DNA of 64,000 nucleotides from Gluconobacter cerevisiae (GTDB lineage Bacteria > Pseudomonadota > Alphaproteobacteria > Acetobacterales > Acetobacteraceae): NCBI RefSeq assembly GCF_015244675.1, contig NZ_JABCQO010000004.1, forward strand, positions 124,001 to 188,000. Direction: 5' to 3'. The position numbers were made by a program, and so were the translations under genes. Numbering within the stretch: the stretch's first letter is position 1; each line of letters starts with the position of its first letter. Positions 1-64,000 of the stretch are shown one piece after another. Below the pieces are notes generated by a model, which saw only the letters and a program-made list of their open reading frames with translations, was not told where the DNA came from and did no database searches.

Positions 1-1220
1 TCCGCGCGCAGCTTTTCCCGACGCTGAGCGGCAAATTCAGCTTCAACCGCAACTCACAGGGCGGCAGCACGTCGAATGCCAGCAACGGTATTCCCTACAC
101 GTCCAGCCAGTCCTACACATCCAACACATGGACCACCGGACCGTCCGCAAGCTGGACCGTAGACGTCTGGGGCATGATCCGCCGACAGGTTCAGCAGCAG
201 GTTGCCGCCACACAGGCCGACGCCGCACTCGTTGCGAACATGCGACTGTCCTATCAGCTCCAGCTCGCGCAGGATTACTTTGATCTGCGCTATCAGGACA
301 GTCTGATTGCGCTTTATGCTCGCAATGTGGAGCTGTATCGCCACAATCTGGAAATTCTCCAGAACCAGCTTGATGCCGGCGTCGCAGATCCGACGAGCGT
401 CCTTCAGGCCCGCTACCTGCTGCAATCGACGCAGGCCAACCTGTCCAACGCCCATATTGCCCGCGCGCAGTACGAACACGCGATTGCGATGCTGACAGGC
501 CGCGCTCCTGTGGAACTCACTCTGGCGGCATCGCCCCTGCCCGATACTATCCCAGCCGCCCCCGTCGCCGTACCCTCCATGTTGCTTCAGCGCCGTCCGG
601 ACGTGGCGCAGGCCGAGCGCAACATGGAAGCCTATAATGCGGAAATCGGGTATGAGATCGGTGCTTTTTTCCCGCAAGTGACCCTCTCCGCGTCTTACGG
701 CTATAGCGGCAATCCTCTTGAACAGCTGATCCAGGCCGCTACCCGCACTTGGAGCCTCGGCGCAGCGGCGAGCGAAACCATCTTCCAGGGCGGCGCGCGT
801 TCCGCTGCGGTACGCAGTGCAGAAGCCGATTACGACAATGCCGTGGCCACCTACCGCCAGACGGTTCTCGCAGCCCTTCAGGACACCGAAGATCAGATGT
901 CCGGCCTGCGCTATCTCGATCAACAGCTTGCCTTGCAGAATGCTGCCGTGAAAACCGCCGAAAGCGCCGTTCAGGTGTCCATGAACGAGTATCTCGCCGG
1001 AACGCAGATTTACACGACGGTCATCACCGCCGAACAGAACGCCCTTCAGTATCAGGAAACCCAGCTCAGCGTGCGGCAGCAGCAGTTTCTTGCCGAGGTC
1101 AAGCTCATGACGGATCTGGGCGGAGGCTGGACGACGCAACAGCTTCCAAGCAAAAACTCGCTTCAGACGGACAATCCGTTCCTGCCCTCCTTCATCCAGA
1201 GGGACAAGAACGGGAACTGA
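1..1220 (+). CDS. NodT/TolC-type outer-membrane efflux protein, 5' end cut by window
   Basis: This is the outer-membrane channel component of a tripartite efflux pump. The reading frame is open from base 3, so the true start lies before the window; about 405 residues are present. Seen: long amphipathic helices and the two diverged halves typical of the family, including VWGMIRRQV near the start, the LLQRRPDVAQAER motif, YPQVTLSASYG-like FFPQVTLSASYG, and a C-terminal TDLGGGW motif that ends the second repeat in NodT proteins. The tail of about 35 residues is low complexity. A hairpin with T-rich flank follows the stop. Its pump and adaptor partners should lie upstream, outside the window. A second NodT-type protein is encoded at 31665-33335, so this one belongs to a different system. 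Confidence 0.9.
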   Translation, partial: RAQLFPTLSGKFSFNRNSQGGSTSNASNGIPYTSSQSYTSNTWTTGPSASWTVDVWGMIRRQVQQQVAATQADAALVANMRLSYQLQLAQDYFDLRYQDSLIALYARNVELYRHNLEILQNQLDAGVADPTSVLQARYLLQSTQANLSNAHIARAQYEHAIAMLTGRAPVELTLAASPLPDTIPAAPVAVPSMLLQRRPDVAQAERNMEAYNAEIGYEIGAFFPQVTLSASYGYSGNPLEQLIQAATRTWSLGAAASETIFQGGARSAAVRSAEADYDNAVATYRQTVLAALQDTEDQMSGLRYLDQQLALQNAAVKTAESAVQVSMNEYLAGTQIYTTVITAEQNALQYQETQLSVRQQQFLAEVKLMTDLGGGWTTQQLPSKNSLQTDNPFLPSFIQRDKNGN

Positions 1221-1228
1221 AGACCATA

Positions 1229-1262
1229 AAAAAGGGCGGGGCCATTGGCACCCGCCCTTTTC
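1229..1262 (+). terminator. Intrinsic terminator after the efflux gene
   Basis: The stem AAAGGGCGGG pairs with CCCGCCCTTT around a short loop and runs into TTTTCG. It lies nine bases past the stop of the efflux gene. It also sits downstream of the small minus-strand gene at 1285, so it may serve both convergent genes. Confidence 0.75.
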
Positions 1263-1284
1263 GTATCAGCCTTGTATCAGGCGA

Positions 1285-1455
1285 TCAGAGTGCGTGCAGT
1301 CCCGCAACACCTGCGAGAATGGCCAACACTGCCAGAACCAGGAAGATAATGAAAAACAGCTTGGCAATGCCTGCTGTAGCGGCAGAGATGCCTGAAAAGC
1401 CGAAAACACCGGCAATGATGGAAATAATGAAGAAAACAATCGCATAGTGCAGCAT
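1285..1455 (-). CDS. DUF1328/YtjA-family small membrane protein
   Basis: A 56-residue hydrophobic protein starting [20 protein letters not shown] and ending VAGLHAL. The two predicted membrane segments (about residues 4-24 and 33-52), separated by a short [11 protein letters not shown] linker, match the DUF1328 family, whose members are about 50-60 residues and of unknown function. The ATG at 1455 is preceded by a purine-rich GGGACCACCG stretch but not a textbook Shine-Dalgarno. In other bacteria these proteins are often encoded near stress-related small proteins; the 1517-1735 gene just upstream on the same strand is also a tiny membrane protein. Family assignment is by pattern recognition; function is unknown. 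Confidence 0.75.
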
Positions 1456-1516
1456 GACGGTGGTCCCTTGGACAAGAGTTCGTGGTCATGTCGTAACGTC
1501 ACGCAGCTGCGGAAGT

Positions 1517-1735
1517 TTAATTTTTCCTTACAAGACGTTTTCCTAACAAAAAACCTACAAAAGATGCTGCCAGAAGCCAGAACAGCGGCTGATCCACCAT
1601 CAGATCACTGACAAGTGCTTCCGTTTCTCTTGCCGCCCGAGAGAGTTTTGTTCCCAGAATGCCTTTCCCGGAACACCCATCGGCATCCTCCCGCAAACAT
1701 TCCAGACTGGCGTCCATAGGTCTTTCTCCTGACAT
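1517..1735 (-). CDS. Small single-pass membrane protein, DUF883-like tail (hypothetical)
   Basis: A 72-residue protein. The first 48 residues are hydrophilic and helical with alternating charges, and residues about 49-67 (PLFWLLAASFVGFLLGKRLV) form one C-terminal membrane anchor ending in basic residues. The layout, helical stalk then a glycine-containing anchor with GFLLGKR, resembles the ElaB/YqjD (DUF883) inner-membrane proteins linked to stationary phase and ribosome tethering, but the protein is shorter than those (about 100 residues) and the match is only to the anchor. A GGGAGA Shine-Dalgarno precedes the ATG. The DUF1328-type gene follows on the same strand. Confidence 0.5.
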   Translation of the reverse strand: MSGERPMDASLECLREDADGCSGKGILGTKLSRAARETEALVSDLMVDQPLFWLLAASFVGFLLGKRLVRKN

Positions 1736-1753
1736 GACATTCTCCCAACGCAG

Positions 1754-1785
1754 AAAAGGCAGCCCGGTAGCGGACTGCCTTTTTC
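1754..1785. terminator. Bidirectional terminator-like hairpin
   Basis: AAAAGGCAG and CTGCCTTTT form a stem around a GC-rich loop, flanked by A-rich and T-rich runs. It lies between the MFS gene end (1834) and the start of the 72-residue gene (1735), so on the minus strand it can stop MFS transcription before the small genes. Confidence 0.65.
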
Positions 1786-1833
1786 TTTATATCGTCAGAG
1801 CGACGAATGAATGCCTTAAATCAGGGCGTCCAC

Positions 1834-3144
1834 TCAGTGGCCGACAGCAGGAGCGTCCTCGCCCCGGCGTGCAGCTTCTTCATTGTAGCGCTGCGCTTCG
1901 GGGGAAATGGTCAGAGCCATCGTCATTCCGGCGGACAGCAGATAGATCGCTGCAAACGTCCAGATCACATACTGCATGCCCGGTCCAAAAACCGCCTCAC
2001 AGCCAGCGACAACAGCCGGTCCAACCCATGTGGATGCCCCGGCACCCAGACCAAGAATGGAGAGCGCAGCCGCTTTCTCACGCGGGCAGATCTGTGGCAT
2101 GAGGCCAGACAGCGGCACGAAAGCCGCGACCGTTGCGCCATAGAAAATTCCTGCTGCAGCCACAGCCCAGAAATTCCCCGGGAACCAGAGCGGCACATAA
2201 TAGAACAGCGGAATAGCTACGAAACCACCAATCCCACCAAAAACCGCCACGACAAACCGGTGTCCCAGCGTATCGGCCACCATGCCCGAGACGAGATTGA
2301 ACAGGATGTTGCTCAGAAAAATGAGCGACAGGAGGTTCAGCCACTGGGCAAGGGAAAACCCGAGATGATCCACAAAAAACGCGGGCATGATCGCAAGGAA
2401 CGCATATTCTGAAGACGTATCAATCACACGGACGATACCGGCAATCAGCGTCTTCGGCTCGCGCCACATGATGCTCATGGAGCCAAAGAAAATGTCTTTG
2501 GTCGGGATATGATCCGGCAGAAGACGCTTTTTGCCTGTAGGCTCATGCGTGAACAGCAGCGCAACAAGGCCGCCCAGAATCACAAGCCCAAGCGAACACC
2601 AGAAAGTGCGAAGCTCACCGATTGCGGGAATGGCAAATCGTGCGAACTGCGATCCCAGAGTGGGGAGACCTGCAGAAAATGAGAACCAGAACCAGCCCGC
2701 AGCGGAACCCAGCATGGCGGTTGGCGTGGCGGCGGCGATCCAAACAAGGAAACCATACGCAAACAGCGGGTATGCAAATCCTCGCAACGTATAGAACAGC
2801 AGGATCATCGGTCCGCTATTTGGTCCCAGCCCAAGAGACAGAAAACCAATTTCAAGGATGGTCCATAAAATAAGACCAAGCCACATAACTTTCTTTGGCC
2901 CCATGAGATCAGAAAGCGGCCCGGAGAACCAGGCGGCGATCATCACGGTGATGCCATAGAAAGTGAACATTTCATTCACGAAACCCTGCGTATGACCGTG
3001 ATGAAGCATGTAGGTATCGAGATACCCCGCCTCCACACCATCGCCGACCATGAACAGGAGCTGCCCCACGAACGCCCAGAAGAGGGCTCTGGGTATTCCA
3101 AGGGTTTCCGCCAACCCATGTTTTGGAGGGGAAGATTCAGACAT
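1834..3144 (-). CDS. MFS transporter, polyol permease (RbtT/DalT/CsbX-like) family
   Basis: A 436-residue inner-membrane transporter with about twelve hydrophobic segments. The N-terminus (GLAETLGIPRALFWAFVG, then LFMVGDGVEAGYLDTYM) resembles the ribitol/D-arabinitol permease branch of the major facilitator superfamily, which couples proton flow to pentitol uptake. A GPLSDLMGPKK loop between the second and third helices is the MFS signature. The frame extends to a TTG at 3159, but the ATG at 3144 (MSESSPPKHG) has GGAG nine bases upstream, so it is chosen. The gene stands alone with a regulatory-sized gap upstream. Polyol uptake would fit a sugar-alcohol oxidising acetic acid bacterium; the substrate cannot be told from sequence, and a dicarboxylate or sugar substrate is possible. 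Confidence 0.8.
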   Translation of the reverse strand: MSESSPPKHGLAETLGIPRALFWAFVGQLLFMVGDGVEAGYLDTYMLHHGHTQGFVNEMFTFYGITVMIAAWFSGPLSDLMGPKKVMWLGLILWTILEIGFLSLGLGPNSGPMILLFYTLRGFAYPLFAYGFLVWIAAATPTAMLGSAAGWFWFSFSAGLPTLGSQFARFAIPAIGELRTFWCSLGLVILGGLVALLFTHEPTGKKRLLPDHIPTKDIFFGSMSIMWREPKTLIAGIVRVIDTSSEYAFLAIMPAFFVDHLGFSLAQWLNLLSLIFLSNILFNLVSGMVADTLGHRFVVAVFGGIGGFVAIPLFYYVPLWFPGNFWAVAAAGIFYGATVAAFVPLSGLMPQICPREKAAALSILGLGAGASTWVGPAVVAGCEAVFGPGMQYVIWTFAAIYLLSAGMTMALTISPEAQRYNEEAARRGEDAPAVGH

Positions 3145-3423
3145 TATAACGCTCTCCAAACGCTGGACGCATCACGAACCCATCCGGACCTCATTGCCAG
3201 GATACATATTCGATGCGTCGTGGCAGGCCCTACGAGAGTGCTCGGGCCTGTTTCTCAGAATGATGCAGACCCTATGAGAAGAACGACGGAACATTCTTCA
3301 AAAGAGAGAAACCGCTCCTTATGAAGGAACGGAAATTCAGACTGCCTCCTAAAGAGACAGGAAAGATTCTGCAAAGAGTGCTGACTGCATATCACACACT
3401 TGCGTGACCAAGAAACCACGAAT
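3145..3423. other. Intergenic gap upstream of the MFS gene
   Basis: No gene is supported in these 279 bases. They contain the presumed minus-strand promoter of the permease and an inverted repeat at 3312-3332. No clear -35/-10 pair could be fixed by eye. Confidence 0.4.
3312..3332. repeat. Inverted repeat, possible operator
   Basis: CCGCTCCTT and AAGGAACGG are inverted around ATG with one C/A mismatch (eight of nine pairs). It lies about 170 bases upstream of the MFS start. It could be a regulator site or just a small hairpin. Confidence 0.3.
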
Positions 3424-3462
3424 CAAAAAAGGCCGGGACATTCCTGTCCCGGCCTTTTTTAA
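3424..3462 (-). terminator. Strong intrinsic terminator ending the ribosomal block
   Basis: AAAAAAGGCCGGGACA and TGTCCCGGCCTTTTTT form a near-perfect stem with a tiny loop, flanked by A6 and T6. On the minus strand it follows rplQ and ends the rplK-to-rplQ gene block. Its symmetry makes it able to act in both directions. Confidence 0.9.
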
Positions 3463-3480
3463 TGCTTCAAAACAGGAGCC

Positions 3481-3903
3481 TCAGGCGGCTTCCTGCTCCT
3501 CGGCAACATTCTGCTTCGGTCCGCTGTCCTGGCCCTTGGCGGTGACATCGCGATCGATCAGTTCGATCACGGCCATATCAGCATTGTCGCCATAACGCAC
3601 GCCAGCCTTCAGAACGCGGGAGTAGCCACCGGCACGTCCCTTGTAACGCTCGGCAACAGCCGAGAACAGCTTCGTCACGACGGCATCGTCACGCAGCTGC
3701 GCGAAGGCCTGACGACGGGCGTGCAGGTCGCCACGCTTGCCGAGTGTGATCAGCTTTTCGACGACCGGACGAAGTTCTTTCGCCTTCGGCAGCGTCGTCG
3801 TGATCTGCTCGTGCTTGATGAGAGCCACGGCCATGTTGCGGAACATGGCAGCGCGGTGAGAAGAGGTGACATTGAGCTTACGCCCGCTCACACCATGACG
3901 CAT
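3481..3903 (-). CDS. rplQ: Large ribosomal subunit protein bL17
   Basis: A 140-residue bL17, a structural protein near the exit tunnel of the 50S subunit. The conserved start [20 protein letters not shown] and the [19 protein letters not shown] motif identify it. The C-terminus carries an extra tail of about 20 residues rich in E, A and Q, common in alphaproteobacteria. It is the last gene of the cluster, 27 bases after rpoA, and is followed by a strong terminator. Confidence 0.98.
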
Positions 3904-3930
3904 TGCTAGTTTTCCTTACCTTGAAAGTTC

Positions 3931-4950
3931 TCAGAACGTCTCGTCGAGACGCTTGGCCAGATCCTCGATGTTCTCGGGCGGCCAGGCTGGGACGCTCATG
4001 CCGAGCGACAGCCCCATACCGGTGAGAACTTCCTTGATCTCGTTGAGCGACTTGCGCCCGAAATTAGGCGTACGGAGCATTTCCTGTTCGGACTTCTGCA
4101 CCAGATCGCCAATGTAAACAATGTTGTCGTTCTTGAGGCAGTTGGCGCTACGCACCGAAAGCTCAAGTTCGTCAACCTTGCGAAGAAGATTGCGGTTGAA
4201 CGGCAGGTCATCCTGCGGTTCTTCATGCTGGACCGGACGCGGTTCATCGAAGTTGATGAACAGCTGCAGCTGGTCCTGAAGAATCCGGGCCGCAAGAGCC
4301 AGGCTGTCTTCAGGCGTCACCGCACCGTTGGTCTCGACCGTCAGCAGCAGCTTGTCATAGTCAGTGACCTGACCAACACGCGTCTGCTCGATCTTGTAAG
4401 AAACCCGACGCACCGGCGAATAGATCGCATCGATGGGAATCAGGCCAATCGGAGCATCTTCCGGACGGTTTGCTGCTGCTGCAACATAGCCCTTGCCCAT
4501 ATTGACGGTGAATTCCATGCCGAGCTTGACGCCGTCATCGAGCGTGCAGATCACGAGATCAGGATTCATGATCTCGATGTCATGACCTGCCTGGATCTGG
4601 CCAGCCGTCACTTCACCCGGGCCAGTGGCCGTCAGGATCATGCGCTTGGGGCCTTCACCGTGCATGCGAAGAGCAAGCTGCTTGACGTTCAGGACGATGT
4701 CCGTGACGTCTTCGCGCACACCCGGTACGGCGGAGAACTCATGCAGCACGCCATCGATCTGGATGGCGGTCACAGCAGCGCCCTGCAGCGACGACAGGAG
4801 AATACGACGCAGTGCATTGCCGAGCGTCATGCCGAAGCCGCGTTCCAGAGGCTCGGCCACGACAGTGGCGATGCGCGAGGCAACCGGTCCGGGCTCGACT
4901 TCAAGCTTCTCCGGCTTGATGAGGGACTGCCAGTTTTTCTGGAGAACCAA
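3931..4950 (-). CDS. rpoA: RNA polymerase alpha subunit
   Basis: A 339-residue alpha subunit, the scaffold on which beta and beta' assemble and which contacts activators and UP elements. Seen: the N-terminal dimerisation domain with [22 protein letters not shown] (split here as [16 protein letters not shown]) and the C-terminal domain with [13 protein letters not shown] and [17 protein letters not shown]. Its length is normal for alphaproteobacteria. Two stem-loops lie in the 132-base gap between rpsK and rpoA, suggesting that its level is tuned separately from the ribosomal proteins. Confidence 0.98.
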
Positions 4951-5005
4951 GGTCGTGGCCTTTCAAACAACGAAGCACGCCAAGGGAAATTGGCGGCACC
5001 TGGGC

Positions 5006-5022
5006 CCGCACCAGCGGTGCGG
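5006..5022 (-). other. Stem-loop in the rpsK-rpoA gap (proximal to rpoA)
   Basis: CCGCACC and GGTGCGG form a perfect seven-base stem around AGC. On the minus strand it lies about 55 bases before the rpoA start, with TTTTA on its upstream side rather than downstream, so it does not look like a terminator. Confidence 0.5.
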
Positions 5023-5045
5023 TAAAAGATGCAATCACTTACAGA

Positions 5046-5073
5046 TGCTGCGTATCGCACGCGATACGCAGCA
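5046..5073 (-). other. Perfect 12-bp stem-loop just after rpsK
   Basis: TGCTGCGTATCG and CGATACGCAGCA form a perfect 12-base stem with loop CACG, ten bases past the rpsK stop. On the minus strand it is followed by TCTGTAAGTG with no T run, so an RNA-processing or stability role, or an attenuator, is as likely as termination. Confidence 0.65.
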
Positions 5074-5082
5074 CAGCATCAT

Positions 5083-5475
5083 TCAGACGCGACGACGCTT
5101 CCGGGGACGGCAGCCGTTGTGCGGCACGGGCGTCATGTCGCGGATAGACGTAATGTTAAACCCTACGGCCTGAAGGGCACGAAGTGCGCTTTCACGCCCC
5201 GAACCCGGACCGGAGACCTCGATCTCAAGCGTTTCCATGCCATGCTCGCGTGCCTTGCGGCCTGCATCTTCTGCGGCGACCTGAGCAGCATACGGCGTGG
5301 ACTTACGGGAGCCTTTAAAGCCCTGCGCACCCGACGACGACCAGGCAATCGCGTTGCCCTGTGCGTCAGAAATGGTGATCATGGTGTTGTTGAACGTGGA
5401 GAGCACGTGAGCAACACCGGAAATGATATTCTTGCGTTCCTTTTTACGGATACGCGGAGCAGCGGCCTTCGCCAT
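5083..5475 (-). CDS. rpsK: Small ribosomal subunit protein uS11
   Basis: A 130-residue uS11, a platform protein of the 30S subunit near the E-site mRNA path. Seen: [48 protein letters not shown] and the invariant C-terminal [13 protein letters not shown]. Length is normal. It lies 58 bases after rpsM; a strong stem-loop follows its stop before rpoA. Confidence 0.98.
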
Positions 5476-5533
5476 GAGAGAGGTCGTCCTAAAAGTTTAA
5501 GCAAAACGTCGATGAAAAAAAATCAGGCGCGGA

Positions 5534-5911
5534 TTAGCGCGTAACCTTCTTCTTACCTGCAATCGCCACAGCCTTGCCCTTACGGGTGCGGGCGTTGGTG
5601 TGCGTACGCTGACCGCGGACCGGCAGGCCACGACGGTGACGAAGGCCGCGGTAGCAACCGAGGTCCATCAGACGCTTGATGTTCATTGCGGTTTCACGAC
5701 GAAGGTCACCTTCGACGCGCAGTTCGGAATCGATCAGTTCGCGGATCTTGACGATCTCATCGTCAGACAGCTCGTTGACGCGCTTTGCATCGGGGATTTC
5801 GAGCTTGCTGCAGATGGACTGCGCTGTCGCCGGGCCAATGCCATAGACATAACGCAGGGCAATGACGACCCGCTTGTTGGTCGGAATGTTTACGCCGGCA
5901 ATACGTGCCAC
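5534..5911 (-). CDS. rpsM: Small ribosomal subunit protein uS13, GTG start
   Basis: A 125-residue uS13, a 30S head protein that contacts the P-site tRNA and the 50S subunit. Seen: [51 protein letters not shown]. Family members begin MARIAGV; here that Met is encoded by GTG at 5911, with GGGAG eight bases upstream. An in-frame ATG five codons earlier (5926) lacks a Shine-Dalgarno, and a still longer frame runs to 5998, so the GTG is preferred. It opens the rpsM-rpsK-rpoA-rplQ unit after a 216-base gap that contains a stem-loop. Confidence 0.96.
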
Positions 5912-6095
5912 GCCTGTTACTCCCATTGAAGCGGCCCGAAGCCGCCTCAGACTGTTATATCCCCGGCCATAGCCAGGTCGATGATCTTGCAGCCACATCT
6001 GCCGTCCACCGATTCCGGAAGACGTCTAGACGGTCTGGCTACACCTATGTCGAGGGCGCGCAATAGACTGCTCACCCTACCTGAGTCAAATAATA

Positions 6096-6117
6096 GAGAT
6101 CACTTTTTCGTGATCTC
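6096..6117 (-). terminator. Stem-loop in the adk-rpsM gap, possible attenuator or terminator
   Basis: GAGATCAC and GTGATCTC form a perfect eight-base stem with a six-base loop, ten bases past the adk stop. On the minus strand the tail reads TATTATTTGAC, A/T-rich but not a pure T run. It may partly separate the spc unit from the alpha unit. Confidence 0.5.
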
Positions 6118-6127
6118 ATCGTGAAAC

Positions 6128-6709
6128 TCAGTTTTTTACGGTGCCCGTAACGATGGCATCAAGCTCTTTGCCAACGCTTTCAACGTCTTTCATGCCATCA
6201 ACATGAAGCAGTCGTCCTGCCTTCTCATAATAAGGAAGGATAGGAGCGGTCTGCTTGCGATAAACGTCAAGACGCGCGCGAACAACCTCGGGGTTGTCGT
6301 CCGGACGCCGGGTTCCGTCCTCGCCCCTACGACTGGCGATACGGTCTACAAGTTCGTCTTCGTTCACATCCAGAAGAATGACCGCACCGATTGTCAGATC
6401 ACGCTGAGACAGCATGGCGTCCAGGGCCTCAGCTTGGCTTTCGGTCCTAGGGAAGCCATCGAGGATAAATCCACGCTGGCAGTCCGGCTGTGCGATACGG
6501 TTCTGGATCATTGTGACAATGATGGGATCAGGGACAAACTGTCCCTGCTCCATGATCGCTTTGGCTTCGTTGCCGATTGGCGAACCCGCAGCCACTTCGG
6601 CACGCAGCATATCGCCAGTTGAGATCTGCTTGAAACCGTAAAGGGCTTCAAGCCGCTTGGCCTGCGTGCCTTTACCTGCTCCGGGAGGTCCAAGAAGAAT
6701 GATGTTCAT
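6128..6709 (-). CDS. adk: Adenylate kinase, short form
   Basis: A 193-residue enzyme that interconverts ATP + AMP and two ADP, essential for nucleotide balance. The P-loop GPPGAGKGTQ is at residues 7-16, the AMP-binding segment STGDMLRAEV follows, then GFILDGFPRTESQAEAL. The LID is the short type (RRGEDGTRRPDDNPEVV), lacking the roughly 30-residue zinc-type insert of 214-residue enzymes. Its ATG overlaps the secY stop by four bases (ATGA), which implies translational coupling; this secY-adk pair is common in alphaproteobacteria. Confidence 0.97.
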   Translation of the reverse strand: MNIILLGPPGAGKGTQAKRLEALYGFKQISTGDMLRAEVAAGSPIGNEAKAIMEQGQFVPDPIIVTMIQNRIAQPDCQRGFILDGFPRTESQAEALDAMLSQRDLTIGAVILLDVNEDELVDRIASRRGEDGTRRPDDNPEVVRARLDVYRKQTAPILPYYEKAGRLLHVDGMKDVESVGKELDAIVTGTVKN

Positions 6710-8079
6710 CGACGTCTCGTGCCCCCTTGTAGACCGCCACGGCTTCCGCGACTGCGTTGTTTGCGGATCAGTCCAGAATACTTATGAGCCACCAGATGAG
6801 ACTGAATCTGTGTGACTGTATCAATCGTGACCGAGACGATAATAATCAGGCTGGTGCCACCAAAATAGAAGGGGACATTATATTTGCTGATCAGGATCTG
6901 CGGCAAAAGACAGACCAAGACCAAATACAATGCGCCGATCGCTGTCAGACGAGACAGGATCTTGTCGAAATACGTCGCTGTACTTGCACCTGGCCGGATG
7001 CCTGGAATGAACCCACCCTGTTTGCGTAGGTTTTCTGCTGTTTCTTCGGGATTAAACGTAATCGCCGCGTAGAAATAGGAAAAAAACAGGATCATCGCCG
7101 CATAGAACAGCATGTAAAGCGGCTGTCCCTGTCCGAGTTGTTGCCCCAGAATGGACAGCCATCCCGGCATCGAATGTCCGTTCATAAAACCGGAGATCGT
7201 CACTGGAATTAGCAGTACGGATGATGCGAAGATCGGTGGGATTACGCCGGCGGTATTCACCTTCAGCGGCATATGGGTAGAGTCACCACCGAAAATACGG
7301 TTTCCAACCTGACGCTTCGGATACTGAATCACAACACGGCGCTGTGCTTGCTCCATGAAGACGATAAAGCCGATAACGGCAATCGCCAGAACGAGGAAAA
7401 TCACCACGAAAATGGGTGAAAGCGCGCCTGTCCGTCCGAGTTCAAAAAGACTGGCTAGAGCATTTGGCAGATTGGCGACAATGCCCGCAAAGATGATGAG
7501 GGAAATCCCGTTTCCGACGCCTCTGGACGTAATCTGCTCGCCCAGCCACATCAAAAACATCGTGCCGCCAACAAGGGTTACGACACAGGATATGATGAAG
7601 AAGACACCGGGAGCCACCACAGCGTTCGCACCATGTGCCGTCATGTTTTCCAGACCAACAGCGATGCCATAAGCCTGAAAAAGGGCAATAAAGACCGTAA
7701 GATAGCGCGTATATTGATTAAGCTTCTTACGACCTGCCTCACCTTCTTTCTTCATCGCTTCCATGGACGGAAGCGCCGTTGAAAGAAGCTGGATGATGAT
7801 CGAAGCACTGATATACGGCATAATATTCAACGCGAACACAGTCATACGCCCAAGCGCACCACCAGTGAACATGTCAAACATTCCCAGAATGCCACCCTGA
7901 TGCTGGGCAAGAAGCTGCCCCATCACGGTCGCATCGACACCGGGAACCGGAATGTAGGTGCCAAGCCGATAGACAATCAACGCACCAAGTGTGAACCAGA
8001 TACGCTTTTTGAGTTCGGTCGCCTTAGAAAACGAACTCATATTGAGATTGGCGGCGAGCTGCTCTGCTGCGGAAGCCAT
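6706..8079 (-). CDS. secY: Preprotein translocase channel subunit SecY
   Basis: A 457-residue polytopic protein forming the protein-conducting channel of the inner membrane with SecE and SecG. About ten membrane segments are visible. Seen: RIWFTLGALIVYRLGTYIPVPG in the first segment, GGALGRMTVFALNIMPYISAS, the cytoplasmic loop RRVVIQYPKRQ, and the C-terminal basic tail RKQRSRGSRGG. It follows rplO by 97 bases and overlaps adk by four bases. Neither secE nor secG is in the window. Confidence 0.98.
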   Translation of the reverse strand: MASAAEQLAANLNMSSFSKATELKKRIWFTLGALIVYRLGTYIPVPGVDATVMGQLLAQHQGGILGMFDMFTGGALGRMTVFALNIMPYISASIIIQLLSTALPSMEAMKKEGEAGRKKLNQYTRYLTVFIALFQAYGIAVGLENMTAHGANAVVAPGVFFIISCVVTLVGGTMFLMWLGEQITSRGVGNGISLIIFAGIVANLPNALASLFELGRTGALSPIFVVIFLVLAIAVIGFIVFMEQAQRRVVIQYPKRQVGNRIFGGDSTHMPLKVNTAGVIPPIFASSVLLIPVTISGFMNGHSMPGWLSILGQQLGQGQPLYMLFYAAMILFFSYFYAAITFNPEETAENLRKQGGFIPGIRPGASTATYFDKILSRLTAIGALYLVLVCLLPQILISKYNVPFYFGGTSLIIIVSVTIDTVTQIQSHLVAHKYSGLIRKQRSRGSRGGLQGGTRRR

Positions 8080-8176
8080 CCACCTGTCCTTTCATGAAAA
8101 CAGCGCCACCGCACATAAGCACGGGACGCTGTTCACTATCCAACCCTAACCCAGGCAAGGCCCGGGAGAAGATAAC

Positions 8177-8665
8177 TCAGGCCTCAGCCTGAACTTCCTT
8201 CTTGGTCTCGAGTACCTTGACAGTACCACCAGCTTTCTCGACGGCTGCCAGAGCAGCAGCAGAAGCGCCAGCAACTTCGATGGTCACGCCATGCGAAAGT
8301 TCACCATGGGCAAGAAGACGGACACCGGCCAGCTTGCTTCCGTTGACCAGACCAGCCTGACGGAGGGTCTCTTCGGTAACGGTTGCAGCCTTATCCAGCT
8401 TTCCGCTTTCAATGGCCTTGGAGATCGCGCCGAGGTTCACCGGAGCATATTCCTTGCGGAAAATGTTCACGAAGCCGCGCTTCGGCATACGACGATACAG
8501 CGGAAGCTGACCACCCTCGAAGCCGTTGAGCGAAACACCTTCACGGGCTTTCTGACCCTTGACGCCGCGGCCTGACGTCTTGCCCTTACCGGACCCGATG
8601 CCACGTCCAAGACGCTTCTTGCGATAACGAGAACCCTCGTTGTCACGCAGTTCGTTGAGGTTCAT
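8177..8665 (-). CDS. rplO: Large ribosomal subunit protein uL15
   Basis: A 162-residue uL15. Family motifs: [58 protein letters not shown]. An upstream in-frame start at 8695 would add ten residues lying inside rpmD; the ATG at 8665 matches the family N-terminus and has GGAGG within the last codons of rpmD. Only one base separates the genes, so the pair is probably coupled. Confidence 0.97.
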
Positions 8666-8666
8666 T

Positions 8667-8855
8667 TCAATCCTCCACCTTGATGAGGTGGGCAACCTTG
8701 CGGATCATTCCACGCACGGCCGGAGTGTCCTCCAGCGTACGCGTGGAACCAATTCCACGCAGACCGAGACCAGTGATGGTCCCAGCCTGGCCCGGTTTAC
8801 GACCGATGACCGAAGCGATCTGCGTAACCTGAACGGTCTTGCCATTCTCAGCCAT
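8667..8855 (-). CDS. rpmD: Large ribosomal subunit protein uL30
   Basis: A 62-residue uL30 beginning [20 protein letters not shown], with [23 protein letters not shown] in the middle and a short acidic end. The open frame continues upstream to 8969 inside rpsE, but that part has no resemblance to L30, so the ATG at 8855 is used. The start overlaps the last eight bases of rpsE in a different frame, and the stop sits one base before rplO. Confidence 0.96.
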
Positions 8856-9423
8856 TTGCCGCCTCCGCTTCCGTCTGGCCCTGCTCGCGCTTACCAAACA
8901 GTTCAGCAGCTTTCTTGCCGCGACGAGACGCAACATGACGCGGGCTGCTGGCCTTTTCGAGCGCAGCAAACGTAGCCTTGATCATATTGTGCGGGTTCCG
9001 CGTTCCCAGGCTCTTGGCCACAACGTCATTGACGCCAAGGCTTTCGAACACTGCACGCATCGGACCACCAGCAATGATACCCGTACCGGCTTCAGCCGCA
9101 CGGACGACAACCTTGCCAGCACCGTAGTGACCGAACGTGTCATGATGAAGGGTACGACCCTCCTTCATCGGCACGCGGATCATCGTGCGCTTTGCACGCT
9201 CGGTTGCTTTGCGGATTGCCTCGGGAACTTCACGGGCCTTACCCGCTCCGTAACCAACGCGACCCTTCTGATCACCGACAACAACGAGGGCAGCAAACGC
9301 AAAACGGCGACCACCCTTTACGACTTTGGCAACACGGTTGATGGTGACGAGCTTGTCGACCAGATCATCGCCCTGCTCGCGCTCACGACCACCACGGCCG
9401 CCTTCTCTTGGCTCACGTGCCAT
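8848..9423 (-). CDS. rpsE: Small ribosomal subunit protein uS5
   Basis: A 191-residue uS5, which helps decoding fidelity and mRNA unwinding on the 30S. Seen: [40 protein letters not shown], the [18 protein letters not shown] segment. A Gly- and Arg-rich N-terminal extension ([10 protein letters not shown]) precedes the double-stranded-RNA-binding fold, as in other alphaproteobacteria. A clear AAGGAGG precedes the ATG. It overlaps rpmD by eight bases. Confidence 0.97.
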
Positions 9424-9435
9424 GTGTGATCCTCC

Positions 9436-9798
9436 TTAGAACGAGAGTCCGCCCTCGCGGGCAGCCTCTGCCAGGGCTTTGACCCGGCCATGATACAGAT
9501 AAGAGCCGCGGTCGAACACGACGGTCTTGACGCCAGCCGCAACACCACGCTCGGCAATCAGCTTGCCGATCACTGTAGCTGCAGATACGTCCGCGCCGGT
9601 CTTGCCAGCATCGCGAAGCGTCTTTTCCAGCGTAGATGCGCTGGCGAGCGTACGGCCCTGTGCATCGTCGATGATCTGGGCATGAATATGCTTGCTGGAA
9701 CGAAAGACCGACAAACGCGGCCGGCCGCCGCTCTTGCGACGAAGCTGGAAACGCAGCCGCTGACGGCGGCGTTCCTGCAATCCTTGCTGCGATGCCAT
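9436..9798 (-). CDS. rplR: Large ribosomal subunit protein uL18
   Basis: A 120-residue uL18, a 5S rRNA-binding protein of the central protuberance. Seen: [60 protein letters not shown]. Its ATG shares one base with the rplF stop (TAATG), so translation is likely coupled. rpsE follows after 12 bases. Confidence 0.97.
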
Positions 9799-10334
9799 TA
9801 CTTCTTCTTACCTTCCTTACGACGCAGAACCTCGGTCTCGTACCGAACACCCTTACCTTTATAAGGCTCAGGCTTACGGAAGCTGCGAATATCGAGCGCA
9901 ACCTGGCCAACGCGCTGCTTGTCGTTACCTTCAACAACAATCGCGGTCGGACGCGGAGTGGTGATCTTGATGCCTTCCGGGATCGGATAGACAACATCGT
10001 GCGAGAAGCCGAGGTTCATCACCAAGTTAGAGCCCTGAACAGCAGCACGGAAACCCGTACCCTGAATTTCAAGCCCCTTGGTGAAGCCGTCCGACACACC
10101 CTTGACCGTATTGGCGATCAGGGCGCGGGTGGTTCCCCACATGGTCCAGTTTTCGCGAGAGCGACGACCGAGAGGAGCAACGGAAACATTGCTGCCGTCA
10201 ATCTTGACTTCCACATGACGGGAAACCGGAACGCTCAGCTCACCGAGCTTGCCTTTGGCCTTAAAGATGCCATCAGCAACGGAAACCTGTACGCCAGCCG
10301 GAACTTCGACGGGGTATTTACCTACGCGAGACAT
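9798..10334 (-). CDS. rplF: Large ribosomal subunit protein uL6
   Basis: A 178-residue uL6 near the factor-binding site. Seen: [39 protein letters not shown], and the second-repeat motif [20 protein letters not shown] followed by GKGVRYE. The open frame extends 39 codons upstream to 10451 into rpsH, but the ATG at 10334 has AAGGAGG upstream and gives the family N-terminus. It shares one base with rplR. Confidence 0.97.
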
Positions 10335-10344
10335 GCGACCCTCC

Positions 10345-10743
10345 TTAGAAGACGCGGCAGAGGACCTCGCCGCCAACGTTGGCAGCGCGAGCCTCGACGT
10401 CCGACAGGACGCCACGCGGGGTGGACAGGATCGACACACCAAGGCCGGCATAAACGCGCGGAAGTTCCTTGATCTTCGAGTAGACGCGACGGCCGGGCTT
10501 GGAAACGCGATGGATTTCCTTGATGACCGGCTGGCCTTCTACATACTTCAGCTCGATACGGAGCTGTGCAACACCCTTGCGGAGCTCTTCAGCAGCGAAA
10601 CCACGGATGTAGCCTTCACGCTTGAGAGCTTCCAGAACGCTTGCGCGCAGCTTGGATGCAGGCGCAACGCAGACAGCATGACGGGCACGCTGCGCATTGC
10701 GGATCCGGGTCAGCATATCGCCCAGTGGATCAGACAAAGACAT
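10345..10743 (-). CDS. rpsH: Small ribosomal subunit protein uS8
   Basis: A 132-residue uS8, a primary 16S rRNA binder (helix 21) and, in enterobacteria, the repressor of the spc operon. Seen: [55 protein letters not shown] and [13 protein letters not shown] near the C-terminus. Length is normal. Twelve bases from rpsN, ten from rplF. Whether it represses its operon here cannot be seen; a stem-loop sits in the rplE-rpsN gap near where S8 binds in E. coli. Confidence 0.97.
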
Positions 10744-10755
10744 TCGATCTACCCT

Positions 10756-11061
10756 TTACCAGCTCGACTTGACCATGCCAGGAATCTGGCCGGCGGAGGC
10801 AAGATCGCGCAGAGCAATACGGCTCAGTTCGAACTTGCGATAGTTGGCACGGGGGCGACCAGAAAGCTTGCAACGCAGACGGACGCGTGTCGCGGACCCA
10901 TTGCGCGGCATCTGGGCCAGCTTAAGGGTCGCATCAAAGCGGTCTTCAACCGACAGTGTACGATCCTTGATGATGTTCTTGAGAGCGGTCCGCTTTTCCT
11001 TATCGCGCTTCACTAAGTCAGCACGATGGTTATTACGGTTTACCGCTGAGACCTTCGCCAT
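10756..11061 (-). CDS. rpsN: Small ribosomal subunit protein uS14, zinc-free long form
   Basis: A 101-residue uS14. Seen: [41 protein letters not shown] and [20 protein letters not shown]. It lacks the CxxC...CxxC zinc motif of the short form and is of the 101-residue class usual in proteobacteria. It follows an unusually wide 132-base gap after rplE that holds a perfect stem-loop. Confidence 0.97.
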
Positions 11062-11132
11062 CTCGAATTTTCTCCCGGAACCTGTCAGGCCTATCCCGAC
11101 GGTTTTCCAATCAGCGTGTCTATAAAGGAAAG

Positions 11133-11153
11133 CGGCCTTCCAATGGAAGGCCG
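11133..11153 (-). other. Perfect stem-loop between rplE and rpsN
   Basis: CGGCCTTCC and GGAAGGCCG form a nine-base perfect stem with loop AAT. On the minus strand the tail is CTTTCCTTTATAG, moderately T-rich. It lies 41 bases past the rplE stop in an otherwise tight run of genes, so it may be a weak attenuator, an mRNA processing site or a ribosomal-protein binding site. Confidence 0.55.
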
Positions 11154-11193
11154 AATCCTGATTTTAACCGTGATCGGTCTGAAAAATTATTGA

Positions 11194-11757
11194 TCAGCCG
11201 TTGAACGGCAGATCAAAGGCCTTCAGCAGGGCCTTTGCTTCAGCATCAGACTTGGCGCTGGTCACGAAGATGATGTCCATGCCGCGGACGGCATCGATTT
11301 TGTCATATTCGATTTCAGGAAACACGATCTGTTCCTTGATACCCATGGCAAAATTGCCATGCCCATCAAAGCCTTTGTTTGCCGGCAGACCGCGGAAATC
11401 GCGGATACGTGGCATAGCGATCGTCACCAGACGGTCAAGAAATTCGTACATCCGGGCACGACGAAGCGTGACCTTGCAGCCGATGGGCAGACCTTCGCGG
11501 ATCTTAAAGCCAGCAATAGCCTTGCGAGCAAGGGTTTTGACAGGCTTCTGACCCGAAATCACGGTCATTTCCGCAAAAGCAGCATCAAGCTTCTTCTGGT
11601 CACCAGCGGCTTCGCCAACACCCATGTTCAGCACGATCTTTTCGAGCTTGGGAACCTGGAGTTCGTTAGCATAACCGAACTGCTCACGGAGCTGCTTCTT
11701 AAGCAGTTCTTCGTAGCGCTGGTGCAGACGCGGCAAAGCGTTCTTATGTTCGCTCAT
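11194..11757 (-). CDS. rplE: Large ribosomal subunit protein uL5
   Basis: A 187-residue uL5, a 5S rRNA-binding protein that touches the P-site tRNA. Seen: [27 protein letters not shown]-like [40 protein letters not shown] and the [19 protein letters not shown] segment. Eleven bases after rplX. A 132-base gap follows before rpsN. Confidence 0.98.
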
Positions 11758-11768
11758 TGTTGCGTTCC

Positions 11769-12089
11769 TCAGCCTTCGATCACTTCGCCGGTTGCCTTGG
11801 CAACACGAACCTTGCGACCGTCTTCCAGAATGCGGAAACCAACACGCGTCGGCTTGCCACTCTTTGGATCAACTAGCTTCAGGTTGGACAGATGGATCGG
11901 CATTTCGCGCTCGATGATTCCACCTTCGCCACCTGTGCGGTTGGGCTTCGTGTGACGCTTGGCAATAGCCACGCCACGCACAACAGCCTTCTCGGCCTTC
12001 GGCATCACAGCGAGAACTTCGCCGCGAACGCCACGGGACTTGCCGGAGAGGACCAGAACCTGATCACCCTTCTTGATACGAGCAGCCAT
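11769..12089 (-). CDS. rplX: Large ribosomal subunit protein uL24
   Basis: A 106-residue uL24, an assembly-initiating protein of the 50S. Seen: [20 protein letters not shown] (the KOW motif), then [20 protein letters not shown] and [20 protein letters not shown]. Its ATG shares one base with the rplN stop. Confidence 0.97.
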
Positions 12090-12457
12090 TACAGCACCTC
12101 CGGAGCCAGCGAGATGATCTTCATGAACTTGCGCGCGCGCAGTTCACGAACCACCGGGCCAAAGATACGCGTACCAATCGGCTCCTGCTGCTTGTTCAGA
12201 AGAACAGCGGCATTTTTATCGAAGCGGATGGCGGAGCCATCTGCACGACGAACCGGGTAGGAGGTGCGAACGATAACGGCCTGATGGACGTCACCTTTCT
12301 TCACCTTGCCGCGAGGAATTGCTTCCTTGACGGACACGACAATGACGTCGCCGACCGAGGCAGTCTTCCGCTTGGAGCCGCCCAGCACCTTGATGCACTG
12401 CACCCGACGCGCACCGGAATTGTCGGCAACGTCAAGGTTGGTCTCGGGATGAATCAT
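12089..12457 (-). CDS. rplN: Large ribosomal subunit protein uL14
   Basis: A 122-residue uL14 at the 50S-30S interface. Seen: [60 protein letters not shown] and the [20 protein letters not shown] end. The highly conserved first residues are MIQxxT in most bacteria; here the third residue is His, a minor change. Overlaps rplX by one base. Confidence 0.98.
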
Positions 12458-12469
12458 GTGCCTACCCCC

Positions 12470-12742
12470 TTATGCGCTGACGGAAGAGGATGCTGAAGCC
12501 AGCTCCTCTCCGTTGCGCGACACGACAGACCACGTCTTGCGCTTGGAGATTGGTGCGCATTCTTCAATGCGAACCAGATCACCCGTCTGGCAAACGTTTT
12601 CTTCGTCATGAGCCGCATACTTTTTGGAGCGGCGAATAAACTTCTTGTAGAGTGGGTGCATGATGCGACGATCAACAAGAACGGTAACCGTCTTGTCCAT
12701 CTTATCGCTCGTGACCCGACCCGTCAGGACGCGCCTTGGCAT
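12470..12742 (-). CDS. rpsQ: Small ribosomal subunit protein uS17
   Basis: A 90-residue uS17, an early 16S rRNA binder. Seen: [60 protein letters not shown]. The open frame continues to 12790 within rpmC, but the ATG at 12742 gives the family N-terminus and has AGGAGA upstream. Confidence 0.96.
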
Positions 12743-12755
12743 CGTCCGTCTCCTC

Positions 12756-12989
12756 TCAGGACTTAGCGGCGGACGTTTTGGCGCCCGCACGGTTCTTCGA
12801 TGTGTGAGCCAGTGTCTTGATACGTGCTACTGCACGGCGCACGACCTTGACGCGGCTTGTGTTCTCCGACTGCCCCGTGGCAGCCGAAAAACGGTGGTTG
12901 ATCTGTTCGCGCTTGAGGTCGAGCAGAAGAGCATTCAGCTCATCTTCGCTCTTCGCGCGCAGATCGGCAGGCTTGTACGTGTCGGCCAT
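12756..12989 (-). CDS. rpmC: Large ribosomal subunit protein uL29
   Basis: A 77-residue uL29 at the polypeptide exit. Seen: [20 protein letters not shown] followed by [20 protein letters not shown] and [17 protein letters not shown]. Slightly longer than the usual 63-70 residues owing to a C-terminal Ala/Lys tail. The ATG shares one base with the rplP stop. Confidence 0.96.
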
Positions 12990-13405
12990 TACGCGTCTCC
13001 GATACGCTGAACGAACTTGGTCTTGATCGGAAGCTTTGCAGCCCCCAGACTCAGGGCCAGCTTGGCAACCTCAGGCGGAACGCCTTCGATCTCGAACAGG
13101 ATACGACCCGGCTTGACACGTGCGGCCCAGTACTCGGGGTTACCCTTACCGGAGCCCATACGCACTTCTGCAGGCTTTGTCGAGACCGGAGTATCCGGAA
13201 AGATACGAATCCACACACGACCGGCACGCTTCATGGCACGCGTGATCGCACGACGGGAGGCTTCGATTTGGCGAGCGGTGATCCGCTCCGGCTCCAGCGC
13301 CTTCAGGCCGAAGGCACCGAAGTTCAGCTGGGTTCCGCTTTTCGCCAGACCGTGAATGCGGCCCTTGTGGGCCTTACGAAACTTTGTCCGCTTCGGGGAA
13401 AGCAT
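12989..13405 (-). CDS. rplP: Large ribosomal subunit protein uL16
   Basis: A 138-residue uL16, which helps shape the A-site of the 50S. Seen: [80 protein letters not shown]. It follows rpsC after a 57-base gap with a GAAA-loop hairpin. Confidence 0.98.
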
Positions 13406-13439
13406 GTTGTTAAATCCTCAAATCAGCACCAGCAAAGGA

Positions 13440-13461
13440 ACTGTGAGCTTTCGCTCACAGT
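13440..13461 (-). other. GAAA-loop hairpin between rpsC and rplP
   Basis: Read on the minus strand, ACTGTGAGC and GCTCACAGT form a perfect nine-base stem capped by a GAAA tetraloop, starting two bases after the rpsC stop. The tail TCCTTTGC is only weakly T-rich. The GNRA cap suggests a stable RNA element or processing site rather than a terminator. Confidence 0.6.
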
Positions 13462-13462
13462 C

Positions 13463-14140
13463 TTAGCGCTGGGGAGCCTGCTCCGCAGCACGACGATCCT
13501 GTGCCAACGGGTCATGAGCCAGGATCTCACCCTTGAAGATCCATACCTTCACACCGCAGGTACCATACGTTGTCTTGGCAGTTGCCGTACCGTAATCGAT
13601 ATCGGCGCGAAGCGTATGCAGGGGAACGCGTCCCTCACGATACTTTTCGGCACGAGCGATTTCAGCACCACCCAGACGACCACCGCAGGTGATCCGGATG
13701 CCCTGGGCACCCAGACGCATTGCGGACTGGATTGCGCGCTTCATGGCACGACGGAACGCAACGCGACGCTCAAGTTGCTGAGCGATATTCTCGGCAACGA
13801 GGGTGGCATCGATTTCCGGCTTACGGATCTCGACGATGTTCAGCGCCACGTCGGTCTTCGCCATACGGCTCAGTTCCTTGCGGAGCGCGTCGATGTCCTG
13901 ACCCTTCTTGCCGATCACAACACCCGGACGGGCAGCGTAAATCGTCACGCGGGGCTTCTTTGCCGGACGCTCGATAACAACGCGGGACACGCCTGCGCCG
14001 GACAGCTTGCGACGCAGGAATGCACGAAGCTTCAGATCTTCATGCAGCAGGCGCGCATAGTCTTGACCAGCGTACCAGCGGCTGTCCCAGGTACGGTTGA
14101 CGCCGAGCCGAAGCCCGATCGGATTGACCTTATGTCCCAT
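13463..14140 (-). CDS. rpsC: Small ribosomal subunit protein uS3
   Basis: A 225-residue uS3 at the mRNA entry channel. Seen: [20 protein letters not shown], the KH-type domain with [20 protein letters not shown], and [20 protein letters not shown], then [11 protein letters not shown]. The C-terminal tail is short, rich in Ala, Arg and Gln. It starts three bases after rplV. Confidence 0.98.
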
Positions 14141-14143
14141 GGA

Positions 14144-14572
14144 TCAGGCTGCCTTCTGCTCTTTGTTGGTTCCGCGAGACGGCTTCGTCTCTTCCGGTGC
14201 TTCCGCACGCTCGGCAACAACAATCTTCAGGTGGCTGAAGAACTTCTGGATCTGAGAAGAACGACCACGGCCACGAGCGTGGAAACGCTTCATGACAATG
14301 GACTTGCCGACTTCTGCAGTCTTGACCACCAGCTGATCGACGTCGAGCTGATGGTTGTTCTCAGCGTTGGCCACGGCGCTCTCAAGAGTCTTCTTGACCT
14401 GCTGCGCGATACGACGGCGCGAGAAGGCAAGAGCGGCGATAGCCTTGTCAGCCGGCTGGTTGCGGATCATCGCCGCAACCAGGTTCAGCTTTTGCGGGCT
14501 GACGCGGATGTTGCGGGCAATAGCCTGCGCTTCCGTGTCAGCAAGCGTGCGGATATGCTTTGGCTTGCTCAT
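14144..14572 (-). CDS. rplV: Large ribosomal subunit protein uL22
   Basis: A 142-residue uL22, which lines the exit tunnel and is a macrolide-resistance locus in other species. Seen: [40 protein letters not shown] and [22 protein letters not shown]-terminal extension of about 25 residues ([20 protein letters not shown]) goes beyond the usual 110-130 residue length. Confidence 0.97.
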
Positions 14573-14574
14573 TT

Positions 14575-14853
14575 TCAGCCCCGCTTCGACTTCTTGTCAG
14601 AGCCATGACCGGTGTAGGTCCGTGTCGGTGAGAACTCACCGAACTTGTGACCGACCATGTTCTCCGTGACCTGCACTGGCAGGAACTTGTGACCATTATA
14701 GACGCCGAACGTAAGTCCAACGAACTGCGGAAGGATCGTCGAACGACGCGACCAGATTTTGATCACTTCATTACGACCCGAAGCGCGCGACGCTTCGGCC
14801 TTGCCGAACAGATACCCGTCAACGAACGGGCCCTTCCAGACGGAACGTGCCAT
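14575..14853 (-). CDS. rpsS: Small ribosomal subunit protein uS19
   Basis: A 92-residue uS19 in the 30S head. Seen: [60 protein letters not shown] and [16 protein letters not shown]. Two bases before rplV, 16 after rplB. Confidence 0.98.
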
Positions 14854-14869
14854 CTCTGTTTGCCCCCTC

Positions 14870-15700
14870 TTACTTGCCGGACTTACGGCGACGGATGATC
14901 AGGCTATCCGTCTTTTTGTTAACACGCGTCTTGTAACCCTTGGTCGGAACACCCCACGGCGTAACCGGGTGACGGCCACCAGAGGTCCGGCCTTCACCAC
15001 CACCATGCGGATGGTCAACCGGGTTCATGACAACGCCACGGTTGTGCGGACGACGTCCAAGCCAGCGCGAACGACCGGCCTTGCCCATGTGCTGGTTCAT
15101 GTTGTCCGGGTTGGACACGGCACCGACGGTTGCCATGCATTCACCACGAACAAGACGCAGCTCACCGGACTGCAGCTTGATCTGCGCATAGCCAGCATCC
15201 TTGCCGACGAGCTGCGCATATGTGCCAGCTGAACGGGCCAGCTTGCCGCCGGCGCCCTGCTTCAGCTCGATGTTATGCACGATCGTTCCGACCGGCATTG
15301 CACCCAGCGGCATGGCGTTGCCAGGCTTGACGTCCGTGTGGGCGCCGGAGATGACGCGATCGCCAACCTTCACGCGCTGCGGAGCAAGGATGTAGGCGAG
15401 TTCGCCATCTTCATACTTGATCAGCGCAATGAATGCCGTGCGGTTCGGATCGTATTCGAGACGCTCGACCGTAGCGGCCACATCGAACTTGCGACGCTTG
15501 AAGTCGACATAACGATAGGACTGCTTGTGCCCGCCGCCACGGAAACGGACTGTCGTACGACCGTGATTGTTACGACCGCCGGACTTGTTCTTGCCTTCCG
15601 TCAGCTGCTTGATCGGCTTGCCCTTGAAGAGCTCGCTACGATCAATCAGCACGGTGCCGCGTGTGCTCGGCGTCGTGGGATTAAAGTGCTTGAGTGCCAT
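14870..15700 (-). CDS. rplB: Large ribosomal subunit protein uL2
   Basis: A 276-residue uL2, a peptidyl-transferase-centre protein. Seen: [40 protein letters not shown], and the near-universal [20 protein letters not shown] followed by the basic RRRKSGK end. Its length is standard. Co-transcribed between rplW and rpsS. Confidence 0.99.
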
Positions 15701-15716
15701 GGTATCCTACCCCGCG

Positions 15717-16058
15717 TCAGCCCAGCTTGGCTGTAAGGTCAATGGACTGACCTTCAGCAAGCTGTACATACGCCTTCTTGATGTCCGAGCGACGGCCGGG
15801 ACGACCTTTGACGCGCTTGACTTTACCCTTCTGGACCAGCGTGCTCACGCCGGTCACCTTTACATTGAAGAGCTTCTCAACCGCGACCTTGATCTGAGGC
15901 TTCGTCGCACCAGGAGCGACCTTGAACACCACCTGGTTACGCTCGGAAAGAAGCGTAGCCTTTTCGGTGATCAGCGGTGCACGGATCACGTCATACAGGG
16001 TTTCCTGAGACATGTTCTGTGCAGTCTTGTGTGCGTTCATGACGGTATTGGTGGTCAT
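15717..16058 (-). CDS. rplW: Large ribosomal subunit protein uL23
   Basis: A 113-residue uL23, the docking site for trigger factor and SRP at the tunnel exit. Seen: [60 protein letters not shown]. The N-terminus carries about 20 extra residues; the ATG at 16058 overlaps the rplD stop (ATGA) and has GGAG ten bases upstream, although internal Met7 and Met16 could also serve. Confidence 0.96.
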
Positions 16059-16669
16059 GCCAGACGCTCCTTAAGACCCTCAAGACCGGCGCGGGTGATG
16101 ACCAGCACGTCGTGGTTGAGGATGTCGTAGACGTTTGCACCAATGGTCGGCAGAACGTCGATCTTTGGCAGATTGGCGATTGCGCGAGCGAACTGCTCGT
16201 CAACAGCGCCATCAACGATCAGCGCGGACGTCCAGCCCAGAGCCTTGATCTTCGCTGCGGCTTCACGGGTCTTAGTGACACCGTTGGCTGCATCGAGAAC
16301 GATCAGCTTGCCCTCGGCAGCCTTCTGCGACAGGGCGCAAATCAGGCCCAGACGACGGACCTTCTTGGGAAGGTCATAGCCGTGATCGCGAACGACCGGA
16401 CCATGAACAACGCCACCCGTACGGAACTGCGGTGCACGCAGAGAGCCCTGACGGGCAGAACCCGTGCCCTTCTGACGGAAAGGCTTCTTGGTCGTGCCAG
16501 AAACTTCACCCATGCCCTTGGTCCGGTGCGTACCGGCACGGCGCTTTGCGAGCTGCCAGTGCACAACACGCGCCATGATGTCCGAGCGCGGAGTGACCGC
16601 GAAAATCTCTTCCGGAAGCGCGACAGAGCCTGCGCTACCATTATCGAGGGTCTTGATATCGTATTCCAT
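16055..16669 (-). CDS. rplD: Large ribosomal subunit protein uL4
   Basis: A 204-residue uL4, a tunnel protein that in E. coli also represses the S10 operon. Seen: the tunnel-loop region [40 protein letters not shown] and [20 protein letters not shown]. An in-frame TTG at 16684 overlaps rplC; the ATG at 16669 gives [11 protein letters not shown] and is preferred, with an AGGGG stretch just upstream. Confidence 0.96.
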
Positions 16670-16680
16670 GCCCCTCGTCC

Positions 16681-17364
16681 TCAACCGGCGGCCGCCACTG
16701 TTGCTGCCGGGTACGGCGCATCAGCATGGCGAGCCTTCTTGATTGCATCGCGAATCAGCACAAGGCCGTTCTTCGCACCAGGAATTGCACCCCTGACCAT
16801 GATCAGGTTGCGCTCTTCATCCACGGCAGCGATCTCAAGGTTCAGCGTGGTAACACGCTCGTCACCCATGTGACCTGCCATCTTCTTTCCCTTGAAGACC
16901 TTGCCAGGATCCTGGCGCTGGCCTGTAGAACCGTGGGAACGGTGGCTGATGGAGACGCCGTGGGACGCTTCGAGACCTGCGAAGTTATGACGCTTCATAA
17001 CACCCGCAAAACCCTTGCCCTTGCTCTGGCCCGTGACGTCAACTTTCTGCCCCACAACGAAGTGAGCAGCGGACAGCTTGGTTCCAGCTTCCAGCAGGGC
17101 GTCTTCAGCAACGCGGAACTCTGCCAGATGCTTTTTTGGCTCGACCTTGGTCCGGGCGAAATGGCCACGGTTCGCCTTGGTGACATTCTTCACCTTGGCA
17201 TTACCAAGTCCGAGCTGAATGGCAGTGTAGCCATCGCGCTCGTTCGTGCGGGCATCCACAACCTCGACGTTGTCAAGGTGAAGGACCGTCACAGGCACAT
17301 GCGTGCCATCTTCCTTAAACAGCCGGGTCATTCCCAGCTTCTTTGCAATCAATCCGGTTCGCAT
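16681..17364 (-). CDS. rplC: Large ribosomal subunit protein uL3
   Basis: A 227-residue uL3, one of the two 50S assembly initiators. Seen: [60 protein letters not shown] and [20 protein letters not shown]. The C-terminal 20 residues are Ala-rich. Ten bases after rpsJ. Confidence 0.98.
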
Positions 17365-17374
17365 CGTCTGGACC

Positions 17375-17683
17375 TTAGAGTTTGATCTCGACGTCCACGC
17401 CAGCGGCGAGGTCGAGCTTCATGAGGGCGTCCACGGTCTGCGGGGTCGGCTCGACAATGTCGAGCAGCCGGCGGTGAGTCCGAATTTCGAACTGTTCGCG
17501 GCTTTTCTTATCCACGTGTGGCGAGCGGTTCACCGTGAACCGTTCGATATGCGTCGGCAGCGGGATCGGACCCCGAACCCGCGCACCCGTACGCTTCGCC
17601 GTGTTTACGATCTCTTTGGTGCTGTTGTCCAGCACGCGATGATCGTACGCCTTAAGGCGAATGCGGATGTTCTGGTTGTCCAT
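17375..17683 (-). CDS. rpsJ: Small ribosomal subunit protein uS10
   Basis: A 102-residue uS10, also NusE in antitermination. Seen: [60 protein letters not shown]. The ATG at 17683 matches the family N-terminus; an in-frame start at 17704 would add seven residues. It opens the S10 gene group behind a strong stem-loop at 17747-17773. Confidence 0.98.
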
Positions 17684-17746
17684 GTTCTTGTTCGTCCAAC
17701 TCAAAAATTCGGGTGTCGTCCTACTGCCATTGCCCCTGAAAGGGAA

Positions 17747-17773
17747 CCCCGGTCAGAAAAAATCTGACCGGGG
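17747..17773 (-). terminator. Strong stem-loop between tuf and rpsJ
   Basis: CCCCGGTCAGA and TCTGACCGGGG form a perfect 11-base stem with an A5 loop, 30 bases past the tuf stop. On the minus strand the tail is TTCCCTTTC, so it could be a partial terminator or attenuator separating the str group from the S10 group. Confidence 0.7.
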
Positions 17774-17803
17774 CTGTCAAAGCCAACAGCTAAACGCAGG
17801 ACT

Positions 17804-18994
17804 TTAGGCGGTGATGGAAGAAACCACACCGGCACCCACGGTACGGCCACCTTCGCGGATCGCGAAGCGCAGGCCTTCGTCCATGGCGATCGGAGCGATC
17901 AGCTCCACGTCCATGGCAACGTTATCACCCGGCATGACCATTTCCGTGCCTTCTGGCAGCGTCACGACGCCGGTGACGTCGGTCGTACGGAAATAAAACT
18001 GCGGGCGATAGTTCGTGAAGAACGGCGTATGACGACCGCCCTCTTCCTTCGTGAGGATGTAAGCCTCAGCCTTGAAGTTCTTATGCGGCGTGATGGAACC
18101 CGGCTTTGCCAGAACCTGGCCACGCTCGACGTCTTCACGCTTCGTGCCACGAACCAGTGCACCGATGTTGTCGCCGGCTTCACCGCGATCGAGCAGCTTA
18201 CGGAACATCTCAACGCCCGTAACGGTCGTCTTGATGGTGTCTTTCAGGCCGATGATCTCGACTTCGTCGCCAACGTTGACAACGCCGCGCTCGACACGAC
18301 CCGTAACAACCGTGCCACGACCCGAGATCGAGAACACGTCTTCGATCGGCATCAGGAACGGACGGTCAACCGGACGCTCCGGCTGCGGGATGTAGGCATC
18401 AACCTGCGTCATCAGCTCGAGAACGCGGTCTTCACCGATTGCTGCGTCGCCATCTTCCAGCGTCACAAGAGCAGAGCCCTTGACGATGGGGATATCGTCG
18501 CCCGGGAACTGGTAGGAAGACAGAAGTTCGCGAACTTCCATTTCCACGAGCTCGAGCAGCTCCGGATCATCAACCTGATCGACCTTGTTCAGGAACACAA
18601 CCAGAGCCGGAACGCCGACCTGACGTGCAAGCAGGATGTGCTCGCGCGTCTGCGGCATCGGACCGTCAGCTGCGGACACGACCAGGATCGCGCCGTCCAT
18701 CTGAGCTGCACCCGTGATCATGTTCTTCACGTAGTCAGCATGGCCCGGGCAGTCGACGTGAGCATAGTGACGGTTGGCCGTCTCGTACTCGACGTGAGCC
18801 GTGGAAATGGTGATGCCACGTGCGCGCTCTTCAGGAGCCTTGTCGATCTGGTCGTAGGCGCTGAACGTTGCGCCGCCGGTCTTTGCCAGCACCTTGGTGA
18901 TTGCAGCAGTCAGCGAGGTCTTGCCGTGATCGACGTGACCGATGGTGCCGATGTTGCAGTGCGGCTTCGTCCGCTCAAATTTAGCCTTTGCCAT
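17804..18994 (-). CDS. tuf: Translation elongation factor Tu
   Basis: A 396-residue GTPase that brings aminoacyl-tRNA to the ribosome. G1 GHVDHGKT is at residues 19-26; DCPGHADYV (G3) and NKVDQVDD (G4) follow; domains II and III include [18 protein letters not shown] and the C-terminal [19 protein letters not shown]. It lies 115 bases after rpsG with no fusA in between. Codon choice is strongly biased, as expected. This is the only tuf in the window; many proteobacteria have a second copy. Confidence 0.99.
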
Positions 18995-19109
18995 CGTCTT
19001 TCTCCAAAACCCCGCTCCACCTGGAACGGGAGTAAGACTGAAAGTTCAAACCGGTCAGTGCATGATCCCGAGATCGCAGCACTGCCGGAAGCCCTTTAAC
19101 CGGTTCTGA

Positions 19110-19586
19110 TTACCAGCGATAGTGGCTGAATGCCTTATTGGCTTCAGCCATACGGTGCGTGTCTTCGCGCTTCTTGACAGCGGAGCCACGATTGTTGACC
19201 GCATCCATCAGTTCGTTGGACAGACGCTCCTGCATCGTGTTCTCGCCACGCTTGCGGGAGGCATCGATCAGCCAGCGGATCGCGAGGGCCTGACGACGCT
19301 CGGCGCGGACTTCAACCGGAACCTGATAGGTTGCACCACCGACGCGACGCGAGCGGACTTCTACCGCAGGCTTCACGTTGTCCAGAGCCGAGTGGAACAT
19401 GGCCACCGGATCTGCAGTCGTGCCGCCGCGACGGCGCATGACTTCGAGTGCACCGTAAACGATGCCCTCGGCAGTGGATTTCTTACCATCGTACATCAGC
19501 GCATTCATGAAGCGCGTAATGACGACATCTCCGAACTTCGGATCGGGAAGGATCTCGCGCTTTACAGCGCGGTGACGGCGACTCAT
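19110..19586 (-). CDS. rpsG: Small ribosomal subunit protein uS7
   Basis: A 158-residue uS7, a 16S rRNA 3'-domain assembly initiator and, in E. coli, the str-operon repressor. Seen: [60 protein letters not shown], and NKAFSHYRW at the end. Twelve bases after rpsL. The next gene is tuf, not fusA. Confidence 0.98.
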
Positions 19587-19598
19587 TCCAAATACCTC

Positions 19599-19970
19599 TT
19601 ACTTCGGACGCTTCGCGCCATACAGCGAACGACGCTGACGACGCTTGGCGAGACCCTGTGTATCAAGCACACCACGCAGGATGTGATAACGGACGCCAGG
19701 AAGATCCTTCACGCGGCCACCGCGGATCAGAACAACGCTGTGTTCCTGAAGGTTATGACCTTCACCCGGAATGTAGCTCACGACCTCATACCCGTTGGTC
19801 AGACGCACCTTGGCGACCTTACGCAGAGCGGAGTTCGGCTTCTTCGGCGTTACGGTATACACACGCGTGCAAACGCCGCGCTTCTGCGGGCAGCCCTGCA
19901 GTGCGGGGACCTTGTTCCGCTTTGCGGCCGGCTCACGGCCGTTCGCGATCAACTGGTTGATGGTCGGCAT
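19599..19970 (-). CDS. rpsL: Small ribosomal subunit protein uS12
   Basis: A 123-residue uS12 at the decoding centre and the classic streptomycin-resistance locus. Seen: [60 protein letters not shown] and [20 protein letters not shown]. The [10 protein letters not shown] segment contains the Lys usually present in streptomycin-sensitive strains. It opens the str group after a 378-base gap. Confidence 0.99.
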
Positions 19971-20348
19971 GCGCCCTTCCCAATCCTTGTCCTATTTCAG
20001 GCAGCAACATTACTGTTCCTGCCTTGACATTTGTTCCAACCGACATGCGGTAGGACCGCCTGCCATTTCCACATCGTGAAAAGGAAACAGCCTGAACTGT
20101 TCCCTTCTCTCTACAGCGTGCGGCCTTGGCATTTTCTCCCATAAGGAAAATAGCGGCACCGCATGCGATTCTTTAAACTTCGTCGGCTTTTTCAGCCTTC
20201 CGAGAAGGCATGTGCCGAGGGCGCGGAACCTACGAAGGGTTCGACGCCAAGTCAAGTGGTTCAGCTGAAATGACCCGATTCTGCGCTGAAAGTTTCCAGA
20301 ATCGGGACGGGAAGATCCCCACCTTGTTCAAAAGTGAGGATCCCGTTT
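19971..20348. other. Gap between rpoC and rpsL, presumed str promoter and leader
   Basis: No gene is supported in these 378 bases. Near rpoC lies a perfect inverted repeat (20274-20306). The rest, just upstream of rpsL on the minus strand, should carry a str-group promoter, but no convincing -35/-10 pair was found by eye. Confidence 0.5.
20274..20306 (-). terminator. Inverted repeat downstream of rpoC
   Basis: CCCGATTCTG and CAGAATCGGG are a perfect ten-base inverted repeat with a 13-base spacer, about 43 bases past the rpoC stop. The minus-strand tail TCATTTCAG has no real T run, so it is at best a weak terminator or processing hairpin. Confidence 0.45.
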
Positions 20349-24668
<4,320 letters not shown>

Positions 24669-24748
24669 GCGCCGAAACCCCAATGTGCCCCGCGGCGTAC
24701 CGCGGACACCTTAAAAATGAACCGTAGCGAGAAGGAGGGAGCGGGCAA

Positions 24749-27700
24749 TTACAGCCCGCTCTGCTCGAGTTCGACATTCAGGCCGAGAGACTTCAGTTCC
24801 TTGATAAGAACGTTGAAGCTCTCCGGAATGCCGGCTTCGAAATCGTCCTGTTCGCGAACGATTGCCTCGTAGACCTTGGTACGGCCGGACACGTCATCCG
24901 ACTTCACCGTCAGCATTTCCTGCAGCGTGTAGGCTGCACCATATGCTTCAAGGGCCCACACTTCCATTTCACCAAAGCGCTGACCACCGAACTGCGCCTT
25001 ACCACCCAGCGGCTGCTGCGTGACGAGCGAGTAAGGACCGATCGAACGGGCATGGATCTTGTCGTCGACAAGGTGATGCAGCTTCAGCATGTAGATGTAG
25101 CCGACCGTCGTCTGACGTTCGAACAGTTCACCCGTACGACCGTCAATCAGCTGCGACTGCCCCGACTTGTTGACACCGGCCTTCTCGAGCATCTCTTCGA
25201 TGTCGGGAATGGAAGCGCCATCAAACACCGGCGTTGCAATCGGAAGACCCTTGCGAAGGTTGTTCGCAAGCTCGATCAGCTGTTCGTTCGGCAGTGTCGT
25301 GATGTCGTCATTATAGACCACATCACCATAGACCTCACGAAGACGGTCGAGCAGGTCCTGCTTGCGCTCGCCAGTACGCTGATACTCGTCAACCATGTCG
25401 CCGATGCTTGCGCCGATATTGGCACAGGCCCAGCCCAGATGGGTTTCGAGGATCTGACCGATGTTCATGCGCGACGGCACACCCAGCGGGTTCAGAACAA
25501 TATCAACGGCCTGACCATTCTCAAGGAACGGCATGTCCTCGACGGGAACGACGCGGGAGACGACACCCTTGTTACCATGACGACCGGCCATCTTGTCACC
25601 CGGCTGAAGCTTGCGCTTCACGGCAACAAAGACCTTGACCATCTTCATCACGCCAGGCGGCAGCTCGTCACCGCGCTGGAGCTTCTCGACCTTGCTGTCA
25701 AAGCGCGCATCGATCCGGCGGGTTGCTTCCTTGAACTCACCACGCAGCTTTTCAAGCTCCGCCATGACATCATCAGATGTGACGGCAATGCTAGCCCAGG
25801 TCGCGCGATGATGTTCGTCCAGAACTTCTTCCGTGATCGGCGTACCCGAACGGATACCCTTGAAGCCTGCACCAGCCGTCTGGCCAACCAGACGTTCACG
25901 GAGACGGTTGTAGAAGCTGCGCTCCTGAATACCGCGCTCGTCATCACGATCCTTGGTGAGGCGCTCAATTTCGGCGCGCTCAATCGCCATGGCGCGCTCG
26001 TCCTTGTCCACGCCACGACGGGAGAAGACGCGGACGTCAACGATAGTGCCCGTCGTACCAGGCGGCAGCTTCAGGGACGTGTCACGAACATCGGAAGCTT
26101 TTTCACCGAAGATGGCGCGCAGAAGCTTTTCTTCCGGCGTCATCGGGCTCTCACCCTTCGGCGTCACCTTGCCAACAAGAATGTCACCCGGATTCACTTC
26201 GGCGCCGACATACACAATACCGGCTTCGTCGAGGTTGCGCAGAGCTTCCTCGCCGACATTCGGAATGTCGCGCGTGATTTCTTCCTGACCAAGCTTCGTA
26301 TCACGGGCCATGACTTCGAATTCTTCGATATGGATCGAAGTGAAGACGTCATCGCGAGCAATACGCTCGGAGATCAGAATGGAATCTTCGAAGTTGTAAC
26401 CGTTCCAGGGCATGAACGCGACGAGCACGTTACGACCCAGAGCCAGTTCACCGAGCTCGGTGGACGGACCATCGGCAATGATGTCGCCAGCATGAACCGT
26501 GTCCCCAACCTTCACCAGCGGACGCTGGTTGATGCAGGTGGACTGGTTGGAACGCATATACTTGCGCAGACGATAGATATCGACGCCCTGCGTGGCACCT
26601 GCTTCATCCGTGGCACGAACCACGATACGGGCACCGTCGATCTGATCAATCACACCGCGACGCTTGGCAACGATCGTTGCACCAGAGTCATGCGCAACCG
26701 CGGCTTCCATGCCGGTACCGACCAGCGGGGCGTCAGCCTTCACCAGCGGCACAGCCTGACGCTGCATGTTCGCGCCCATCAGTGCACGGTTGGCGTCATC
26801 GTTCTCGAGGAACGGAATGAGCGCGGCAGCAACAGAGACAAGCTGCTTCGGCGAAACGTCGCAGGCCGTGACCTGCTCCGGCGGGACAACGCGGAAATCA
26901 CCCGAACGACGAACAGAAACAAGTTCGTCCGTCAGACGGCCCTTATCGTCCTGCTTGGCATCTGCCTGGGCGACGACGAGCTTTTCTTCTTCCATGGCGG
27001 AAAGATATTTCCAGCCATCCTGGAGAACGCCCTCTTCCACCAGACGATACGGCGTCTCGATAAAGCCGTATTTGTTGACCTTGGCATAGGTCGACAGCGA
27101 GTTGATCAGACCGATGTTCGGGCCTTCCGGCGTCTCGATCGGGCAGATACGACCGTAATGCGTCGGGTGAACGTCACGGACTTCGAAGCCTGCGCGCTCA
27201 CGTGTCAGACCGCCCGGACCAAGCGCCGAGAGACGACGCTTGTGCGTTACTTCGGAAAGCGGGTTCGTCTGGTCCATGAACTGGCTGAGCTGCGAAGAAC
27301 CGAAGAATTCACGCACCGCAGCAGCCGCAGGCTTCGCATTGATCAGGTCATGCGGCATGACCGTATCGATATCGACAGATCCCATACGCTCGCGGATGGC
27401 ACGCTCCATACGGAGCAGACCAACGCGATACTGGTTTTCCATCAACTCGCCGACGGAGCGGACACGACGGTTACCGAGGTTATCAATATCGTCGATCTGG
27501 CCGCGGCCATCTTTCAGTTCGCACATGATCTTGATCGTGCGCAGGATGTCTTCCTTACGCAGAACGCGCAGGGTATCCGGTGCGTCCACATCAAGGCGCA
27601 TGTTCATCTTTACACGACCGACCGCGGAAAGATCATAACGGCCCTGATCGAAGAACAGACCACGGAACATGGCTTCCGCCGTTTCCTTGGTCGGCGGCTC

Positions 27701-28921
27701 GCCGGGACGCATGATGCGATAGATGTCGATCAGAGCTTCATCGCGGCAGCTATTCTTGTCGGCAGCCAGCGTGTTGCGGATCCACGGACCATGCGAGCCG
27801 TCCACGGACAGGAGCGGAAGCTCCGTAATGCCCATTTCTTCAAGCGCAGCCAGACGGTCTTCGGTCAGCTCTTCGCCTGCTTCACCGTAGATCTCGCCCG
27901 TATTTTCGTTGACGAGGTCATAAGCAAGGAAACGTCCGAGAATATCGAGACGACCGACCTGCACGACACGGGTCTTCTCCGCAATCTTGCGGACCATACG
28001 AGCGGTCAGCTTCGCGTCGGCCTCGGCAACCACTTCGCCCGTATCGGCGTCCACAAGCGGGCTGAGCAGCTTCAGGCCTCGGAATGCGTCGGGATCGAAC
28101 GGACGGGCCCATTCGCCACCCAGACGGGTGAATGGGACAGTCTGGTAGAAATAGGACAGGATTTCATCCTGATCCATTCCACGGATATCGAGCCCCTCGA
28201 CGTCACCGCCCTCGACGATCTTCTGTTCACGCTGCGCGAGGTAGTTTGAACCTTCAAGCGCATAAAGAAGCGTCGTGACCGGGAGCTTACGCTTGCGGTC
28301 AATACGAACGTAAATAAGGTCTTTGGCATCGAACTCAAAATCGAGCCAAGAACCGCGATACGGAATGACACGAGCAGCAAACAGATATTTGCCCGAAGAA
28401 TGCGTCTTGCCCTTATCGTGATCAAAAAACACGCCCGGGCTGCGGTGCATCTGGGAGACGATGACACGCTCGGTGCCGTTGATTATGAAGGTACCGTTAT
28501 CGGTCATGAGCGGCATGTCGCCCATGTAAACCGGCTGTTCCTTCATGTCGTGAATCGAGCGTGAACCGGTGTCCTCGTCGATATCCCACGTCGTCAGGCG
28601 GAGAATGACCTTCAGCGGCGCCGCATAGGTCAGACCACGCTGAATGCACTCTTCAACATCATATTTCGGATCTTCGAATTCGTAGGACATGAAGTCCAGA
28701 CGGCCGCGACCCGCAAAATCGTTGATCGGAAACACTGAACGGAAGACTTCCTGAAGCCCGGCATCCTGCCGGCTGTCAGGGCTTACGTTCATTTGCAGGA
28801 ATGCCTCATAAGAGGCGCGCTGCACGTCAATCAAATTGGGCATCGGCGCAATTTCGGGAATACGCCCGAAACTTTTGCGGATCCTTTTGCGTCCCGTGAA
28901 CGATTTGGTGATCGCGTTCAT
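24749..28921 (-). CDS. rpoB: RNA polymerase beta subunit
   Basis: A 1390-residue beta subunit. Seen: [20 protein letters not shown] near the N-terminus, the rifampicin-determining region ([20 protein letters not shown] then [20 protein letters not shown]), the [15 protein letters not shown] motif, and the C-terminal [20 protein letters not shown]. All rifampicin-pocket residues look wild type. It follows rplL after a 240-base gap with hairpins. A very long open frame on the opposite strand is a codon-bias shadow. Confidence 0.99.
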
Positions 28922-29161
28922 CTATTCTGCCCTCTGCACCAGACCTTCGAGTCGCCCGTAAACTACGCCGGAGAACTGGCTCCTGCATTGCGGACGACCG
29001 GAACGACCGGCCATTATGAAATTTTCAGTACGTGGCGAGCCGCGTACTATACGCCCCTTCTGCTCCAACGGCAAATCGGGCGGGAACCGCATGCGATCCC
29101 CGCCCCATCTGTCTGCCAGGCAGTGGCTGCGACGTGAACGACGCAGCCCGAAATCAGTAGA
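28922..29161 (-). promoter_or_regulatory. rplL-rpoB intergenic leader with several hairpins
   Basis: These 240 bases hold at least three stem-loops on the minus strand: GGCTGCG/CGCAGCC about 12 bases after the rplL stop, GGCGGG/CCCGCC, and AGTACG-TGGC/GCCGCGTACT around GA. In E. coli the equivalent gap holds an attenuator and an RNase III site that lower rpoB relative to rplL. The same role is inferred here from position and folding only. Confidence 0.45.
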
Positions 29162-29536
<375 letters not shown>

Positions 29537-29603
29537 GGTCTTATCCTAAATTGATGTACTGTTGATTAGGTTCAGGCCTACGCCGCGGCGCGGGCCTTCA
29601 TTC

Positions 29604-30128
29604 TCAGGCGGCTTCTGCTTCGCCGGCCTTGGCATAGGCGCCAAAGACGCGAGCAAGCTGGCCAGCCGGCGCCTGGACCACGCCTGCGATACGCGTTGCA
29701 GGGGTATTGATCATACCCACCAGCTTCGCACGCAGCTCGTCCAGCGACGGCAGCTCGGCGAGGGCCTTGACTCCGTCGACGCCAAGCGTCTGGGAACCCA
29801 GGGCGCCACCAAGCACCACCAGTTTGTCATTCGTCTTGGCGAACTCGACGATCACCTTTGCTACTGATGCAGGGTCCTCAGACCACGCAAGCGCGGTCGG
29901 TCCCTTGAGCAGCGGCGCGATGCCGTCGAATTGGGTCCCATCCAGAGCACGGCTGGCCAGCCGGTTCTTCGCAACCTTGTATGTCGCTCCTGCCGCACGA
30001 ATGCGTCGACGCAGTTCCGTCACATCGGCAACCGTCAGACCCTTGTTCTGGGTGACGACAACCATGGACGTGCTGCCAAACACATCGGCGAGGAACTCAA
30101 CAAAGGCCCGTTTTTCCGTACGGTCCAA
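29604..30128 (-). CDS. rplJ: Large ribosomal subunit protein uL10, TTG start
   Basis: A 174-residue uL10, the base of the stalk that carries bL12 dimers and, as an L10-L12 complex, represses its own mRNA in E. coli. Seen: [51 protein letters not shown], and the C-terminal L12-binding helix ending [10 protein letters not shown]. The start codon is TTG at 30126-30128 with GAGGAG eight bases upstream; no nearby ATG gives the family N-terminus. A rare start fits a gene under tight translational control by the leader upstream. Confidence 0.96.
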
Positions 30129-30433
30129 AACCTGTCTCCTCGTCAGTCCGACTTGCGCCGGACCAGGTTACCCATGGAACCACTTCTTTCGAAGCAGTTC
30201 CGCTCGCCTGTCCACAGAAGTGAGCGAACCCAGCACATCGCAGCAGAGCCACTGAATACTGTCGCCCCGTCTGACGCCCGCGATCCCGAAAGATCCTTAA
30301 GGCCCCGAAGGTCCACGTGCGGTCTTGGACAGGTTTGGAAACGACCTGCGAGCAGGTCGCCCCTCAGCCATCACACCCGAAGGCGTGACGTCATTTCGTG
30401 GAGGTCTTTCCCAGAAGGAAGACCTCCTGTCAA
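30129..30433 (-). promoter_or_regulatory. L10 leader region upstream of rplJ
   Basis: A 305-base untranslated gap between rplA and rplJ, the usual place for the L10 leader RNA bound by the L10-L12 complex. Two strong hairpins are visible on the minus strand: one at 30401-30426 and one at 30342-30359 (CGACCTG/CAGGTCG). The kink-turn site could not be verified by eye. Any rplJL promoter would also be here. Confidence 0.6.
30401..30426 (-). other. Stem-loop just after rplA
   Basis: GAGGTCTT(T)CC pairs with GGAAGACCTC, ten pairs with one bulged base, starting about eight bases past the rplA stop. No T run follows on the minus strand. It may mark an mRNA processing point between rplA and the L10 leader. 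Confidence 0.5.
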
Positions 30434-31126
30434 TCAGGCTTCGAAGCTCGAAACGTCAACGCGAACGCCCGGACCCATCGTGGAAGACAGAGCTGCCTTC
30501 TTCAGATACGTTCCCTTGGCACCCGTCGGACGAGCCTTCTGAACGGCATCGACCAGAGCGTTGATGTTCTCAACCAGCTTAGCCTCGTCGAAAGAAGCCT
30601 TGCCAACGCCTGCATGGATGATACCGGCCTTTTCGGCGCGATACTCAACCTGGCCGGACTTGGCTGCCGTGATGGCACCCTTGACGTCCATGGTCACCGT
30701 GCCGAGACGCGGGTTCGGCATCAGACCACGCGGTCCGAGGATCTTACCCAGACGACCAACGAGAGCCATCATGTCCGGCGTTGCGATGCAGCGGTCGAAA
30801 TTGATTTCGCCAGCCTGGATCTTTTCAGCCAGATCTTCCGCACCGACGACTTCCGCACCAGCAGCGAGGGCTTCTTCAGCCTTCGGGCCACGGGCGAAAA
30901 CGCCAACGCGCAGGGTCTTGCCCGTGCCGTTCGGCAGCGAGATCAGACCACGGACCATCTGGTCAGCGTGACGCGGATCGATGCCGAGGTTCAGCGAGAT
31001 TTCGATCGTCTCGTCGAACTTTGCCTTGGCGTTGCTCTTTACGAGAGCGACGGCCTCGGTCAGACCGTACGGCTTGTTACGCTCGACAGTTGCCTGCGCG
31101 GCGTTCAAACGCTTGTTCTTGGCCAT
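30434..31126 (-). CDS. rplA: Large ribosomal subunit protein uL1
   Basis: A 230-residue uL1, the mobile stalk that moves deacylated tRNA out of the E site and, in E. coli, represses rplKA translation. Seen: [60 protein letters not shown] and TKGTYLKK-like [20 protein letters not shown]. Four bases after rplK. Confidence 0.98.
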
Positions 31127-31130
31127 AGGA

Positions 31131-31565
31131 TCAGCCCTCCACCACGTTCAGGCCCATCGACTTGGCGGAACCGGCGAGCATGCGCACGGCGCCATCAATG
31201 TCGTTGGCATTCATGTCCTTGAACTTCTCTGCTGCGATTTCGCGGAGCTGAGTCGTCGTCACGGAACCAACCGCAGCGGACTTACCGACCGTCTGGCTGC
31301 CCTTGGAAATCTTGGCAGCCTTCAGCAGGAAGTACGTGTTCGGCGGCGTCTTCGTGATGAAGGAGAACGTGCGATCCGCGTAGGCGGTGATAACCACCGG
31401 GATCGGCATGCCGGGCTCGAGCTGCTGGGTCTTGGCGTTGAACTCCTTGCAGAACTGCATGATGTTCAGGCCGCGCTGACCCAGAGCCGGACCAACCGGC
31501 GGAGAAGGATTGGCTTTACCAGCCGGGATCTGAAGCTTGATGTAGCCAACGATTTTTTTGGCCAT
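31131..31565 (-). CDS. rplK: Large ribosomal subunit protein uL11
   Basis: A 144-residue uL11 of the GTPase-associated centre. Seen: [40 protein letters not shown] and [20 protein letters not shown]. The frame reaches upstream to 31607, but the ATG at 31565 gives the universal N-terminus. Only 99 bases separate it from the stop of an efflux outer-membrane gene on the same strand; nusG, its usual upstream neighbour, is absent. Confidence 0.98.
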
Positions 31566-31593
31566 ATCCGGGACTCCCCTGTTTGTCGTTCCC

Positions 31594-31605
31594 GAACCGC
31601 GGTTC
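31594..31605. repeat. 12-bp perfect palindrome upstream of rplK
   Basis: GAACCGCGGTTC is its own reverse complement and lies 29 bases upstream of the rplK start in the 99-base gap after the efflux operon. It may be part of a promoter-operator or may be chance. Confidence 0.3.
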
Positions 31606-31664
31606 AACGGAGTCGGCCATGCCTCCTCCTCCCGCGTTCGAAGTGAGGCGGACCCCTAGACCAG

Positions 31665-33335
31665 TTAAGGCCGTCCCGTCAAGCCTTGTGAAGTAACAGC
31701 AGACACCTGATTGCCTCGCAGATCATTGTCCAGGGGCGAAGCATGATTGTCGATACCGCTGATCGGCTGCGGCGTGCGCAAATCCTTATACTGAAGCGGA
31801 CCGAACGGATCGATCTGTTTGATGCCCGGCAGATCGCTGGCACTCCAGCCGCCACCCAGTGCCCGCACCAGACGCACGGAAGACTGCACCTGCGCCGTCT
31901 GCACCTCGACCTCGGCCAGACGCGCCTGAAGGGCATCCTGCTGGGCCACAAGGGCATCCAGATAATTCGACAAGCCGCCCGTATAGAGCGCCATGGTCAT
32001 GCTCTGCGTGCGCAGCGCCGCATCCACGGCCTTCTGCTGCTGATCCTGGGCGATCTTGAACTGGCGTGTCTGCGTCAGGCCATCTTCGACATCCTGGAAC
32101 GCGGACAGGACGACGGACCGGTAGTTGTCCACCATGCTCCGGTACTGCGACCAGGAGCGCTGGAGCGCTGCACGCCGCAGACCACCGGTAAAGGCCGGCT
32201 CGACCGCCTGAACCGCGATCTTCCAGAATGCCCGGGAGATGCTGGCCAGATCGAAACCGCCATCCTCGAAACCGCCTTCGGCACTGAACGTGATATGCGG
32301 GTAGAACGCAGCGCGTGACACACCGATGGCCCGGGCCGACGCGGCCATCTGCCGCTCGGCAATGGCGATATCCGGGCGACGCTCAAGAAGCGACGCGGGC
32401 AGTCCCGCATTGATCTTCACAACCCCGAAATGCATTTTCACGTCCTTGACGGGCGCGATATGGAAACCTGCGGGGGCCGTGTTGAGCAGGACCGCAATCG
32501 CGTGCTCCATGACGTTGCGTCGGGCGATCAGATTGCTCTTGCCTGCCTGCGCGGAATAGAGCTGGGTCTCTGCACGGGAAACATCCAGTCCGGCACCGAT
32601 CGAACCCGCCTGACGCAGTTCCGTGATCTCGACCGCGGCACGGAAGTAGCGGATGGAGTCATCATAAACCGCGTTCTGGGCATCAAGCCCGCGCAGGGCG
32701 ATATAGTCGGACGCCAGTTCCGCTTCCAGACTCAGCCTGGCCAGCGCGTACTGGCCTGCCGAAGCCTGCGCCAGGTTTTTCTGCATCCGCGTGGTGTTAC
32801 GGATCGAGTTCCAGAAATCCGGCTCCCAGGTCGCAGCACCGCTATAGGCCTGATTGGACTCATAAACGAGACTGCTGCTCGTGGCCGGGTTCATATACAG
32901 CCGGCCGAGGGAGCCCTTGTTGTCGCTCATGTGAGCCGCGCCGGTCACCTGCGGATACAGACGGCTTTCCGTCTCGCGGGCCACATCGCGGGCCTGCGTG
33001 AAGGCTTCCGCCGCGGCCTGCAGATCGGGATTAACGGCCAGCATGCGCTTTTCGAGCCCATCAAGAATGGGATCGTTGAACATGGTCCACCAGTCACTGC
33101 GGACAACGCCATCCGCGGGCTGCGCATTGCCCATCAGCCCCTTCCCTTCCCATCCTTCGGGATAGAGGAATTTCTGGGGATGATATTCAGGCGACAGATC
33201 ACATGACGCCAGCCCGATGGAGAACACGCCGGCCAGAGCCGTCGTGATTCGCCATCGGGAGCGGTTACGTCTGGAAGAAGCCGTGGCTGACGGAGATGAC
33301 TGGAGCGGGGATGACTGGGAACATTCCGGTTTCAT
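31665..33335 (-). CDS. NodT-family outer-membrane efflux lipoprotein
   Basis: A 556-residue outer-membrane channel for the RND pump encoded upstream. A long basic N-terminus precedes a hydrophobic stretch ending in lipobox LASC (Cys about residue 45), so the mature protein is probably lipidated. Seen: DWWTMFNDPILDGLEKRMLA, NPDLQAAAEAFTQARDVARE, LLERRPDIAIAERQMAASAR and VRALGGGWSASDLP. The ATG shares one base with the adaptor stop (TGATG). The C-terminal 60 residues form a polar tail. rplK follows on the same strand. Confidence 0.93.
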   Translation of the reverse strand: MKPECSQSSPLQSSPSATASSRRNRSRWRITTALAGVFSIGLASCDLSPEYHPQKFLYPEGWEGKGLMGNAQPADGVVRSDWWTMFNDPILDGLEKRMLAVNPDLQAAAEAFTQARDVARETESRLYPQVTGAAHMSDNKGSLGRLYMNPATSSSLVYESNQAYSGAATWEPDFWNSIRNTTRMQKNLAQASAGQYALARLSLEAELASDYIALRGLDAQNAVYDDSIRYFRAAVEITELRQAGSIGAGLDVSRAETQLYSAQAGKSNLIARRNVMEHAIAVLLNTAPAGFHIAPVKDVKMHFGVVKINAGLPASLLERRPDIAIAERQMAASARAIGVSRAAFYPHITFSAEGGFEDGGFDLASISRAFWKIAVQAVEPAFTGGLRRAALQRSWSQYRSMVDNYRSVVLSAFQDVEDGLTQTRQFKIAQDQQQKAVDAALRTQSMTMALYTGGLSNYLDALVAQQDALQARLAEVEVQTAQVQSSVRLVRALGGGWSASDLPGIKQIDPFGPLQYKDLRTPQPISGIDNHASPLDNDLRGNQVSAVTSQGLTGRP

Positions 33336-34627
33336 CAGCGAGATCCGGCCTCCTCAGGGTTTGCATCATGCTGACGGACAGGCTGCTGATCCGCATCCTG
33401 CTGCGCTTTGCTCGGCGTGTTGTATCCCGGCGTGGTCGGGACGATCTTGACTTCATCCCCTTCCAGCAGATCAGCAGTAGGGTTGGCAACCACACGGTCG
33501 TCTTTTGTAATACCGCTGAGGACCTGGACTGTCGTGCCAAAGTTGATGCCGACGGTCACATTCACCAGATGGGCGTGGTTATTGATGACCTTGGCCACCT
33601 GTGTTCCCTCGGCCCTGAAGATGATCGCGCCTTCCGGCAGGATCAGGATGTTCGGATTGCCGGGAGCCGAAATATGTGCGGTCGCATAGGAGTTCGGCCA
33701 CAGCAGATTATCGCTGTTATCCAGCGTCAGCTCGGTCGTGACCGTACGGGTCGCGGCATTGAAGGCGTTGGCCGTTGCAAGGAACGTCGCCCGGAAGCGG
33801 CTTCCCGGATACTGCGGCACCGTCAGCTCGGCTTCGATCTTCGGGGAAATGACGCTGGCGAAATCCTGCGGGACCGACACGAACACGCGCATGCGGTGTA
33901 CATCGGCCACCGAGAACAGTTCGAACGCCGTGCCCCGTGAATTGAGATTGCCACCGCCTGCGTTCACGTAGTCACCCACGTTCACCAGACGCGACGTCAC
34001 GATCCCGTCGAACGGTGCGACGATCTTCTTGAAGTCCTCAAGGGCCTGGAAGCGGTCCACATCATGACGCGCGGCTTCAAGCTCGGCTTTCTGGGCGGCG
34101 GCATTGGCGGCCTGCACGTCCACTTCCTGACGCGACACGGCCTGTGTTCCCTTCAGGGCCGTCCAGCGCTGGGTCGTGATCAGGGCCAGATTGTACCGCG
34201 CCAGAATGACGTTGTACTGCGCCTTGGCTGCCTCGAACTGGGCGTCGATGCTCGGGGTGCTGATTTCAGCCAGAACATCGCCGCGTTTCACATGCGCGCC
34301 GTAGTCCTTGTACCACATCTTCACATAGCCCGAGACCTGCGCGTAGATCGGCGCCTCATACCAGGCCGCGAGATTGGCAGGCAGATCGACCTGCCGCGTC
34401 TTCGGACCCGGCTGCGGCGCAATCAGGGTGACGGGTGGAATGGCCGCGTCTTCTGTCGCGCCGGTCAGGGAATGATAATGCGTTCCCCGCTGCACGATCC
34501 CCCAGGCCGCCAGAGCAATCGCCAGCAGAATCACCACCAGCAGAATGAGCTTGCCGCGCGCGCCTGAACCCGTACGGGCCGGAGGGTTTGTCGGAGGCAC
34601 CTGCCCCTGATCCGCAGAATGGCTCAC
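33335..34627 (-). CDS. RND efflux periplasmic adaptor (HlyD/AcrA family), GTG start
   Basis: A 430-residue membrane fusion protein that links the RND pump to the NodT channel. Residues about 25-46 form the N-terminal membrane anchor (GKLILLVVILLAIALAAWGI). Then come lipoyl halves (APIYAQVSGYVKMWYKDYGA; IVAPFDGIVTSRLVNVGDYV), a coiled-coil hairpin, and the beta-barrel region. The start is GTG at 34627, overlapping the pump stop as GTGA, with GGAG seven bases upstream. The tail of about 35 residues is Gln/Asp-rich and likely disordered. Confidence 0.93.
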   Translation of the reverse strand: MSHSADQGQVPPTNPPARTGSGARGKLILLVVILLAIALAAWGIVQRGTHYHSLTGATEDAAIPPVTLIAPQPGPKTRQVDLPANLAAWYEAPIYAQVSGYVKMWYKDYGAHVKRGDVLAEISTPSIDAQFEAAKAQYNVILARYNLALITTQRWTALKGTQAVSRQEVDVQAANAAAQKAELEAARHDVDRFQALEDFKKIVAPFDGIVTSRLVNVGDYVNAGGGNLNSRGTAFELFSVADVHRMRVFVSVPQDFASVISPKIEAELTVPQYPGSRFRATFLATANAFNAATRTVTTELTLDNSDNLLWPNSYATAHISAPGNPNILILPEGAIIFRAEGTQVAKVINNHAHLVNVTVGINFGTTVQVLSGITKDDRVVANPTADLLEGDEVKIVPTTPGYNTPSKAQQDADQQPVRQHDANPEEAGSR

Positions 34628-37600
34628 GCGCGGTCTCCTTCAGGCCCAGCAGGCCGCTTGTAGTGCATAAAGGCAAAAACACAGGGAACAAAAAGCAGGG
34701 TGGCAACGGTCGCGACCAGCAGGCCACCGATCACCGCCTTGCCCAGCGGGGCATTGTCGGAATTGCTGATGGACATCGGGATCATACCGATGATCATGGC
34801 CATCGCTGTCATCAGGACAGGCCGGATACGCTCATATCCCGCCTCAAGGGCCGCAAGAACAGCATCGCCGTGCTCCTCCATCCGTTCACGGGCGAACGCC
34901 ACCACGAGAATGGCATTGGCCGTGGCCGTTCCCATGCACATGATCGCTCCCGTCAATGCCGGAACCGACATAGGGGTGTGCGTCAGGAAGAGGCTCCACG
35001 CAATGCCACCCAGAGCGCCGGGAAGCGCCGAGATAATGACGAACGGATCAAGCCAGGACTGAAAATTCACAACAATAATCAGATAGACCAGCACGATCGA
35101 TAGCCCGAGGCCGCCCACAAGCTGGACATAGGCATCATTCATCGTCACGGCCTGTCCGCGAACCACCAGGGTAGAGCCATGGGGCAGCAGCTTGCGTTCT
35201 TCATCCACTACACGGTTCACGGCCCTTGAAACCGTCCCCAGATCCATGTCTTCCGGCGCAGCGTAGATGTCGAATACGGGCATGATGTTGTAATGCGCGA
35301 CTTCCGCCGGCGTGCCGGTCTGGACCAGGGCGCTCAGCCCTCCTAGAAGCTGCGGCGTCTGGTTGGTCGGGTTGCCATCTCCCTTGTCGATCGGGAGGAT
35401 TTCCAGATCGTTCATGGTTTGCAGATAGTTCGCGGGGGTCTGCACATCGATGAGCTGCGACGTTCCCTGCGCGTTCAGGTAATAGGTCTGTCCGACCTGC
35501 CCGCTACCAGAGAGCGTGACAAGAGCATTCAGCGCGACGTCCCGCTCAGTAATACCTGTCCCGAGCGCAAAGCTGCGGCGGTTATTTATCATGATCGTCG
35601 GCTGCGTCATGGGCTCCTGAATGGAGACATCCGCGATCCCCGGAATATGCCGCAGTTTCTGGGCGAGTTCCGTAGAGAACTTGAAGTTCTCGCTCAGATT
35701 ACGGCCCACCACCTGCACGTCGATCGGAGACGGAAGGCCGAAATTCAGGATCTTGGCTGTCAGATCGCCCGGCTGGAACGTGAAGATCGTTCCCGGGAAA
35801 TCGTTCGTCAGGCCTTTGCGGAGCTTACGGCGATATTCCGGGATCGGGCTTTCAGAATTGCGAAGCTGGATGGTGATGTCGCAGTCCTGTGAGCCCACGG
35901 TCGGGGACGGGATCATCGCCTGATTGAGCTGACTGAACGGCAGACCACAGTTATTGACGACATTGACCACCTGTCCCGGCAACAGACTCCTGATCCTGCG
36001 CTCAACCAACCCTGCGATCTTACCGGTCTCTTCAAGCCGCGTGCCGATCGGCGCACGCATGTGCATCTGCATCGTTCCGGACTTGATCTCAGGGAAAAAG
36101 TCCTGACCGATGAAGAGAATCAGCGCCATGGATGACACTGCCGCCAGCAGGAACAGCATGACGAAGCGCCCACGGATCGCAATCAGATTTTCAAGAACGA
36201 TCTTGTAATTCTCGCGGAAGCTGGTGAACCGCGCCTCAAATCCCCGCTGGAAACGTCCGAATATGCCGGGCTTCCGATTGTGCCACTCGGGATCACGATG
36301 CATCCGCACCTGAGCCGCCAGCATCCAGTTCGCCATCGTCGGCACCAGAGTTCGCGACAGGATAAAGGAGGCGATCATGGCAAAGATGATGGCTTCGGCC
36401 ATTGGCATGAACAGCCAGCCCGAAATCCCCGTCAGTTCGAACAGCGGCAGCCACACGATGCAGATACAGGTGGTCGAGACGAAAGTCGGAATGACGATCT
36501 GGTTGGCAGCATCAATGATGGCATCCTCAAGATCCTTGCCGGTCTCGAGATGCGCATCGATGTTTTCGATCATGACCGTCGCGTCATCGACGAGAATACC
36601 GACCGCCAACGCCAGGCCGCCCAGCGTCATGACATTGATGGACTGTCCCGCCATGCTCAGCCCGATGATCGAACACAGCATTGCCAGCGGAATAGACGTC
36701 GCCACGATGATGGTTGAGCGCCACGAACCAAGGAACAGCAGAACGGTCAGACTGGTCAGGATCGCGGCCGTGATCATTTCACGCACCACATCCACGACCG
36801 ATTCTTTCACGAAGCTCGAAGCATCCGTCAGAACATTCACAGTCGTTCCGGCTGGCAGCGTTGCCTCAACCTGCGGCAGAAGTTTCTTGATGCCGCTCAC
36901 AACAGAAAGCGTTGAAGCATCGCCGCTTTTGAGGATGACGATCAGGACTGCCTGCTGACCTTTCACAAGGACCGCGTTGATCTGCGGAGGCCCTCCACGA
37001 TGCACCCATGCGACGTCACGCAGATAGATCACGGAATTGCCAACCTGCTTGATCGGCATCTTGTTGAAGACTTCAAGATCAAGGGGCGTTGAGTTCGTCT
37101 TCACCATCCAGTCAAGCTGACCAATCCTCTGGTCGCCCGCTGGAAGAACGATATTCTGCAGATTAAGCGCCGTCGCCACGTCTTCCGGAGACAAACGGTG
37201 TGCCAGCAGCTTGATCGGGTCGATATCCACCATGATGTCCGGAGCGAGACCACCATAGGGATTGGGGATCGCCGCCCCGGGCACAGAAATCAGTTCCGGC
37301 CTGATCAGGTTGGACGCCATGTTGTAGATTTCCGACCCGGACATGGTCGGATTGTTGACCTGCAACGTCAGAACCGGAACCGACGACGCATCCATTGCCA
37401 GAATCAGCGGTGGGGTCGAACCGTTCGGCAACTGTTTGATAACAGTCTGGGACACCGACGTGATCTGCGTCTGCGCAACCGCCGTATTGGTGCCCGGCTG
37501 GAAGAACACCTTCACGATGCCGCGTCCGTAATAGGACGAGCTTTCGATATGTTCGATATTACTGACGGTCGCCGTTAGCGAGCGCTCGTAATAATAGACG

Positions 37601-37791
37601 ATACGCCCCGACATGTCCTCAGGCATCAGGCCCGTATAGGACCAGATGACAGCCACGATCGGAATTTTGATCGAAGGAAACACGTCTGTCGGCGTCGAAA
37701 CGATAGCCCGGACCCCGAAGATCAGGATCATGATCGACAGGACGACGAAAGTATAAGGCCGCTTCAGCGCGGTAACGACAATGGCATTCAT
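34624..37791 (-). CDS. RND-family efflux pump permease
   Basis: A 1055-residue proton-driven inner-membrane pump with twelve membrane segments and two large periplasmic loops. Seen: the first helix RPYTFVVLSIMILIFGVRAI, TM4 GILVDDATVMIENID with the paired Asp of the proton relay, QDFFPEIKSGTMQMHMRAPI at the start of the second half, and TGAIMCMGTATANAILVVAF in TM10-11. Starts considered: TTG 37803 and ATG 37791; the latter sits 12 bases after AAGGGG. Order in the operon is pump-adaptor-channel, coupled by overlaps. A two-component system lies directly upstream. Substrates are unknown. Confidence 0.93.
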   Translation of the reverse strand: MNAIVVTALKRPYTFVVLSIMILIFGVRAIVSTPTDVFPSIKIPIVAVIWSYTGLMPEDMSGRIVYYYERSLTATVSNIEHIESSSYYGRGIVKVFFQPGTNTAVAQTQITSVSQTVIKQLPNGSTPPLILAMDASSVPVLTLQVNNPTMSGSEIYNMASNLIRPELISVPGAAIPNPYGGLAPDIMVDIDPIKLLAHRLSPEDVATALNLQNIVLPAGDQRIGQLDWMVKTNSTPLDLEVFNKMPIKQVGNSVIYLRDVAWVHRGGPPQINAVLVKGQQAVLIVILKSGDASTLSVVSGIKKLLPQVEATLPAGTTVNVLTDASSFVKESVVDVVREMITAAILTSLTVLLFLGSWRSTIIVATSIPLAMLCSIIGLSMAGQSINVMTLGGLALAVGILVDDATVMIENIDAHLETGKDLEDAIIDAANQIVIPTFVSTTCICIVWLPLFELTGISGWLFMPMAEAIIFAMIASFILSRTLVPTMANWMLAAQVRMHRDPEWHNRKPGIFGRFQRGFEARFTSFRENYKIVLENLIAIRGRFVMLFLLAAVSSMALILFIGQDFFPEIKSGTMQMHMRAPIGTRLEETGKIAGLVERRIRSLLPGQVVNVVNNCGLPFSQLNQAMIPSPTVGSQDCDITIQLRNSESPIPEYRRKLRKGLTNDFPGTIFTFQPGDLTAKILNFGLPSPIDVQVVGRNLSENFKFSTELAQKLRHIPGIADVSIQEPMTQPTIMINNRRSFALGTGITERDVALNALVTLSGSGQVGQTYYLNAQGTSQLIDVQTPANYLQTMNDLEILPIDKGDGNPTNQTPQLLGGLSALVQTGTPAEVAHYNIMPVFDIYAAPEDMDLGTVSRAVNRVVDEERKLLPHGSTLVVRGQAVTMNDAYVQLVGGLGLSIVLVYLIIVVNFQSWLDPFVIISALPGALGGIAWSLFLTHTPMSVPALTGAIMCMGTATANAILVVAFARERMEEHGDAVLAALEAGYERIRPVLMTAMAMIIGMIPMSISNSDNAPLGKAVIGGLLVATVATLLFVPCVFAFMHYKRPAGPEGDRA

Positions 37792-37961
37792 GCGGTCAGA
37801 CAACCCCTTGGGGCTCTTCCTGGTCCGGTCATTCTCAACGGGTGTCCCCTTGCAAATTGATCCGAGTCATATCCATCAAGACTCAGACGACAAGGAAAAT
37901 TCTGTTTAAATATCAAGACACACGGCAAACATTGACACGTTGCGCAATATTTCGTGTATTT
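37792..37961 (-). promoter_or_regulatory. Leader/promoter gap between sensor kinase and RND operon
   Basis: A 170-base gap, A/T-rich compared with its surroundings, likely holding a promoter for the pump operon. It contains an inverted repeat GAGTC-N11-GACTC at 37862-37882 that could be a regulator site. No -35/-10 pair is claimed. Confidence 0.4.
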
Positions 37962-39392
37962 TCAGACCGCTGTCGCGGGTGCGAAATGAATGGTGAAAAC
38001 CGCGCCAGGCAGCGTATGACCGGGCCTTGCGGCAACGATATCCACCGATGCCCCATGCAGCCGCAGGATCGCCGAGACAAGGCTCAGCCCCAGTCCACTT
38101 CCCGGAACATGACGACTTTTATCCGAACGATAAAAGCGCCCCATGACGGCCTTGCGCTCGTCTTCGGCAATACCGATTCCCGTATCGCTAACACGCAGCC
38201 AGCTCGATCCGTCTGCTCCCTGCCCCGCACTCAGCCGAACCGTTCCGGGGGCGGGCGTGAATTTGATCGCATTGTCCACAAGATTGGCCAGAACCTCGTT
38301 CAGCAAGTCCATGTCCCCGAACAGTGGAACCGCCTTCTCCGAGTCCACGACCTCCAGCAGAATACCTTCCGTCTCGGCGATCGGTTCATACAGATCCACC
38401 ACTCCGGCCAGCAGCTCACGCAGATCGAGCATTGCAAATCCGGCCCGGCGACGACCGTTCTCGATCTCGCCAATCCGCAGCAGGGCCGTAATGACGGAGA
38501 AACACTGCTCCAGATCCAGCGTGGCACGCTCGATCGCGCCCTGAAGCGCTGCAGGGTCGTTTGTGACGGATGACACGCGCTCCAGCCGGGCTTTTACCCG
38601 TGCTAACGGCGTGCGCAGATCGTGGGCAATGTCGTTCCCTACGTCCCTGATTTCGTCAAGCAGATGCTCCAGCCGATCCAGCATCCGGTTGACCGACACG
38701 GCCAGCCGTTCGATGTCGTCGCGTTCACGCCCGGTCGGCAGGCGCTCGTGCAGGTCTCCGTCCATAATGCGGTCGATCGCCTCATGCATATCCTTGACGC
38801 GGCCCAGCGCCCGATGGCTCAGAAAAATCCCCGCCATCAGGGCAAACACCACGATTGGCACCACGGACATCAGCGCCGCGCGCTTGGTGATGTAGCGCAG
38901 CTCATTGGCCATATGCAGCGAACGCGCCAGAACGAGAATGCGGTCCCGGTTCCCCTGTACGCCTTCCACCTCGACGGCGAGATAGCGCATTTCATAGGGC
39001 GTATCGCCAGGAGGCGCGTCCCACAGACGCTGCGTTTTAGGGGAAACTTCCAGCCCGACAGGCCATTTCTTGATGTCACCCGCAATCCGGTTGCGGTTCA
39101 TGTCAAACAGTGCAGCGCCGTTGAGGATTACGCGCAGATCGGTTTTGCTGCGCTCACGCACCTCGTACTCAAGCTGGGCCGGACTTTCCTGAACAAGCTG
39201 ATCCGCTTCACGCTGAAGCAGGTCCGTCGAGCGTTGCTGTTCGTATCCGTTCATCTGTTCGTAAACGAGCCCGAACTGCAGTGCCATTGCCGCGATGATC
39301 GCCACGACAAAGGCCAGCGTCAGGCGGAACGTTGCGGTACGGAACAAATCAGCCCGGAACAGTTCGGAAAAGCGCAGTTCAGCCCGTGACAC
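37962..39392 (-). CDS. Two-component sensor histidine kinase, GTG start
   Basis: A 476-residue inner-membrane sensor kinase. Membrane helices at about 23-44 and 172-192 enclose a periplasmic sensor domain of about 125 residues; a HAMP segment follows. HisKA H-box NDIAHDLRTPLARVKARLER has its phospho-His at about residue 257. The ATPase part shows NLVDNAIKF (N box, about 370), DTGIGI (about 403) and GSGLGLSLVSAI. The frame stays open to 39524 through the regulator gene, so the GTG at 39392, overlapping the regulator stop by 14 bases, is preferred. It pairs with the OmpR-type regulator and probably controls the RND operon downstream. Confidence 0.88.
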   Translation of the reverse strand: MSRAELRFSELFRADLFRTATFRLTLAFVVAIIAAMALQFGLVYEQMNGYEQQRSTDLLQREADQLVQESPAQLEYEVRERSKTDLRVILNGAALFDMNRNRIAGDIKKWPVGLEVSPKTQRLWDAPPGDTPYEMRYLAVEVEGVQGNRDRILVLARSLHMANELRYITKRAALMSVVPIVVFALMAGIFLSHRALGRVKDMHEAIDRIMDGDLHERLPTGRERDDIERLAVSVNRMLDRLEHLLDEIRDVGNDIAHDLRTPLARVKARLERVSSVTNDPAALQGAIERATLDLEQCFSVITALLRIGEIENGRRRAGFAMLDLRELLAGVVDLYEPIAETEGILLEVVDSEKAVPLFGDMDLLNEVLANLVDNAIKFTPAPGTVRLSAGQGADGSSWLRVSDTGIGIAEDERKAVMGRFYRSDKSRHVPGSGLGLSLVSAILRLHGASVDIVAARPGHTLPGAVFTIHFAPATAV

Positions 39393-40119
39393 GCAGACTG
39401 AACCCGGCACCGCGAATGCTGTGAATGAGCGGCGGCTCGCCGGGCAGATCAATCTTGCGACGCAGCTTTCCGATATGTACGTCCACCAGATTCGTCTGCG
39501 GAACGAAACGGTAATTCCAGACATCTTCCAGCAGCATCGTCCGCGTCAGCACTGTGTCCGGGCGACGCATCATGTATTCCAGAAGGCGGAATTCTCGTGG
39601 AAGCAGTTCGATTTCCTGCCCGTTGCGAAAGATCCGGCGCTCAATCAGATCCATTTCAAGGGGACCAACGCGAAGCACCGTCACACGACTGTCCGTCGGA
39701 CGCCTCAGTAGAGCCTCCAGACGGGCAGCAAGCTCTTCCATGGCAAAAGGCTTGGTCAGATAGTCATCACCGCCTGCCTTAAGACCACTGACACGGTCGT
39801 CCACCGCTGAAAGAGCCGAGAGCACCAGAACAGGAATGGTGATCCGCTGCGCCCGCACACTCTCAATCACTGTCAGCCCGTCCAGTTCCGGCAACATCCG
39901 GTCCACGATCATCAGATCGAACTGCCCGGTACAGGCCTGATCCAGACCCTCGACGCCAGTCGCAGCCCGTGTAACGTCGTAGCCGCGTGTCGTGAGTTCC
40001 TCCACAACTTCGGCCGCAATACTGTCATCGTCCTCAATCAGCAGAAGCCGGGGACAGGGTTCGGAAAGGCGCTCAGGCGCCCCGGAGTCATGTGCGGACG
40101 TCATGGTCATGATCTTCAC
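39379..40119 (-). CDS. OmpR-family response regulator
   Basis: A 246-residue regulator with an N-terminal receiver and a C-terminal winged helix. Acidic pocket at Asp30-Asp31, phospho-acceptor Asp73 in FDLMIVDRMLPELDGL, and Lys123 in DDYLTKPF. The DNA-binding part has ELLPREFRLLEYMMRRPDTV and IGKLRRKIDLPGEPPLIHSI, then RGAGF. The N-terminus has about 20 extra residues, and Met4 or Met6 may be the real start. It is co-transcribed with the kinase that follows; both precede the RND pump genes. Confidence 0.92.
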   Translation of the reverse strand: MKIMTMTSAHDSGAPERLSEPCPRLLLIEDDDSIAAEVVEELTTRGYDVTRAATGVEGLDQACTGQFDLMIVDRMLPELDGLTVIESVRAQRITIPVLVLSALSAVDDRVSGLKAGGDDYLTKPFAMEELAARLEALLRRPTDSRVTVLRVGPLEMDLIERRIFRNGQEIELLPREFRLLEYMMRRPDTVLTRTMLLEDVWNYRFVPQTNLVDVHIGKLRRKIDLPGEPPLIHSIRGAGFSLRVTG

Positions 40120-40171
40120 ATGGGGCAGGCCTCCATGTCATCCAATTAAAATCGGTCTTAAGGGTGGCCCT

Positions 40172-41404
40172 TCAGGGGGCAGGCGGTTCGTCCAGCGCCT
40201 CTTCCATGTCGTCGGTTGTTCCGTCCAACGCCCGCAGACGCCGCCCCAGAACACGCGTACGCCGACGGGCCTCCTCGATTGTGTTGCCCATCGTCCCCGC
40301 ATTTCGGTGCAGTTTTTCCAGCACCTGATCCATCCGTAGCATTTCCTGCCGCGTCGCCCCCAGAAGCCCGGCAATTGCCTCCGTCCGTTCTTCGAGCGTA
40401 AGTGTGACATATCCCAGATGCACCGTCCGGAGCATCGCAGGCAGCAGCGATGGCCCCATCACCATCACGCGATGCAGACGCCCGATCTCGTCAATCACGC
40501 CGGGCATCCGGGCAATTTCGGCATAAAGCCCGTCGGTTGGCAGATACAGCACGGCAAACTCAACTGTCACGGGCGGAAGAATATATTTCGACGCGATTTT
40601 CTTTGCTTCGAACCGGATCACGTTTTCCAGTTCACGCCGCGCCTGACGTTCCGCCAGCGCATCCCCAGCCTCTGAAGCGTTCAGCAGTCTTTCATAGGCT
40701 TCGGTCGGGAATTTGCTGTCAATCGCTAGTCGTGGTGGCGTTTCCGTGCCACGTACCGGCATCTTGACTGCAAATTCGACGTTCTCGCCTGCCGTTCCAA
40801 GACGGAAATTTGTATCGTAACTGCCTTCGGGGAGAATATCGTCCAGAATGGAGCGGCACTGCGCCTCGCCCCAGCCACCACGCGTTTTCACATTGGAGAA
40901 CAGACGCTTCAGATCGCCAATCTGCGCCGTCACACTCGTGACTTCACCCAGTGCTTTCTGCATGGCGCTGAATTGCTCCACCACGCGCTGAAAGCTGGTC
41001 TGCATCTGTTTTTCAACGGCACCATGAAGCTGTTCGTTTACTGTCGCCCGGATCCGCTCGATCTGCTCGTTCTGACTCTGCGCCATCTCACGCAGCGCAT
41101 CTGACAGCAGAAGACGCCCCTCCGCCTGATCCTGCCCCAGATTGCGGGCTAGCAGACTCAGGCGTTCGCTGGTTTCCAGCCGGAACTGGTCCAGCCGCCC
41201 CGACAGGACACGCTCGACTTCCGAGAGATGGGCCCGATGATATTCGACATCCTGTGAGCGCTCCTGCGCCTCACGCTCGAGAAGATGCTCGAACCGTCCG
41301 CTTCCGTTACCGCTCCGCAGGATCGCAAGCAGAGCGACCAGAAGCGCCACTGCCGTCACGATCCAGGGAAAAAACTGCGCCATTCCGGAAATATTCTCCT
41401 GCAT
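40172..41404 (-). CDS. rmuC: DNA recombination protein RmuC
   Basis: A 410-residue protein with an N-terminal membrane helix (about 10-28, FFPWIVTAVALLVALLAILR), a long coiled coil (about 35-140) and a predicted PD-(D/E)XK nuclease-like core with GGWGEAQCRSILDDILPEGS, RLAIDSKFPTEAYERLL and a Lys-rich strand. E. coli RmuC limits inversions between short repeats. It is alone on the minus strand, 52 bases upstream of the response regulator on the same strand, and could contribute read-through to it. Asp/Glu and Lys of the core are present. Confidence 0.92.
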   Translation of the reverse strand: MQENISGMAQFFPWIVTAVALLVALLAILRSGNGSGRFEHLLEREAQERSQDVEYHRAHLSEVERVLSGRLDQFRLETSERLSLLARNLGQDQAEGRLLLSDALREMAQSQNEQIERIRATVNEQLHGAVEKQMQTSFQRVVEQFSAMQKALGEVTSVTAQIGDLKRLFSNVKTRGGWGEAQCRSILDDILPEGSYDTNFRLGTAGENVEFAVKMPVRGTETPPRLAIDSKFPTEAYERLLNASEAGDALAERQARRELENVIRFEAKKIASKYILPPVTVEFAVLYLPTDGLYAEIARMPGVIDEIGRLHRVMVMGPSLLPAMLRTVHLGYVTLTLEERTEAIAGLLGATRQEMLRMDQVLEKLHRNAGTMGNTIEEARRRTRVLGRRLRALDGTTDDMEEALDEPPAP

Positions 41405-41450
41405 GGCGCAGTCCTAGCCGTTCAACGCAAAGCGGCCAATGCCGCGCGTC

Positions 41451-41696
41451 TTACGGCTGGTGGATATTCCCGTAAGACGCCGCTCCCAGACCAGGGCAAG
41501 AACACGGCGCACCCAGCGGAACCTGCGTCGGCATCTTGCAGGTATAGATCCCGGCTTTGCAGGTGTAGCCATATCCCGCGATGGGCGTTCCCGGCGGAAT
41601 CGGCCCGGGCGCCGCTGTCCCGACACACGCTCCCAGTCCCAGAAAAGACAGACCTGCCGCAGTACGCAGAACATGACGGAAAACGGAACGAGACAT
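41451..41696 (-). CDS. Small cysteine-rich lipoprotein, function unknown
   Basis: An 81-residue protein. Residues 1-23 form a lipoprotein signal with lipobox LGAC (Cys24). The mature part is about 58 residues, Pro/Gly-rich, with four more cysteines in two paired groups, TCKAG...YTCKMP and CSCPGLG. It ends in GAASYGNIHQP. No homologous function is known to me; the PLGAPCSCPGLGAASYG segment looks like a motif shared by small secreted proteins of acetic acid bacteria. The start is an ATG at 41696. No partner gene is obvious; it lies between the flavoprotein and rmuC. Confidence 0.7.
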   Translation of the reverse strand: MSRSVFRHVLRTAAGLSFLGLGACVGTAAPGPIPPGTPIAGYGYTCKAGIYTCKMPTQVPLGAPCSCPGLGAASYGNIHQP

Positions 41697-41820
41697 AATG
41701 GATGTGTCCTTAAATTCGGCCGGATTGAAAACCGGATCTTAGAAAAGCGAAAACGAATTGCCGCGTCATCGGTTTCCGCGTGATCGAACGGCAGCGTGGC
41801 AATCCTGTGGCAACGCTGCC

Positions 41821-42999
41821 TCAGCGATGTCCGGCTGCCGCCTGCCCCGCTGCAACACCACTCGCCCAGGCCCACTGGAAATTATGCCCACCGAGCCAGC
41901 CTGTCACGTCCACGGCCTCTCCGATCGCGTAAAGGCCGGGAGCTTCCCGGGCTTCCAGCGTCTGGGACGACAGATCCCGCGTGTCGATCCCGCCGCGCAT
42001 GACTTCAGCCTTGGCATAGCCCTCCGTCCCGGCTGGGCGGAGCTGCCAGTTCGAAATCCGTTCGGCCAACGCCTTGATGGCACGGTCCGGCTGGTTCGCC
42101 AGCATCGTATCGCCCATTCCCACCGCCAGAGCACGCGCCAGCCGCTGTGGCAGCGCTTCCAGCAGGCTCGGCGGGAGGGCTTTCGGGCGGTCTTTCTTGA
42201 CCTTCAGCAGCACGTTCAGCGCATTCTGCCCCGGCAGAAGATCAATCTGCGCCGCCTCACCGTTTTCCAGATAGGACGAAATCTGCAAAATCGCCGGGCC
42301 TGACACGCCACGATGCGTGAAGACCATTCCGTCCTCGAACCGCGGTCCTTTCTTGCCCACCCGCGCCACGATCGGCAGCGAAACGCCTGCAAGCTCGGGG
42401 TCAGCATCCGCCAGAACCAGCGGCACGAGTGCCGGGGCCGTCGGCACCACGCGCAGTCCGAATTTCCGCGCCAGCCGCAACGACAGGTCGGACGCCCCGA
42501 GCTTGGGAATGGAAAGGCCGCCCGTCGCAAGGATCACGGAACCCGTGCGGATCTCGCCGCCATCCGTGACGACGATAAATCCGTGTTCTGCCCGGCGCAC
42601 GTCCAGAATCCGGGTCTGCATCCGGAATTCGCAGCCTGCGGTCCGGCATTCAGAAACCAGCATGTCCACGATCTGCCCGGCCGAACCATCGCAGAAAAGC
42701 TGCCCGCGCGCCTTCTCGTGCCAGGCAATGCCATAGCGGTTCACGAGTTTGAGGAAATCCTGCGGTGTATAACGCGCCAGCGCAGAGCGGGCGAAATGGC
42801 GGTTCTGGGAGATGAAACAGTTGGGGCCGGTTTCAAGATGCGTGAAATTGCATCGTCCGCCGCCCGAAATCAGGATCTTGCGCCCCGGTTCCGGTCCGTG
42901 ATCCAGAATCAGAACCCGCGCACCGTTCTGTCCGGCCACAGCCGCCGCCATCAGCCCCGCTGCACCGGCTCCGAGCACAATTACATCGGGGTTCATCAT
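41821..42999 (-). CDS. NAD(P)/FAD-dependent oxidoreductase, BaiN/HI0933 family
   Basis: A 392-residue flavoprotein. N-terminal FAD-binding Rossmann motif VIVLGAGAAGLMAAAVAG (about residues 5-22), the family hallmark GRKILISGGGRCNFTH (about 39-54), a GxxxATGG segment (GSVILATGGLSIPKLGASD), and the C-terminal LYAIGEAVDVTGWLGGHNFQ then WAWASGVAAGQAAA. Members are often annotated as aminoacetone oxidase or flavoprotein of unknown substrate. ATG 42999; Met2 also possible. Nine bases after the GST gene on the same strand, so the two are probably co-transcribed. Confidence 0.9.
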   Translation of the reverse strand: MMNPDVIVLGAGAAGLMAAAVAGQNGARVLILDHGPEPGRKILISGGGRCNFTHLETGPNCFISQNRHFARSALARYTPQDFLKLVNRYGIAWHEKARGQLFCDGSAGQIVDMLVSECRTAGCEFRMQTRILDVRRAEHGFIVVTDGGEIRTGSVILATGGLSIPKLGASDLSLRLARKFGLRVVPTAPALVPLVLADADPELAGVSLPIVARVGKKGPRFEDGMVFTHRGVSGPAILQISSYLENGEAAQIDLLPGQNALNVLLKVKKDRPKALPPSLLEALPQRLARALAVGMGDTMLANQPDRAIKALAERISNWQLRPAGTEGYAKAEVMRGGIDTRDLSSQTLEAREAPGLYAIGEAVDVTGWLGGHNFQWAWASGVAAGQAAAGHR

Positions 43000-43007
43000 G
43001 GCGGGCC

Positions 43008-43676
43008 TCAGAAATCCAGATTGGCGTAATGCGCAGGGGGCGTGATGCCACTGACCTTGTCAGACAGCAGACCCCGGAAACAGGGGCGGGATTTCACCCG
43101 GGCATACCAGTCCTTCGCGGCAGGTGCCTTGGACCAGTTCACGTCGCCGATGAAATCGAGCGCCGACAAATGGGCCGCAGCCGCGAAATCCGCCAGTGAC
43201 AGCGCAGGCCCCGCCAGCCAGGAGCGCGTTTCCGCCAGCCAGCCGATATAATCGAGATGAAAACGCATGTTCGCGTATCCGGCCCGAAGCGCATTGCCAT
43301 CCGGATGGCCGCGCCCGAACTGGCGCTTGTCCACCTTCTCGCCCAGAAGGTTCCGGGTGACTTCCTGGGCGAAGCGGGTGTCAAACCAGTCCACGAGCCG
43401 CCGGGTCTCGACCCTTTCGGCAAATGTGCGCCCCAGAAGCGGCGTATCAGGATAGGCGTCTTCCAGATATTCGCAGATGACACGTCCGCCGGGCACGGCC
43501 AGACCATTTTCCTCAACCAGCACAGGGACTTCGCCTGCGGGATTGAGATGCAGGAATTCCTCACGCTGCTCCCACACCCGTTCAATGACGGGTTCAAACG
43601 GGAGTCGCTTCTCGGTGAGGGCAAGCCTCACAAGACGGCATTGCGGAGAAAGTGGAAGGTGATGCAGGATACGCAT
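43008..43676 (-). CDS. Glutathione S-transferase family protein
   Basis: A 222-residue cytosolic GST-fold protein. The N-terminal thioredoxin-like domain has ILHHLPLSPQCRLVRLALTE and NPAGEVPVLVEENGL with the cis-Pro, then the glutathione-contacting VICEYLEDAYP. The C-terminal all-alpha domain has LSLADFAAAAHLSALDFIGD, the N-capping-box Asp motif. A GTG lies two codons before the chosen ATG 43676. The active-site residue at Ser/Cys (SPQC) suggests a beta- or related-class protein; the substrate is unknown. Divergent from minC, followed by the BaiN-like gene. Confidence 0.9.
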   Translation of the reverse strand: MRILHHLPLSPQCRLVRLALTEKRLPFEPVIERVWEQREEFLHLNPAGEVPVLVEENGLAVPGGRVICEYLEDAYPDTPLLGRTFAERVETRRLVDWFDTRFAQEVTRNLLGEKVDKRQFGRGHPDGNALRAGYANMRFHLDYIGWLAETRSWLAGPALSLADFAAAAHLSALDFIGDVNWSKAPAAKDWYARVKSRPCFRGLLSDKVSGITPPAHYANLDF

Positions 43677-43753
43677 TGCCACTTTCTAAGTCAGCCGATA
43701 CCCGCTCACAAGAGCCTCACCGACTGCCCGACACAGGTCCGACGATTTTCACG

Positions 43754-44482
43754 ATGCCCGATCCCGTTTCCGCACCCTCTTCAAACGTCCCCATGCGCAT
43801 CCGCGCCCGTGGCCGCTCTTTTCTCGCGCTTGTCCTGTCCCCTGAGGCGCCCCTCCCCCTCTGGCTCGACGGTCTGGACTATCAGGTTGCCCGATCTGGT
43901 GGACTCTTCACCGGAAAACCGATCATTCTGGATCTGGGTCTTCTTGATGAAAACACGCCGGGCCTTGCGACCCTGCTCGACGATATGCGCAGCCGGGGTG
44001 TCCGGATCATCGGCCTTGAGGGAGGGAGCCGTCACTGGCCCGCTGTTGCGCACTGGGACTGGCCGGAAATGCTGGATGGTGGCCGACCCGCTGGGGAAGT
44101 CGAGATTCCGGAAGATCCGTCCACCAGCGCCGCTGGGCCAGTTTCTGGCGGAGGGACGCTCATTATTGATCAGACCGTGCGATCGGGTCAGAGCATCCAA
44201 CATATGCAGGGCGACGTAATTATCCTCGGTTCGGTATCTTCAGGGGCTGAAATCGTGGCTGCGGGCTCCATCCATGTGTATGGAACCCTTCGTGGACGCG
44301 CGATTGCGGGTGTAGGCGGACAGTCCCAGAGTCGTATTTTCGCCAGCCGGATGCAGGCTGAACTGTTGGCTCTCGATGGCTATTATGCCGTCACGGAAGA
44401 CATCGACCCTGCACTTCTGGGACAACCCGCACAGGCCGCTCTGGATGAAGACCGGGTCCGCGTTCTGCCACTCCCTGCGTGA
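43754..44482 (+). CDS. minC: Septum site-determining protein MinC
   Basis: A 242-residue inhibitor of FtsZ assembly. N-terminal domain (about 15-115) with IRARGRSFLALVLSPEAPLP and VRIIGLEGGS; the C-terminal right-handed beta-helix has VRSGQSIQHMQGDVIILGSV, SSGAEIVAAGSIHVYGTLRG, then RAIAGVGGQSQSRIFASRMQ and AELLALDGYY, the family signature. Frames extend to 43652, but that part overlaps the divergent GST promoter; ATG 43754 is chosen, with Met14 (43793) an alternative. First of minC-minD-minE; a 149-base gap separates it from minD. Confidence 0.95.
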   Translation: MPDPVSAPSSNVPMRIRARGRSFLALVLSPEAPLPLWLDGLDYQVARSGGLFTGKPIILDLGLLDENTPGLATLLDDMRSRGVRIIGLEGGSRHWPAVAHWDWPEMLDGGRPAGEVEIPEDPSTSAAGPVSGGGTLIIDQTVRSGQSIQHMQGDVIILGSVSSGAEIVAAGSIHVYGTLRGRAIAGVGGQSQSRIFASRMQAELLALDGYYAVTEDIDPALLGQPAQAALDEDRVRVLPLPA

Positions 44483-44501
44483 TCCGGGCAATAACGTGAC
44501 A

Positions 44502-44526
44502 GGGGCTGCCATGAAAGCACCCCTAT
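44502..44526 (+). other. Stem-loop in the minC-minD gap
   Basis: AGGGG(C)TGC pairs with GCACCCCT around CATGAAA, with one bulge. It lies about 20 bases after the minC stop and may slow or partly end transcription before minD. No T run follows. Confidence 0.3.
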
Positions 44527-44631
44527 TCGCAGGTTGCCGCAGGGCATAAAACATTCATAGAATAAGAAATCGGCCCGCGTTGACCTGTTACGGGCAGGCG
44601 CAGACCGGAGAGACGTTTTTCTGGAGTATTC

Positions 44632-45444
44632 ATGTCCAAGGTTCTGGTTGTCACTTCCGGCAAGGGTGGCGTCGGCAAGACGACATCGACCGCCGCGCTC
44701 GGTGCCGCTCTCGCTCAGAGCGGACAGAATGTGGTGGTGGTTGATTTCGATGTCGGGCTTCGGAACCTCGACTTGGTCATGGGCGCCGAGCGCCGGGTGG
44801 TTTTCGATCTCATCAACGTCGTGCAGGGCGATGCGCGCCTGTCGCAGGCTCTGATCCGCGACAAGCGCTGCGAAACCCTGTCGATCCTTCCGGCCTCCCA
44901 GACCCGCGACAAGGATGCCCTGACCTCCGAGGGCGTCGCCCGCGTGATGGACGAGCTTCGCGAAAAGTTCGACTGGGTGATCTGTGACAGTCCGGCCGGG
45001 ATCGAACGTGGCGCGCAGTTGGCCATGTATCATGCCGATATGGCCGTAATCGTGACCAATCCTGAAGTCAGCTCGGTGCGTGACTCTGACCGGATCATTG
45101 GCCTGCTCGACAGCAAGACCAAGAAGGCCGAACAGGGTGAGAAGGTCGACAAGCACCTGCTCCTGACCCGTTACGATCCGGCCCGTGCGGCACGCAAGGA
45201 AATGTTGAGCGTCGAAGACGTGCTCGAAATCCTTTCCATCCCCCTTCTGGGCATCGTGCCGGAAAGCGAGGATGTGCTGAAATCATCCAACGTCGGTGCG
45301 CCGGTCACTCTGGCTGCGCCCACGAGCCTTCCTGCCCGCGCCTATTTCGAAGCTGCCCGCCGCCTGAGCGGTGAAAAGCTCGAAGTCTCGGTTCCAGTCG
45401 AAAAGCGCGGTTTCTTTGACTGGCTTTTCAAGAGGGACGCATGA
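44632..45444 (+). CDS. minD: Septum site-determining ATPase MinD
   Basis: A 270-residue ParA-type ATPase that recruits MinC to the membrane and oscillates with MinE. Deviant Walker [10 protein letters not shown] at about residues 10-18, [40 protein letters not shown], and a C-terminal amphipathic membrane-targeting helix ([12 protein letters not shown]). GGAG precedes the ATG by seven bases. Four bases separate its stop from the minE start. Confidence 0.98.
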
Positions 45445-45448
45445 GTTC

Positions 45449-45730
45449 ATGAGTTTTCTCGCAAACATTTTCGCCCGGCGTCAGCAGTCCAGCAGCGTCG
45501 CCAAGGACCGGCTCCAGATCCTGCTCGCCCATGAACGCAGCTCTGGCGGGGAGAGCGGCGAGTCCGATCTGATCCGCCAGCTTCACAAGGAAATCATGGA
45601 AGTCATCGCGCGCCATGTTGCCGTCGATCAGGACAAGGTCCAGATCAAGGTTGATCGTGGCAGCGGCTGTTCCATGCTCGAAATCGACGTCGAAGTTCCG
45701 CAGGAACTCAGCGGCAAGCGGGCTTCGTAA
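45449..45730 (+). CDS. minE: Cell division topological specificity factor MinE
   Basis: A 93-residue protein that stimulates MinD and drives pole-to-pole oscillation. Starts [20 protein letters not shown] with the amphipathic membrane/MinD-binding segment, then [32 protein letters not shown] and [20 protein letters not shown]. The frame extends into minD, but the ATG at 45449 gives the family N-terminus. A short insert (SGGESGESD) makes it slightly longer than E. coli MinE (88). Confidence 0.96.
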
Positions 45731-45784
45731 CTCTGCACCAACTGCGGCCCGAAACGCCGCGTCTGAAAGAACGGAATAACACGG

Positions 45785-46144
45785 ATGAGCGGCTTTCTCG
45801 GAAACCTCATGAATCAGGCTGTGGGCGCGATCGGTGGCCAGCTTGGCGACAAGTTCGGCGGCAGCATTGGCGAATTTCTGAAGGGCGATGGCCTCAACAT
45901 GCTTCTCAGCCAGGCCCAGAGCGCTGGCCTGACGGACAAGATCCATTCATGGATCGGCAATGGCGAGAACCTGCCCATCACCACTGACGAGCTGCGCAGC
46001 CTTCTAACGGACCAACAGATCCAGACGATCGTAGCCAAGACGGGCCTGCCCGCCGGGACGATCCTGCCTGCGCTGGCACAGCTTCTCCCGGCTGCCGTGG
46101 ACAAGCACACCCCGGAAGGTCAGGCACCGTCAACGACGGCCTGA
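45785..46144 (+). CDS. DUF937/YidB-family protein
   Basis: A 119-residue, Gly/Ala/Leu-rich soluble protein: MSGFLGNLMNQAVGAIGGQL, then GDGLNMLLSQAQSAGLTDKI, SWIGNGENLPITTDELRSLL and VAKTGLPAGTILPALAQLLP. This matches the YidB type of the DUF937 family, for which no function is firmly known. It follows minE by 54 bases on the same strand and ends before a strong terminator, so it may be co-transcribed with minCDE. A role in division is not implied. Confidence 0.85.
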   Translation: MSGFLGNLMNQAVGAIGGQLGDKFGGSIGEFLKGDGLNMLLSQAQSAGLTDKIHSWIGNGENLPITTDELRSLLTDQQIQTIVAKTGLPAGTILPALAQLLPAAVDKHTPEGQAPSTTA

Positions 46145-46173
46145 CACCCGGTTTAGGCGTACCAGGCCTTCAG

Positions 46174-46207
46174 ACGCCCCGGTGGAACCGATCCACCGGG
46201 GCGTTTT
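46174..46207 (+). terminator. Strong intrinsic terminator after the min operon
   Basis: ACGCCCCGGTGGA and TCCACCGGGGCGT form a perfect 13-base stem with loop ACCGA, followed by TTTT. It lies 30 bases past the DUF937 stop and also just beyond the end of the convergent royal-jelly-like gene. Confidence 0.9.
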
Positions 46208-46219
46208 GCGTATTTGGGT

Positions 46220-47416
46220 TCAGGCTTTTTGGCCGCCTGGCACTGCATCATAGAACTGAGGCTGTTCGATCGGGAAGCGGATCAGCAGATAGGGCGTGAC
46301 CCGGCGATCCTTACCTCCATTGAAAGACGCCAGACGGTTCCACTGCCCGAACGTGCAATAAACATGGTCTGCAGTTGCAAAAATCCCGTCGGGTGACAGG
46401 GCGCGTGGGTCGCGGAGCATCATTTTGAAAGAGCCATCCTGATCGCGCCTCAGGATGCAGTCATGCTCATAATTCGTTGTGTAAAGCCGGTCATGGTCAT
46501 CCAGAGCCAGTCCGTCCGCCACCCCTTTTTCGCCTTCATCGCGGATGGCAGGCGATAGGAGCGTGTCGTCTGACGTCGGAGCAGCCAAAAGATCCACTGG
46601 CAGGCTGTAGAGACGGCGGCTGGTCAAGGGAGCGAAATAGAGAGTTTTTTCGTCTTTCGTCAAGGCGATACCGTCCACGCCTCCCGAGACCAGTTGGGGA
46701 TGTCCGGGGATATAGCGACGGGGCTCTCCCTCGACGATAGCCAAAAAGCCTTCCTCCGGGAGAATGGCGGGATGTTTGGTCAGGAGCCGCCGTGCCTGCT
46801 GGGTGGCGACATCGACAACCACGAGAGCGGGGCTTGTTCCGAAAGACGAATCCGTTACGAAAACCGTCCCCTGAGCGCCATGTGACAACGACACCCGTAG
46901 ATCATTCATATGACTGTCGGGCAGCAGGGCGGGCGCTTTGAGGATAATCTTGTGAGCGACCTGGTTTGTCGTCGGGTCGATACATACGATCTTCGCGGCT
47001 CCGGGCTGAAGCGGGTGTCCGGCGCGCTTGCCGTCATCAATCATCCAGAGGCGTCCCTGACGATCCGTCGTCATGCCGTGTACAGAGACAAGACACTCTG
47101 CCGGAACATTTGCCGGAAGACTCATCTTCGCACTGGGATAAGGCACGACCTTCCCGTCCACCAGTTCGCCGAGCGTGGCGCCCTTGTGATCCACTGCATG
47201 GCGGGGAAAGCCTACAAAAGTTCGGCCATCCGGCAGCACTACGATCCCCGACGGACCGGGGCCGTTGAACTCGGCGACAACGTCGAGGGCGCCGTATGGG
47301 CCAGTTCCATTGTCCTCGTTTCCAGCAGCCCGTGCCTGACCTACTGGCAGAGCTGCCGAGACAGCCAGAGATGTCGGACCTGCCGACGCTGCCTGTAGGA
47401 AATGACGTCGCTTCAT
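46220..47416 (-). CDS. Major-royal-jelly-protein (yellow) family secreted protein
   Basis: A 398-residue exported protein. N-terminus MKRRHFLQAASAGPTSLAVS has a twin-arginine-like KRRHFLQ signal and a cleavage site near ARA-AG (about residue 30). The mature part is a beta-propeller of the MRJP/yellow type: GPGPSGIVVLPDGRTFVGFP, then DLRVSLSHGAQGTVFVTDSS, GGVDGIALTKDEKTLYFAPL, SRRLYSLPVDLLAAP and DGIFATADHVYCTFGQWN. Bacterial members are of unknown function, possibly binding small ligands. The ATG at 47416 has GGAG upstream; a longer frame to 47587 runs through the promoter. Divergent from a TonB-dependent receptor. Confidence 0.85.
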   Translation of the reverse strand: MKRRHFLQAASAGPTSLAVSAALPVGQARAAGNEDNGTGPYGALDVVAEFNGPGPSGIVVLPDGRTFVGFPRHAVDHKGATLGELVDGKVVPYPSAKMSLPANVPAECLVSVHGMTTDRQGRLWMIDDGKRAGHPLQPGAAKIVCIDPTTNQVAHKIILKAPALLPDSHMNDLRVSLSHGAQGTVFVTDSSFGTSPALVVVDVATQQARRLLTKHPAILPEEGFLAIVEGEPRRYIPGHPQLVSGGVDGIALTKDEKTLYFAPLTSRRLYSLPVDLLAAPTSDDTLLSPAIRDEGEKGVADGLALDDHDRLYTTNYEHDCILRRDQDGSFKMMLRDPRALSPDGIFATADHVYCTFGQWNRLASFNGGKDRRVTPYLLIRFPIEQPQFYDAVPGGQKA

Positions 47417-47506
47417 GCGCTCTCTCCAAAATTCATTTTCAAAACAAATCGTTTCCATAACGCCCGATCCGTGTAAGGAACGCCACAGACCTTGAAAAAT
47501 GTGCTC

Positions 47507-47533
47507 ATAATTTTCCCGGAACCGGAAAATTAT
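47507..47533. repeat. 10-bp inverted repeat, candidate operator
   Basis: ATAATTTTCC and GGAAAATTAT are perfect inverted copies separated by CGGAACC. It is centred about 70 bases upstream of the receptor start and 104 bases from the royal-jelly-like start. It could also form an RNA hairpin. Confidence 0.55.
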
Positions 47534-47548
47534 ATTGACCTTCCGCAA

Positions 47549-47574
47549 ATACGAACCAATTTTGTATTTCGTAT
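47549..47574. repeat. 7-bp inverted repeat near the receptor start
   Basis: ATACGAA and TTCGTAT are perfect inverted copies with a 12-base spacer, ending about 18 bases before the proposed GTG start of the receptor. It may overlap the promoter or early transcript. Confidence 0.4.
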
Positions 47575-47592
47575 AAATTACTAACATATTGC

Positions 47593-50112
47593 GTGGTAAA
47601 AGTGCTGACCCAGCTTTCCCTTCGTCATCTGACCCTTCTGGGTACGTCCCTCCTTGGCTCCACGTTCGTTCTCATGACGGCGGAAAGCCGGGCTGCAACA
47701 ACACAGCCTGCTCCGGCACACTCAGCTCCAGCCACACACAAACACTCTCGCCCGGCTCCTGCGCTCGTAAAGGCGAAACCCGCTCGGACGCCAAAGCACG
47801 AGACCGAGGTTTCAGGGGGCACAGAAGCGCTTGTCGTGACGGGAACACGCGAGTTCGGCAAAAAGGCACGGGATTCGATCGCTCCTGTGGATATCGTCAC
47901 GAATCGTCAGCTGACGGGGACGGGTCAGCCCACGTTGCGTGACTCTCTGGCACTCCTGCTCCCCTCCCTGACAGTGCCAACGGGAGGATTCGATGCCGGT
48001 GCCCTGACCGACAGCATTTCGCTGCGTGGCCTTAACCCTAACGAGACGCTCGTACTTGTGGATGGCAAGCGGCGCCACACCACGGCCAATATCTACGCCG
48101 ATGGCGGACCGGCGCAGGGGTCCACACCTGTCGATATCGACATGATCCCCATGGCCATGATCGACCATATCGAAGTCCTGCGCGACGGTGCGTCCGCCCA
48201 GTATGGGTCTGACGCCATTGCGGGTGTAGTCAACATCATCCTCAAGAAGCAGAACCATGGTCTGACCATGCGCTCGAACACCGGGATCACGAGCGAAGGC
48301 GATGGTTTCCAGCAGGGCGTGTTCATTGATGGCGGCCTGAACCTGAACAATCGCGGTTTTGTCCATATTGGCGGCGATTTCGTCCATCAGGACCATACTT
48401 TCCGCTCCGGGAATGACAACCGCACCAACACCGATGTCAACCAGCTTCTGGGACAGCCCGAACAGACGCGTGAAAGCGTCGCCATCAACGCAGGCTATGA
48501 CATCACCGATGATATCCAGGCCTATGCCGGTGCGACCTATGCCCATCGCCATGCCGAATCCTATCAGAACTACCGCCTGCCCTCTTCGCTCTCCAAATAT
48601 CCCGGCTACGCGGCGATCTACCCTTATGGCTATTCCCCCATCGAGGCTCTGGAAGAAGACGACTACGAACTGACGGCTGGTCTGAAAGGCACTTTGGCGG
48701 GCTGGCACTGGGACGTATCGTCGGTTTTCGGTCGGGACTATGATGCGGTGAACGCCGAGAGCACCACGAATGTGGGACTGTATACAGCCACGGGCGAGAC
48801 CCCGACATCGTTCGCCGCACAGGCCTATAACAACACGCAATGGACAAACAGCGTGGACCTGAGCCGCAAGTTCCGCACGTCGTTCTGGCCGTATGCCATC
48901 AACGTTGCGGGCGGTGCGTCCTATCGCTATGAGGCCTATGCGATCGGAACCGGCTCTCCGGCCAGCTATACCTATTCCAGCTCGGACGCCTTTCCCGGCA
49001 CCAACCCGGCCAATGCTGGAAAATGGTCCCGGGATGTTGCGGCGGGCTATCTCGACATCTCTACCAACCTGATGAAGCACTGGCAGGTCGATCTGGCCGG
49101 ACGCGTCGAGCACTACACAGATGTCGGCAACACCAAGACCGGCAAGATCTCGACCCGTTATGATTTCAGTCCGCGCTTTGCGATCCGTGGCACGTTCAGC
49201 AATGGCTTCCATGCCCCGACGCTGGCACAGGAGCATTATTCCGCGCTGTCCGTCTCGCCGACCGCTGCCAGCGGCATCATCGCAGCGAACTCCCCCGGAG
49301 CACTCGCCAACGGCGCATCAGCATTGAAATCGGAATCCTCCACGAGTGCCGAAGGCGGTATCATCGTCGAGCCGGTCAAGAAGCTGCACGTCACTGTCGA
49401 TGTGTATCAGATCGACCTGCGGAACCGGATTATGCCGGGTGGGTCCATCTACGGATCTCAGGCTCATAGCGCGCTTGAGATGGACGGGTTCAATCTTCCC
49501 CCGGGATCTGGAAGCTGGACGGGTAGCCAGCTTGCCACACACTGGTTTGCCAATGTCGCCAATACGAGGACGCAGGGACTTGATCTGAGTGCGACCTACC
49601 CGACCGATTTTGGACGTTATGGTCATGCGGACTGGGATGTTGCGATCAACCTGAACCGCACGCGCCTGCGTCATCAGGCCAGCAGCTCGACCGGAGCGCC
49701 ACTTCTGACCGCACAGTCGATCGCTTACATCACCACGGCTTATCCGCGCAGCAAGATCATCTTCGGTGGCACCTGGCGTTCTGCCGCCAACAAATGGGCA
49801 GTCTCGGTTCACGAAATCCGTTACGGCGAGACGACGTCTCAGCTGACCTATTACACGGGTCCTTATAGCTTTTCCTCAAGCCACTATCGGGAGTTCCCAA
49901 ATCTACCGAAATGGACGACGAATGCCTCCGTGACTTACAATATCACGCCCAAATGGAGTGCTACCATCGGGGGTAACAACATCTTCGCCAAGTTCCCGTC
50001 AGTTGTTCCTGAAGGAAACCGCTATCTCGGCGTACCCAAGTACTACATGAGCACATCGCAGCTCGGGATGAATGGTGGCTATTATTATCTGGACGTTTCA
50101 GCGCGCTTCTGA
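47593..50112 (+). CDS. TonB-dependent outer-membrane receptor, GTG start
   Basis: An 839-residue beta-barrel receptor that imports ligands through TonB energy. A signal peptide (about 1-34, LLGTSLLGSTFVLMTAESRA) is followed by a Pro/Ala/His-rich linker (about 35-75), a TonB-box-like EALVVTGTRE segment (about 76-85), the plug with DSISLRGLNPNETLVLVDGK and IDHIEVLRDGASAQYGSDAI then AGVVNIILKK, and a barrel ending YYYLDVSARF with the terminal Phe. Start GTG at 47593 is weakly supported; GTG 47602 is an alternative. The ligand is unknown; the plug lacks any clear siderophore hint. Divergent from the royal-jelly-like gene, perhaps functionally paired. Confidence 0.9.
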   Translation: MVKVLTQLSLRHLTLLGTSLLGSTFVLMTAESRAATTQPAPAHSAPATHKHSRPAPALVKAKPARTPKHETEVSGGTEALVVTGTREFGKKARDSIAPVDIVTNRQLTGTGQPTLRDSLALLLPSLTVPTGGFDAGALTDSISLRGLNPNETLVLVDGKRRHTTANIYADGGPAQGSTPVDIDMIPMAMIDHIEVLRDGASAQYGSDAIAGVVNIILKKQNHGLTMRSNTGITSEGDGFQQGVFIDGGLNLNNRGFVHIGGDFVHQDHTFRSGNDNRTNTDVNQLLGQPEQTRESVAINAGYDITDDIQAYAGATYAHRHAESYQNYRLPSSLSKYPGYAAIYPYGYSPIEALEEDDYELTAGLKGTLAGWHWDVSSVFGRDYDAVNAESTTNVGLYTATGETPTSFAAQAYNNTQWTNSVDLSRKFRTSFWPYAINVAGGASYRYEAYAIGTGSPASYTYSSSDAFPGTNPANAGKWSRDVAAGYLDISTNLMKHWQVDLAGRVEHYTDVGNTKTGKISTRYDFSPRFAIRGTFSNGFHAPTLAQEHYSALSVSPTAASGIIAANSPGALANGASALKSESSTSAEGGIIVEPVKKLHVTVDVYQIDLRNRIMPGGSIYGSQAHSALEMDGFNLPPGSGSWTGSQLATHWFANVANTRTQGLDLSATYPTDFGRYGHADWDVAINLNRTRLRHQASSSTGAPLLTAQSIAYITTAYPRSKIIFGGTWRSAANKWAVSVHEIRYGETTSQLTYYTGPYSFSSSHYREFPNLPKWTTNASVTYNITPKWSATIGGNNIFAKFPSVVPEGNRYLGVPKYYMSTSQLGMNGGYYYLDVSARF

Positions 50113-50121
50113 TCGTCCTCC

Positions 50122-50149
50122 GGCAATGCGGAAAATATGCCGCATTGCC
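50122..50149. terminator. Stem-loop between converging receptor and holA genes
   Basis: GGCAATGCGG and CCGCATTGCC form a perfect ten-base stem with an eight-base loop, nine bases after the receptor stop. No T run follows on either strand; convergent position favours a termination or 3'-end stabilising role. Confidence 0.55.
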
Positions 50150-50167
50150 CGCCCCAATCTGTAAAAA

Positions 50168-51172
50168 TCAGGCTTTGCGGATTGTACAGAGAGAAGCGAT
50201 ATGGCGTCTGCACAATGCCATATCGGGAGATGCGCTCTGTTTGCAGGCCAGTTCGAAAGCCTGCGTTTCCCGTGCCGCCTGTTCAAGTGCCGCAAGAGAC
50301 CAGCGATCCAACGCCTGACCGAAAGCGGCCGTACGTTTGAAAAACACAGGTGGTTTCAGGGATTTCATGGCTTCGGCACGTCCCTGCCCGTCCTGCACAG
50401 CCTGCGCAACTTTCTGGAGCCGCACAAGAACGCCCAGAACAGTTCGCGCCACCGCTACGGGATTTGCACCATCGGCCAATGCCCGTTCGAGCGCCTGATC
50501 GGCCATCATGCGGTTTCCGCACAGAGCTGAAAACGCGGCATCTTCCAGTGAATTTCCACCGGCATCGCCAACACAGTCCTGAACGGACGACAGATCAAGA
50601 CGACCATTGGGACCGGCATACAGCAGAAGTTTTTCGACTTCGCCACGAACACCACTGCGGTCAGCGCCCAACACACCCAGTAGCCAGATGAGGGCATCGC
50701 GATCGATTGTGACACCCGCCTGCGCGAGTGCTTCTGTCACGGTCTGGGAAAGAACCCGTCCTTCTTCAGGATAGCAGGCGATGGACGCAACCTGCTTGTG
50801 GGCTTCAGCCAATGCGCGGAGCTTCGAGCGAGCCGTGATTCCCGGAGCTTCAATAACGACCAGAGCATCTGTTGTCGTATCCAGCACACGCTTGAACAGA
50901 GGCGCCAGACTGTCCTGCCCATCACGCACCCAGACGACACGCCGCCCCCCAATCAACGAAAGCGCGGTGGCTTCCTCTTCAAGACGGTCCTGCGTTTCCC
51001 GGTCTAGCTGCGCCACCTGAAACGGATCATCCGTCGTTCCTGCAACCCGTCTGACCGCCTGCGCGGCCCGTTCCCGAATAAGGCCCGTATCTTCCCCATG
51101 AAGCACGATGGCCCGCCAGAAACCGGCATCGTCCAGTGTGCGCCCGATATTTCGTGCGTCGATTTTCACCAC
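50168..51172 (-). CDS. holA: DNA polymerase III delta subunit, GTG start
   Basis: A 334-residue clamp-loader subunit that opens the beta clamp. Seen: ARNIGRTLDDAGFWRAIVLH, GEDTGLIRERAAQAVRRVAG, LSLIGGRRVVWVRDGQDSLA and LRALAEAHKQVASIACYPEE. AAA+ core followed by a helical collar domain. The start is one of two tandem GTG codons (51172 or 51169), directly abutting the lptE stop TAA. Last gene of the DUF3576-leuS-lptE-holA operon, a layout typical of alphaproteobacteria. Confidence 0.92.
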   Translation of the reverse strand: MVKIDARNIGRTLDDAGFWRAIVLHGEDTGLIRERAAQAVRRVAGTTDDPFQVAQLDRETQDRLEEEATALSLIGGRRVVWVRDGQDSLAPLFKRVLDTTTDALVVIEAPGITARSKLRALAEAHKQVASIACYPEEGRVLSQTVTEALAQAGVTIDRDALIWLLGVLGADRSGVRGEVEKLLLYAGPNGRLDLSSVQDCVGDAGGNSLEDAAFSALCGNRMMADQALERALADGANPVAVARTVLGVLVRLQKVAQAVQDGQGRAEAMKSLKPPVFFKRTAAFGQALDRWSLAALEQAARETQAFELACKQSASPDMALCRRHIASLCTIRKA

Positions 51173-51847
51173 TTACTGGGCGGAGGTGCTGGTCGTACTG
51201 TGGGAAAGACGACCGGTGGCAGATGCCGGGAAGCCGTCAACGCCCGTTCGATCCGTCGCTGCGTTGCCGTTGTCGTCTGGCATCCGGTCTGTATTCAGAT
51301 AACGCGGCAGTTCGTCAGGAGCGGCTTTCTCGGGCATGTTATGATTACGGAACCAGATCGCGAGCTGCTGCGTCACGGTCTGGGCCAACGTGTCAGAAAC
51401 ACGCGCCTGAAGGGTTTCGTCATTCAGGGTCTGGGCAAAATACTGCTCGAAACTTGTGTTGAAACCGTCCAGCGTCGTCGCATCCCCCTGCGCCAGCATG
51501 CGCGGATTCTGCTCCACCGTTATAAGAACCCAGTGCGCCGAACCTGTGCTTCGCGTTCGGCCGGACGTATTGTCCTGATGGATGTCGACCGCTTCCTCAT
51601 TCATGCCGGAATAGACTTTCAGCATGTACTTATGAGGATCTTCCGGCCCGGCACCCGCCAGATTTTTCTGCAAAGCCAGACGCAGCAGCTGGCCATAACG
51701 CCCCGGAATGTTGTCCACATAAACTTGGGCCAACTCTTCCGACATATCGGATTTCGGGGTCAGCTTTCCATAGAGGGGTGAGAAACCACACCCCCCTAAC
51801 AAAAGGAAAGCCGTGAGCAGAAAAGTACCGCGACGGTCAGACATCAT
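51173..51847 (-). CDS. lptE: LPS-assembly lipoprotein LptE
   Basis: A 224-residue outer-membrane lipoprotein that plugs LptD for LPS insertion. Signal peptide with lipobox LLGGC (Cys about 20) followed by GFSPLYG, the family hallmark; [20 protein letters not shown] and LMVKVYS-like [13 protein letters not shown] follow. The C-terminal 40 residues are Ser/Thr-rich and probably disordered. Its ATG overlaps the leuS stop by four bases. The position between leuS and holA is the conserved one. Confidence 0.9.
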
Positions 51848-54441
51848 CCGGCAACCACGAAGTTGACGATCCGGTTCGGGACATGAATTTCCTTTACCAG
51901 ACGCTTTCCTTCAAGAAGACGGGCCACGTTTGGCTCGCTTTTAGCTGCGGCAAGCACCTCGTCCTTCGGTGCATCTGGCGGGACTTCGATAGTCCCACGC
52001 AGCTTGCCAAGGATCTGCACGCCAATCGTCACGCTCTGGACGGCAACCCATTGCTCCTCCGGCTCAGGCCAGGGGCGATCCACAACCAGCGCACTTCCCG
52101 GCTCGAGAACTGCCATCATGTCTTCCGCAAGATGCGGCATCATCGGCGCGGTCAGCAGGCACAGGACACGCGCGGCTTCTCGACGGGCCGCAGCGATACC
52201 GTCTCCCTCGAGACGCTCGGCCTCAGCCAGTGCCGAGGTCAATTCATGCAGACGCGCCACGGCAACGTTCGGCGTAAAGGCTTCGAGCGCTTCACCTACA
52301 GCGGCGATGGTCCGATGTGTGATACGACGCAGATCTTCCCCCGCAACGCCATGGACGCTCTCGACCGCATCACGACCCGCAACAGAAGCAACCAATCGGT
52401 GAAGTCTCTGACCGAAACGGGCCGCCGCCGCGACACCGGAGGCCGTCCACTCCATATCCCTTTCAGGCGGGCTGTCGGACAGAACGAACCATCGGGCCGT
52501 GTCGGCGCCATAGTGCTCAATGATGTCGACGGGCGACACCGTATTGCGCTTGGATTTGGACATTTTTTCGGAACGGCCGATCTGAACAGCCGCACCCGTG
52601 TCCCGCCGCACAACCGTGTCACCACGACGCTCGACTTCTTCAGGATACAGCCAGCCGCTCTCGTCACGGTAGCTTTCATGCGTCACCATGCCCTGAGTGA
52701 AGAGACCGGCAAACGGTTCGTCCACATCCAGATGGCCGGTTTCATGCATGGCTCGGGTGAAGAACCGTGCGTAGAGCAGATGCAAGATCGCATGCTCGAT
52801 GCCGCCGATATACTGATCAACGGGCAGCCAGCCATTCGCTGCCGCCGGCACCGTCGGGGTCTCGGCATGGGGGCTGGTGAAACGGGCAAAATACCAGGAA
52901 CTGTCAACGAAGGTGTCGAACGTATCAGTCTCGCGAACAGCAGGCTTGCCGCAATGCGGACAGTTTACATGCTTCCAGGTCGGGTGATGGTCGAGCGGAT
53001 TCCCGGGGCGGTCAAAGGTCACGTCTTCCGGCAGGATGACGGGAAGCTGGTCGTCGGGAACAGGAACCGGACCACAAGTCTCGCAGTGAATGATGGGGAT
53101 CGGGCAGCCCCAGTAGCGCTGGCGGGAGATGCCCCAATCACGCAGACGCCAGTTCACGACGCCTTTTCCGGCTCCCAGACCTTCGAGACGCTCGATCACC
53201 TTCGTGCGGGCGGTCGCCGGGTCCATTCCATCCAGAAAACCTGAATTGAACAAGGCCGCATCGCCAGAAACAGCCTTCTTACCCAAAACGAAGGTCTCGG
53301 CATCCTGCCCCGCAGGCAGCAGGACCTGCGGAACAGGCAGGCCGTATTTACGGGCAAAATCAAGATCGCGCTGGTCGCCACAGGGGCAGCCGAAAACGGC
53401 GCCTGTGCCGTAATCCATCAGAACGAAATTGGCGATCCAGACGGGAGCCGTCTTTTCCGGGTCCAGAGGATTTGCGACACGTAGTCCGGTATCAAAACCA
53501 CGTTTTTCCGCAGCTTCGATGACTTCTTCCGACGTTCCGAGACGACGGCATTCTTCAATAAAGGCGGCCGCCTGCGGGTTACGCTCGGCAACCTTGCGCG
53601 CCAGAGGATGTTCCGCCGAAATTCCGACGAAGCTGAGACCGAACAGCGTGTCAGGGCGTGTCGTGAAGACTTCGATGCTGTCCAGATCCGCGTCATAGCC
53701 GCCAGGTGGCTGATGCAGGGCAAAACGAACCCGCGCGCCTTCGGACCGGCCAATCCAGCGCTCCTGCATCGTCCGCACGCGCTCTGGCCAACGATCCAGC
53801 GTTTTGAGATCATCCAGCAGCGGCTGGGCAAATTTTGTAATCTTCAGGAACCACTGAGAGAGCTTCTTTTTCTCAATCAGGGCTCCCGAACGCCAGCCGC
53901 GGCCATCTACGACCTGCTCGTTCGCAAGAACTGTTTCGTCAACCGGGTCCCAGTTGACCAAGGAATCACGGCGCTCAACCAGTCCAGCCGACAGCATGTC
54001 GACGAACAGCTTCTGCTGTTTGCCGTAATATTCGGGGAGGCAGGTTGCGATTTCACGATCCCAGTCCAGCGAAAAACCAAGACGCTGGAGCGTGCCGCGC
54101 ATGGCTGCGATGTTATCCATCGTCCATTTGCCGGGATGAACATTTCGCTCACGTGCCGCATTTTCTGCTGGAAGGCCGAAGGCATCCCAACCCATCGGGT
54201 GCATGACGGCAAAGCCGCGGGCCCGCTTGTAACGCGCAACTACGTCCCCGAGCGTATAGTTCCGCACATGTCCGACGTGAAGCTGCCCGGACGGATACGG
54301 AAACATTTCCAGCACGTAGTATTTCGGACGGTCGGCCGGAGGGACGTCAGGAACGGCAAAAGTATTCCGGCGCTTCCATTCGTTCTGCCAGAAGGGCTCG
54401 CGGTTCTGGAAATCGAATGCGGGGGCTGGGGTATCGTTCAT
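51844..54441 (-). CDS. leuS: Leucyl-tRNA synthetase
   Basis: An 865-residue class I synthetase charging tRNA-Leu. HIGH motif as HVGH in [20 protein letters not shown], the CP1 editing domain with a TTRPDT motif ([20 protein letters not shown]), a zinc-like cluster CETCGP...CPHCGKP, the KMSKS loop as [20 protein letters not shown], and a C-terminal anticodon domain. The frame extends to 54477, but the ATG at 54441 lies just after the stop of the DUF3576 gene and is preferred. Confidence 0.97.
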
Positions 54442-54448
54442 GTCTGGC

Positions 54449-54967
54449 TCAGTTGTCCCGCTCGCCATTTTCGGCACGCAACTGACGCGCGCGCGTCAGG
54501 ATACGGGTGGTGATGTCGGAGGTTGTGGTGGCGGAGACCGGGGTATCTTCCCACTGGCCATCCTGAAGAACCTGCCGGAAGACGGAAACCCGCAGGGCAT
54601 CCGAACGCAGGCGGCGGTCCAGAACGTAGGCCGCAATTTTGAAACGCTCGTTCTGAGTGGCGGAAGGCTGGTACCAGTCCGTCAGGATGACACCACCCAC
54701 GGCATCGGCAGACGCCAGCGGCATGAACGACAGCGTATCGATCGCGCCGCGCCACAAATAGGCATTCACCCCGCCACGAAGCTCGTCGGCACCGCCTTCG
54801 GCTCCACGATCCACACCCAGAAGATGATTGCGCGGGGCAGTCAGAGTGCTGGGATCGCGTCCACCGCCGCAGGCGGAAAGTGCACTGAGAGCCAGACATC
54901 CAAGGGCAAGACGGGCCGCTGGTCGGTGAAAGGGTCGAAGAACGGTCAACTGGATGCGAGACATCAT
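54449..54967 (-). CDS. DUF3576 lipoprotein
   Basis: A 172-residue predicted lipoprotein; signal with lipobox LSAC (Cys about 33) then GGGRDPS. The mature domain ([75 protein letters not shown]) is the DUF3576 domain found in alphaproteobacteria, commonly upstream of leuS. Function unknown; envelope location and operon with lptE suggest an outer-membrane role. Met1 and Met2 are both possible. Confidence 0.9.
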
Positions 54968-55099
54968 GGGTGGTCCTGCGGGCCGCGCCAGGGCCGGTCA
55001 CAAGCAAGGATACAGACTGGCGAGGCCTGTAGCCGGCAACTTCTTGAGTGTTCATATCGCGCCGACGGCGCAAGGCCAAGCGCCTGACGGAAGATGTTC

Positions 55100-57208
55100 C
55101 TATCCGGCAGCCAAACCTGCCTTGCTCAGCACCTCAGCCAGTCTTGCCTGCTGCACAGGTTTTGCAAATGCGAACCGGCTGACAACTCTGGAAACTGTCA
55201 GGTCAGGCACCAAACGAAGAAGGTGCCGACAGGCCTGATGAGCCTCATCCGGAAAAGCTCCCAGTTCAGTCAACGCGACAAGATAGTACACCAGAGCGCT
55301 CGGACAGGATGGATACAGGCCAGACATCAACCGCCCCATAGAGATGACTTCTTGATACTCTTGGCCCAACAACAGAATCATCATGAAGGCAGGTCGCAGG
55401 AGTTCAAGGAACTGCGAACGGCACCCATTTTGCAGAAGAATTTTTACGTTGCGAATAGCTGGCTTTGTCTCTCCCCGTAGAAGCTCCAGAATAATATCAG
55501 CCATCAGACTGTCAGGAGAATCTTTTTGATTCCCTTCATTGCAGGAGATGCGCTCAATAGCATCCTGAACGACTGATACAGCTGTACTGTGACTTGCAGG
55601 ATCATACATCAGATACGCAGCCAGCAGGACTTCAACTGCGTGCGTATCCGGCATAAGTGAGATCGCAGCCCGCACACTACGCAGGCCACGAGAGAAGAGA
55701 GCCTCCGCTTCGGCACTCCATTCATTTTGAAAACGTACATAGCAGTACATCGCATCAATAAGAGCGATGGTTCCGTCGGTCTTTTCAAGACCCTCCGCAT
55801 CGTTCAGCAGAAAGTCAATTTTTTTAAAAAACGACGAATCATGCTTTAAAAGGAGGGTGAAAGCCCTCAATGCCATACCCAGCGGCGACAGCTCCATGTC
55901 AGGACGTCCTGCCGTGCGCCGGGCCTCAGCAACAAAAATACTCCACTGCATGGCCTGTGCCGGGGTCAACATGCTGCTTCGGGCCTGATCAGATCCAGAA
56001 GATGGGAAATCGTAATGCGTTCCCCAGATGATAACACCGTTGCGTCGTGCATCGAGCACGCGAAGGATCAGACGATTTTCGGCACCATCTTCCCCGCCAC
56101 GCAGACTTGTGGAGATGACGTAGTCTGCCCCAAGAGCCTGATAGGCCGCCACGGCGTTCACCGGGTCCGAAAGGGAAATATCGGGAACTGCGACGATATC
56201 AAAGGTTCCCATGCTTACAAACATGAGTTCCAACTGGTCTCGGAAAAGCTGTCCACATTGTAAAAGCTTTTCATCGAAACATATTGGTGCCTGAAAAATC
56301 AGGGAGATTTTTCGGGACTCTGTGCCAGAAGGATTACGGGCAGCATAATGCAACGGCAAGACCAACATGGGGTCTGGCCGGGGCATAGACATCGAAAAAG
56401 ACGCATCTGAAGTGGGTGCGGACGAGGTTGCCTGAGAGATATCTCTCGACAGCTCTCTACTGGCGCTCTCTATTCCGATACCACTAATCAGCGCCTGTGT
56501 AGTCGGGGCCAATATATGCCCTTCGACATTTCCGAGCACACTCGTCATCTGCTCGACAAGCGCAGCCGCGCGCACGTGGTCCCCACGGTGAAGAGCCGTC
56601 TGTATTCTGGTGCGCCAGGCAACCTCACTGAAGCTGTCGAACTTCAAAAGGCGCTCAGCCATCTCCGCAACCTGATCCGGATCCGTAAACTCCCGGACAG
56701 CACTTTCATAAAGCTGTTGAAGATGGCCGGTGAGTCGCTCTCTTTGCTGGGTAATCCATTCGTCTAATGCCGGATCAACACCAATCAACTCTCCAAGAAG
56801 CGGCTCATCTGACCAGACCACACTGTCGATCGTTCGAAGACTAGCCGTCAGAAGTCTTTCGGCATCTACCGATGTCAGGGCTGGTTTGAGGGCGAGTGAA
56901 TGCCGCTGAACGTCGATGACATCCACACCCAGCGGGCTCAACGCGTCCAGAAGGCGATGAATTTCTTGCCTGAGAGAAGCACGGGCCATGTCTTCGGGCC
57001 TTTGACTCCACAACAATTCAGCAAGACGGGACCGCAGAACGGGCTTGCGGTCAGATAGAGCCAGAATTGCCAGGAGAGCACGCGTCTTCCCACCCACAGG
57101 AAGCACACTGTCTCCCATGAGGGTCTTCGCTTCCATCTGCCCAATCAGCTTCAGACGCAGAAGAGTGGGGTCAGTCTCTCTGACCTGACGGGACAGACTA
57201 TCCATCAT
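55100..57208 (-). CDS. SARP/BTAD-type transcriptional regulator with TolB-like middle region
   Basis: A 702-residue regulator. Residues about 18-110 are an AfsR/SARP-like winged helix (GGKTRALLAILALSDRKPVL, SRLAELLWSQRPEDMARASL, RQEIHRLLDAL). Residues about 125-225 resemble the BTAD helical repeats. Residues about 280-400 look TolB/FlgO-like (QALGADYVISTSLRGGEDGA, then RLILRVLDARRNGVIIWGTH). The last 300 residues are helical repeats (TPR-like). The ATG at 57208 has GGGAG nine bases upstream; a GTG lies eight codons earlier. No metabolic gene cluster is beside it, so its target is unknown. Similar architecture is best known from Actinobacteria, but exists in proteobacteria. Confidence 0.8.
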   Translation of the reverse strand: MMDSLSRQVRETDPTLLRLKLIGQMEAKTLMGDSVLPVGGKTRALLAILALSDRKPVLRSRLAELLWSQRPEDMARASLRQEIHRLLDALSPLGVDVIDVQRHSLALKPALTSVDAERLLTASLRTIDSVVWSDEPLLGELIGVDPALDEWITQQRERLTGHLQQLYESAVREFTDPDQVAEMAERLLKFDSFSEVAWRTRIQTALHRGDHVRAAALVEQMTSVLGNVEGHILAPTTQALISGIGIESASRELSRDISQATSSAPTSDASFSMSMPRPDPMLVLPLHYAARNPSGTESRKISLIFQAPICFDEKLLQCGQLFRDQLELMFVSMGTFDIVAVPDISLSDPVNAVAAYQALGADYVISTSLRGGEDGAENRLILRVLDARRNGVIIWGTHYDFPSSGSDQARSSMLTPAQAMQWSIFVAEARRTAGRPDMELSPLGMALRAFTLLLKHDSSFFKKIDFLLNDAEGLEKTDGTIALIDAMYCYVRFQNEWSAEAEALFSRGLRSVRAAISLMPDTHAVEVLLAAYLMYDPASHSTAVSVVQDAIERISCNEGNQKDSPDSLMADIILELLRGETKPAIRNVKILLQNGCRSQFLELLRPAFMMILLLGQEYQEVISMGRLMSGLYPSCPSALVYYLVALTELGAFPDEAHQACRHLLRLVPDLTVSRVVSRFAFAKPVQQARLAEVLSKAGLAAG

Positions 57209-57655
57209 CTTTATTGCTCCCACGATCAGCACCCCAGATCCAAAAGCAGAGAGCTTTCAAGCCACTTCAACGCAACATCACAAGCAACGCAGATCATGGC
57301 AATTTTCAACCCAGTCAAACCTGTCCCCTGGCCAGAGAGATATTCTGTAGGATGACAGATGCGAACGCGCTCTATCCTACTCAGGATTTGGCACTACCAG
57401 AAAAATAATCACCCTTTGATAAAAAAAAGCGTAGCGCAAAGCCGTAACAGAAACCTCGATAACAAGAATACCCGGAAAAAGTTTAAATAGCCTAAACAAA
57501 CGCTACCATTCTTTTTTCATCCACACATCTCGTCCCTGCAGGTCCAGATTTTCCGCTTTTCCATTAACAATTTACAGCTTGCGATATCTGTGGTGCGTTT
57601 GTGGCGCAGGCATGGTTGCACAAACAGAGAAACCACAATATGTTCAAGGAGGTTT
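57209..57655. other. A/T-rich gap between the SARP regulator and the tRNA gene
   Basis: 447 bases without a supported gene. It should hold promoters in both directions: minus for the SARP gene and plus for the intron-bearing tRNA. A run of eight A (about 57421-57428) and T6 near 57511 are noted. I could not assign a -35/-10 pair with confidence. Confidence 0.5.
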
Positions 57656-57968
57656 GTCCGCGTAGCTCAGCAGGATAGAGCACAGGATTCCTAAGGCTTT
57701 AGAATTGGGCGCCATGATGGGAAACCGCATGGTGGATTTGCTCAAATTCGGGGAACGCTCTGATCATCTCGATCGTGCCAATCCCGAGCCAAGCGTTCTG
57801 GTGCGCTGGAACGAAGGTGTAGAGACTGTACGGGCAACACCTTGGCTATGTTATTCGTAGCTGTGGTGAAGAGACAGTCCAGACCACAAACATGCCTTGC
57901 GGCATGGCGGTGAAAACCGAAGTGGTAAGAATCCTGGGGCCGGAGGTTCGAATCCTCTCGCGGACACC
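57656..57968 (+). tRNA. tRNA-Arg(CCU) interrupted by a group I intron, CCA encoded
   Basis: The two exons (57656-57692 and 57929-57968) join to a 77-nt tRNA. Acceptor GTCCGCG pairs with CGCGGAC; D-stem GCTC/GAGC; anticodon stem CAGGA/TCCTG with loop TTCCTAA, giving anticodon CCU; five-base variable loop GGGCC; T-arm GGAGG-TTCGAAT-CCTCT with one G-U pair; discriminator A, then encoded CCA. It reads AGG codons. The split lies directly after the anticodon (CCU|AA), the same place as the group I intron known from the Agrobacterium tRNA-Arg(CCU) gene. This will be missed or mis-called by scanners that do not allow long introns. Confidence 0.93.
57693..57928 (+). other. Group I (IC3-like) self-splicing intron, 236 nt, no ORF
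   Basis: Bounded by a 5' exon ending in U (CCU) and an intron ending in G (...GGTAAG), as group I rules demand. The guide GGG at 57707-57709 can pair with exon CCU, giving the U-G splice pair. P2 is CCATG/CATGG with an inner GG-GAAA-CC tetraloop (57712-57732). The core stretch AAGGTGTAGAGACTG (57814-57828) closely matches my memory of the Azoarcus tRNA-Ile intron. P7 GACTG pairs with CAGTC (about 57824-57828 and 57875-57879). P8 is GCTATG/CGTAGC (57845-57861). P9 is ACCAC/GTGGT with inner hairpins, one GAAA-capped. No homing endonuclease is encoded. Confidence 0.9.
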
Positions 57969-58404
57969 ATACACAAAGTATCCTTACAAAACTGCTGTTT
58001 TCCTCTGATATTTCACAATCCGAGGGCTACATTTCACAGCGATAATCTGCGCTATGATTTCTCTTGCCAGTTCTTCCCAAGCTTATGACCCCTTGATGGG
58101 ATTGAGCAAAGAAGATGAACGCCTCTTTTTCGCGAAGAACCACAGCAGGTTGCGGGTGGAAAACCCACACATTCCGAGCGGAAACATTGCAGCCGACCAC
58201 AATGGAATATCTCTGAGTTTCTTCATGACCGACCAGTCAGGCCAGTGACCACACAAAGGCAGTAACCCTGCCCGACCGCCCGCGATAGTTGCTGGCGGAA
58301 CGGAACGTGTCGTCATTCGCTCGACAGGCAGTCTACCGTCTTCTTCTCCATCATCCCCTTCGCTGAAACCGTCATGTTCCGGCTACGAACCTTGAGTTGA
58401 TTGC
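57969..58404. other. Gap between the tRNA gene and the Lrp-type gene
   Basis: 436 bases. Two short open frames (58054-58248 on + and 58083-58316 on -) overlap each other on opposite strands. Neither has a recognisable family, membrane pattern or clear Shine-Dalgarno. Nothing convincing was identified; decayed DNA next to a tRNA is possible. Confidence 0.4.
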
Positions 58405-58863
58405 TCATACAGGTAGTCTGCCAGACCGTTTGATTTCACGGATCGAGAAATGCGTATGCATTTCTTTGATGCATCCCAGCATCCGGATCTGTCGCATGGA
58501 TAGTGCGTGAAAATCCTCCATGTCCCGCACTATTATTTGCAGCAGATAGTCATATTTCCCCGAGACATTATGACAGGCAATCACTCCGGGCATTTCCGAA
58601 ACTGCTTTTTCAAATCCGGTCATCGTTTCTTCGGAATGGTCATCGAGCATGATGCTGAGGAACGCGAAAAGATTAAGGCCGAGCGCCTTTGAGTCCAGCT
58701 CCGCATGATATCTCACGATACAGTCGGCTTCCAGTCGCTTCAGTCGTTTCCAGCAGGCGGGCGCGGAGATACCGATCCTCTGCGCCAGATCGCTGTTACT
58801 CAGGCGTCCATCCGCCTGCAGAACCCGTAAAATCATACGGTCGATCTGATCCAGTTTTATCAT
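58405..58863 (-). CDS. Lrp/AsnC-family transcriptional regulator
   Basis: A 152-residue regulator. N-terminal helix-turn-helix: KLDQIDRMILRVLQADGRLS, NSDLAQRIGISAPACWKRLK, then RLEADCIVRYHAELDSKALG. C-terminal RAM ligand domain: VSEMPGVIACHNVSGKYDYL, LQIIVRDMEDFHALSMRQIR. Such proteins sense amino acids. It is divergent, with a 101-base gap, from a broken PLP-dependent sulfur amino-acid lyase gene, so it probably evolved to control that gene, as DecR-type regulators do for cysteine degradation. Confidence 0.92.
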   Translation of the reverse strand: MIKLDQIDRMILRVLQADGRLSNSDLAQRIGISAPACWKRLKRLEADCIVRYHAELDSKALGLNLFAFLSIMLDDHSEETMTGFEKAVSEMPGVIACHNVSGKYDYLLQIIVRDMEDFHALSMRQIRMLGCIKEMHTHFSIREIKRSGRLPV

Positions 58864-58964
58864 TCACTCAAGTTAATATTCTTTCTCATAGACGTCCATG
58901 AATCCATGTTTTTGAAAGCACATTTTGCCAGAAACTTCCTACGTTCGCAGGGAATGGAGGCAAA
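58864..58964. promoter_or_regulatory. Divergent promoter of the Lrp-type gene and the lyase pseudogene
   Basis: A 101-base A/T-rich gap. It includes a good GGAGG Shine-Dalgarno (58956-58960) for the plus-strand gene. Binding sites for the Lrp-type protein are expected here. Confidence 0.45.
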
Positions 58965-60137
58965 ATGCCTAATAAAATGAATGATCGCACATTTTTAGCT
59001 CACGCTGCTGTCAATCCATCGGAGCATCACGGCTTTATCAATCCCGCTATCTATCGCGGTTCGACCGTTGCGTTCCCTAACGTTGCTGCTCTGGCAGGCG
59101 GGAAGCAACCCTACCGTTATGGCCGCTGAGGCAATCCAACCTCAACTGCACTTTGTGATGCTCTCAGCGCTCTGGAAAGAGCTACCGGCACGCTGCTCTG
59201 TCCATCTGGCCTGACGGCCTGCAGCACGGCGATCCTGGGGGTTTGCGGTGCAGGCGATCATCTGCTCGTCCCTGACAGCGTTTACGGCCCGGTCCGGCAT
59301 TTCTGCGATACTGCGGCGCGACGGATGGATATCGAAACCACCTATTACGATCCCCGCGTCGGGGCTGCCATTGCTGAGTTATTTCAGCCTAACACGCGGG
59401 CTGTTTTCCTCGAATCCCCCGGCTCCGGCACGTTCGAAATCCAGGATGTTCCCGCTATCGCAGCCGTAGCCCATCAGCGTGATATCTGCGTTCTGATGGA
59501 TAACAGTTGGGCAACACCTCTGTTTCTGAAACCACTGGAACTGGGTGTTGATATTTCCATCATGGCCGCCACGAAATATATCGGCGGTCATTCCGACGTG
59601 ATGCTGGGCACGATTGCCTGCGGCCCCCGTGCGTGGGAGCAGGTCAGAGACATGCATTTCCAGCTTGGCCAGTTCGTCGGGCCAGACGATGTGACACTCG
59701 TTCTGCGCGGATTTCGTACCCTTGATGTCCGGCTGCAACGGCATCAGGAGAGTGCGTTGACCATGGCCCTCTGGTTGGAACAACGGCCGGACGTTTCGCA
59801 CGTCTTTTACCCTCCCCTCCCCTCTCACCCGGATCATGCTCTATGGCGGCGGGATTTCCGTGGGGCCAGCGGCTTGTTGTCATTCGTGACCCGCAATTCG
59901 TCATCGGAAGCCGTAGCAGCCATGATTGACGGGTTGAAGCTGTTCACGATCGGGTACAGCTGGGGTGGATTCGAAAGTCTGGTGTTGCCCGTAAGTCCCC
60001 GTTCCATGCGGACGGCAACACAATGGACAGAAACCGGACATCTCATATGGCTGCATATCGGCCTGGAAGACGTTGATGATCTGATAGCCGACCTAGAAGA
60101 GGGGTTCAGTCGGTTCAGAGATATCTCCGGCCACTGA
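58965..60137 (+). pseudogene. Cystathionine beta-lyase-like (MetC) gene with in-frame TGA at codon 55
   Basis: A 390-codon frame of the Cys/Met-metabolism PLP enzyme family. It starts MPNKMNDRTFLAHAAVNPSE after a strong GGAGG. Codon 55 is TGA (59127-59129), inside the conserved YGR-x-GNPTS motif where Arg or a similar residue is usual; CGA to TGA is a single transition. The rest is intact: LLCPSGLTACSTAILGV, LMDNSWATPLFLKP (Asp about 179), SIMAATKYIGGHSDVMLG with the PLP lysine at about residue 204, and SWGGFESLVLP. Without read-through only a 54-residue fragment is made; internal restart at Met121 would lack the N-terminal part. Lack of other damage suggests a recent mutation, read-through, or a sequence error. 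Confidence 0.85.
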
Positions 60138-60339
60138 GAACGGCCTGCCGTAAATCGCGTGCTTTCCCCTATCGGGCGTCACGCACGCAGAGAGGCACAT
60201 GCGATCATACGGAAAATGTTTCTGGCAAACATACCGAGCAATGATCATCTGATTTTTTTAGGGTTGCGCTGCGATATATTTTTATTTTCGGCCCATCTGC
60301 TGCATAGAGAGCAAACCTCAACCTCAAGGAATCATTCTG

Positions 60340-61563
60340 TTGCACAAAAACCGGATGACGCTGCTCATTCTTGCCGCAATGATACTGGGAAGTCTGCTCG
60401 GGGGTGTTGCGCATGCGTTTTTCCCAGATCCCGCAACCCAGCAGTTGATTGCGGGGAACCTTTCGATCGGTTCAACCGTGTTTTTGCGGCTTATCAAGAT
60501 GATTTTGGCCCCTCTGATTTTCTCAACACTCGTTGTAGGGATCGGTCATATGTCTGATGCTGCAGCGGTTGGCAGGATCGGCGGCAAGGCTATGCTGTGG
60601 TTTGTCTGTGCGTCATTGTTCTCTCTTACTCTCGGCCTGATACTCGTAAATATTTTCCAGCCCGGCGTGGGCATGCACAAAGTCAACACGCTAGCAGATA
60701 CTCATCTGGCAGCTCATTCTCTGACTTTAAACGGCTTTATCCAGCATATGGTCCCGGATTCCATTTTCCGCGCAATGGCGGATAATGAAATTCTTCAGAT
60801 TGTCGTTTTTTCAATTTTCTTTGGGATTGCCTGCGCATCCCTGCCCGCTAAAGCGAAAGTCGTTCTGGAGTGGACGGAAAGCCTGTCGCATATTATTTTG
60901 CGGGTGACAGGATACGTCATGATGGTTGCCCCTTTGGCCGTTTTCTGCGCCATGGCGGCCACTGTTACAACGAACGGATTTTCCATTTTAAGCATCTACG
61001 GAAAATTCATGGGTGAGTTCTATCTCGCGCTCGCAATTCTCTGGGCCTCGCTGATTGGCGTTGCGTTTGCTTTCCTTGGCAAACAAGCCAGAAAACTGAT
61101 CGACCTGATGCGTGAACCATTCCTTCTGGCATTCTCAACGGCGAGTTCAGAGGCTGCGTATCCGCTCATTCTGGAGCAGTTGGGCAAGTTGCCCGTATCT
61201 CGAAAGGTCTCGTCTTTCGTCCTGCCGCTTGGATATTCCTTCAATCTTGATGGCACGATGATGTACTGCACCTTTGCCAGTATATTTATTGCGCAGGCGT
61301 ACGATATTGCATTGCCCTGGAGCACTCAGATTACCATGCTCTTTGTGCTGATGCTGACAAGCAAAGGCATGGCAGGAATTCCGCGAGCATCTTCCGTCGT
61401 AATTGTCGCAACACTTGGACAGTTCAACATTCCGGAAGAGGGAATTTTGTTGATCCTCGGCATCGACACGTTTCTGGATATGGGGCGATCCGCCACCAAT
61501 GTGATCGGAAATTCTTTGGCCGCAGCAGTGATCGATAAATGGGAAACACGACGCCTTATCTAG
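60340..61563 (+). CDS. Dicarboxylate/amino-acid:cation symporter (DAACS family), TTG start
   Basis: A 407-residue membrane transporter of the GltP/DctA fold. N-terminal helix MTLLILAAMILGSLLGGVAH, then VFLRLIKMILAPLIFSTLVV, the first re-entrant-loop motif STASSEAAYPLILEQLGKLP, GYSFNLDGTMMY in TM7, and GRSATNVIGNSLAAAVIDKW in TM8. These match the C4-dicarboxylate/glutamate branch, and GYSFNLDGT resembles DctA-like members. The start is TTG at 60340 with AAGGA nine bases upstream; an ATG five codons in (60355) is an alternative. It follows the broken lyase gene by 202 bases on the same strand. Confidence 0.92.
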   Translation: MHKNRMTLLILAAMILGSLLGGVAHAFFPDPATQQLIAGNLSIGSTVFLRLIKMILAPLIFSTLVVGIGHMSDAAAVGRIGGKAMLWFVCASLFSLTLGLILVNIFQPGVGMHKVNTLADTHLAAHSLTLNGFIQHMVPDSIFRAMADNEILQIVVFSIFFGIACASLPAKAKVVLEWTESLSHIILRVTGYVMMVAPLAVFCAMAATVTTNGFSILSIYGKFMGEFYLALAILWASLIGVAFAFLGKQARKLIDLMREPFLLAFSTASSEAAYPLILEQLGKLPVSRKVSSFVLPLGYSFNLDGTMMYCTFASIFIAQAYDIALPWSTQITMLFVLMLTSKGMAGIPRASSVVIVATLGQFNIPEEGILLILGIDTFLDMGRSATNVIGNSLAAAVIDKWETRRLI

Positions 61564-61641
61564 ACTCAGGACTCATTCTTTTTTGCGCGGGTAAGAAGCC
61601 TTTGCCGCCAGCCTGCCAAAAGTCGAATGGTTGTGGCAGGT

Positions 61642-61680
61642 TCTGGCCCGTTCGAAACCAATGAGTTCAAACGGGCCAGA
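61642..61680. terminator. Long inverted repeat between convergent symporter and NADH dehydrogenase genes
   Basis: TCTGGCCCGTTCGAA and TTCAAACGGGCCAGA pair over 14 of 15 positions with a nine-base loop. It lies 78 bases after the symporter stop and just before the end of the converging gene. No T run, but convergent placement favours a bidirectional 3'-end element. Confidence 0.6.
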
Positions 61681-61687
61681 TAGATCA

Positions 61688-62980
61688 TTAGTCCAGCCGA
61701 ATGGAAGGGCGGACAAAGCCTTCCACCCAGTCTGAGAAAAACGAGATCAGGCCGCGATAGTATCCGAACAGTTCGATTTGGTGCTGACGATACAGCATAA
61801 TATGCCCCAGCCTCGCCGACAGGCCGTGAGAAAATCCACCACCCCAGACAGTTCCTCCCGGTAGGGCAGCCCAGCCGTTGTATTTGCCCAGCGCCACGAT
61901 AGCACCCTTATTATGGAAGATGCATCCTGGCACATCCCGTCCATGCTCGATCCAGGCTGGCAGATGCCGCCCCAGATGATTGGCCTGCTGTCGGGCAACC
62001 TGTGCCGTAGCTGGCAAAGGATCGTCTTCGATGAACGAGCAGTCTCCCATGACGAAGATATTTGGATCATCCTTCGACGAAAGATTGCTGTTGACCAAGA
62101 GCTGTCCTGACCGGTTCAGTGACAGACCGCCATAAGTCTGCGTGACCTGCGGAGCTTTCACGCCAGCAGCCCAGACACGAAGTTTGGCCGGAACATGTGT
62201 GCCATCCTTGAGAATGAAACCGTCGGCATCCGCTCCGGCAACACGGGCACTCGTTCGGACCGTGACGCCAATCCGCTCCAGTTCATTTTTGGCAGCTTCA
62301 GAGACTGATTCAGGGAAAGCGGGCAAAATACGCGCCCCGGACTGCAGCAGCGTGACATGCAGCTTGGGGGGAGTCCGGCCGAAAGCATGCAGGCTGTAGG
62401 GATCTACAATATCAAGTGCTTTGTGGAGTTCCGCCGCAAGCTGCGTCCCCGTTGCACCTCCGCCGACAATCGCGATATCCAGTTCCGAAGTATTGGCGAA
62501 CGCCTTTAGTAATTCCATACGGAATTTTTCATTGAAGTGGTTGGCATCGACTAGGTTATCGATCGGCAGGCAATGCTCCTTTACGCCTGGCGTGCCGAAA
62601 TCGTTGGCACAACTCCCAATCGCCAACACCAGTGCGTCATAGCGCAGGGTTCGGCTATCCAGTACGAGGGTACCATCCGAAGCATAAAACGGACTAAGAA
62701 CTACTTCCTTCTTATCCCTGTCAACCGAAACGACCTCTCCGGGCCAGAATTCAAAATGATACCGGCTGGCCTGCGTGATAAAACTGACGCGGTCGTTTTC
62801 ATTCAGAACGGTTCCGGCAGCGAAGCAGTGCAGCATCGGTTTCCAGACATGGGAAAAGCTTTTGTCAATGAGGGTAACGCGGGCTTTGCCGCGCTTGCCA
62901 AGGGATTTTCCCAACTGGGTCGCCAGTGAGAGTCCGGCCACCCCTCCGCCAACAATCAGAATTTCAGGACGAGACGTCAT
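61688..62980 (-). CDS. ndh: Type II NADH dehydrogenase (NDH-2)
   Basis: A 430-residue membrane-associated flavoprotein that passes electrons from NADH to ubiquinone without pumping protons. N-terminal FAD motif ILIVGGGVAGLSLATQLG, second NADH motif IAIVGGGATGTQLAAELHKA, then VWAAGVKAPQVTQTYGGLSL, the third FAD contact FVMGDCSFIEDDPLPATAQV, and the C-terminal membrane-binding part with GHIMLYRQHQIELFGYYRGL. The frame stays open to a TTG at 63100; ATG 62980 (MTSRPEILIVGGG) gives the family N-terminus, with only a weak GAGG upstream; ATG 63025 cannot be excluded. NDH-2 is the main NADH oxidase in acetic acid bacteria. Confidence 0.92.
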   Translation of the reverse strand: MTSRPEILIVGGGVAGLSLATQLGKSLGKRGKARVTLIDKSFSHVWKPMLHCFAAGTVLNENDRVSFITQASRYHFEFWPGEVVSVDRDKKEVVLSPFYASDGTLVLDSRTLRYDALVLAIGSCANDFGTPGVKEHCLPIDNLVDANHFNEKFRMELLKAFANTSELDIAIVGGGATGTQLAAELHKALDIVDPYSLHAFGRTPPKLHVTLLQSGARILPAFPESVSEAAKNELERIGVTVRTSARVAGADADGFILKDGTHVPAKLRVWAAGVKAPQVTQTYGGLSLNRSGQLLVNSNLSSKDDPNIFVMGDCSFIEDDPLPATAQVARQQANHLGRHLPAWIEHGRDVPGCIFHNKGAIVALGKYNGWAALPGGTVWGGGFSHGLSARLGHIMLYRQHQIELFGYYRGLISFFSDWVEGFVRPSIRLD

Positions 62981-63138
62981 TGGTTTACAAGCCTCTGTTT
63001 GCACGGCTCCTGCCACAAAAACCATATTTACCTGAGTAGAAGGGGTTTTTTCTGGCACGCTGAAAGCTCCGGATGACGAAGCGTTATCCGCTGGCTTCAA
63101 GATTCATGCGTTTTTCTTGAGAAAGGTCCGTCAGGCCA

Positions 63139-63172
63139 ACTCCGGGCGTCATGCGTGATCAGACGCCGGAGT
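63139..63172. repeat. Inverted repeat in the ALDH-ndh gap
   Basis: ACTCCGG(G)CGTC and GACGCCGGAGT pair over eleven positions with one bulge and an 11-base loop. It lies between the dehydrogenase (-) and ndh (-). No T run follows on the minus strand. Confidence 0.5.
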
Positions 63173-63176
63173 CAGA

Positions 63177-63207
63177 GGGGAATGGAAATACTTCCATCCC
63201 CCTTTTT
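63177..63207. other. Hairpin with T5 on the plus strand after the ALDH gene
   Basis: GGGGAATGGAA and TTCCATCCCC pair with one bulged A around ATAC and run into CTTTTT on the plus strand. The neighbouring genes are on the minus strand, where the tail is CTCTGACT, so its role as a terminator is uncertain. Confidence 0.45.
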
Positions 63208-63209
63208 CA

Positions 63210-64000
63210 TTACAGTGGAGCGTCAATATCAACGATGTTGATCAGCTTGTGATTGACGAATTCTTTAATACCCAGACCGATCAGTTCACGACCAAAGCCG
63301 GAGTTCTTGATGCCCCCGAATGGCAGGTCTGCCTTGGGAATGAGCGGATGGTTGATGAACACCATACCCGTCCGGATGCGAGATGCCACATGTGCGCCAC
63401 GGGTTTCATCCTTCGTAAAAACGGCACCACCCAGCCCATAGGGGGAGTCGTTTGCGATGCGTACCGCGTCATCTTCGTCCTTGGCGCGATAAAGCTGCGT
63501 CACCGGCCCAAAGAATTCCCAGTGCCGGGCTGCATTGTTGCCATCCAGTCCCGTCATCAGCAGGGGACGGAAGAAAGAGCCTTTTTCTGGTACGGGTGCA
63601 CCAATGACCTCAACCTTCGCACCATGCTTTCTGGCCTCTTCGACCTGACGTTCCAAATCGTCCTTCGCGCCCTGAGAACAGACAGGTGCAAGCGTTGTCG
63701 CTGGATTCATTGGGTCGCCAGCCTTCAGCTCGGCAACACCCTTCTTATATAATTCCAGAAAACGGTCATAAACGGCGTCTGCCACGATAAGGCGCTTGGC
63801 GGATACACAGACCTGGCCTGCATTCCAATGGCGTCCAATCACCGCAAATTTTGCCGCCTTTTCAACGTCTGCATCGTCCAGAACGATGAAAGCATCTGCC
63901 CCACCCAGTTCCATCATGGATTTCTTGAGTGCTTTGCCAGCCGTAGCGGCGATGATGGTACCAGCCCCTTCGGAGCCCGTCAGCGCAACGCCAACAACAC
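63210..64000 (-). CDS. NAD(P)-dependent aldehyde dehydrogenase, succinate-semialdehyde type, 5' end cut by window
   Basis: The C-terminal 263 or so residues of an aldehyde dehydrogenase; the frame is open to the window edge and the start lies outside. Seen: ALTGSEGAGTIIAATAGKAL, the ELGGADAFIVLDDADVEKAA motif with catalytic Glu, NAGQVCVSAKRLIV with the catalytic Cys, EFFGPVTQLYRAKDEDDAVR, and PFGGIKNSGFGRELIGLGIK. The GSEGAG and the KADLPFGGIKNSG patterns fit the succinate-semialdehyde dehydrogenase group, but acetic acid bacteria have many related enzymes, so the substrate is inferred. Confidence 0.9.
   Translation of the reverse strand, partial: VVGVALTGSEGAGTIIAATAGKALKKSMMELGGADAFIVLDDADVEKAAKFAVIGRHWNAGQVCVSAKRLIVADAVYDRFLELYKKGVAELKAGDPMNPATTLAPVCSQGAKDDLERQVEEARKHGAKVEVIGAPVPEKGSFFRPLLMTGLDGNNAARHWEFFGPVTQLYRAKDEDDAVRIANDSPYGLGGAVFTKDETRGAHVASRIRTGMVFINHPLIPKADLPFGGIKNSGFGRELIGLGIKEFVNHKLINIVDIDAPL

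Follow-up and report, generated by a model that had tools for sequence, protein, structure and literature searches.

An interrupted tRNA-Arg(CCU) gene

The window, by which we mean the whole 64,000-nucleotide stretch of Gluconobacter cerevisiae DNA that was analysed, contains a tRNA-Arg(CCU) gene that is split in its anticodon loop (Table 1). When introns were allowed, ARAGORN read a 77-nt tRNA-Arg(cct) with a 237-nt intron after gene base 37, which corresponds to U36; when introns were disallowed, it called no tRNA in the whole window. The insertion site is between U36 and A37 of the sole detected tRNA-Arg(CCU) gene. The edges of the intron read AAGGCT...GGTAAG, and all six frames of the insert are broken by a stop, the longest open run being about 61 codons. 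An intron-blind tRNA scan misses this gene, leaving a genome that would appear to be without a tRNA-Arg(CCU), and this gap in annotation is now closed.

The initial annotation had proposed an ORF-less group I intron in this anticodon loop, and the ARAGORN reading, the match to the Rfam model and the conserved fold described below all agree with that identification. Its boundaries required adjustment. The insert had been given as 236 nt ending in G, but the 236-nt version ends in A and the true intron is one nucleotide longer. Similarly, the proposal of a 77-nt tRNA with an encoded CCA was right, and ARAGORN indeed reads it as tRNA-Arg(cct) once 237 nt are treated as intron, but the proposed join of 57692 to 57929 makes the anticodon loop one G too long. 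The true junction is 57692/57930; with it the anticodon loop reads UUCCUAA, G becomes the last base of the insert, and CCA is encoded.

Table 1. Features of the interrupted tRNA-Arg(CCU) gene in the window, and of a second interrupted tRNA gene in another Gluconobacter genome
Feature	Position	Strand	Evidence
5' exon of tRNA-Arg(CCU), up to U36	57656..57692	+	ARAGORN with introns allowed
P1, exon strand CCU, with U.G at the 5' splice site	57690..57692	+	Pairs invariant in 26 of 26 rows
Group I intron, 237 nt, ORF-less, terminal G at 57929	57693..57929	+	ARAGORN, RF00028, covariation
Internal guide sequence GGG (P1, intron strand)	57707..57709	+	Invariant in 26 rows
P2 hairpin with GAAA tip	57710..57734	+	7 lower pairs, 4 changed on both sides
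P3, 5' strand (partner 57832-57837)	57738..57743	+	6 pairs, 3 changed on both sides
P4 (57747-57752 with 57783-57788) around P5 and P5a	57747..57788	+	P4 and P5 invariant; 3 of 4 P5a pairs changed on both sides
P6 and P6a	57789..57817	+	P6 invariant; P6a paired in 93% of cells, with two-sided changes in 4 of 5 pairs
P7, 5' strand; forms a pseudoknot with P3 and, by homology, binds guanosine	57824..57829	+	Invariant in 26 rows
P3, 3' strand	57832..57837	+	Covariation count
P8 hairpin	57838..57868	+	Two-sided changes in 5 of 7 pairs, counting its two parts
P7, 3' strand	57874..57879	+	Invariant in 26 rows
P9 with inner hairpins P9.1 and P9.2 (GAAA loop)	57883..57926	+	Pairs changed on both sides: P9.1 4 of 5, P9 1 of 5, P9.2 1 of 4
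3' exon of tRNA-Arg(CCU), encoded CCA at 57967-57969	57930..57969	+	ARAGORN and sequence
Interrupted tRNA-Lys(UUU), locus L083, genome G020, contig C19	1458-1745	minus	tRNA caller

Scans detected nothing promoter-like near the gene; the single terminator-like site lies on the opposite strand, and shuffled sequences match this number. The neighbouring gene (window 55100-57232, minus strand) had been labelled a SARP gene; a Pfam search at E 0.001 gave no match, and the label is unconfirmed. The anticodon-loop sequence TTCCTAA occurs at 57 sites in the genome, too many to be informative.

Covariance model and conserved fold

In the Rfam check suggested at the outset, the covariance model RF00028 matched the insert from 57690 to 57902 over the full model (1-253), with 47.6 bits and an E-value of 4.3e-11. 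By E-value this is a match, although the score falls short of the curated cut-off of 50 bits, and a search of positions 50000-64000 at the curated cut-off accordingly reported nothing. This cut-off is strict for introns of this sort, since the tRNA-Arg(CCU) intron of Agrobacterium tumefaciens MEJ076 (L309) scores just 33.3 bits and lies below it too. The window intron is the sole RF00028 match in its genome at E <= 0.001. Folding of the single sequence gave a modestly low energy (z -2.49, with 4 of 200 shuffles folding equally well), which is weak evidence; the strong evidence is comparative.

For the comparison, the gene was aligned from 26 Gluconobacter genomes and the standard group I helices, including the P3/P7 pseudoknot, were written by hand on the first row. 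The guide GGG, the capped P2, and P7, P8 and P9, all named in the initial annotation, could be placed in the 26-row alignment. Over the intron helices P2 to P9 (61 pairs, 26 rows), 98.7% of cells hold standard pairs, a figure biased in favour of the fold because one of the aligned rows served to draw the structure, and 25 pairs have changed on both sides. Controls in which the partner was slid by 1-3 columns were paired in 32-44% of cells, with 1-5 pairs changed on both sides. None of 500 shuffles reached the observed percentage, the count of two-sided changes or the covariation score; the count of pair types stands out less clearly, being reached by 36 of 500. When the tRNA stems and P1 were added, 99.0% of cells were paired and 28 pairs had changed on both sides.

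The real support for the fold is the two-sided changes, which fall mostly in P2, P3, P5a, P6a, P8 and P9.1. P1, P4, P5, P6 and P7 are invariant within the genus and therefore receive no covariation support there. In the core from P3 to P8, with its P3/P7 pseudoknot, P3 and P8 have two-sided changes, and P4, P6 and P7 pair without variation. The letters at the splice sites are conserved as well: U36, the guide GGG, the AUU before the guide and the terminal G of the intron are the same in 26 of 26 rows, as are the U.G pair at the 5' splice site and the two C-G pairs beside it. The AUU could pair with AAU of the 3' exon as P10. In its core the intron probably resembles the Azoarcus tRNA-Ile(CAU) ribozyme, a member of subgroup IC3 that is inserted after U36, and by homology the window intron presumably also belongs to IC3. 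The Azoarcus ribozyme differs in interrupting another tRNA, and the window intron has a P9 with two inner hairpins.

Distribution in Gluconobacter and the Acetobacteraceae

A query made of the tRNA and intron matched all 26 Gluconobacter genomes, and in every one ARAGORN read a tRNA-Arg(cct) interrupted at the same site by 223-240 nt of intron. Identity at the locus tracks LeuS identity over the relatives (Spearman 0.83, n=25), and the 5' neighbour of the gene is conserved in 20 of 25 relatives; therefore the intron has been inherited within the genus, descending with the host genome. Within the genus, one ribozyme is available in 26 naturally occurring versions.

Across the family, matches to an exact core pattern turned up in 143 of 397 genomes, representing 52 of 102 genera; such a pattern undercounts, and these figures are lower bounds. 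The reversed pattern, used as a control, gave no match among the matches listed. A pattern for the uninterrupted tRNA-Arg(CCU) gene (junction GATTCCTAATC) was present in 191 of the 397 family genomes and in none of the 14 genus members in this sample. Ten uninterrupted genes that we compared are identical to the joined exons of the window at 65-68 of 77 positions and have the same junction, so that intronless alleles carry the junction predicted for the spliced tRNA. With sister species that have and lack the insert, the spread of such short introns becomes testable. Searches with the window intron matched six plasmid records (four from Bradyrhizobium, two from Tritonibacter) at 69-71% identity, and in a phage collection gave one 39-base match, located in the tRNA part.

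Proposed splicing and alternative explanations

Taken together, the feature is almost certainly an ORF-less group I intron of the alphaproteobacterial tRNA-Arg(CCU) lineage that interrupts the sole detected tRNA-Arg(CCU) gene. The placement in this lineage follows the insertion after U36 of tRNA-Arg(CCU) and the clustering with the Agrobacterium intron in a weakly supported tree (see below). Very probably, to judge from its relatives, the intron cuts itself out of the pre-tRNA. By homology, folding of the pre-tRNA would bring the guide GGG and the CCU of the 5' exon together, with their U.G pair marking the splice site; a guanosine docked in P7 would attack after U36; and the freed U36 would then attack after the terminal G, joining the exons into the 77-nt tRNA and releasing the 237-nt intron. 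We infer that this chemistry would also operate in Gluconobacter cerevisiae, perhaps with a protein assisting.

Splicing had been called probably essential in the initial annotation. In support of this, the tRNA-model search and ARAGORN found no second tRNA-Arg(CCU) in the genome, which is in 40 contigs and could conceivably hide a further copy. However, the other arginine tRNAs (UCU, CCG and two ACG) include tRNA-Arg(UCU), and essentiality remains conditional because this tRNA may in principle read AGG. The same tRNA is the starting point for a different explanation, in which the gene is a decayed tRNA with a dead intron and AGG is read by tRNA-Arg(UCU); the rarity of AGG (9 of 308 arginine codons in 11 ORFs of the window) would suit it. 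We consider this extremely improbable, since, across the 26 genomes, 99.2-100% of cells in the four tRNA stems are paired and the intron fold is likewise kept, with its 25 pairs changed on both sides, implying selection on both.

Recent horizontal arrival in Gluconobacter cerevisiae, in place of inheritance in the genus, would fit the patchy occurrence in the family, where the core pattern and the intronless allele occur in the numbers of genomes given above (143 and 191 of 397). It is nevertheless very unlikely given that 26 of 26 genus members have the intron, that its divergence follows LeuS (rho 0.83) and that 20 of 25 relatives keep the 5' neighbour. The likelihood that the insert is instead a bulge-helix-bulge type intron removed by protein enzymes is practically negligible: the anticodon loop is a site of such introns as well, but the full-length RF00028 match, the group I splice-site letters with the guide, and the bacterial host all argue for group I chemistry. 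Bulge-helix-bulge introns are described as the archaeal kind in PMC6125680.

The tRNA-model search of the genome gave 47 matches, of which 46 were read by ARAGORN from their loci. The 47th (L048 273-346, contig C18) scores 29.3 bits at a cut-off of 29, has no ARAGORN call and is perhaps a tRNA remnant.

Relation to known introns

A group I intron in tRNA-Arg(CCU) of Agrobacterium tumefaciens was reportedly described by Reinhold-Hurek and Shub in 1992, and Paquin et al. 1999, to go by the title in a reference list, is said to concern sporadic tRNA-Arg(CCU) introns, their transfer and transposition. The claim that the window intron occupies the same site holds, in that the tRNA caller puts the Agrobacterium tumefaciens MEJ076 intron at the same place. 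The introns of Agrobacterium tumefaciens and other alphaproteobacteria share with that of the window the tRNA, the position after U36, a similar length (223 nt in L309) and one cluster of the tree; they are unlike it in sequence divergence and loop lengths, and we saw no difference in kind.

The window feature is already known in kind and in its bacterial group. In Table 1 of a 2015 Asaia paper (PMC4596401), five of six Acetobacteraceae genomes, including Gluconobacter oxydans 621H, are marked as having one tRNA(Arg) that a group I intron homologue interrupts, which overturns the suggestion that such an intron may be undescribed in acetic-acid bacteria. These homologues, from Asaia, Acetobacter, Gluconobacter, Komagataeibacter and Gluconacetobacter, belong to the same family, and one to the same genus, as the window intron, and section 3.1 of that paper, which gives no sequence, anticodon, site or structure, indicates no difference in kind. 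The BbgpI intron of Bartonella bacilliformis, likewise hosted by tRNA-Arg(CCU) but in a different order, self-splices in vitro and is spliced in vivo according to PMC7717549, whereas splicing of the window intron is predicted from sequence. Group I introns have also been placed in fMet and Ile2 tRNAs (PMC8450103). Those assigned to tRNA-Lys, Gly and Arg in cyanobacteria are 22-49 nt long in PMC5733544, and we judge them too short for a group I core because of this length. In a literature search without most subscription journals, and from partial texts, we found no clear earlier report of a full-size intron in tRNA-Lys(UUU), in a phage tRNA or in an archaeal tRNA-Asn. Cases of these three types, described below, are better leads than the window feature.

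Related introns in other tRNA genes

To survey related introns, a script sought a tRNA around each match to the core pattern. Outside the genus, 130 of 136 family matches among those listed could be placed in a tRNA and six were unplaced. Those placed, again among the matches listed, comprise 99 in tRNA-Arg(CCU) after U36, 20 in tRNA-Leu(UAA) after U34, four in tRNA-Thr(GGU), two each in tRNA-Lys(UUU) and tRNA-Asn(GUU), and three single cases; the doubtful single cases are L110, with an 837-nt insert, and L394, read as Ile. Named records gave at least 118 matches, with at least 33 in tRNA-Leu(UAA), at least 19 in CAU tRNAs, at least 18 in tRNA-Arg(CCU), at least seven in tRNA-Asn(GUU) and 30 unplaced among the matches listed, besides several single calls with long inserts that are doubtful. 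Viral contigs gave at least 120 core matches, of which, among those listed, 41 were placed in a tRNA and 79 were unplaced. As a control, the caller was run at randomly chosen places under the tree's length and score filter and made 0 calls in 298.

The tree was built from the placed calls: 246 of 258 had introns of at most 300 nt and a score of at least 18, and 238 of these were distinct. In the FastTree phylogeny the host label needs 20 changes, compared with a mean of 94 when labels are shuffled, and the 135 tRNA-Arg(CCU) introns need two label changes, compared with a shuffled mean of 77. On this tree, in which 97 of 235 inner branches are weak, the introns appear mostly to stay with one tRNA and now and then to move between tRNAs. 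The related introns occupy seven anticodon contexts, each seen at least four times. We give about even chances to the broader proposal that the window intron is a member of an anticodon-loop family, most placed ones being 185-270 nt long, that is still moving between tRNA genes and between bacterial genera, through phages and in some archaea. If that were true, an intron arriving in a single-copy tRNA gene would make its ribozyme indispensable at once.

A second intron in tRNA-Lys(UUU) of one Gluconobacter genome

One Gluconobacter genome (G020; 99% complete, 2% contamination) has a second, 212-nt intron that splits tRNA-Lys(UUU) between U35 and U36 (locus L083). RF00028 scores 34.2 bits on this intron. 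A 23-base pattern for the intact tRNA-Lys junction was present in 25 of the 26 genus genomes and absent from G020 alone, at up to two mismatches; by this pattern search the interrupted gene is the sole detected tRNA-Lys(UUU) of G020. The joined exons include the 76-nt tRNA-Lys of the window genome unchanged, and the flanking sequence aligns with that of other genus members (up to 89% over 1,262 bases). Contamination is unlikely because the exons are those of the genus and the flank matches its members.

The introns closest to that of L083 are in tRNA-Lys(UUU) of two genomes from another genus of the family (91%), followed by one in tRNA-Arg from a third genus (84% over 142 bases), while the tRNA-Arg introns of its own genus reach up to 76% over 187 bases. 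These similarities point to an intron that has moved between genera and was acquired separately, into a tRNA gene that would then have become dependent on splicing. The route of movement may have been reverse splicing or recombination.

Phage and archaeal-labelled contigs

Three viral contigs carry a tRNA-Leu(UAA) interrupted after U34 by an intron of about 200 nt: L134 (about 7297-7580), with tail and baseplate genes, where RF00028 scores 63.1 bits; and L142 (10090-10283, minus strand) and L188 (9567-9762, minus strand), both with rIIA/rIIB genes and 56.9 bits. Cyanophage S-CAM4 has an uninterrupted tRNA-Leu that is 89% identical to the L134 exons over two pieces; a position-by-position comparison with the joined L134 tRNA (58 of 85) was set aside as the lengths differ. 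The isolated jumbo phage Atu_ph07 of Agrobacterium (MF403008.1, L478) has, at about 1189-1550 of the locus, an unannotated tRNA-Leu(taa) that ARAGORN reads with a 278-nt insert; RF00028 gave no match on this locus at E 0.001. Related introns in phage tRNA genes contrast with a 2014 review (PMC3984707), which places all phage group I introns known at that date in protein genes.

On two contigs from records titled Candidatus Pacearchaeota (L248 and L261), tRNA-Asn(GUU) is interrupted between positions 35 and 36, by 258 nt in L248 and 423 nt in L261. RF00028 scores 83.1 bits on L248 and has no match on L261 at E 0.001. The L261 contig fits its archaeal label because of a Taw3-like gene, itself below its curated cut-off, and the L248 contig has an MnmA match; the archaeal assignment of both may reflect binning errors. 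A 70-aa frame in an archaeal-contig intron looked HNH-like by eye, had no Pfam match at 0.1 and is therefore not taken to be an endonuclease. These occurrences in tRNA genes contrast with a 2018 survey (PMC6125680) that gives 39 archaeal group I introns, all in rRNA genes, and leaves out its IA2 and IC3 hits, which might not be archaeal.

The L134 intron, used as a query, also matches Pelagibacter phage HTVC120P (MH598807.1) at 19653-19807, inside a feature annotated as capsid protein. This match and the unplaced viral core matches are perhaps introns of the same family in protein genes.
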